Part shown: positions 1 through 31,925 of the stretch, piece by piece
How positions within the stretch are numbered: the first letter of the stretch is position 1
Layout: each line of letters begins with the position of its first letter
IMG/VR virus record: IMGVR_UViG_3300006484_000035
Location: 1-31,925 of that record
Origin: a virus
DNA length: 31,925 nucleotides
Strand: one strand, 5' to 3'
Position numbers and translations under genes: made by a program
Notes under the pieces: model-generated
Databases searched by the model: none
What the model was told of the DNA's origin: nothing
What the model saw: the letters and a program-made list of their open reading frames with translations, nothing else

Positions 1-2
1 AA

Positions 3-1295
3 AAAAACGGAGCATTTGCAACTGCCTACTTCATATTATATAATAATCACGTAGCAGGTACAATAACGGCACAAGGTCGTGATTTAACAAAAACAATGGA
101 TAGAGTAAATGAAGATTATTGGTATAACCAATGGCATCTTGATTTTGATGTACATGATAAAGTAGGAATTAAAAATGTTACTCAAATTGATAAAAGTGAG
201 CATGTGAGTATTTATGCAGATACTGACTCATTATTTGTATCATTTAAACCGGCAATCGATCATTGTGATTGGAATAATCTAGTTTTAAGTGAGATTGATT
301 CTATAGATAAAAAGTTTATTGTTCTTTCAAAAGCAAAAGTAAAACATAATAATCCGAATTGTGTTGCAGTTGTTCATTCAGTAGATGAGTTAAAAGATAC
401 TATCTGTAATGGTTATGACTTATTAGTATTTGATGGACATTTCATTAAAGATAGAAATCTTAATGGTATGATAAATGATGGTGTATTTACATCAGAAATA
501 AAATGGAATTGGACTAGTGAATTAGAACTAATTCAAGGTTTAGATCATTTCAGATATGGTGGATATTTCAAACAATGTTTAGAAGATTATGCTGCTTCAT
601 TTGGAGTAGAGAATAAAGAAGACTTTGAGTTAGAGAAAATCTCTGAATCTATTATCAATATAGCCAAAAAGAAATATATTCAACATATTGTACATGAGGA
701 TGGTATCAACTTTGATCCTATGACTTATATATTCCCTAAAGGAGTTGAACTTGTACGTTCATCCACACCTTTATTTGCAAGAGATAAGATTGTAGATATT
801 GTAAGATACTTATTTTCTAATCCAGATACATTCAACATTAAAGAATTATTGAAATTAGTTAAGAATTTAAGAAAAGAATTTGAATTAGCAGATATTGATG
901 ATATTGCAATGCAGTCTTCTTGTTCTAACTATGATGCTAAGATTATTGATGATAAGAGTTTGCCTTTAAGATATGTAAATGGTTCACATTTTGCAGTCAA
1001 AGCGGCGGCTTATCATAATTACTTATTAAATTTGGATAGAGTAGCACAACAGAAATATGAATTTATTAAATCGGGTACAAAGATTAAGTATTATGTTTGT
1101 AAGGATAAAACTGTGAATGATCAGTTTGCTTATATGAGAGGTTCATACCCTCATGAGTTCGCTCCACAGATAGATTATGACGAACAGTTCGCGAAAGCTA
1201 TACTTTCCCCGATCAATTCAATTATCGAACCATTAGGTTTACCTGAAATAACTAAACGATTGTCGGTAATAATGGACATATTCAATGGCTTCTAA
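3..1295 (+). CDS. 43: Family B DNA polymerase, T4 gp43-like, C-terminal part (5' end outside window)
   Basis: Replicative DNA polymerase; the frame is open from the first bases of the window, so the gene starts upstream and only the palm end and thumb are present. The catalytic motif C, Y-A-D-T-D-S, is encoded at 213-230. Further on come A-K-K-K-Y and V-R-S-S-T-P, which match the KKRY and QSSTP segments of T4 gp43. The C-terminus (I-M-D-I-F-N-G-F) resembles the sliding-clamp-binding tail of gp43 (LDFLFG). Between DTDS and KKKY there are about 145 residues against roughly 80 as I recall for T4, so an extra segment of about 60 residues lies beside the palm. The gene is followed within 2 bases by a bidirectional terminator and faces a convergent gene. 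The ATG at 96 is internal, not the true start. Confidence 0.93.
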   Translation, partial: KNGAFATAYFILYNNHVAGTITAQGRDLTKTMDRVNEDYWYNQWHLDFDVHDKVGIKNVTQIDKSEHVSIYADTDSLFVSFKPAIDHCDWNNLVLSEIDSIDKKFIVLSKAKVKHNNPNCVAVVHSVDELKDTICNGYDLLVFDGHFIKDRNLNGMINDGVFTSEIKWNWTSELELIQGLDHFRYGGYFKQCLEDYAASFGVENKEDFELEKISESIINIAKKKYIQHIVHEDGINFDPMTYIFPKGVELVRSSTPLFARDKIVDIVRYLFSNPDTFNIKELLKLVKNLRKEFELADIDDIAMQSSCSNYDAKIIDDKSLPLRYVNGSHFAVKAAAYHNYLLNLDRVAQQKYEFIKSGTKIKYYVCKDKTVNDQFAYMRGSYPHEFAPQIDYDEQFAKAILSPINSIIEPLGLPEITKRLSVIMDIFNGF

Positions 1296-1296
1296 T

Positions 1297-1327
1297 AAAA
1301 AATCCTCTCAATTCGAGAGGATTTTTT
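1297..1327. terminator. Bidirectional intrinsic terminator
   Basis: A 13-bp inverted repeat (1297-1309 with 1315-1327, loop AATTC) has the core AATCCTCTC/GAGAGGATT flanked by an A run on the left and a T run on the right, so it works on both strands. It separates the polymerase gene from the convergent gene ending at 1326. Confidence 0.9.
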
Positions 1328-1637
1328 ATTCTAAATCTTTCTTTAACTTTGTAGACCAGGTTGGTATATAATTGATTGGCATACCAAATGGAGCACCACC
1401 AGTGTCACCATTTAATAATGATTGTATTTGTTCTTCGATACCAGTTATGAATTTAATTTTTTCTTCAAAAGGCATGCTATCATGATAATATATCCATTCA
1501 AGTAGTTCTTCCATAAATTTTATAGTAGTAGTTCCTTCTTTTGGTTGTTCAGTAGGTTGAAACTCTCCATTAGGACCTACAAATCTTTTATTGTCTTCAC
1601 TTTCATTAAATTTATTAAATGTATCAATTCTTTTCAT
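1326..1637 (-). CDS. Hypothetical protein with N-terminal capsid-targeting-like peptide
   Basis: 103-residue soluble protein that I do not recognise. It begins MKRIDTFNKFNE-S, one of the clearest members of a set of similar N-terminal peptides in this window (also at 2371, 3147, 6540, 7619 and 29162, by start position). The F-N-E|S step fits the hydrophobic-x-Glu cleavage rule of T4 prohead protease, so the first 12 residues may be a removable targeting peptide; this is inference. The rest has an acidic, aromatic helix-like stretch (about residues 38-60) and no known motif. It lies 5 bases downstream of the 242-residue gene on the same strand, so the two are probably cotranscribed. Its stop codon is in the arm of the shared terminator. 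Confidence 0.8.
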   Translation of the reverse strand: MKRIDTFNKFNESEDNKRFVGPNGEFQPTEQPKEGTTTIKFMEELLEWIYYHDSMPFEEKIKFITGIEEQIQSLLNGDTGGAPFGMPINYIPTWSTKLKKDLE

Positions 1638-1642
1638 ATACT

Positions 1643-2371
1643 TTATGTTTTTGCTACTACCTTATCTTCTTGAAATGTGAAGAAATTTCCTTCTATTACA
1701 ACATCTTTACCTCTTACAATAATAAATGATTGTCCTTTATAAACGATTAGGTAGTCTGTATTCAACGATAATGATCCTTGTGAGTGAACTTTCACTTTTC
1801 TTGTTGATTCGCTAATAACTGCTTTATCATAAGGTTTAACTTGAATAGTTACTTCTTTACCTAAGTAAATAAATTTCCCATCGATTCCAGAAATATCTTC
1901 TTCAACTGTTGGCGGAATAAAGTTTACTGATATTCCTTTCTTTTCTTGTAATGATTGTTTAAAAAATCTTAAAGAATCTTGTTCTCCTACATTTCCTCTT
2001 CTAGAAGTATTTATTAAAACTGGTAAAGTAATACGTTTAAAGTATCTACCTTTCCAGTGATATATCTCTTTCATATTATTAGTCATATAGTGATAGAATG
2101 CGGCTTCTGTTCTAATAGAGTTTTCTCTAATTATTGATTTGAATACCGTATAGTTATTTACCATTTTACTGATATATTCGCTACTTATAATCTGACCTTC
2201 TATGTTTAAATCTTGATTCACTCCATATTTAAAACCAAATGGCTCATATACCTCTTGGATATATTCCTTGATTTTACCATTTAACCAATCTATTGAGTTA
2301 AATTCACCATATTTCTTGGTCATTACGTTTCCTAATTTTAAGGAACTTTCATTTAATTTGATCCATTTCAT
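1643..2371 (-). CDS. Putative PD-(D/E)XK-fold nuclease-like protein
   Basis: 242 residues. The C-terminal half shows the order of a restriction-endonuclease-like fold: Glu130 in a helix (N-V-G-E-Q-D-S), then D-I-S-G-I-D164-G-K-F, then T-I-Q177-V-K179-P, that is E...D...QxK. The N-terminal 130 residues are not recognised. The protein starts MKWIKLNE-SS, a short form of the N-terminal peptide shared by several proteins here, so it may be packaged in the head (inference). Such a nuclease could act on host or competitor DNA after injection or in phage DNA processing; the sequence does not decide. First gene of a two-gene minus-strand unit with the 103-residue gene, divergent from the gene at 2403; the 31-base gap holds TATATA-rich elements for both directions. 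Confidence 0.7.
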   Translation of the reverse strand: MKWIKLNESSLKLGNVMTKKYGEFNSIDWLNGKIKEYIQEVYEPFGFKYGVNQDLNIEGQIISSEYISKMVNNYTVFKSIIRENSIRTEAAFYHYMTNNMKEIYHWKGRYFKRITLPVLINTSRRGNVGEQDSLRFFKQSLQEKKGISVNFIPPTVEEDISGIDGKFIYLGKEVTIQVKPYDKAVISESTRKVKVHSQGSLSLNTDYLIVYKGQSFIIVRGKDVVIEGNFFTFQEDKVVAKT

Positions 2372-2402
2372 AATGTATATATAAAAAAATAATATATAAA
2401 TT

Positions 2403-2609
2403 ATGAAAGAAGATGAAATATATCCATATTATCTAAAACATTTAGATAACAGACTTACGGAAGGTAAATTAAGTAGAGGTTCTTTTTCTCTTTTACGAAT
2501 TAGCGAAAGTGCTTTTAATGATTTTAAATATAGATTTGAAAATGATAAAGAATTTTCCCTTCAATTTAAGCGAGATAAGAGGATTGATGATCTTTTTAAT
2601 GATATATAA
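2403..2609 (+). CDS. Hypothetical small protein (68 aa)
   Basis: Charged protein rich in Lys, Asp and Phe with no recognised domain. The ATG follows the A/T-rich element AATATATAAATT directly and has no Shine-Dalgarno, as for most genes here. It is followed after 15 bases by the next gene in the same direction, so a small operon 2403-3689 is likely. The open frame, upstream element and tight packing support a real gene; function unknown. Confidence 0.65.
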   Translation: MKEDEIYPYYLKHLDNRLTEGKLSRGSFSLLRISESAFNDFKYRFENDKEFSLQFKRDKRIDDLFNDI

Positions 2610-2624
2610 AAAATATATAGTTGT

Positions 2625-3098
2625 ATGAAAAGTATAGTAGCAGAAGAATTTTCCGGTCAAGAAAAGACTGATGAATTACTAGATAAAATATCTAAGTATG
2701 GTATAATATCTTTGACTATACATGAAAAAGACTTTTTAGACGCAGTTTCTTTAGGTGATGAAGAAGCAGTTAAAACTAAGATGAGGATTTTAAGTACTGA
2801 TACTATTTTTGAGGATGATTACTTTAAATTTGAATTAGATGATATAAAGTATGAAGAAGATGGTATTGAATATATTGGTACTTTATATGTACCAGATTTA
2901 GAGAAATCGCATAAAACAATAGAGGGAAACTTAAAAGGTAAAATAATACTTTATAATACCGGTGCTTATTCACTTGATTTTTTAAAAGTTGTAAATGATA
3001 AGGGTAAAGTAGTGGAATATGATGTTTTTGAGTTTTGTGGTGGATTAGAATATGAATTAGATAGCTTTATAGACTATGTGGTTCAAGAATTAGAGTAA
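2625..3098 (+). CDS. Hypothetical acidic protein (157 aa)
   Basis: Soluble, strongly acidic protein (many Asp/Glu; C-terminus V-V-Q-E-L-E) with no recognised domain and no membrane segment. It begins MKSIVAEE-FSG, which faintly recalls the N-terminal peptides of neighbouring proteins but lacks their Phe-rich core, so I do not count it as a member. The upstream sequence TTTTAATGATATATAA overlaps the end of the previous gene and resembles the window's common upstream element. Second gene of the 2403-3689 set. Confidence 0.7.
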   Translation: MKSIVAEEFSGQEKTDELLDKISKYGIISLTIHEKDFLDAVSLGDEEAVKTKMRILSTDTIFEDDYFKFELDDIKYEEDGIEYIGTLYVPDLEKSHKTIEGNLKGKIILYNTGAYSLDFLKVVNDKGKVVEYDVFEFCGGLEYELDSFIDYVVQELE

Positions 3099-3114
3099 AA
3101 ACAGGTATTTTAAA

Positions 3115-3126
3115 TTTAATATATAA
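3115..3126 (+). promoter_or_regulatory. Consensus upstream element TTTAATATATAA
   Basis: Exact copy of the 12-mer found upstream of eight genes in this window. It ends 20 bases before the ATG at 3147, and the spacer is almost pure A/T. Read as a probable phage promoter. Confidence 0.65.
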
Positions 3127-3146
3127 TAAAAAAATAATTATTTGAT

Positions 3147-3689
3147 ATGATTAAAAAGTATAATCAATTCGTAGATGACAAAATAAATGAAGAGTTTACT
3201 GCTGGACCTGAACAAGCTCCTGCACCTACAAGAAGAGAAACGGAAACTCCATCTAGACCAGATACAGATAGACCTACTGCTCCTAGACCAACTAGACCAG
3301 GTGTTATCCCAGATGATGTTCCAAGTGAACAAGATAATCCATTGGCTAAAAATAATCCATTTGAACAAGAGTTTGAAGGTGGTGAAGAAGAAGAACAAGA
3401 AGATGTTTATTCTAGTAGATTAAAAGAATTGGCACAAGCATTAGGATTAGAATCGGATGCAGTTCAAAACAACAAATTAGAATTTGATGGAAAAGAAATT
3501 ATTTTTCCTTCTGAAACTGAAAAGTTCCACGTTGATAGAAAGAAATTTGATACAGTTGATCAAGTTGTTTCTTATTTACAAGGTGGTTCTGAAAGAGTTG
3601 CTCCTAGATTAGAAGAAGAAGACAGAATTGATCCTGAATTTGAAGCTAAAAGTTATAAATTCTCAAGAAGAGAAAGAAGATTAAAATAA
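3147..3689 (+). CDS. Putative internal/prohead protein: Pro-rich, acidic, with capsid-targeting-like peptide
   Basis: 180 residues. It starts MIKKYNQFVDDKINE-EF, an N-terminal peptide of the shared type (hydrophobic-x-Glu before the possible cut). Residues 19-60 are a disordered Pro/Thr/Arg-rich stretch with repeated R-P-T/A-P units, followed by an acidic run (E-G-G-E-E-E-E-Q-E-D, about 78-87). The second half is a small charged domain ending in basic R-R-E-R-R-L-K. No enzyme motif is seen. Composition and leader suggest a prohead core or internal virion protein (inference). It has an exact consensus upstream element and a bidirectional terminator behind it. Confidence 0.75.
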   Translation: MIKKYNQFVDDKINEEFTAGPEQAPAPTRRETETPSRPDTDRPTAPRPTRPGVIPDDVPSEQDNPLAKNNPFEQEFEGGEEEEQEDVYSSRLKELAQALGLESDAVQNNKLEFDGKEIIFPSETEKFHVDRKKFDTVDQVVSYLQGGSERVAPRLEEEDRIDPEFEAKSYKFSRRERRLK

Positions 3690-3705
3690 TATTTTAATAG
3701 ATATA

Positions 3706-3732
3706 AAAAAACCACTCATTTGAGTGGTTTTT
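3706..3732. terminator. Bidirectional intrinsic terminator
   Basis: ACCACTCA (3711-3718) pairs with TGAGTGGT (3721-3728), flanked by an A run and a T run. The 18-base core differs at one base from the terminator at 8818-8835. It separates the convergent genes ending at 3689 and 3736. Confidence 0.88.
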
Positions 3733-3735
3733 GTT

Positions 3736-4059
3736 TTACTGTTGATTTTCCTCAACCGTTGCATCTGCTGAATTACTAACGTCTGATGCTTTCTTTTCGC
3801 TTTGTATTTGGCTAACCATATAACCTGCAACAAGAAACTGAATAGAAGCCCATCCACCAAACTCAATCATAGTCATTGTATCAAACTTGCTTAATAGAAA
3901 AAATATCATTCCCCACTCTGCAATTACAAATCCAATCCCTGACTCAACCCTCTTTTTAGAAAAGTATGAGTCTTCTGTAGAATAGATTTTCATAATCTCT
4001 GTGAAGAACCATTTGATACTTCCAAAGAATCCTAACTTCTTTTTAACTTGTTCTGCCAT
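3736..4059 (-). CDS. Putative membrane protein with two transmembrane segments
   Basis: 107 residues. After a basic, aromatic N-terminus (K-K-K-L-G-F-F-G-S-I-K-W-F-F) come two hydrophobic segments, about residues 42-58 (I-G-F-V-I-A-E-W-G-M-I-F-F-L-L) and 67-83 (G-G-W-A-S-I-Q-F-L-V-A-G-Y-M-V), joined by a short loop, then a polar tail. Both ends would lie on the same side of the membrane. The size and two-helix layout resemble some small phage membrane proteins, including holin types, but no lysis enzyme adjoins it and I see no family signature, so it stays a membrane protein of unknown role. It has its own consensus upstream element at 4077-4088. Confidence 0.75.
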   Translation of the reverse strand: MAEQVKKKLGFFGSIKWFFTEIMKIYSTEDSYFSKKRVESGIGFVIAEWGMIFFLLSKFDTMTMIEFGGWASIQFLVAGYMVSQIQSEKKASDVSNSADATVEENQQ

Positions 4060-4076
4060 AATAAGTCTTTTTTATT

Positions 4077-4088
4077 TTATATATTAAA
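4077..4088 (-). promoter_or_regulatory. Consensus upstream element TTTAATATATAA (minus strand)
   Basis: Exact 12-mer on the minus strand, 17 bases before the start codon at 4059. Confidence 0.65.
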
Positions 4089-4119
4089 ACAAAAAACACA
4101 AAAAAATAAATAAAATATC

Positions 4120-5316
4120 TTATAATTTTTTAAATTCTTCAAATTTTTTATTATAATCAACTTCTTCTTTATTATTTCTTCTACGTTTGAATTTAGGAAT
4201 CCATTTTACATCCAATGCATCTTTACTGAAAAATAAAGGTAGTTTCAACTTTTTAAAAGCATCCGGTGTTAGTTGACATAATTTATTTATATCTTTTACC
4301 TTACTTATTCTATGTAATAAACTAAATGGATCATTAGAGTTCTTTTGGTCAACAATACTTTCAAACAGTTTATTCCATAAAAATACTGTATATCCTTCTT
4401 TTAACTTTTCTTCTGATTTCTTAAATCCAGCCTCATCATTATCAAAAAAATATTGTAAATCAAATCCACTATTTTCTAAAAATCTAAAGTCTGTATTTAC
4501 ACCAACTAACCCAATTGAGTTAGGATAGAATAGTGAATCTAAATAACCTTCAAATACTGTAATCATTCTATCAAAATCAACATTAAGTATATTAAAGTAA
4601 TAAGATAACTTGTTATAAATAACCAACTCATTTATATCAATATGTTTAGGTTCTTCTTTTGCCAAATTTACCCATTCTAATATATTCTCAAAGTTATAGA
4701 TTTTAAACATTCTTTTTCTACCTTCTTTAAGATTACGAACTTGCATTCCTAATAACTTAGTATCTCTACGATTAAGCATTATTATAATCCATTCCGATTC
4801 ATCTTCATTTTTCCAATACTTTGCTTGGTAAATATTTTTATGTTTATCTGGTTCTATACCACGACCTATTAGGTACTTGTATATACCGCCATTGACTTGA
4901 ATAGGTTTAAAGTCAGAAAATGGAGTAAGATTTAGTTCGATAGATTTTTCTAAGTCACTTAAATCAATTAAGTTATCAAATTTTGCATCAGTAAATTCAC
5001 TTTGGTAATCATTATAAGTCATAATTGAATCTAAGTGTTCAATCATCTCTAATTTCTTATCTGGATCAATTTGTTCATTGAAATGTTTACACATTCTATC
5101 GAATGTAGTTTTCTTATCACAATTGAAACAAATAAAAACTAAACGATTAAAGTAAAGATTACCACGTTTGGCATGATTGTTTCGATGACTATCTCCGCAA
5201 AATGGACATGCAAAGTTCAAACGGTCTGAGTAATCGTTTACTCTACGCTTTTGAACATTTGCAAACTCTTTATCGAGAATTTTTTGAAGAATATTTTTAA
5301 TATAGACTTTATCCAT
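4120..5316 (-). CDS. 61: DNA primase, T4 gp61-like
   Basis: 398-residue primase that would make RNA primers for lagging-strand synthesis with the phage replicative helicase. The N-terminal zinc ribbon is C37-P-F-C40 ... C63-F-N-C66, with H44 close by (C-P-F-C-G-D-S-H). The TOPRIM domain holds V-F-E256-G-Y-L-D260 and F-F-D292-N-D294-E-A-G, the acidic residues that bind metal. The C-terminus is basic (K-F-K-R-R-R-N-N-K). The start at 5316 places the zinc ribbon at the usual distance from the N-terminus. Upstream lies ACAATATATTC rather than the exact 12-mer. It is on the opposite strand to the polymerase, with the nuclease and small genes between. Slightly longer than T4 gp61. Confidence 0.92.
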   Translation of the reverse strand: MDKVYIKNILQKILDKEFANVQKRRVNDYSDRLNFACPFCGDSHRNNHAKRGNLYFNRLVFICFNCDKKTTFDRMCKHFNEQIDPDKKLEMIEHLDSIMTYNDYQSEFTDAKFDNLIDLSDLEKSIELNLTPFSDFKPIQVNGGIYKYLIGRGIEPDKHKNIYQAKYWKNEDESEWIIIMLNRRDTKLLGMQVRNLKEGRKRMFKIYNFENILEWVNLAKEEPKHIDINELVIYNKLSYYFNILNVDFDRMITVFEGYLDSLFYPNSIGLVGVNTDFRFLENSGFDLQYFFDNDEAGFKKSEEKLKEGYTVFLWNKLFESIVDQKNSNDPFSLLHRISKVKDINKLCQLTPDAFKKLKLPLFFSKDALDVKWIPKFKRRRNNKEEVDYNKKFEEFKKL

Positions 5317-5355
5317 ACTGAATATATTGTAAAAGGCTTACTAAGTTTAAATAAA

Positions 5356-5379
5356 AAATCCTCTTAAAAAAGAGGATTT
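5356..5379 (-). terminator. Intrinsic terminator of the minus-strand gene ending at 5383
   Basis: AAATCCTCTT (5356-5365) pairs with AAGAGGATTT (5370-5379), with a loop of four A. On the minus strand the hairpin is followed by a T run. The stem shares ATCCTCT with the terminator at 1301. Confidence 0.85.
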
Positions 5380-5382
5380 AAT

Positions 5383-6540
5383 TTATTCTTTACATTTACA
5401 ATCACAACTATCATCACAGTCACACTCTTCTTTTGAGTTGTCACAACAAGGACACCATTCTTGGTTACCTAGTCGTCTCGATTGAGCTTTTAGTCTATTA
5501 CCATAAGGATCTTGACGAGTTTCATCACCATTTGCACTGAAACCATCAGTTTTACCAGCCATAATCATAAGATTAGTTTCTGGTTGCATAGAGATAGTAG
5601 AACTTTGTAGTCCAGTAATTTGAGTTTGACTCTCATTAAAATCACCAAATGATTTAACTCTTCTTGTAGGTATATTAGTCTTAACTACGTTTTCTGGTTT
5701 ATTAGTATCTTTAATAATAAACTCTTTAATGAATGGCCATAATTCTTCATGATCTAAATCTTGGCTTGAAAGAGCATCTTTCATATGTTTAACATTTCCT
5801 GGATCATCATCAGAGAAACCAACTTTTGCAACAAATCCAATTTTTTGTGCATATCCATTTACATCAGTAATAAATTCTCTTAAAGCATCCTCTTTAGCTA
5901 CTTCTGGATTGGCAGGTGAGCCACCTCTTGAAGGAGCAGAAACACCAACAAAGTGACATAAATCCAAGTAGTTTTTAACTAATTCACTTTGAGAGAAGTT
6001 TGTAATACTTTCATAACTTTCTTCTTCTCTTGATTTACCAAAAAGTTGAAGAAACATAAGTAAACTATCATGCATTTTCTCTTTATCTTGTTGATCTAAA
6101 CTGTCAATAATATATTCAACACCTTTTCTCATACCTTCTGATTCGTGTCCTCTTGCAGTAATAATAGCAAATACAGAACCATTAGTTAAACATTCAATAA
6201 AATCTTCCCAAGCTGGGGCAAATGCTTCCATCTGTAATGCCTTAGCAACATCTTTTTTAAATATTTCTGGATCTTCTGTGTCTCTAAAGTTTCTAAATGC
6301 TGTATTATAGTCTAAACCAACAATAGTTTTCCCATCATATTCAAAATCTTCTTTTCCTATTTTAGAACGATAAACTGCAAAGTCTGCGGTACTCATACCA
6401 ACTTCTTCACCATCTTCGGTTTGTACCATGATCTCAGTTGGCATATCCAAAATATTATTATCCCAGTCTAGTGCATAAAAAAGTAAAGTTCCTTTACCGG
6501 TAAAACTTTCTTTGATGAAATTATTAAATTTTAATAACAT
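5383..6540 (-). CDS. HAD-like hydrolase with leader peptide, internal second leader-like site and Cys-rich tail
   Basis: 385 residues. It starts MLLKFNNFIKE-SF, the shared capsid-targeting-like peptide. A HAD-type core follows: motif I A-L-D25-W-D27-N-N, motif II I-I-T128-A-R, and acidic motif G-F-S-D244-D-D-P-G-N. Large insertions separate the motifs. At 295-304 the sequence V-K-S-F-G-D-F-N-E-S repeats the leader pattern inside the chain, which would allow a second cut releasing the last 80 or so residues. That tail ends in a cluster of eight Cys among Asp/Glu (residues 363-383), likely metal-binding. Substrate unknown; related HAD proteins act on phosphates of nucleotides or nucleic acids. 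It has an exact upstream element at 6560-6571 and its own terminator. Confidence 0.72.
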   Translation of the reverse strand: MLLKFNNFIKESFTGKGTLLFYALDWDNNILDMPTEIMVQTEDGEEVGMSTADFAVYRSKIGKEDFEYDGKTIVGLDYNTAFRNFRDTEDPEIFKKDVAKALQMEAFAPAWEDFIECLTNGSVFAIITARGHESEGMRKGVEYIIDSLDQQDKEKMHDSLLMFLQLFGKSREEESYESITNFSQSELVKNYLDLCHFVGVSAPSRGGSPANPEVAKEDALREFITDVNGYAQKIGFVAKVGFSDDDPGNVKHMKDALSSQDLDHEELWPFIKEFIIKDTNKPENVVKTNIPTRRVKSFGDFNESQTQITGLQSSTISMQPETNLMIMAGKTDGFSANGDETRQDPYGNRLKAQSRRLGNQEWCPCCDNSKEECDCDDSCDCKCKE

Positions 6541-6559
6541 AGTATTATAATATTTTTTA

Positions 6560-6571
6560 TTATATATTAAA
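6560..6571 (-). promoter_or_regulatory. Consensus upstream element TTTAATATATAA (minus strand)
   Basis: Exact 12-mer on the minus strand, 19 bases before the start codon at 6540. The spacer is A/T only apart from one C near the ATG. Confidence 0.65.
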
Positions 6572-6581
6572 TTTCATTTAT

Positions 6582-6607
6582 AAAAAAAAGAGGACTAAAT
6601 CCTCTTT
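6582..6607 (-). terminator. Intrinsic terminator of the minus-strand gene ending at 6613
   Basis: AAAGAGGA (6587-6594) pairs with TCCTCTTT (6600-6607), loop CTAAA. On the minus strand the hairpin is followed by a run of seven T. Confidence 0.85.
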
Positions 6608-6612
6608 CTTAT

Positions 6613-6921
6613 TTATCTTTTATTGAAAAAAGATTGAAAAGATTCTAGTGCCTGACCTTCTTCTTCGTCTTCATCTTCTTCTGATTCTTGACCTTCTGAT
6701 TCTTCGTCTCCGAAATCTTCTTCTTCGTCTTGACCATCAAAATCTTTAAATCCTTTAACGTCATCATCGTCTTCTTGACCTTCTTGACTTTGTCCTTCTT
6801 CAGGAGTTTCAAGAGTAAATTCTTCAACTGTTTCACCATCTAATTCAGCTTTAACAGTTACGACACCGTCAACTTCTTCGATTTCGATTTCATATCCAAG
6901 TACTTCAACTTTAGTTTTCAT
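6613..6921 (-). CDS. Highly acidic small protein, possible prohead core protein
   Basis: 102 residues. The first 40 look like a small beta domain (MKTKVEVLGYEIEIEEVDG). Residues 41-88 are almost entirely Glu, Asp, Gly, Gln and Ser with runs such as E-D-D-D-D and D-E-D-E-E-E. The chain ends A-L-E-S-F-Q-S-F-F-N-K-R, an aromatic tail whose A-L-E-S step again fits hydrophobic-x-Glu cleavage, here at the C-terminus. T4 gp67, a prohead core protein, is comparably small and acidic; that comparison is by composition only. An exact upstream element and a terminator frame it as a single-gene unit. Confidence 0.7.
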   Translation of the reverse strand: MKTKVEVLGYEIEIEEVDGVVTVKAELDGETVEEFTLETPEEGQSQEGQEDDDDVKGFKDFDGQDEEEDFGDEESEGQESEEDEDEEEGQALESFQSFFNKR

Positions 6922-6940
6922 ATATGTTATTATTTTTTTA

Positions 6941-6952
6941 TTATATATTAAA
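6941..6952 (-). promoter_or_regulatory. Consensus upstream element TTTAATATATAA (minus strand)
   Basis: Exact 12-mer on the minus strand, 19 bases before the start codon at 6921. Confidence 0.65.
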
Positions 6953-6968
6953 TTATTAAACGTCTTTT

Positions 6969-7619
6969 TTACACTTTTACATACTTATAATCAAGATTCG
7001 GTAGTTTACTCTTAATAACTTTAGTAGCACCTTTTAAATACTTTATATTATCATCGTAAAATATAACCTTATTAAATCCAGTTTTCTCAACCAGTTCAAC
7101 AATCTTTTCACCTTTCCAACCACCCGCATTATAGTGATTTTCATAAGGATACATATGAAGTCCATATTTAGGATATTCTAATCCTAACTCTTTCATAATT
7201 TTTTCAATTTTATCTCTAATCTTTTCTGAACGAGCGGTTACTATACATTTATTCTCTACTGAATTATAAAAATCTACCAGTTCCAATGTTTCTGTTGGTA
7301 AACTTAAATCAGTTGTTCCAAATATATCTGGTGCGGTAAGATAAACTCTTTTGCCTTTTCTAACCCAGTTTCCTTTTACTTCAATATTCTCACTTGGATC
7401 TTCTACATAAATTCTACCATCTTGCCATTTTAAATCTGACTTATTTACACCAATACTTTTAGTTGATTTATCTACTATTTCTTTTATAGAAACATCTTCT
7501 GTTAAGTATTCAATAACAAATCCTTCAAATTCTGGCGTGTTTACAAGAGTATCATCAAAATCGAACACGTATAATGTGTCATTTCTATCAAATGTCTCGA
7601 AAATCTTTAAATACTTCAT
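6969..7619 (-). CDS. HAD-superfamily phosphatase (Swiss Army Knife RNA-repair-like HAD type)
   Basis: 216 residues. Motif I is F-D20-F-D22-D-T-L-V, motif II I-V-T128-A-R130, motif III G-G-W-K169-G-E-K-I, and motif IV I-F-Y-D189-D190-N, a full set for an active HAD phosphatase. The spacing and the W-K-G-E-K-I segment fit the HAD type found in 'Swiss Army Knife' RNA-repair proteins, so a role in nucleic-acid end repair or nucleotide phosphate removal is plausible (inference). The N-terminus MKYLKIFE-TFD is a short variant of the shared leader; because motif I begins at residue 18, a cut after Glu8 would leave the enzyme whole. The upstream element lies only 4 bases from the ATG. Divergent from the ClpP-like gene. 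Confidence 0.82.
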   Translation of the reverse strand: MKYLKIFETFDRNDTLYVFDFDDTLVNTPEFEGFVIEYLTEDVSIKEIVDKSTKSIGVNKSDLKWQDGRIYVEDPSENIEVKGNWVRKGKRVYLTAPDIFGTTDLSLPTETLELVDFYNSVENKCIVTARSEKIRDKIEKIMKELGLEYPKYGLHMYPYENHYNAGGWKGEKIVELVEKTGFNKVIFYDDNIKYLKGATKVIKSKLPNLDYKYVKV

Positions 7620-7623
7620 ATCA

Positions 7624-7635
7624 TTATATATTAAA
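7624..7635 (-). promoter_or_regulatory. Consensus upstream element TTTAATATATAA (minus strand)
   Basis: Exact 12-mer on the minus strand, only 4 bases before the start codon at 7619. If it is a -10 type element the transcript would be leaderless or start inside the gene. Confidence 0.55.
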
Positions 7636-7679
7636 CTTTTACTCTATTTTATAATAAAAACAAAAAATAAAATTCTTAA

Positions 7680-8339
7680 ATGAAAAACGACTTACAAAAA
7701 TTTCTACGAAGTCAATCTATTTCAAGCACCTTTCAAGACAATTACTTTAAACACTTACAACGAAAAAATAGTACTCCTATGTTATTAGAGAGTAACGGTA
7801 TGTCAGTTGATGTTTTTTCAAAGTTACTGGATGATCGAATTATCTTTCTATCTACTGAAGTTGATGAATATGTCACGAACATAATCAAAGCACAACTTCT
7901 TTATCTAGAATCTGAAAGTGATGAAGACATATCAATCTATATTGATAGCCCAGGTGGTTCGGTTTATACTGGATTAGGCTTACTTGATGTAATGGACTTT
8001 GTTAAACCAGACATTGTTACAATCAATACGGGGCTCGCTGCATCGATGGCTGCCGTAATTCTATGTTCTGGTACAAAAGGTAAGAGAATGGCTCTTAAAA
8101 GAAGTAGAACGATGATACACCAACCATTATCCTATGCTGGATATCAACAAGCATCTGATTTAGAGATTGAAGTAAAAGAGATAAACTCTTTGAAAAAAGA
8201 ACTTTATGAAATAATTTCTGATAAATCTGGACAAGCTTTTGATAAAGTTGCTAAAGACGGTGATAGAGATTATTGGATGACCGCACCAGATGCAAAAAAG
8301 TATGGAATTATCGATGAGATAATATTAAAAAGAAAATAA
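7680..8339 (+). CDS. clpP: ClpP-like serine protease
   Basis: 219 residues, the length of a bacterial ClpP. Catalytic residues are visible: S122 in G-L-A-A-S-M-A-A-V, H147 in T-M-I-H-Q-P-L-S, and an Asp in K-D-G-D-R-D-Y-W-M (194-200). The strand D-D-R-I-I-F-L and the oxyanion G-G in I-D-S-P-G-G-S-V are also typical. The first 35 residues form an extra, basic N-terminal segment that could be a propeptide. Roles to weigh: a phage ClpP working with a host Clp ATPase, or the prohead maturation protease; T4 itself uses a different serine protease fold (gp21). No ATPase subunit lies nearby. A TTTTATAATAA element sits upstream (about 7647-7657). A gene of unknown function follows after 5 bases. Confidence 0.9.
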   Translation: MKNDLQKFLRSQSISSTFQDNYFKHLQRKNSTPMLLESNGMSVDVFSKLLDDRIIFLSTEVDEYVTNIIKAQLLYLESESDEDISIYIDSPGGSVYTGLGLLDVMDFVKPDIVTINTGLAASMAAVILCSGTKGKRMALKRSRTMIHQPLSYAGYQQASDLEIEVKEINSLKKELYEIISDKSGQAFDKVAKDGDRDYWMTAPDAKKYGIIDEIILKRK

Positions 8340-8344
8340 TATGA

Positions 8345-8809
8345 ATGGAAGATATAACATTTCTATCGGATGATGAAAAAGTTCAAAAGTTAGTAGCTGA
8401 CGTAAAACATAAGTTTAGTGTATTTAGTGTAAGTAATACTTTGTTTCCAAAAAATGAAATTAGTGATACTGATTTAAAAATTTTCTTTGAGAAAATTTCA
8501 GATAGAACAACTAAAATTTTAAATGCACCAAATGGTATTCTTACTAAAGTTGTAGGAAGTCAAGTTTTACAAAATACCTATAGTGTGGTGACATCACAGA
8601 ACTCTACATTAGATGAACTAGCACAGAGTGTTATTGGTTATTTAAAAGATGTTGAAGTTATTGGATTTTATGACTTGACGTATGATCCTAATACTAGTCG
8701 ATACAATATAAGATTATATAAGTTTGAAGATGAATTGCGTTTAAAGGCAATTACACGAGAAAATAAAATAGATGATATATTAAAAGACAATAATATAGGA
8801 TTCTTTTAA
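8345..8809 (+). CDS. Hypothetical protein (154 aa) downstream of the ClpP-like gene
   Basis: Soluble mixed alpha/beta protein with no recognised motif. It starts at the ATG at 8345; the ATG at 8341 is in another frame. There are 5 bases between it and the ClpP-like gene, so they are probably one transcript ended by the terminator at 8812-8840. The C-terminal half alternates hydrophobic and polar residues (V-E-V-I-G-F-Y-D-L-T-Y-D, then Y-N-I-R-L-Y-K-F), like a small beta sheet. Confidence 0.72.
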   Translation: MEDITFLSDDEKVQKLVADVKHKFSVFSVSNTLFPKNEISDTDLKIFFEKISDRTTKILNAPNGILTKVVGSQVLQNTYSVVTSQNSTLDELAQSVIGYLKDVEVIGFYDLTYDPNTSRYNIRLYKFEDELRLKAITRENKIDDILKDNNIGFF

Positions 8810-8811
8810 AC

Positions 8812-8840
8812 AAAAAAACCACTCAATTGAGTGGTTTTTT
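8812..8840. terminator. Bidirectional intrinsic terminator (perfect palindrome)
   Basis: Bases 8813-8840 are a perfect inverted repeat with core ACCACTCAATTGAGTGGT between A6 and T6. It separates the convergent genes ending at 8809 and 8843, and its core is nearly identical to that at 3711-3728. Confidence 0.92.
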
Positions 8841-8842
8841 AA

Positions 8843-9154
8843 TTATGCTTGATCTCCGTTTTCTGGTTTAGCTTTTGGCTTTCTTCTTCTACGTGGTTTA
8901 GCTTTTTTCTCAGCAACAACTTCTGTTGAAACCTCTTCTACTTTAACTTCTTCAGTTTTCTTAATAGCAGGTGTTCTTTTTGCTTTAATCTCTTTAGCAG
9001 TTACTTTAGTTTCCACAGCTTGTGCTGGTACTTCTTTTACTACTTCTTTTTTAATTTCCACAGCTTTTACTGCTGGTACTTTTACTTCTGGAGTTGGACA
9101 AGTTTCTGTCTCTTTTGCTCCAAAAATTCCTTTTAAGAATTTGAATAATCCCAT
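8843..9154 (-). CDS. Low-complexity Lys/Val/Ala-rich protein with basic C-terminus
   Basis: 103 residues. A short amphipathic start (MGLFKFLKGIFG) is followed by a long repetitive stretch of K-E-V, V-K-A-V and K-V-E-E units, ending in the strongly basic K-P-R-R-R-R-K-P-K-A-K-P. The single Cys is at about residue 19. The composition recalls histone-like or DNA-condensing proteins, and the N-terminus could bind membrane; neither is shown. It lies between a bidirectional terminator and a near-consensus upstream element, as an independent gene. Confidence 0.68.
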   Translation of the reverse strand: MGLFKFLKGIFGAKETETCPTPEVKVPAVKAVEIKKEVVKEVPAQAVETKVTAKEIKAKRTPAIKKTEEVKVEEVSTEVVAEKKAKPRRRRKPKAKPENGDQA

Positions 9155-9175
9155 AATATTTAATTTATTTTTTTA

Positions 9176-9187
9176 TTATATATTCAA
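9176..9187 (-). promoter_or_regulatory. Near-consensus upstream element TTGAATATATAA (minus strand)
   Basis: One mismatch to the 12-mer, 21 bases before the start codon at 9154. Confidence 0.5.
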
Positions 9188-9259
9188 TTTACTCTTTCCC
9201 CTTTGTAAAAAACCCCAAAAAAACGACAAAAACTTCGTAAACTAAACAAACACAAGGTT

Positions 9260-9270
9260 TTTATATATAA
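9260..9270 (+). promoter_or_regulatory. Variant upstream element TTTATATATAA
   Basis: Variant lacking one A of the consensus, 7 bases before the start of the helicase N-half at 9278. The 70 bases before it are unusually C-rich on this strand for the window (CCCC runs) and hold nothing I can name. Confidence 0.45.
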
Positions 9271-9277
9271 TAATGAG

Positions 9278-10378
9278 ATGAAACTTAGATATGATAAAGA
9301 TAAAGAAGAGTTAGTAGTCACAGAAGCAAGTAGAGTTGAATATCATCAGTTATCACTGTGGTTGACTCGTCATGTCAAAGGTTGGAAATATCAACCTGCG
9401 GTGAAAATGGGAGTTTGGGATGGTAAAAAATCATTCTTTAGAGATGGTAAAATAAATCTAGGTTTATGGAAAGAAGCTATGCGAGGATGTAAAGAAATTG
9501 ATGCTCCTTTTATACTTGAAAATAAAGAGGATTTCCCAATCAATAGAGATGTTACTCTAGAAAAAGTTCAAGACTTCTGTAAAGACTTCTTTAAAACTCA
9601 TAAAATGAAAAAAGATGGTGAAATAGTTCCTTTTATGCCATACGACCATCAAATTGAAGCTGCTTATAAAATACTAAAGAATAGATTTTGTATGGCAGAG
9701 GTGGCAACTTCAGGTGGTAAATCTTTAATCATATCAATAGTTATGTTTTACACTTTAAAACACACTGACCCTAATGCAAAATTCTTAATAATAGTTCCGT
9801 CAATCACTTTAGTTACACAGTTTTATGATAATATAGTTGAGTATAACTATGGTTTGAATAACCTTCTACAAATGAGAGAAAGTAAAATTGAAAAATTTGA
9901 AGATCTAAATAATGGACATATACCTTGTACGGTTAGAGTAGAAGAAGTAATGTCTGATAGACCAAGAAAGTTTTCTGGTACAGAAAATCCTAATGTTTAT
10001 ATTGGTACTTATCAATCTTTAGAAAAGTGGCCAAAAAAATTCTTTCAACAATTTCATACAGTTATTACAGATGAGTGTTTACATCCTGATAGTTTAATTA
10101 ATATGTCTGATGGTTTTCTAAAAAAAATATCAGATATTAAAATAGGTGAATATGTTAAAACAATTAATGAAGTTACTAAAGAAATTGAAGATAAAAAAGT
10201 TGAATATATTTATGAAAATTTATCCATATTAAATGATATGTATGAAATTGAGATGGAAGATGGTAAAATATTAAAAATTACCGGAAATCATAAAGTTTAT
10301 ACAAAAGAATATATTTGGAAAAAAGTAGAAGATTTATCTGAAAATGATGAAATTATAGATTTTAACTTTAATATATAA
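9278..10378 (+). CDS. uvsW: UvsW-like helicase, N-terminal half fused to split-intein IntN
   Basis: 366 residues. Residues 1-266 are the N-terminal half of a superfamily 2 helicase like T4 UvsW, which remodels branched DNA and R-loops: Y122-D-H-Q125 is the Q-motif region and A-T-S-G-G-K148-S the Walker A. The helicase sequence stops at V-I-T-D-E266, the first part of the DECH box. Residue 267 is Cys1 of an intein. The 100-residue IntN has block A (C-L-H-P-D-S-L-I-N-M ... I-K-I-G-E-Y-V) and block B (G-K-I-L-K-I-T-G-N-H-K-V-Y-T, TxxH), then stops. The protein must join the product of the gene at 11225 to give an active helicase. Its stop codon lies inside an exact copy of the upstream element of the next gene. 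Confidence 0.93.
   Translation: MKLRYDKDKEELVVTEASRVEYHQLSLWLTRHVKGWKYQPAVKMGVWDGKKSFFRDGKINLGLWKEAMRGCKEIDAPFILENKEDFPINRDVTLEKVQDFCKDFFKTHKMKKDGEIVPFMPYDHQIEAAYKILKNRFCMAEVATSGGKSLIISIVMFYTLKHTDPNAKFLIIVPSITLVTQFYDNIVEYNYGLNNLLQMRESKIEKFEDLNNGHIPCTVRVEEVMSDRPRKFSGTENPNVYIGTYQSLEKWPKKFFQQFHTVITDECLHPDSLINMSDGFLKKISDIKIGEYVKTINEVTKEIEDKKVEYIYENLSILNDMYEIEMEDGKILKITGNHKVYTKEYIWKKVEDLSENDEIIDFNFNI
10076..10375 (+). other. Split intein N-fragment (IntN, 100 aa coding)
   Basis: It starts with the nucleophile Cys1 directly after Asp-Glu of the helicase motif II. Block A runs over residues 1-27 and block B has T69-G-N-H72, the residues that activate the first peptide bond. The end is A/T-rich and polar (D-F-N-F-N-I). 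The length of 100 fits natural split inteins of phage and metagenomic origin (IntN about 90-105). Confidence 0.92.
10367..10378 (+). promoter_or_regulatory. Consensus upstream element TTTAATATATAA overlapping the IntN stop
   Basis: Exact 12-mer. Its last three bases are the TAA stop of the IntN gene, and it lies 17 bases before the ATG of the endonuclease gene at 10396, the same spacing class as other genes here. Confidence 0.65.
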
Positions 10379-10395
10379 TTAAAAAACAGAAACAC

Positions 10396-11235
10396 ATGGA
10401 TCAAAGTCAAAAAGATAAAATATATGAACTTATCAACAAAAATAAATTTAGTATATTTAATAATAAGAAAAATAAAGAAGAAAGATTTTTATCCTTTTTT
10501 AAAGATAATAATATAATACTACCTATTGAAATTGATATTAATATTTATAATGTAATTTCCTATTTGAAAAATATTGACACTAAATGTAAAATAGATGAAT
10601 GTAATAATAATAGAATTTTTATAGGTATTAGGAATGATAATAGAACAGAATATGGATTTAAAAAATTTTGCACCAAGGAATGTGAATATAAAGGAATTTC
10701 ATTAAGACAAATTGGTAGTGGTAATACATGTCATAGGATGACTGAGGAGAGTTTTAAATCTATGTGTGAGAAAAATTCAATTATTATGAAAGAAAAAATT
10801 AAAAATGGAGAATTTACACCAAATATAACAAATAGTTGGAATTATGGTACATCATATCTTATAATTAATAGTAAAAAGATTAAATATAGATCTTCTTGGG
10901 AAGCATTCTTTCATTTATGTAATAATGAACTGGAATATGAAAAGTTGAGAATTGAATATAAATATAACAATGAATCACATAATTACATTGTTGATTTTAT
11001 TGATATAAAAAATAAAAAGTTATATGAAATAAAACCAATATCACAATTAGATAAACCAGTTGTTAAAATTAAAGAAGAATATTGTTTAAAATGGTGTGAA
11101 GAAAATGATTATGAGTTAGTATTTATAACGGAAGATTGGTATATTAAAAATTTAAACAAATTTAAAATACTTTTAGAAGATCAGCCTGATGGTATAAATA
11201 TTTATAAAAAATTAAAAAAATTTGATGAGAATTAA
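10396..11235 (+). CDS. Free-standing homing-endonuclease-like gene inside the split intein
   Basis: 279 residues in a different frame from the helicase halves. A zinc-ribbon-like unit has C64-x4-C69 and C92-x3-C96. A linker F-T-P-N-I-T-N-S-W-N-Y-G (140-151) leads to a nuclease core of PD-(D/E)XK or Vsr type: R165-S-S-W-E169, then H195-N-Y-I-V-D200-F, then Y-E211-I-K213-P. Known fractured genes with split inteins from marine metagenomes carry a Vsr-like homing endonuclease at the same place, so the role is most likely to cut intein-free helicase genes and spread the element. G+C is very low: 7 of 60 bases at 10441-10500, against 27 of 60 in the helicase at 9361-9420. The end overlaps the next start by 11 bases. 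Confidence 0.82.
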   Translation: MDQSQKDKIYELINKNKFSIFNNKKNKEERFLSFFKDNNIILPIEIDINIYNVISYLKNIDTKCKIDECNNNRIFIGIRNDNRTEYGFKKFCTKECEYKGISLRQIGSGNTCHRMTEESFKSMCEKNSIIMKEKIKNGEFTPNITNSWNYGTSYLIINSKKIKYRSSWEAFFHLCNNELEYEKLRIEYKYNNESHNYIVDFIDIKNKKLYEIKPISQLDKPVVKIKEEYCLKWCEENDYELVFITEDWYIKNLNKFKILLEDQPDGINIYKKLKKFDEN

Positions 11236-11329
11236 AAAAATTAAAAAAATAGAACATAATGATAATGTTTATAATTTAAGAATAGAAGACAATCATAATT
11301 ATTTTGTAGATGGATTATGTGTTAGTAAT
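11225..11329 (+). other. Split intein C-fragment (IntC, 35 aa coding)
   Basis: It starts with a basic MRIKKIKKIE stretch, as many natural IntC pieces do. Block F has His24. The C-terminal residue is Asn35, which cyclises; the residue before it is Ser, not the usual His, as also seen in the Npu DnaE split intein (A-S-N). With IntN it makes a 135-residue mini-intein without an internal endonuclease domain. Confidence 0.92.
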
Positions 11330-12145
11330 TGTCATCAAGCAAAAGCCAAGTCATACACTAATATACTTGAGTCAACATTCACTCATGCATATTCTAGATT
11401 TGGTGTCTCCGGAACCACACCAACAGATGAAACTTGTGAAATATTGACCATTCAATCTGTCTTAGGACCTAAAATAACAGAGGTTTCTGCTGATGAATTA
11501 AAGAAGAAGGGTATTATTACTCCAATGGAAATAAAGGCTGTTATAATGAATCATAATGACCTAGAGTTTCATGAAAGATTAAAACTGATAAGAAAAAGTG
11601 GTGATGGTAAGGCGGCATTTGATTTAGAGAAAGCTTATGCACATCAATCTGAAAAAAGATTAGTTTTTATTAGAAAGATTGTTGAAAAGTGTACTAATAA
11701 TACTTTATTATTATTTCATACAATTGATAATGGTCAAAGAATATTTCAGAAATTAAAAGATGAACTACCAGATAAAGAATTCTATTATATTGATGGTGAG
11801 ATAAGTGGTAAGAAAAGAGAAGAGATTAAAAAATTGATGGAGGTAACTTCTGATAAAGTTAAAGTACTTGTAGCTTCTTTTGGAACACTTTCTACCGGTG
11901 TGAGTATAAATGCTATTTTCAATGTTATATTTACTGACTCATTCAAATCAGAGCAGATTATTATTCAAAGTATTGGTCGTGGACTTCGTTTACATACTGA
12001 TAAAGATAAGGTAAACATTTTTGATTTAGTTGATATATTCAATCCAAATGATATGTCTAATATACTTTATAGACATTTTAAAGAAAGAGAGGGATTTTAT
12101 AATAAAAGAAAATACCCATACAAGATAATAAAAATCAATTTGTAA
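11225..12145 (+). CDS. uvsW: Split-intein IntC fused to UvsW-like helicase, C-terminal half
   Basis: 306 residues from the ATG at 11225 (a TTG at 11222 is in frame but less likely). Residues 1-35 are IntC: block F V-Y-N-L-R-I-E-D-N-H24-N-Y-F, block G G-L-C-V-S-N35. The next residue, Cys36, is the +1 nucleophile and is also the Cys of the helicase DECH box (C-H-Q-A-K-A-K-S-Y-T). The 271-residue C-extein has motif III S-G-T-T, and motif VI I-I-Q-S-I-G-R-G-L-R. Splicing of 266 + 271 residues gives a 537-residue helicase, close to T4 UvsW. No separate upstream element is seen; the start overlaps the endonuclease stop, so translation may be coupled. Confidence 0.93.
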   Translation: MRIKKIKKIEHNDNVYNLRIEDNHNYFVDGLCVSNCHQAKAKSYTNILESTFTHAYSRFGVSGTTPTDETCEILTIQSVLGPKITEVSADELKKKGIITPMEIKAVIMNHNDLEFHERLKLIRKSGDGKAAFDLEKAYAHQSEKRLVFIRKIVEKCTNNTLLLFHTIDNGQRIFQKLKDELPDKEFYYIDGEISGKKREEIKKLMEVTSDKVKVLVASFGTLSTGVSINAIFNVIFTDSFKSEQIIIQSIGRGLRLHTDKDKVNIFDLVDIFNPNDMSNILYRHFKEREGFYNKRKYPYKIIKINL

Positions 12146-12155
12146 CGACACTATC

Positions 12156-12168
12156 TTTATATATAATA
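12156..12168 (+). promoter_or_regulatory. Variant upstream element TTTATATATAATA
   Basis: Same variant as before the helicase gene, 20 bases before the ATG at 12189, at the head of the plus-strand baseplate block. Confidence 0.5.
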
Positions 12169-12188
12169 GATAAAATTTATTATATTTA

Positions 12189-15188
12189 ATGTCAAAAATA
12201 CAAATTTTCATTGATAATTTTGAGACAATCACTCTAACAGAACTTAACCTTCAAAATGAAAGAATAAGTAAATATAAAACTGCAAGAGCTTCTGCAATTG
12301 CAATAACTTATCCTAAAATCGCCTCTTGGCCTTTTAAGAAAAAATCTGATAACACCTATGGAACAGATCCAGATGTAAGAACCGTAGGTGATTTATTTAA
12401 GTATGTTTATCCTCTGGAAGAAGGAGGAAAACAAATCACACCTGAATATCCATATCTCGATTTTCTTGGAGACGTGTTAAACGAACTTAAAGACCCAGAT
12501 ACGGGTGCATTTCCATTATATGAAATTTTACGTAAAAATTATGGTGCTAAAAGGGCCGCAGATTTTACAAAAAATCTTAGAGCATTTGGTGCACAAAAGT
12601 GGTTTGACGCATTTATGTCATCGGCACTTGACTATTTAAAATCACAAAAAAGTTTAACCACTAATTATAAGAATTCCGATGAATTTGAGGATGATCTTTC
12701 TGATTTAAGAAAAAAGTTTAGAGATAGTTATGGTTATAACAGTATTGCAGATTTTTCTATAAATGATGTCTCTACACTTACAATCTTCTATGAAGCTTTT
12801 ATGGAAGCAGGTGATGACTATAAACTACCACCACCAGTATCGGCTACACAATCAGGAACTCAATCAGGAACTCAATCAGGAACTCAATCCGCGACACCTG
12901 TTGAGACACAATCTGCCACACAATCAGTTCTTGAGATAGGTGACTATAAAATCACCGTAAAAGATCCTAAAAGTGATAATGACCGAAAGATCGAAGGTTC
13001 AATTTCATTCACAACTTTAGGTCCACAAGTTAGTGCCAATTCTAGATTGATTGGCTTACCACATCCATTTACTAATCCAAAAACTGGTACAGTAGTAACA
13101 TCACAAGAAACTGCGGAAGCTAATGGAGAATTAAACTGGAAAACTAGAAATTTAAGTATATCATCTTATCCGGATACTTATGAAACAGTATTGGCAGACG
13201 AGGCAATAGTAAACCTACAAAGTATGATAGATTATTACTACGGAGTTGAAATAAAGTTACAATATACAAAAAATCCCGACGCTCCTACTCTTGTTTCTGC
13301 ATCTGCTTCCGGTACTCAATCTGCAACTCAATCTTCTGCACCTTTAACTGCAACTCAATCTGGTATGACTCAAAGTACTTTTGATGCAACTGGAATAAAG
13401 ATTAAACTACAAAAGAAAAGTGGTCCTGGTGAACTAATAGGTGAAGTAGAACAAACAGTTAAAGATGGTTTTGTGAATTTTGCAGGTATTCAATTCAATG
13501 CACCTGGAGATTACGTTATTTCAGTAATACCAGATTCAAATCTTATAGAACCTTCTGAAGCAATTATAAAGGTCTTACCAGAAGATGATGTTATTGCTCA
13601 AGATAAGTCAAGAGGTGGTGAACAAGAACCAAAAGATGTGCAAGGTACACGTCCAATAATCGCACAAATAGATAAACCCACGATTAAACTAAAACCTATT
13701 GAGTTTGAAGCATTACAGAATAATGGAGATAACGCAGAGGTTGCTGGTGCATTAGGATTTACTCCGTTCTTTTGGTATTCTGGTGTTCAAATAGATCAAC
13801 GATATATAAACTCACTGAATTTATATTATGATGGTCTTGTACCGATGGTATCTATTGTTTTTGAGGACTCGATGGGTGTTATGAAAAAAGATGGATTTCC
13901 ACTTGATGATAGTAAATTCGAAATATTTTTAAATTCAGGTTCAAAAAATCTAAAATCAATACACCTAAAGTTTAAACTAGTGAATTTCCAAGAAAATAAA
14001 AGTAAAACTTATACAATAGTAGGTACACTAGACCTTCAAGATTTTTATAAAATAAGATTTCAGAGTTATAAAGGAACTTCATTTGAAACATTGCAAAAAA
14101 TGTGTAAAGAGTTAGAAATAGGTTTTAATTCTAATATTACAAATACTTCTGATAGTATGACCTGGATAAATAATGGTAAATTATTTAGAACATTTATTAC
14201 TGATATTATTTCACACTCATATATTTCAGATAAAACATTTCTTATAGGTTATGTAGACTTTTATTACTGCTTCAATTATGTAGATATTGAAAAGGAATGG
14301 ATTAGAGATATATCTAAAGATGTTGGTATAAATTCAAGAGGTTTGAATCACTTAAATACAAAAGAAGAAAGTGAAAAGGTTGTACAATTACAATTAAGTA
14401 ATGATTTAAGTCAAAATAGTAGTTCATTTTTCTTTAATAAGTATAGAGTAAATAATAACTCAACACAAACTTCTCTGAATAATGGACACTTTACAGTATC
14501 AAATACTTATGATAGTATAAAAAAAGAATTTTTAGTATTTGATGTAGACTCACAGACATCAGATGGATCAAAAAGTATTATATTAAAAGGTCCACCTTCT
14601 GATGCACAAAAAGATAACTATCGTACAACATACTCCGGTAAAATGGATACGGAGAATGTACATAAACAATACTATTATTCAGAAACACAGAATAAAGTAA
14701 ATTTTGATAATATGGCTAGAATTTCTGTTGATTTAGAACTTCCTAACGCAAATTTCAATTTATATAAATTTATGAAGATACAGTTAAACTTTATAAATAC
14801 GAAAACTTCTGTTAATAATGATGAGATCTCACAAAAACGTTTAACAGGCGAATGGGTTATTATTGATATATCATATACTTGGACACAAGGCAATTTAACT
14901 CAAAAAGTTACCGCTGTTAGAAAAGAGCTTAGTAAAACAGATGATGAGTTGAAAAAAGATGCAAACTCTACACCTACAAATGCTGAAACAAATACACAGA
15001 ACAATGAAAATCCTGTAGTACCAGGTCAAACACAACCTATATTATCAACTGCAGTACCACCGAATAGTGTATATAAAGTTGGTCAAATATTCTTTGTTCA
15101 GAATAATTCTGGTAAAACGTTTAAATTGACAATTACTGAAGTTTCTACAAATGGTAAAGAAGTAAAAGCAACTATAAAAAATATTTAA
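12189..15188 (+). CDS. Baseplate hub-like structural protein with TQSG linker
   Basis: 999 residues. Residues 1-215 (MSKIQIFIDNFETIT ...) and about 245-365 (G-D-Y-K-I-T-V-K-D-P ... G-L-P-H-P-F-T-N-P-K-T-G) match the next protein and form a shared N-terminal module. Between them is a Thr-Gln-Ser-Gly repeat (12846-12890), with further TQS copies near 13309-13375. From about residue 525 the sequence (F-F-W-Y-S-G-V-Q-I-D; G-T-L-D-L-Q-D-F-Y; then M-A-R-I-S-V-D-L-E-L-P ... G-E-W-V-I-I-D-I-S-Y-T-W) has the feel of phage tail hub proteins of the gp27/gpD type; this is by pattern only. The last 60 residues are a separate small beta domain after a Pro/Asn/Thr linker. First gene of the plus-strand tail block; the next gene begins 6 bases on. 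Confidence 0.7.
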   Translation: MSKIQIFIDNFETITLTELNLQNERISKYKTARASAIAITYPKIASWPFKKKSDNTYGTDPDVRTVGDLFKYVYPLEEGGKQITPEYPYLDFLGDVLNELKDPDTGAFPLYEILRKNYGAKRAADFTKNLRAFGAQKWFDAFMSSALDYLKSQKSLTTNYKNSDEFEDDLSDLRKKFRDSYGYNSIADFSINDVSTLTIFYEAFMEAGDDYKLPPPVSATQSGTQSGTQSGTQSATPVETQSATQSVLEIGDYKITVKDPKSDNDRKIEGSISFTTLGPQVSANSRLIGLPHPFTNPKTGTVVTSQETAEANGELNWKTRNLSISSYPDTYETVLADEAIVNLQSMIDYYYGVEIKLQYTKNPDAPTLVSASASGTQSATQSSAPLTATQSGMTQSTFDATGIKIKLQKKSGPGELIGEVEQTVKDGFVNFAGIQFNAPGDYVISVIPDSNLIEPSEAIIKVLPEDDVIAQDKSRGGEQEPKDVQGTRPIIAQIDKPTIKLKPIEFEALQNNGDNAEVAGALGFTPFFWYSGVQIDQRYINSLNLYYDGLVPMVSIVFEDSMGVMKKDGFPLDDSKFEIFLNSGSKNLKSIHLKFKLVNFQENKSKTYTIVGTLDLQDFYKIRFQSYKGTSFETLQKMCKELEIGFNSNITNTSDSMTWINNGKLFRTFITDIISHSYISDKTFLIGYVDFYYCFNYVDIEKEWIRDISKDVGINSRGLNHLNTKEESEKVVQLQLSNDLSQNSSSFFFNKYRVNNNSTQTSLNNGHFTVSNTYDSIKKEFLVFDVDSQTSDGSKSIILKGPPSDAQKDNYRTTYSGKMDTENVHKQYYYSETQNKVNFDNMARISVDLELPNANFNLYKFMKIQLNFINTKTSVNNDEISQKRLTGEWVIIDISYTWTQGNLTQKVTAVRKELSKTDDELKKDANSTPTNAETNTQNNENPVVPGQTQPILSTAVPPNSVYKVGQIFFVQNNSGKTFKLTITEVSTNGKEVKATIKNI
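12846..12890 (+). repeat. 12-base tandem repeat coding Thr-Gln-Ser-Gly
   Basis: Three units of GGAACTCAATCA/C after a partial unit ACACAATCA, in frame, encoding TQSG repeats in the linker of the hub-like protein. Confidence 0.9.
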
Positions 15189-15194
15189 TGAATA

Positions 15195-17870
15195 ATGTCA
15201 AAGATACAAGAGCTTATTGATGCGTGGAATACCGCAGTAGATGTAGAGATAGCGGCTGCACAAAGTGAGGTAGATGCTTATTTAGCAGCTAGACAAACTG
15301 CCATAGCACTTACGGATCCTTTTATATTGAAAATGCCTACACTAGAGGTTTTTAATATTGACCCTGAAGGAGTAACAACACCTGGATTTGATGTAACAAC
15401 GATTGGTCAATTGTTTGAATGGTCTTTCCCGGCAGAAGGTATGAAAGCTTATGATAAATATGGTAATTTTAGATCAAAACCTGATGTTGTAGAAGACTAT
15501 GTCGATAAAAAATATGCCAAAGATTCGGGTGAGTCAACTAATCCAATAACCCCAACTACTTTATACATCCAAGGATATACTTTTGCAACTATGTCATACT
15601 TAGCTAAACAATATGAGACTGGTCTTAGAACACACCAGGATTTATACAATATATTAAAAGTTAAAGATTCTGGCTTTGTCAAATTGGCAGCAGAAAAAAA
15701 ACTAAAAAACTTAGGAGGTAAAGCTTGGTTCGACTCTTGGATGCATTCTTTATATAGAGTTATATATAATACAAAAATATCTGTATCAACTTTAAAATAT
15801 AAAGACTACTCTGATATTTTTATGAGAATTGAAGATGAGTTAGACGAGAACTACTTAAAAGGTTTTTACAGTTCGGGTACTCGTTTTCCTCTAGGTATTG
15901 GTGAACAATCTAAATATTTTCAAGCCGTTTTAGAAGCAGGTGATAATTTCTTTACATCTCAAACTTCTGGAACACAATCTGGAACACAATCTGGAACACA
16001 ATCTGGAACACAATCTGGTGTAAACACTGATTATACACTGAGTGTAATAAATCCATTAAGTGATATAGAAAAGAAAATTTTGGGTAAAATAACTTTTATC
16101 GAAGCGGGTAAGTATATAATTCCTAATAGTACATTAAATGGATTACCAAATCCTTGGACAAATCCAAAAACTAAAGTAGTAGTACCGAATAATACTGGAA
16201 TTATTAAATTTAGTGGAGGTAAAAGTACTTCATCTAAAAACAGCCTTGCAACTGATGCAATTCTTGAGTTACAAAACATAATTGATGGTACTTATGGTTT
16301 AACAATTTATCTTAAATATACAGAACCAGATGGACCTCCAGTAGTACCACCCAGTGATTCGTCAACGGGACCTTCTGCAAGTGCAATAACTGGTGCGTCA
16401 GAAAGTTCTGTACCTGGTCCAACTTCGAGTACAGTAGGGACACAAGAATTTACTTTTAATGTAGAACAATTAGATATATTTTCAAATGCAGACTTTGGAA
16501 ACTTATTTATTATTGGTCAAGAAGATGAGACTTTATTATATGATGACGGAACAGATATTGATGATGAGTATAAAGAGTCTGCGTTTGAAGGTGATCCAGA
16601 GGCATCTGTATCAGAAGAACAAGAATATACCGACCCAGTTACAGGCGAAGTTTCAGAGGAAATTAGACAAGAAACTGAAAAACAGTCAGAGACAATAAAT
16701 AGTGCTCCTTATGTACCAGGTAAATATACTTTAGATATGATACCTGGTACTTTTTATGGTAATAATAAAATGGCTATTACTTGTTGTCAGATAGATGGAA
16801 AACCAGTTAGTGTTAAAATAGCTGATGCAGTATTAGATCTTAAAGCTGCAGCCAAAAATGATGGTATTAAAGTAAATGTGAATTCTGGGTTTAGACCAGA
16901 TTATTATCCAAATGTGAGTACTAAATCAAAAGCAGGTGTGTCGGTAAGTGCACAATCTCAAGAGGAATTATATGCACAGAATTGTAAAGGTGGTAAGTGT
17001 AGTCCAGCAACTGCAAGACCAGGAAATTCTAAACATGGTTCTGGTATAGCGATTGACTTTAATACTGGATCTAGAGGTGGTAAAATTAAATCTCCGTTAG
17101 ATCCTAAACTATATAGTTGGATGGTTAAAAATAGTTTCAGATTTGGATTTGTTAGAACTGTTGCCTCAGAAGAGTGGCATTTTGAATACTGGGGAACATC
17201 AATAACAACAACACCTTATGCCAAATTACCTAAATCTAATACATTATTTTATACAGATTTAGGATTAAATAATCTAGTCGTTGGAAAAGCGTCAACACCA
17301 GACACCAAATCGACTCCAACAAATACAAATGGTTCCAAAGAAACGCCCACGACTAAGAAATTAGATACATTACCTTCAGCTATTAAAAAGGCAATTGCAC
17401 AACTAGAAAAGAAATATAATGTAAAAATTGACGATTCACATATTAATGCGGAACTAAGTCAAGAAGGAGGGTACTATGCTGATAATGGAGGAGAAAATGC
17501 TGAAGCAAGAAAGGCGATAGATAAATTAGTAGCTAAAATACATGAATTATTTCCAAAGACAAAGAAGGTTGGAGGGGTAATTTCAGCACATAGAACATAT
17601 GAGAAACAAGTAGATTTGTTTGGTAAAAAAATTGCGTCCGATGGTGGTGTTGCAAATCGACAAAAAATGAGTGCTATACCTGGATTTAGTCAACACCATA
17701 CTGGTAAAGCGTTTGATATTTTTAGTGTTGAAGGATCTTGGTGGGATAATAACCCTGATGTAAAAAAATGGGTTTATGATAATGCTGGGTCATATGGATT
17801 CAAAGGATCTTACTTTAAAAAGGGTCCTTTAAGAAGTATAGAACCATGGCATTTATATTATATAAAATAA
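15195..17870 (+). CDS. Baseplate-associated protein with two M15 peptidase domains
   Basis: 891 residues. Residues 1-255 and 278-375 are paralogous to the preceding protein (MSKIQELID ...; K-A-W-F-D; G-L-P-N-P-W-T-N-P-K-T), joined by a TQSG repeat at 259-275. After an acidic linker (about 440-500) come two peptidase domains of the M15/VanY D,D-peptidase type. First: S-G-F-R-P, S-K-H614-G-S-G-I-A-I-D621-F, E660-W-H662-F-E-Y. Second: S-A-H-R-T-Y, S-Q-H834-H-T-G-K-A-F-D841-I, E883-P-W-H886-L-Y-Y. Each has the full His-Asp-Glu-His set for zinc and catalysis. Probable role: cutting peptidoglycan cross-links as the tail penetrates. The paralogous module suggests docking at the same baseplate site type. 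Confidence 0.88.
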   Translation: MSKIQELIDAWNTAVDVEIAAAQSEVDAYLAARQTAIALTDPFILKMPTLEVFNIDPEGVTTPGFDVTTIGQLFEWSFPAEGMKAYDKYGNFRSKPDVVEDYVDKKYAKDSGESTNPITPTTLYIQGYTFATMSYLAKQYETGLRTHQDLYNILKVKDSGFVKLAAEKKLKNLGGKAWFDSWMHSLYRVIYNTKISVSTLKYKDYSDIFMRIEDELDENYLKGFYSSGTRFPLGIGEQSKYFQAVLEAGDNFFTSQTSGTQSGTQSGTQSGTQSGVNTDYTLSVINPLSDIEKKILGKITFIEAGKYIIPNSTLNGLPNPWTNPKTKVVVPNNTGIIKFSGGKSTSSKNSLATDAILELQNIIDGTYGLTIYLKYTEPDGPPVVPPSDSSTGPSASAITGASESSVPGPTSSTVGTQEFTFNVEQLDIFSNADFGNLFIIGQEDETLLYDDGTDIDDEYKESAFEGDPEASVSEEQEYTDPVTGEVSEEIRQETEKQSETINSAPYVPGKYTLDMIPGTFYGNNKMAITCCQIDGKPVSVKIADAVLDLKAAAKNDGIKVNVNSGFRPDYYPNVSTKSKAGVSVSAQSQEELYAQNCKGGKCSPATARPGNSKHGSGIAIDFNTGSRGGKIKSPLDPKLYSWMVKNSFRFGFVRTVASEEWHFEYWGTSITTTPYAKLPKSNTLFYTDLGLNNLVVGKASTPDTKSTPTNTNGSKETPTTKKLDTLPSAIKKAIAQLEKKYNVKIDDSHINAELSQEGGYYADNGGENAEARKAIDKLVAKIHELFPKTKKVGGVISAHRTYEKQVDLFGKKIASDGGVANRQKMSAIPGFSQHHTGKAFDIFSVEGSWWDNNPDVKKWVYDNAGSYGFKGSYFKKGPLRSIEPWHLYYIK
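15969..16016 (+). repeat. 12-base tandem repeat coding Gly-Thr-Gln-Ser
   Basis: Four perfect units of GGAACACAATCT. It codes the same TQSG peptide as the repeat at 12846 but with different codons (ACA and TCT instead of ACT and TCA). Confidence 0.92.
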
Positions 17871-18007
17871 TACGAAAGTCTTAAATGTGAACTTACTACA
17901 ATAAGATTATCCGATTTGTTGGTTTGTAATAACAAGAAAATTATTACACAGTATGGTAAAAAAATTACTAAATTAACTGGATAAGGATTACATAGAAAAG
18001 TGAAATA
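17871..18007 (+). other. Non-coding gap with a short open stretch after the M15 gene
   Basis: The 168-base gap before 18039 is the longest gene-free stretch in the window. In the frame of the M15 gene, after its TAA, 37 sense codons run to a TAA near 17982 with no start codon at the beginning. It could be the decayed end of a longer gene, a stop-readthrough extension or chance. No hairpin terminator is obvious. Its right end carries the upstream element of the next gene. Confidence 0.35.
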
Positions 18008-18017
18008 TTTATATATA
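18008..18017 (+). promoter_or_regulatory. Variant upstream element TTTATATATA
   Basis: A/T element of the TTTATATATA variant, 21 bases before the ATG at 18039, in the same spacing class as the consensus copies. Confidence 0.4.
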
Positions 18018-18038
18018 CTCTAAATATAATTTAACTTA

Positions 18039-20270
18039 ATGGATCTAAGTAAAATCTCTACTTCTTCTAATGCTGAATCAATTGTTGGTACTCCTCCTAA
18101 ATACTCGTATAAAGCAGGAACTTACACTATATTTAATAAAGAAACTGGACAAATTGAAACAATTGAACTTAATAAACTTAAAGGTGATTTAAGATCAAAC
18201 ATTGATAATATTATCAAAAATGGAACACCTTGGCCACAAGCAAGTATAGATAAGGGATTTTTATCACCACTTTTTATAAGTCCTAGTAAAGACTTTAGAT
18301 TCGGTAGTACACCAAAATCAACTGAACAATATGCGAGTGGTGATACTAATGTCACTAGTCCTGAAAGCAAATTAGAAGCAACTCCCGATACAGTAAATCA
18401 AATCAAAGTAGGTGAGTATGAGTATGTTGATTGGAGAGGCCAACTAATAAAATCAGGTGCAAATTCTACTATTTTAGATACCGATGAGAGGTTCAGTGAG
18501 AGTAAAAATCTGCCAAAAAATTCGAAAGATCTGAGTACATCTCCTTATAGTACACGTGATTTTTACTTACTATTCAATGATACAAGAACTGATTATTTTA
18601 AACATGGTTTGCAAATAATTGATAATTTAACTCCTATTGAAAATCCAGAAAATGGTAAATCAGAGTTACGTTTATCACAATTTCAACAAACACCTTTTGA
18701 GAATAATGATCCTGTAATGTTTGGATTTGAGATTATAATCGATGATATATCTTCTCCATTGTTAAATGGATCGGTGCTTGATTTTTTAAAGATTTATAGT
18801 GGAGTTGATGAGATAAGATCGAAAATTCCTGTTTATGAGGACTTCAAACAACAATTTGTAAAATTATTTAGAACTAGATCTACCGTAAATATTAATGATG
18901 AGCAAGTATCAATCAGTAAAACTAAACCTGGTTATGCAAATACTGATAGTGCTAAGAATCTTTTTAGAGGTGGAAAAACATCATATATGAGTTACTATCT
19001 TAAAAAAATTGGTGGACTAGCAAATCTAATAGAAGCAAATACTTCAGATAAGAAAAAATTTCTTGTTGATTATAGAACAGATCTTATTACACTTGATTTT
19101 ACAGAAGACGTTTCGCTAACGATGGGTACTTTAGCACATTTATATAAGTTATTATATTGGTCTAAACCAAATGGTAAAAGTATAGTTCCTGAAAATCTAC
19201 TAAGATTTAACTGTGATATTATAGTTTCTGAGTGTAGAAATTTTAATAGAGTTAGAAAAGGTATTGATAGCGGAGACTTAGAAGTTATCAAAGATAACCT
19301 ATCTAGATATGTTTACTCTTTAAAAGAATGCCAGTTCTTTTTTAATACAATGCCACACAATCCGGATATCGATATGTCTGCTATTGCAGTTTATGAAACT
19401 TATGGTATTCAGTTTGATTATAAATACTCTACAGTTAAGTTTGAAAGATTTATGCCATCTGCAAATTTTGGTAAATATATTGGATACGATAGTGGTGCTA
19501 TTTGGAAAATCGGTAACCCGGGTGCAAGAGTTGCAAGAGGTGGAACACAATCAACTACTAGTGATACTTCAATACCTAGATTCTTCACATCTGGTACTAA
19601 TACTAGTAATAATAATGGAGTTAAATCACCTGCAATATTAAATAGATTCGGAGTCAATTTACCGGAAAATCCTTTAGGATTTACGACTGATGAAAAAATA
19701 GATGATTTACAAGCTAAGGAATTAGAAGATAAGTTTGATTTAGATAAATTCAAAAGATATGCTAAAGATCAAACTGCAATCGGTGCAGATCTAAGTAAAT
19801 TAGTTAGTGAACAGAACAAGAAATTAGAGCTACTAAATAATCCGAAGACATTATTAAAAAATAGTGCAGAGTCTGTTATAAAAAACTTTACTGAGAAAAA
19901 TAAAACAATTGGAATACCAACATCTTTAAAAGATTTAACTGCCAAAAAGGCAGATACTAATATTGGTAACTTTATTGAAAGATTAAAAGATAAAACTATA
20001 AAAAGTGCCAAACAAGAATTGGCAACATTAGTAAATGGTAGAGTTAGTTTATTATCAAGAACGATAAATAAACTTTTAATAGACTTTGTTGGAAAAAAAG
20101 GAATTAGTCCACCACAAAATATCTATACAGGTCCACAAGATCCAATGGGTATTGCACTAACGAATACAACTGATAGATTTTTCTATGATATTAGAAATGA
20201 ATTGGCAGACTTTGCAGGTGGTGCAGTTAGTAACATATTAAATGGTGCTACTAACTTTATTAAAAAGTAA
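18039..20270 (+). CDS. Baseplate/tail-tube-like structural protein
   Basis: 743 residues, soluble. The middle (about 330-475) holds T-D-L-I-T-L-D-F-T-E-D-V, then L-L-R-F-N-C-D-I-I-V-S-E-C-R-N-F, then Y-V-Y-S-L-K-E-C-Q-F-F-F-N-T-M-P-H-N and F-D-Y-K-Y-S-T-V-K-F-E. This order of beta strands resembles T4-type tail-tube-fold proteins (tube and tube-initiator proteins of the baseplate), but I cannot assign a specific gp number. A G-G-T-Q-S-T stretch after it recalls the TQSG linkers upstream. The C-terminal 220 residues are charged and helical. Position between the hub-like/M15 genes and the gp5-like spike supports a baseplate role. Confidence 0.6.
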   Translation: MDLSKISTSSNAESIVGTPPKYSYKAGTYTIFNKETGQIETIELNKLKGDLRSNIDNIIKNGTPWPQASIDKGFLSPLFISPSKDFRFGSTPKSTEQYASGDTNVTSPESKLEATPDTVNQIKVGEYEYVDWRGQLIKSGANSTILDTDERFSESKNLPKNSKDLSTSPYSTRDFYLLFNDTRTDYFKHGLQIIDNLTPIENPENGKSELRLSQFQQTPFENNDPVMFGFEIIIDDISSPLLNGSVLDFLKIYSGVDEIRSKIPVYEDFKQQFVKLFRTRSTVNINDEQVSISKTKPGYANTDSAKNLFRGGKTSYMSYYLKKIGGLANLIEANTSDKKKFLVDYRTDLITLDFTEDVSLTMGTLAHLYKLLYWSKPNGKSIVPENLLRFNCDIIVSECRNFNRVRKGIDSGDLEVIKDNLSRYVYSLKECQFFFNTMPHNPDIDMSAIAVYETYGIQFDYKYSTVKFERFMPSANFGKYIGYDSGAIWKIGNPGARVARGGTQSTTSDTSIPRFFTSGTNTSNNNGVKSPAILNRFGVNLPENPLGFTTDEKIDDLQAKELEDKFDLDKFKRYAKDQTAIGADLSKLVSEQNKKLELLNNPKTLLKNSAESVIKNFTEKNKTIGIPTSLKDLTAKKADTNIGNFIERLKDKTIKSAKQELATLVNGRVSLLSRTINKLLIDFVGKKGISPPQNIYTGPQDPMGIALTNTTDRFFYDIRNELADFAGGAVSNILNGATNFIKK

Positions 20271-20300
20271 TAAATATATGATAAAAATAATAAATTATTC

Positions 20301-22523
20301 ATGGCAAAAGTAGATGGAAGTAGAACCTATATTGGTGTCGTTGAAGATAATAATGATCCATTAAAATTAGGTCGTGCTAGGATTAGAGTTTTAGATGTTT
20401 TTGACAATCTTAAAACTGAAGACATTCCTTTTGCCACGCCTTGGAAGGATATCAATGGTAATGAGTTTACTGCACCTGAAAAGGGTAAAGTTCTCTTAGT
20501 TGTATTTGATTCTGGAGATGAACATAAACCAGAGTTTATTTGTGCAGAACACTATAATATAAATTTAGAAAAAAAACTAAAATCATTATCTTCTGCTGAT
20601 TATCTTTCTATGAGTTCACTTTTATTTGATCATAAAACTCAAATATATGTAAATGACAAAGAAGGTTTAAAAATAGATCATAAATATAATAATATCAATA
20701 TTACAGAAAATACAATTGACCTTAACTTAAAGGACAATAATAGACACGTAAATATTGGAGATGCAACTGCTGGACAACAAGCAATTTTAGGAAATCACTG
20801 GTTGGATTGGTTTGATGAGTTTGTCGACAATTTAATGGGAAATAAAGGAGGCCCTTATTTAGGTAATTTAGGTGCTCCTGTTGTTACTAACCCTGCTATG
20901 ATACAAGTTTTAATGAAGTATAAACAATTAAGAGATCCTGTTTTCTTATCACATCACGTAAATATTGTAGATAATAATAAAGTCTCAACTGTTAAAAACA
21001 CTCCTAGAGAAGATACACCACAAATTGGTGATTCATGGGTTTCTACTAAGAAAGATAACGACGTAACCTCTAAAACTAATGAGAATTTTAAACCAGTAGA
21101 TGGTCCTAAACCAGAGTATAATGATAAACATGTGGAGCCATCAACTACTCCTACAACAGCAACAGGTACTCCTGTGGCTGCTACTGGTCAAGGTGCGAGT
21201 GCAAGTACTACAAACGGTGTTACTAATACAACAACACAAGGTGCTCCTGTGGCAAATGGTAGTGCTATAAATACTAATCCACCTGCAGAACCACTATCAT
21301 CAACAACATCTAATCCAAAGATAGACAAATTGATTAGTTTCTTAAAATCTAAAAAATATAGAACATATGACCAGATTGGAGTATTAAATATTGTTGCATT
21401 TCAGTCTGCTAAAAAAGATGACGGTAGTATTTCAAATAAATTTGATGATACATTAAATATTTTTTATAAAAATCAAAATGGTAATTGGGAGTTATTAGAA
21501 TATCAAATAACAACAATGCCTGGTTATTTTCCAAAAACTGAATTGTTACCTGAGGGAGTTGGTCTATTGGCATTAGGACAATATGCAGATTTATGTAGAT
21601 TAGATACTTATACATCTGATCCTACTACAACTCCAATTAAAACTGACAAGTGTTTGAAAATTGATGAAGCTACTATACACATAAATGATTCTACAAAAAT
21701 TTATAATTATAAATCAGAAAAAATAAATGTTAAGTCAATTGTTTTACTACATAAATCAAGTGATGTAGGATCTGCAGAAAGTGTATTTAATTATTCTGGT
21801 GGTGCCCAAGTATTTAAAACAGTATCACAATGGGATCAATTTACAACATTGTGTGAGAGTCAAGTTACCACAGCTAAAAAGGATACATTTACTTATACAT
21901 TCTGTAAACAAAGTGAGTTTGATACTTTTGTTCCTACTACAGTTGATGAACCAACAACTCCGAAAATTGTGGCTACAACTACTACAACTAATACAACGGG
22001 TGGTACAAATACTACACCAAGTACAAATAATACCACAGGTACAAATACTACACCAAGTACAAATAATACCACAGGTACAAATACTACACCAAGTACAAAT
22101 ACTACAACTGCACCGACAAAACCAGTTGTAACTAAACCAGTTATAACTGCGGAACAAAAGTCGTTTGATGATTATCAACGAATTGTTAAAACAATTGAAA
22201 ATATTTATAGACAAGGTGATCGTAACTTTACTGCAAATAATGATCCATTATTCAAAAGTTTTAAAGGATACGTTATTGATAATAAAACGGGTGCGGTTGA
22301 TAGAATATATGAGTTACTTGGATTAAAAACTATGAAGATTAAACAATTTTGGTATAATAAACTTTCAATAAGTGGTTTAACTACTGCACACCAAAAATTA
22401 TTTAAAAATCAGTTAATTGGACTTAGATCAGCAACTCTTGGAAACAATTCATTTAATTTTAACTTACCTACATTAAAAACAGGAGAAGGTTCAAAATATA
22501 TTTCTATAAATGGAGATTTTTAA
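20301..22523 (+). CDS. 5: Baseplate spike protein, T4 gp5-like, without lysozyme domain
   Basis: 740 residues. Residues 1-95 are the gp5-type N-terminal OB fold: Y-I-G-V-V-E-D-N-N-D-P-L-K-L-G-R-A-R-I-R-V, then P-F-A-T-P-W and a cradle ending I-C-A-E-H-Y. Next (about 113-180) comes I-Y-V-N-D-K-E-G-L-K-I-D ... H-V-N-I-G-D-A ... W-L-D-W-F-D-E-F, as in spike proteins of T4-like phages. T4 gp5 has a lysozyme domain after the OB fold; none is visible here, and a lysozyme is encoded instead at 22907-24463. The rest alternates low-complexity Thr/Asn/Pro linkers (about 275-335 and 555-610) with unrecognised domains. A 36-base tandem repeat encodes part of the second linker. Confidence 0.82.
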   Translation: MAKVDGSRTYIGVVEDNNDPLKLGRARIRVLDVFDNLKTEDIPFATPWKDINGNEFTAPEKGKVLLVVFDSGDEHKPEFICAEHYNINLEKKLKSLSSADYLSMSSLLFDHKTQIYVNDKEGLKIDHKYNNINITENTIDLNLKDNNRHVNIGDATAGQQAILGNHWLDWFDEFVDNLMGNKGGPYLGNLGAPVVTNPAMIQVLMKYKQLRDPVFLSHHVNIVDNNKVSTVKNTPREDTPQIGDSWVSTKKDNDVTSKTNENFKPVDGPKPEYNDKHVEPSTTPTTATGTPVAATGQGASASTTNGVTNTTTQGAPVANGSAINTNPPAEPLSSTTSNPKIDKLISFLKSKKYRTYDQIGVLNIVAFQSAKKDDGSISNKFDDTLNIFYKNQNGNWELLEYQITTMPGYFPKTELLPEGVGLLALGQYADLCRLDTYTSDPTTTPIKTDKCLKIDEATIHINDSTKIYNYKSEKINVKSIVLLHKSSDVGSAESVFNYSGGAQVFKTVSQWDQFTTLCESQVTTAKKDTFTYTFCKQSEFDTFVPTTVDEPTTPKIVATTTTTNTTGGTNTTPSTNNTTGTNTTPSTNNTTGTNTTPSTNTTTAPTKPVVTKPVITAEQKSFDDYQRIVKTIENIYRQGDRNFTANNDPLFKSFKGYVIDNKTGAVDRIYELLGLKTMKIKQFWYNKLSISGLTTAHQKLFKNQLIGLRSATLGNNSFNFNLPTLKTGEGSKYISINGDF
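22002..22103 (+). repeat. 36-base tandem repeat coding a Gly-Thr-Asn-Thr-Thr-Pro linker
   Basis: Two identical units (22002-22037 and 22038-22073) and a third that diverges at its end. Each encodes G-T-N-T-T-P-S-T-N-N-T-T in the spike protein. Confidence 0.9.
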
Positions 22524-22533
22524 TATATTATAA

Positions 22534-22545
22534 TTTAATATATAA
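22534..22545 (+). promoter_or_regulatory. Consensus upstream element TTTAATATATAA
   Basis: Exact 12-mer, 19 bases before the ATG at 22565. The overlapping TATAAATA at 22541-22548 is also identical to the T4 late promoter core. Confidence 0.65.
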
Positions 22546-22564
22546 ATAAAAAATAATATTTATC

Positions 22565-22831
22565 ATGACAAATCCACAATACTTAGTTAATATTTCTTAC
22601 GTACCAAAATATAGAGATGGTTCAGTCGGAGTATATGCAACACAATCCAATGGTAGTAGTTTATTAGTTAGTCAATCAATTGTTTATTCTGGTGGTTATT
22701 TTGCTGCAAGTATGCCAGAAGTTAAAATCTATGCGACTGGTTCTTCTTACGCAACCGCATTAAATAACTTAATGATTATTGCAACCGCATCCTCAACACC
22801 TGATAATGGTATGAAACCTATTGGACAATAA
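22565..22831 (+). CDS. Small hypothetical, possibly structural, protein (88 aa)
   Basis: 88 residues rich in Ser, Ala, Tyr and Gly with alternating strand-like segments (Y-L-V-N-I-S-Y-V-P, S-V-G-V-Y-A-T-Q) and few charges. No signal peptide and no known motif. It has its own consensus upstream element and is the last gene before the terminator of the plus-strand tail block, so it may be made in high amounts as a small virion component; this is inference from context. Confidence 0.72.
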   Translation: MTNPQYLVNISYVPKYRDGSVGVYATQSNGSSLLVSQSIVYSGGYFAASMPEVKIYATGSSYATALNNLMIIATASSTPDNGMKPIGQ

Positions 22832-22836
22832 AAAAT

Positions 22837-22863
22837 AAAAGCCTCTTTTAAAAGAGGCTTTTT
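22837..22863. terminator. Bidirectional intrinsic terminator between tail blocks
   Basis: Perfect palindrome AAAAGCCTCTTTT/AAAAGAGGCTTTT over 22837-22862 with T and A runs at its ends. It ends both the plus-strand tail block and the convergent minus-strand block. Confidence 0.9.
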
Positions 22864-22906
22864 ATGCAACATTATTTATCTTTTTAGTTTAGCTGCGATC
22901 ATTATT

Positions 22907-24463
22907 TTATGCCAAATATGCTACCGACTCATCTTTCCTTCTGGTCACCAAACCAGCCAATACTTTACCTTTAGATGTTTTTGGTCCACTATTAATTTGG
23001 ACAGAGGCATCTTGTTTTTTACCCTCATTTGTAAGAGCAACTGCTTTTAAGAAACTCGTATTACCAAATCCAGTATTGAATCCCATAGATAAAAGTGCAT
23101 CAAATTGACCTTGAGTAACTTTGACTTTAAGTTTTTTATTTAAGTCTTTGATTCTTGAGGCTAAATCTTTTAATAAAAGATTATCTATTTCAGAATCTGA
23201 CATTTTACCTGGTTTCAAATATTTAGAAAATATAGTTCTTTCATTTTTACTTATAAGGTGTCCAACTCCAATAGTTGGAAATCCTTTAAGAGAATCATAT
23301 GATTCTATACTTTTACCTGTACCATCATCATAAATTGTGGCTTTAGATCCCTCGTGTGTTTTTAACTTCTTCAATGCCGCGGCGCTGATTGTCATCTCAC
23401 CCTCTTTTGGTTTCGGGATTTCTAAAGGGCCACTCAAACTGTTTGTTTCAGTAACTTCAGCTGGTTTATCCGCTTCGGTTGGTACATAATCTATCCTAAT
23501 ACTTGTACTTAATTCTTCTGCTGCAAATTCATCTTGACCTGTAAATTCATCTTCGGTATATTCATCTATACCAGATGAATCATCAAAAATAAATTCATCT
23601 TCTTCAGTACTTGGATTTTCTAATAATCCTTTTTCTTTACCTTTACCAACATAAACTACAAATGATGTTATATCACTTTTAACCTTTACCACATCAGGTG
23701 GTAGAACTACCGTCATTTTTTCTTTAGGTGCTTCATTAGTGGCCACTTTTATGGTAGGTGGTACTTCTGGTTCAGGTGGTTTCAAAGGACTTTTATAAGG
23801 TATTATAGAACACTTTTCATTATCAGGTGAACAAAGTGCCAATTCATAGTTAGGAACTTTTCTTTTCCATGCAGCGATAATCTCTTGTATTATATAGATA
23901 TCTTCGAATAGACCACCATAAACTTGTGTTGGTACATCAAATGATTTATATTCGATTTCTTGACTTTTACCATATTGTAACACAGATGGTTCATCTATAC
24001 CAATAATATTAAAAACTGTCTTACTAATTGAAACATTTCCATTTATTTCTTTTCCAGAGTCATCACTATAAGTTAAACCACCTGCAGTAAAATTTCCTTC
24101 AGTCCAACTTATAAATATTTGTGCACCATTATTTAAGTAATAAGGATCTGAGCCATAGTACCTCCACTTGGGAGTTTTAATCTCCCAAGGATCTTGTATT
24201 ATATCATAGGTTTTTCCACCACCATCAATTTTAGAGTTCAGTGTTATAAAATCATCTATAAATTGATCATCGGTAAACTCTTTATAGATGTCTTTCTTTC
24301 TATATGTCGTTGCTATCCAAACTGGTCTATCATTGTTAAAACCAACAAGTATTCTCTCATCTGCACCAAATGTACGTTTTTCTTCATATATAGTTACCTT
24401 AATATCTAAATTACCTGAATTCAAATCTCTTCTTCTTACTCTTACTGATTTAATCTCTTTCAT
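22907..24463 (-). CDS. Tail-associated protein with C-terminal GH24 (T4-type) lysozyme
   Basis: 518 residues. The C-terminal 160 are a T4-lysozyme-like muramidase: K-T-H-E371-G with the catalytic Glu, Y-D-D-G-T-G (379-383), P-T397-I-G-V-G-H402, then Q-F-D-A-L-L-S-M-G-F-N-T-G and the final G-L-V-T-R-R-K-D-E. Residues 1-225 are a separate, probably structural domain, followed by Pro-rich (228-260) and acidic (285-318) linkers. With no signal peptide and a position in the baseplate block it is more likely a tail-borne lysozyme than a lysis endolysin. It starts 1 base after the upstream gene's end, and it has a rare clear Shine-Dalgarno (AGGAGG, 8 bases before ATG), although those bases also code the end of the upstream protein. 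Confidence 0.85.
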   Translation of the reverse strand: MKEIKSVRVRRRDLNSGNLDIKVTIYEEKRTFGADERILVGFNNDRPVWIATTYRKKDIYKEFTDDQFIDDFITLNSKIDGGGKTYDIIQDPWEIKTPKWRYYGSDPYYLNNGAQIFISWTEGNFTAGGLTYSDDSGKEINGNVSISKTVFNIIGIDEPSVLQYGKSQEIEYKSFDVPTQVYGGLFEDIYIIQEIIAAWKRKVPNYELALCSPDNEKCSIIPYKSPLKPPEPEVPPTIKVATNEAPKEKMTVVLPPDVVKVKSDITSFVVYVGKGKEKGLLENPSTEEDEFIFDDSSGIDEYTEDEFTGQDEFAAEELSTSIRIDYVPTEADKPAEVTETNSLSGPLEIPKPKEGEMTISAAALKKLKTHEGSKATIYDDGTGKSIESYDSLKGFPTIGVGHLISKNERTIFSKYLKPGKMSDSEIDNLLLKDLASRIKDLNKKLKVKVTQGQFDALLSMGFNTGFGNTSFLKAVALTNEGKKQDASVQINSGPKTSKGKVLAGLVTRRKDESVAYLA

Positions 24464-24464
24464 A

Positions 24465-24968
24465 TTATAATCCTCCTATTGAAAATCTACCATCTACTAT
24501 TCTAACAGGTTCTCTTGGGGTATCCAAAACAACTGGTGATAGTGAATAGTCATTCTCTATATAATTTTGTCTATTAGGATCAACTCTTGTAGTTTTATTA
24601 GGATTATTCTTGACTCCTAATTGTTTAATGACCTCATTATTTGTATCTTCTAAAACTTCTGAATATCTATAATTTTCAAATTGACCCATTGTTGGATATT
24701 TCAAAACCATTCCTTTTTTAATATTTAGTGGGTTATCTATATCATTTAATCTTAAAATAATGTCAATATTCTCTAATTCCTCATAGATTGAATTTGGTGT
24801 TATATTATACATATTTTGAAAAATTAAATCTATACGCATTTCATCTGAGTCAGTTACCGTATATTCTTGTGTAGAATCATCTCTGAAAACAATAGTTGGT
24901 TCAAAAAGATTATAAACATTATCAATAGTGCTAAATTTAACTGTTTTATATAAAGAAAATATATCCAT
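24465..24968 (-). CDS. Baseplate wedge-like protein, possibly gp53/LysM type
   Basis: 167 residues. The core (about 33-92) Y-T-V-T-D-S-D-E-M-R-I-D-L-I ... I-D-I-I-L-R-L-N-D-I-D-N-P-L-N-I-K-K-G-M-V-L-K-Y-P has the shape of a LysM-like fold as used in phage baseplate proteins, including T4 gp53; the assignment is by pattern and context. The C-terminal third is Asn/Asp/Pro-rich and extended. It lies in the middle of the minus-strand unit: 15 bases after the 736-residue gene and 1 base before the lysozyme gene. Confidence 0.62.
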   Translation of the reverse strand: MDIFSLYKTVKFSTIDNVYNLFEPTIVFRDDSTQEYTVTDSDEMRIDLIFQNMYNITPNSIYEELENIDIILRLNDIDNPLNIKKGMVLKYPTMGQFENYRYSEVLEDTNNEVIKQLGVKNNPNKTTRVDPNRQNYIENDYSLSPVVLDTPREPVRIVDGRFSIGGL

Positions 24969-24983
24969 TTTTTATTTTATTTT

Positions 24984-27194
24984 TTAAAGTGTGAAACCAC
25001 TCCAATTTATGTTTTGTAATGTTGTTCCTATTGATGAATTTGCATCAGGTACTATCGTTTCACTATTAACTGATTCTTTTACTGTACCTGCAGCAGTTGC
25101 AGCATTTGTAGCCACATTAGCACCGGATGTTGCTACTGCATTTTGTGCTGTTGCAACTCCTGCTTGTGCCGTCGCTACAGCACCTTCAATTGCTCCATTA
25201 ATTACACCACTGGTCGCCGTACCTGCTGCAGTAGCTGCCTCATTAGCAGCAGCCGTTGCTTTGGCTGCTAGTGCTTCTGCTTGAGCTTGTCCACTGTTTA
25301 CTGCAGCAGTAACTCCATCTAAACCACTTTTTGCACTAGCCGCCGCGGCCGCTGCTCCTTCAGTCAAAGGACCAGCCACTGTACTAATATCGGTATTGAA
25401 ATTATTTGCAAATGTAGGAACAGGAGGTGGTAGTTGAGGACCAGCAGCAACTGTAGCTATTGTCGGTGTAACTTGAGCAGCAGTTGTAGGAACAGTTGCT
25501 CCGGCCACTCCTGCTACAGCACCAGTAGCTACAGCACCTGCAACTGCGGTTGTAGCTGCAGTAGTATTTGTAGGATTTGATGCTGATTCGGTTTTTGGAG
25601 TAACATAAATTTGATCTTGAAGTCTTTCTCCATGATTTAGATCATTTGTGTCCTTGACAATAGTGACAACTCTAATAGAACCTGAGTTAAACTTTGCTGC
25701 GATTTCTTGTAAACCCCACGGTCTTGCATTTTCTAATGTAAAGGTTGCTTTTATATTTGATGGTAAATCATTAAAAGCTAATGTAGCACCCAAATCTAAT
25801 GCAACATCTTGTGACATATACATATCACCTGAACAAAAAACAGGTCTTAGTGGATTACCAATAGTAATATGCCAAGGTGTAGAAGGAGCACCACTAAGTG
25901 ATCTTGCTATACCCTCAATTACAATTCTATACTTATTAAGTTGTCTTGATAAACCTTTAAGTAAATCATTTACAAGCGAGTCTGCCGTAACATCTTTTAG
26001 TTTATCCAATGCGTCTTTCTTCGCTTTTTCAGAAGCAGCATCTGCCTCTTCCTTAGTTTTTGATGGTGCGAGTGTTTCTTTAACACCTTCAATCATTTTT
26101 GTTATTTCTGTTTTTGCTGCTTCCAAACCTTCTTTAATAAATCCAACCATGTCCTCTACAATTTTCTCGGGATAATCCATCCATCTTTTTATAGTTTTTT
26201 CAAAAGAAGCTTTTAATCCATAATTATTACTTCTAGAAGTTGAAAATGTTAGTATTTTACCTAAAATATCCTGCCAAGCAATAGTCGGATCAATACCTGA
26301 TATAAATTTCTGTTCCCATTCACAAACCATTTGTATAGATACTGTGCAATTTAATCCTGTACCTGCAGTCTCACTCTTAACAGTTTGTCTTCTTTTCGCC
26401 ATCTTAATAAGATTAGGATTTCCAGCAGGTAAAGGAGTTTCTATATTATCATCAATAACACCCATCTTTTTTAACACAGTTCTTTGGATTGTTTCGGTAA
26501 AACCAGGTAAAGGTATTACTGCTGCTGCACCACCTAGTCTTTGACCTAGTGTTTTACCAAGAAAGTCTTCACCTAACGAGTCCAATACAGATTTAAAATC
26601 CGCTTCTGCATCTTCCCACTTTTCACCAAATGTGATTTTTAAGAAATCCTCTGTTTGTGGCTTCCAAGAAATCATAATAGCTAGTGGTTGTCCAGTTGCC
26701 AATCCTTTGAGAAAGATATTATCGGCATGAGGTGATCCAAATCTTCTTGCAATCATTAGTCTGTTATTAGGATAAACACCAACATCTTTAAGATAAGCAA
26801 AGTCGGAAGGTCTCAATTCGGCTTGAGTACCGGATAGTTGTTCAATAATATTTAATAAACTTGTGTCATATACAGTATTATTATGTAAGCTACTTCTTTT
26901 AATACCTTTATAAGGTCCAGACATATCCATACCACCACCATTTGTTGTTCCTAACTTACCAACATTACCATAAGGCGCAAGTGATGCTGAAGGAGAACCA
27001 CTAAATAAAGATCTAGTACCAACTGCACCAGAGAAGTTTCCGAATGCGGCATTCATTTGACCATTAGTAGCATTGTTATATGAGTTTACTGATATTTTTC
27101 TACTAGTACCACCATTAAATGTTGACATACCATCAGAAGTTGGTAAACTTCTAACACCGATAAGACCAAGTGGAGAACCGCCTAATATAGCCAT
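24984..27194 (-). CDS. Baseplate/tail-tube cap-like protein with Ala-rich C-terminus
   Basis: 736 residues. A Gly/Ser-rich start is followed by about 110-340 with V-G-V-Y-P-N-N-R-L-M-I-A-R-R-F, then a charged helical stretch (345-405). The segment P-W-H-I-T-I-G-N-P-L-R-P-V-F-C-S-G-D-M and F-N-D-L-P-S-N-I-K-A-T-F, A-R-P-W-G-L-Q-E-I (about 445-510) resembles tail-tube cap/initiator proteins of T4-like baseplates. The last 180 residues are an Ala/Thr/Gly-rich low-complexity tail (A-A-A-A-A-S-A-K; A-T-A-Q-A-G-V-A-T-A), partly helical. First gene of the minus-strand tail block, with the element TTTTTATATATAG 23 bases before its ATG. Confidence 0.65.
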   Translation of the reverse strand: MAILGGSPLGLIGVRSLPTSDGMSTFNGGTSRKISVNSYNNATNGQMNAAFGNFSGAVGTRSLFSGSPSASLAPYGNVGKLGTTNGGGMDMSGPYKGIKRSSLHNNTVYDTSLLNIIEQLSGTQAELRPSDFAYLKDVGVYPNNRLMIARRFGSPHADNIFLKGLATGQPLAIMISWKPQTEDFLKITFGEKWEDAEADFKSVLDSLGEDFLGKTLGQRLGGAAAVIPLPGFTETIQRTVLKKMGVIDDNIETPLPAGNPNLIKMAKRRQTVKSETAGTGLNCTVSIQMVCEWEQKFISGIDPTIAWQDILGKILTFSTSRSNNYGLKASFEKTIKRWMDYPEKIVEDMVGFIKEGLEAAKTEITKMIEGVKETLAPSKTKEEADAASEKAKKDALDKLKDVTADSLVNDLLKGLSRQLNKYRIVIEGIARSLSGAPSTPWHITIGNPLRPVFCSGDMYMSQDVALDLGATLAFNDLPSNIKATFTLENARPWGLQEIAAKFNSGSIRVVTIVKDTNDLNHGERLQDQIYVTPKTESASNPTNTTAATTAVAGAVATGAVAGVAGATVPTTAAQVTPTIATVAAGPQLPPPVPTFANNFNTDISTVAGPLTEGAAAAAASAKSGLDGVTAAVNSGQAQAEALAAKATAAANEAATAAGTATSGVINGAIEGAVATAQAGVATAQNAVATSGANVATNAATAAGTVKESVNSETIVPDANSSIGTTLQNINWSGFTL

Positions 27195-27249
27195 TGATAA
27201 TAATTATTTTTTATATACTATATATAAAAAATTAGTAATCTCTGATTGG

Positions 27250-27639
27250 TTAATAATCACGAATAATTTGACTCGTTGTAAATTTTGATAGGTTTGAGAA
27301 AACATCATCTATAACTTCTGGATTTCTTCTAAATTCATTGTAGAATATTAGAACGTTAAAATTGTTTTCACCGAGTATTTTTTTGAGGTTAAGTAGTTTT
27401 TCGATTGAGAATTCGTTATCGAAGTCAGGAATATAATATATGTCCTTCTTTTTATCTATTGCTTGTTGTATTTTGTTAAAAATTAAAATTTTCAGGTACG
27501 TTTTATCATCCGTGAAGTCAACCTCTTCTTCACTTATTATTTTATTTATATCAATGATATACTTATTTTTGATGGCGTTAATTTTTACGAATTTATCGAA
27601 TTTCTTCCTCGTTTTACAGTACACACAAAAGAACTCCAT
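27250..27639 (-). CDS. Hypothetical protein with N-terminal Cys pair (129 aa)
   Basis: 129 residues, Lys/Ile/Asn-rich. It begins MEFFCVYCKTRKKF, with a C-x2-C pair and basic residues as in a half zinc knuckle; no second Cys pair is present. The middle has I-Y-Y-I-P-D-F-D-N-E-F followed by a leucine-rich helix and V-L-I-F-Y-N-E-F, an alpha/beta pattern, but no Walker motif. I do not recognise it. A possible 23-codon gene ends 1 base upstream. Confidence 0.65.
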   Translation of the reverse strand: MEFFCVYCKTRKKFDKFVKINAIKNKYIIDINKIISEEEVDFTDDKTYLKILIFNKIQQAIDKKKDIYYIPDFDNEFSIEKLLNLKKILGENNFNVLIFYNEFRRNPEVIDDVFSNLSKFTTSQIIRDY

Positions 27640-27640
27640 A

Positions 27641-27712
27641 TTAAGATCTATTATTTTTTGATAGGTTTTCTAAAAATTCTTTGGTAGTATTACATTTTTT
27701 AAACAATTTCAT
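27641..27712 (-). CDS. Possible tiny gene (23 aa)
   Basis: ATG at 27712 on the minus strand opens a 23-codon frame, MKLFKKCNTTKEFLENLSKN..., whose TAA ends 1 base before the ATG of the 129-residue gene. The palindromic A/T element at 27713-27728 lies directly upstream. The tight spacing suggests a leader peptide or coupled small gene; it may equally be chance in A/T-rich DNA. Confidence 0.35.
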   Translation of the reverse strand: MKLFKKCNTTKEFLENLSKNNRS

Positions 27713-27748
27713 AAATTATATATAATTTCGACTAAAGTCCCTTTAATT

Positions 27749-27760
27749 TTTAATATATAA
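27749..27760 (+). promoter_or_regulatory. Consensus upstream element TTTAATATATAA
   Basis: Exact 12-mer, only 4 bases before the ATG at 27765, like the copy at 7624-7635. Confidence 0.55.
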
Positions 27761-27764
27761 CAAT

Positions 27765-29138
27765 ATGGAAAAATATTCAGACAAGTTTCTTAACCAGTCA
27801 AGTAAGCTTAAAAATGCCGTAGTAGGAATGGAATTCGAGTTCTATATGAGAGATCTTTCTTTCTATAAAACATTAGAATTACTTAATCAGGAGTTAGACC
27901 CAGTAAAGGTTTGGGGTTTTAGAGAGTATCACTCTGACTTTACTCCAGATGACAGAAACTTTAAAATTGAACCCGATTTATCAGGAGGTTCAAATATGGT
28001 TGAGTTAGTAACTGGACCATTAGATTATTTTGATGCTAAGTATTTTCTTGTTAAAATTATTAAATTTATTCAAACTTATGGATATACTAATGAGAAATGC
28101 TCTATTCACTTTAATGTATCTTTTAATGGCGATAAAAACTTGAATGACTTAAATATACTAAAACTTATATTAAATACTGATGAAGATGAGATATACAGAT
28201 GTTATCCATCTAGAAAAGCAAATGTTTATGCAAAGAGTATTAAAAATATGATTCCGTTTAAAGAATATGACTTTTTCAATATTCCTATTTCAGTCGTTAA
28301 AAATAATATAAGATTACCAAATGATAAGTACTTTGGTATAAACTTTTTACATATCAACAATGATAAAGAAACTCAAAGATTAGAGTTGAGATATATTGGT
28401 GGTAAAGACTATGAAAAGAATTTAGGTCAACTAATTTACTTTATGGATAGATTTATTATAAATGTATTTGATTCTATTGATACTCTATTTAATGCAGAAG
28501 ACGTTTCTAAATTAGAAGAGTTCTTAGAAGAAAATATATCAAAATTTAAAAACCTTTCAAAATATGATAATTTTATTATTGATTTCCCTAGTGTACAAAT
28601 ACAAATAGACCAGAATAATAGTTATGATATGGTAAATACTTACTATGATAAAATCTATCCTAAGTTATTTGCTTTAGTTGAAGCTACAGAAGATTTAAAA
28701 GAGTGTATTATAAATTATGTTATCAATACACAAATAGTTGAAATAGTTGATGCAAACTTTAAATCACTTTTAACAATTAAAGGATGTGACTTAATAAACT
28801 GTAATGTAGAAGGAATTTTTGAAGATTGTTTCTTTGTTGGATCTGAAATAAAAAATTCACAAATTACAAAATCTAAAATTCAACACTCTGATGTAGATAA
28901 TTCAAAAGTATTCAACTGTAAAGTAGAACAAAGTGAATTGACTAATTGTTATTTTATGGGTGGTTATCTTAATGGTAATATGTATAGTGGTGTATTCCGT
29001 TCTGGTGAACTTGGACCTTATGCTAGTTTAGACTCAGAAGTTAAAATTGTTACTGATACTTCTAACTTCTTTGATACTCCATTTGAGGAAGATGATAAAG
29101 GTGATAAAGAAGGTGCAATAAAAGGATTTAAAAAGTAA
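27765..29138 (+). CDS. Putative amidoligase with C-terminal pentapeptide-like repeats
   Basis: 457 residues. The N-terminal 300 look like the amidoligase family (COOH-NH2 ligases of the ATP-grasp-related fold): V-G-M-E23-F-E25-F-Y, I-E69-P-D71-L-S-G-G-S, M-V-E80-L-V-T-G-P-L, C-S-I-H-F-N-V-S, and T-Q-R-L-E-L-R-Y. These enzymes form amide or isopeptide bonds, for example on peptides or cell-wall components. From about 335 to 420 the chain has short repeats with N-C, S and I-x-x-S (G-C-D-L-I-N-C-N-V, S-K-I-Q-H-S-D-V-D-N-S-K-V), as in pentapeptide/right-handed beta-helix proteins, and ends in a charged tail. First gene of a four-gene plus-strand set; the next begins 23 bases on. Confidence 0.78.
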   Translation: MEKYSDKFLNQSSKLKNAVVGMEFEFYMRDLSFYKTLELLNQELDPVKVWGFREYHSDFTPDDRNFKIEPDLSGGSNMVELVTGPLDYFDAKYFLVKIIKFIQTYGYTNEKCSIHFNVSFNGDKNLNDLNILKLILNTDEDEIYRCYPSRKANVYAKSIKNMIPFKEYDFFNIPISVVKNNIRLPNDKYFGINFLHINNDKETQRLELRYIGGKDYEKNLGQLIYFMDRFIINVFDSIDTLFNAEDVSKLEEFLEENISKFKNLSKYDNFIIDFPSVQIQIDQNNSYDMVNTYYDKIYPKLFALVEATEDLKECIINYVINTQIVEIVDANFKSLLTIKGCDLINCNVEGIFEDCFFVGSEIKNSQITKSKIQHSDVDNSKVFNCKVEQSELTNCYFMGGYLNGNMYSGVFRSGELGPYASLDSEVKIVTDTSNFFDTPFEEDDKGDKEGAIKGFKK

Positions 29139-29161
29139 AATCTAAATAAAATATATAGTAT

Positions 29162-30646
29162 ATGAAAAACGTAAAACAATTTAATAAATTTGATTTAATC
29201 AAAGAAGAATCTTCACCTAGACTTCCAAAATCGGAAGACTATTGGTTAAAAAAAGGTAAAGAAGGTAAAAAAGTTGCTCTTTATACTCACGATGACATGG
29301 ATGGAATATTTTCCGCGATCGAAGTGAAAAAATATTTACTTAATAAAGGATTTACTATTGTTAAATACGGTATTCTTAATTATACAGAAGGTTGGAAATA
29401 TACAACTTTAGATCCAAAACTTATAAATGTTGTTTTAGATTTCGCTTCTATGCCAGGAGATGAAAGAGATGAGCTAATTGATTATTACTTAGATCACCAC
29501 GGATTATTCAATGAAGATGATTTAGAAAAATATAAAAACTCACCAGTACAAAAGAAAAAAACTGCTTCTGCTTATGAGGCAATTTGTCAAGCACTTGGTG
29601 TTCCACAAGATTCACTTACGTTAGATGTTATTGATATGATTGATGCTGCTAAGTATCAAGACTATGAGATAGATTGGCAAAGACTTTTAGATTTTAATTT
29701 ATCAGAAATTAAAAAATCACCTAAAAGAAGATTAGAGTTTGGTGCTGCATTTAATCAGTTTATAAAAAGATCAGATTCAAAAACTATTATATCTGTTATT
29801 GAAAACTGTCCGGATGCTTCTATTTACTCTATCTTCAATGTAATGAAGAAAGTTTACCCAGAACATAATGTTACAATGGGTGGACCTAAAAGAGGTGAAA
29901 AGAAAGATTTTATTGAAGATTCTGAATGGAGATTAGGAGAGATGCAAAAGAAAACTAGAGGTTCGATGACTTCTAAAAAAACTTATAATACTCAATCTGA
30001 ATTTACTAGTCAATTTAAAAATGGTCAATACCTTCAAATAAATGGTTATCAAAAAATTGGAGACTTAGTTTTTGTACCAACTGGTACTTGGGCAAATGCT
30101 TTAAGAGCTAGAACTATTGTTGAAAAAGACTTTAGAGATGGTGTTTTAGATAAAGAACCTAATTTCATATTACTTCAATATGGTTCAACTTTACAAGTTT
30201 GTTCATACAAGAAGATGGATGAGATCGAAAATCTTCCTAAATTAAGAACTGGTGAAGTTGTAAATGATTTAGGTAAATATATGACAGAATTATTACAAAA
30301 CTTTCAAAAACACTTAGGTTATTATAACCCAGATACTTCATTAGGACAAGATGAGATTACTGTTTCAGGTGGTCACGGTGGAATTGGTTCTATTTCAAAT
30401 GTGTTTGGTGTTTGTGAGACAGAAACATATAAAGGATTAAAATATGTTGATATGTTTAAGAATAAAATTATATCTGACTTATCAGGGATTCCTTTCAATT
30501 TAAGTTTAAAATGGAGTGAACCAGCAGAATATTTTAAACCAAAGTCTCCAGAGATGGATAATAAAGTTATTGATACAAAAGATGTTACTAAATTAGACAA
30601 ACAAGGTAATTTAATCAAAAGTTTTGAAAATTTTAAATCAAGATAA
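29162..30646 (+). CDS. DHH-family phosphoesterase with capsid-targeting-like leader
   Basis: 494 residues. It starts MKNVKQFNKFDLIKE-ESS, the longest form of the shared N-terminal peptide. The DHH catalytic domain follows: Y-T-H43-D-D45-M-D47-G (motif I), V-V-L-D93-F-A-S (motif II), Y-L-D111-H-H113-G-L-F (motif III), all metal ligands present. The C-terminal part contains T-V-S-G-G-H-G-G-I-G-S (about 400-410), like the GGG(H) motif of the DHHA1 substrate-binding domain. Family members are RecJ-type single-strand exonucleases, nanoRNases or cyclic-dinucleotide phosphodiesterases; which one cannot be told. If the leader is real, this enzyme would be packaged. It lies between the amidoligase and the glycosyltransferase. 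Confidence 0.83.
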   Translation: MKNVKQFNKFDLIKEESSPRLPKSEDYWLKKGKEGKKVALYTHDDMDGIFSAIEVKKYLLNKGFTIVKYGILNYTEGWKYTTLDPKLINVVLDFASMPGDERDELIDYYLDHHGLFNEDDLEKYKNSPVQKKKTASAYEAICQALGVPQDSLTLDVIDMIDAAKYQDYEIDWQRLLDFNLSEIKKSPKRRLEFGAAFNQFIKRSDSKTIISVIENCPDASIYSIFNVMKKVYPEHNVTMGGPKRGEKKDFIEDSEWRLGEMQKKTRGSMTSKKTYNTQSEFTSQFKNGQYLQINGYQKIGDLVFVPTGTWANALRARTIVEKDFRDGVLDKEPNFILLQYGSTLQVCSYKKMDEIENLPKLRTGEVVNDLGKYMTELLQNFQKHLGYYNPDTSLGQDEITVSGGHGGIGSISNVFGVCETETYKGLKYVDMFKNKIISDLSGIPFNLSLKWSEPAEYFKPKSPEMDNKVIDTKDVTKLDKQGNLIKSFENFKSR

Positions 30647-30648
30647 TT

Positions 30649-31626
30649 ATGAAAATTCTGTATGGTATCCAACTAACAGGAAATGGACATATAACAAGGT
30701 CTATAAAGATAATTACTGCTTTAAAGTCTGTTGGATTTGATGTAGATATTATAACATCGGGTACTAATTCTCAATTAAAGTTACCATTTGAAATTAAAAA
30801 ACAATTTCAAGGCTTATCATTCTTTTATAATAAGAAGGGTGGTATAGATTGGATAAAAACTTTATTATCACTTAAACTAAAACAATTTTTATCAGATTTA
30901 AAGTATGATGTAAGTTCATATGACCTTATCATATCTGACTTTGAACCAGTATCTGCTTGGTCTTCAAGAAGATCTAATAAAAAATCATTAGGTATTGGTA
31001 ATCAATACTCATTTAGATCAAATAAAACACCAAGACCTTTCTTTAAAGATATATTCTCAGAAATATTTATAAAATTCTTTGCACCGTGTAAAGAACATAT
31101 CGGTATAAACTATAAAAAGTATGATAAGTTTATTACTTTGCCTATTATAAGTGATGACTTTATAAATAGAAAAGTAGCTGATAAGAAATTCTACTTAGTT
31201 TATTTACCTTCTATGTCTTCAAAATTTATTTCAGAACAGATAAATTCTTATGGTACAGGAAATTGGAAGGTTTATTCACCTGATGTATTGAAAGATTCAA
31301 GTGATGGTATAGTAAAATTAAAAAAGTTAGATAAAGAAAAATTTAGTAAAGATTTATTAGATTGTTCTGGTGTAATAACCGCATCTGGATTTTCTACTAC
31401 ATCAGAAGCTCTAGTATTAGGTAAGAAGTTATGGTCTATACCTATAAAAGGACAATACGAACAACTTTGTAATGCAAAGGCACTAAAAAAAATGAGTGTA
31501 TTTACTGACAATTTGAATAATGATAATATATTTGAGTGGATTTATAACTATAAAAGTATTAAATATGATTGGAATGATCCAATTGAAGATATTGTTAAAA
31601 AAATCAGTGATTATGCAAAAAGTTAG
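30649..31626 (+). CDS. Glycosyltransferase-like protein (GT28/MJ1255-like, GT-B fold)
   Basis: 325 residues. The N-terminal motif G-I-Q-L-T-G-N-G-H14-I-T-R-S and the C-terminal nucleotide-sugar site G-V-I-T-A-S-G-F-S-T-T-S-E-A-L-V-L-G-K (241-259) with I-P-I-K-G-Q269-Y-E-Q272 are typical of the GT-B fold proteins related to MurG and to the MJ1255 family. The sugar donor and acceptor are unknown; phage uses include DNA base glucosylation and surface or virion glycosylation. It begins 2 bases after the DHH gene, and the next gene overlaps its end by 14 bases, so coexpression is likely. Confidence 0.82.
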   Translation: MKILYGIQLTGNGHITRSIKIITALKSVGFDVDIITSGTNSQLKLPFEIKKQFQGLSFFYNKKGGIDWIKTLLSLKLKQFLSDLKYDVSSYDLIISDFEPVSAWSSRRSNKKSLGIGNQYSFRSNKTPRPFFKDIFSEIFIKFFAPCKEHIGINYKKYDKFITLPIISDDFINRKVADKKFYLVYLPSMSSKFISEQINSYGTGNWKVYSPDVLKDSSDGIVKLKKLDKEKFSKDLLDCSGVITASGFSTTSEALVLGKKLWSIPIKGQYEQLCNAKALKKMSVFTDNLNNDNIFEWIYNYKSIKYDWNDPIEDIVKKISDYAKS

Positions 31627-31925
31627 AACATTATTTATATCAGATGTTCACTTAGGAACTAAGAAATCACAAGCTAATAAATTATTAGATGTTTTAAAAG
31701 ATTATGAATTTGAAAATTTAATAATCATTGGTGACTTTATAGATTTAACTGCATTAAAAAGTAAGTTTTACTGGAATGAGGATCATTCAACTGTTATACA
31801 AAAAGTGTTAAGACTGTCAAGAAAGGGTGTCAATGTTGTTTACTTATTGGGAAATCATGATCACTTTTTAAGAGGTCTAATAAAAGAAGAACAATTTGAT
31901 ATTAATTTAGGAAATATTCTAATAT
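31613..31925 (+). CDS. Calcineurin-like metallophosphoesterase (LpxH-like), 3' end outside window
   Basis: Frame open from the ATG at 31613 to the window end (104 codons). It shows the first motifs of a metallophosphoesterase: L-F-I-S-D11-V-H13-L-G-T, I-I-G-D-F-I-D-L, and Y-L-L-G-N-H-D. The motif forms resemble UDP-2,3-diacylglucosamine hydrolase-like proteins, but the family also includes nucleic-acid and nucleotide phosphatases and the C-terminal half is not visible. The start overlaps the glycosyltransferase stop by 14 bases. Confidence 0.85.
   Translation, partial: MQKVRTLFISDVHLGTKKSQANKLLDVLKDYEFENLIIIGDFIDLTALKSKFYWNEDHSTVIQKVLRLSRKGVNVVYLLGNHDHFLRGLIKEEQFDINLGNILI

Follow-up and report, generated by a model that had tools for sequence, protein, structure and literature searches.

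Putative peptidoglycan-cutting enzymes replaced at a conserved acidic joint on two unrelated carrier proteins in the tail hub gene cluster of a large tailed phage and its relatives

In the stretch of DNA analysed here (31,925 nucleotides, IMG/VR record IMGVR_UViG_3300006484_000035, hereafter the window), two unrelated proteins, B and L518, carry putative peptidoglycan-cutting enzymes next to a predicted gp27-type tail hub, and the comparison with relatives revealed that these enzymes are replaced at a conserved acidic joint and that the enzyme families are common to the two carriers. On balance, we lean towards a model in which protein A is the hub, B and L518 are enzyme carriers, the N-terminal module N1+TQSG+N2 faces the particle, and the enzymes are exchanged behind the acidic motif. 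The features concerned are the following.

12189..15188, +, protein A, 999 aa: N1, TQSG linker, N2, linker, Ig-like beta domain, gp27-type hub, small C-terminal beta domain (ORF, AlphaFold2 model)
12189..12842, +, N1 of A, residues 1-218, helical, homologous to N1 of B (AlphaFold2)
12849..12889, +, TQSG linker of A, 12-bp tandem array (TRF)
12942..13289, +, N2 of A, residues 252-367, predicted E-E-E-E-H-E (profile match, model)
13398..13586, +, beta domain of A, residues 404-466, modelled strands, putatively Ig-like
13743..14933, +, predicted gp27-type tail hub of A, residues 519-915 (VIA-align, Foldseek)
15195..17870, +, protein B, 891 aa, enzyme carrier: N1, TQSG linker, N2, flexible stretch, acidic joint motif, two M15 peptidases (ORF, Pfam, model)
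15195..15968, +, N1 of B, residues 1-258 (homology to A, model)
15966..16018, +, TQSG linker of B, 12-bp tandem array (TRF)
16029..16337, +, N2 of B, residues 279-381, E-E-E-E-H-E (profile match, model)
16563..16601, +, acidic joint motif of B, DEYKESAFEGDPE, residues 457-469; the enzyme is replaced here in relatives
16755..17264, +, first putative M15 peptidase of B, residues 521-690 (Pfam)
17385..17867, +, second putative M15/VanY peptidase of B, residues 731-891 (PF02557, best stretch 789-890)
18039..20270, +, protein C, 743 aa, function unassigned, behind the hub in most relatives
20301..22523, +, protein D, 740 aa, gp5-type spike with OB domain (phrog_430 3e-14; PF04717 2e-4, slightly under its cut-off)
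22907..24463, -, L518, second enzyme carrier: front, acidic joint, putative GH24 lysozyme (PF00959 1.7e-20)
22928..23314, -, putative GH24 lysozyme domain of L518, residues 384-512 (Pfam)
23528..23566, -, acidic joint motif of L518, DEYTEDEFTGQDE, residues 300-312
24465..24968, -, baseplate-wedge-like protein, weak match (phrog_15542 4e-5; phrog_7145, baseplate wedge, 0.0024)
24984..27194, -, P736, conserved cluster protein, near the hub in relatives

The genes for A and B are consecutive on the plus strand, with 6 nt between them, and their ORFs (12189-15188 and 15195-17870) coincide exactly with the positions at which a preliminary description of this DNA had placed a paralogous pair of baseplate proteins. 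The BLASTP similarity of the two proteins (E=7e-38, 32% identity) lies nearly all in the first ~400 residues, where the comparison of N1 scored 149 (shuffle maximum 63) and that of N2 179 (shuffle maximum 59); the C-terminal halves are unrelated (score 46, shuffle maximum 73; 300 shuffles in each case). The traits on which the pair had been recognised, that is, MSKIQ, WFD, GLPxP(F/W)TNPKT and the TQSG arrays, are all present in A and B, and the MSKIQ start and the WFD core of N1 are invariant in both. In the AlphaFold2 models the modules follow the same order in the two proteins: a helical N1 opening with a ~35-residue helix, the TQSG linker and a small alpha/beta N2 with the elements E-E-E-E-H-E, with pLDDT mostly 70-94 for N1 of A, 80-92 for N2 of B and middling (about 50-80) for N2 of A. 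Structure prediction, which had been suggested as a check of the pair, thus returned homologous N-terminal halves with the same predicted order of elements and not unrelated folds, the agreement being judged from that order together with the sequence homology.

Neither N1 nor N2 matched a Pfam or PHROG family in the scans, and a profile search of N1, N2 and the hub against PDB sequences gave nothing credible. When the 510-residue multi-domain model of the B module was used as query, the best fold matches were Foldseek E 0.37 (PDB) and 0.03 (BFVD) and VIA Z 6.1; we do not read this as a new fold. As N1 and N2 match no known fold clearly, there is no pointer from this side to a binding partner.

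The linkers are perfect 12-bp repeats, with 3.4 copies in A and 4.4 in B (TRF), and reading the codons confirmed that the same peptide is encoded differently in the two genes (ACT CAA TCA GGA in A, GGA ACA CAA TCT in B). In orthologues the array of A reads ACT CAA TCT GGT (L013) or ACA CAA TCA GGA (L014), that of B reads GGT ACA CAA TCT in L015, and copy numbers differ as well. Since both codons and copy numbers differ even between orthologues, the arrays appear to re-expand independently while the type of peptide is retained; independent expansion and a kept peptide (TQS(G/A)), at first offered as an either/or, apply together, with the arrays homogenised afresh. A 36-bp tandem repeat within the gene for D (22002-22106) encodes a T/N/S-rich linker resembling these arrays.

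The C-terminal half of A is, as judged from its single-chain model, a gp27-type hub (gp27/gpD fold). It matched T4 gp27 (1k28_D; VIA-align Z 21.8, rmsd 3.6, 321 aligned residues; Foldseek E 1.2e-10), the P1 baseplate chain 9vzk_1 (VIA-align Z 22.9), VgrG1 (Z 20) and the hubs of contractile injection systems (Foldseek E down to 3e-15), the VIA-align matches spanning 321-326 residues. The gene for the gp5-type OB spike, D, lies three genes downstream of A, and the Ig-like domain is retained ahead of the hub in many relatives. The different ends reported for the pair were confirmed, a gp27-type hub being predicted in A and two M15/VanY matches being found in B. Given that A would be the central hub, the pair would consist of one structural protein and one enzyme carrier, and not of two effectors on one adaptor; the idea of one attachment module carrying different effectors therefore survives for B, where enzymes differ behind a kept N1/N2, but not for A, which bears a hub and no effector.

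L013, L014, L015, L021, L022 and LR745206 share the order hub-B-C-D, with L518, the wedge-like protein and P736 encoded on the opposite strand. No lysozyme domain was detected in D by the Pfam scan. P736 matched no family and is probably a baseplate/tube initiator. We propose that A and B belong to the hub region at the centre of a contractile tail.

Although the pair itself stands, it is not the whole set, since a third linked protein, L518, and the acidic motif that it has in common with B had been overlooked. B can be described as a carrier of two putative M15 peptidases with intact active-site motifs: it matched the VanY/M15 profile (PF02557, 6.1e-35) in two stretches, the first copy matching also PF13539 (5.6e-5, slightly under its cut-off), and the translation of each copy contains intact zinc-site motifs of the H-x6-D and E-x-x-H type (SKHGSGIAIDF / EEWHFEY and QHHTGKAFDIF / EPWHLYY). 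The enzyme of L518 is a GH24 lysozyme as far as its profile match indicates (Phage_lysozyme PF00959, 74 bits, cut-off 22.3), and the front of this protein is unrelated to N1/N2.

The analysis of relatives revealed an extensive replacement of these enzymes. N1+N2 are found on both A and B in L013, L014, L015, L044 and L045, whose B proteins share 60-75% (N1) and 63-90% (N2) identity with that of the window, and in which the enzyme position of B is occupied by GH24 (L014), GH19 (L015) or a lysozyme-like domain without assignment (L013, L044, L045). In L037, N1 stands ahead of Amidase_2, and B proteins with N2 only carry GH19 (L021, L022, L043) or Amidase_6/CHAP (LR745206); overall, Pfam recognised M15, GH24, GH19 and Amidase_6/CHAP at the B position. 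In relatives, the same B module is thus found with other C-terminal enzymes (GH24, GH19 and others), in agreement with what the swap design first put forward predicts. The unassigned domain (~210 residues; L013:11501-12142, also L044 and L045) matched no Pfam or PHROG family, and its EGGY...GLD reads like a GH108-type lysozyme. The same holds for the L518 orthologues, which keep their own N-terminal ~320 residues while the enzyme changes: GH24 in the window, M15 in L014 and L024, CHAP/DUF1287 in L015, L045 and L028, Amidase_6 in L021 and L043, M15_4 in LR745206, L029 and L083, and GH19 in L023.

Clustering of the C-terminal tails placed five enzyme families on both carriers. The closest cross-carrier pairs are M15 (first M15 of the window's B and the L518-type protein of L014, 73% identity), GH24 (L518 of the window and the B position of L110, 67%), GH19 (B of L015/L043 and L of L023, 63%), Amidase_6 (B of LR745206 and L of L110, 60%) and CHAP/DUF1287 (L of L015 and the B position of L141, 53%); carriers were sorted by motif profile, the five pairs were checked by N-terminal domain or gene position, and L117 and L091, whose sorting is doubtful, were omitted. 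L091 encodes two L518-type carriers (3112-5472 and 9569-11686) with different C-termini. A rule of one glycan-cutter and one peptide-cutter per phage was considered and not adopted; it fits the majority of the classified pairs, LR745206 with its two peptide/amide cutters being an exception, and the trend is suggestive and not significant, the samples being small and related.

The exchange can be located by sliding identity. The B proteins of the window and of L014 are 95-100% identical at residues 414-453, dropping to 10% over 454-474 and staying at 10% beyond, and the comparison of the window's B with the L518-type protein of L014 climbs from 10-40% to 85-95% at residue 464 of B. The identity of L518 to its L014 orthologue drops past residue ~300, and the B proteins of L015 and L043 share ~40% in the carrier and ~90% in the GH19 enzyme. 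The sharpest change does not fall on the TQSG linker; it occurs at the acidic motif, also on the unrelated carrier L518.

This motif, E(Y/F)xExx(F/Y)xGx(E/D)E, lies immediately ahead of the enzyme in both carriers, in B ~80 residues past N2. In the 191.6 kb formed by the overlapping contig described below and the window, a relaxed pattern matched two of 222 ORFs, B and L518, against 0.12 expected, a figure that is somewhat optimistic since the pattern was picked after inspection of these two proteins. The joint profiles of B and L carriers match at E 1.4e-8 over 25 columns; homology of the whole carriers was rejected, as their profile match (E 1.6e-7) disappears once the motif is removed. All 24 aligned carriers have an E before Y and another at +2, and 23 of them have the E at +10; the Y, F and G positions served for the alignment and are not counted as conservation. 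In L117, a GH19 enzyme fused to the hub has the motif placed ahead of it.

According to the model towards which we lean, B and L518 would be two separate carriers holding peptidoglycan-cutting enzymes in the hub region, where these would stand in for the lysozyme that T4 builds into its spike, within gp5 (PMC3004832). N1+TQSG+N2 would be the structural, particle-facing end of B, attaching it to the baseplate, and the C-terminal enzyme its interchangeable working end, which might open the cell wall during tail penetration. Replacement of enzymes occurs both inside one carrier and across the two, right behind the motif kept by B and L518; the motif itself would most likely be a short peptide for docking or positioning, not one for cleavage. 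A location of B and L518 in the virion is suggested by the synteny and by direct fusions of the same enzyme families to the hub, which occur in L005, L029, L127, L130, L134 and MA9V-2. In L029 (9308-12541) the hub protein has an N-terminal GH19-like enzyme, and its C-terminal domain, without a Pfam match, reads like an SGNH hydrolase.

It is possible, although we give it less than an even chance, that the true dock is the acidic motif, bound on B and L518 by a conserved baseplate protein that would place the following enzyme, N1/N2 being accessory. Indeed, the motif is the sole thing common to B and L518, and nearly all B and L carriers keep it despite very different N-termini, including those fronted by SLT (L023, L029, L141). 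However, the motif of B is predicted to be disordered (pLDDT 30-50, that is, very low confidence), and the carriers still keep long, conserved N-terminal parts.

A more doubtful alternative concerns N1, which might be a host-facing domain under diversifying selection instead of an anchor, N1/N2 having been added to the hub and to the enzyme carrier to match different hosts. The notion of N1 as a conserved anchor did not hold, as N1 is the fastest-diverging part: N1 of A is 56-62% identical to that of near relatives with hubs at 90-96%. L013 and L014 share 92% in this domain, each has 60-62% to the window, and all three hubs are 94-96% identical; N2 of A has 50% (L013) and 86% (L014) identity to the window. 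Since the B-type N1 of L013 and L044 is 79% identical with hubs at 66%, N1 appears to move on its own. Against a host-facing N1 stand the invariance of the MSKIQ start and WFD core, the fact that relaxed constraint would likewise produce fast divergence, and the failure to find a binding fold.

Whatever faces the particle, the module is not required in general, since some relatives lack N1 and some A proteins lack N1/N2. The searches detected N1 in eight IMG/VR contigs only, and in none of the cellular genomes among 38 pattern matches; in four Mahaphage records searched, it was not convincing in any, and N2 was present in LR745206 only, on B. Moreover, in L022, L043 and LR745206 (L004), A lacks N1/N2 while B keeps N2, so that the module of B cannot need the copy of A for docking. 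N2 is also found at the C-terminus of hubs (L024, L125), and in two relatives the gene next after the spike gene encodes N2 fused to a peptidoglycan-binding OmpA domain (L026:19317-20915, L028:16885-18369); N2 may therefore serve more generally, as a spacer or for oligomerisation. As for its origin, N1 of A and B split once, B-type N1 forming one clade (support 100/100). We propose that the presence of N1+N2 ahead of A goes back to a single old event between A and B, a duplication or a transfer. A recent conversion between A and B was rejected on the basis of this clade and of the identity of A and B N2 (36-45%, be it within one genome or across the six in which both proteins have N1).

Turning back to the model with carrier-bound enzymes, the motif might be thought of as a site of proteolytic processing, where the enzyme would be released from its carrier, a reading that we hold to be unlikely. 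The motif does lie exactly at the junction of carrier and enzyme, in an acidic and predicted-disordered stretch, and the linker flanking the lysozyme domain of T4 gp5 is cleaved between Ser351 and Ala352 (PMC3004832); the absence of the motif from every other one of the 222 ORFs makes a general prohead protease an unlikely user, and the pattern has no recognisable scissile bond. It is very improbable that B and L518 act in late lysis, as endolysins, instead of in the tail, even though the enzyme domains of L518 and of several relatives' carriers match PHROG endolysins, as B starts 6 nt behind the hub gene in a place kept in relatives and the same families are fused to hubs.

If the favoured model is extended, we can tentatively speculate, with rather low confidence, that the ~12-residue acidic motif is a universal plug mounting any wall-cutting enzyme on either of two unrelated baseplate carriers, that the wall-cutting set is fitted to the host, and that N1 is an independently exchanged, host-matching head on the hub and on the enzyme carrier. 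A natural plug for at least five enzyme families on two tail-cluster proteins would explain changing tail enzymes in an unchanged particle. Were it a true plug, the motif would offer an easy handle for recognising virion wall enzymes in phages that lack annotation, and a natural template for the design of modular lysins; one could also test whether exchange occurs at a protein-level joint or anywhere in the gene.

Among the closest known systems is the gp27-gp5 cell-puncturing device of T4, with which the window shares a gp27-type hub near a gp5-type OB spike gene and, in the cluster, a putative GH24 lysozyme among other wall enzymes; unlike T4, the enzymes are on the separate carriers B and L518, no lysozyme being detected in D, and the hub protein is extended N-terminally by ~490 residues. 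The VgrG effector fusions of type VI secretion systems are also gp27/gp5-type hubs of the same fold with optional fused enzymes, whereas here the hub is that of a phage and the enzymes are mostly on separate linked proteins. Modular Tal proteins and virion-associated peptidoglycan hydrolases similarly join a structural part to a variable wall-degrading domain of several enzyme classes, but in the window's phage two unrelated carriers draw on one enzyme pool and one junction motif; such two-carrier swapping did not come up in a term search of a tail-lysin survey (PMC10194240). Tailspikes of Klebsiella and E. coli phages, according to two reports (PMC8262889, PMC10408124), combine a conserved attachment part with a horizontally exchanged C-terminal enzyme, as B does. 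Those are receptor-binding proteins, while the window's carriers are in a hub cluster and putatively cut peptidoglycan; moreover, exchange takes place across two carriers, and N1, the head module, is itself quick to vary. Swapped enzymes behind anchors are already known from tailspikes (PMC8262889) and tail lysins (PMC10194240); a limited literature search, which is weak evidence of novelty, found no description of an enzyme pool and a joint motif common to two carriers in one phage.

The window belongs to a large, tailed phage; the last part of IMG/VR contig IMGVR_UViG_3300027631_000002 is identical to the first 19,982 bases of the window. The host is probably a member of the Bacteroidota, whose phages are common and poorly understood; this is likely because Mahaphage members >634 kb are predicted to infect Bacteroidetes (PMC7162821). 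Mahaphages (LR745206, LR756501-504) have the same gene cluster, with hubs 31-59% identical, but differ in the sparse N1 and N2 described above. The cluster is also present in huge-phage records of 462-735 kb, and its hub is common to the window and to the Flavobacterium phage MaF61, the Tenacibaculum phage PTm1 and the Chryseobacterium phage MA9V-2.

Upstream of the hub, a fractured intein interrupts a UvsW-type helicase (9278-12145) at the DEAH motif: the front (9278-10378) ends with the intein N part (PF01079 4e-8) and the rear (11222-12145) starts with the C part (PF14890 2e-7). Between them is a gene for a free-standing VSR/TnsA-like endonuclease (10396-11235, phrog_15427 4e-31). The helicase is uninterrupted in L045 (7654-9267), and a like layout is annotated in PTm1 (L010:6215-9021), where an intein-containing split DNA polymerase precursor is followed by a VSR endonuclease. 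The window also contains a clear ClpP protease gene (7680-8339, PF00574 4e-66), which matches PHROG head maturation proteases too.
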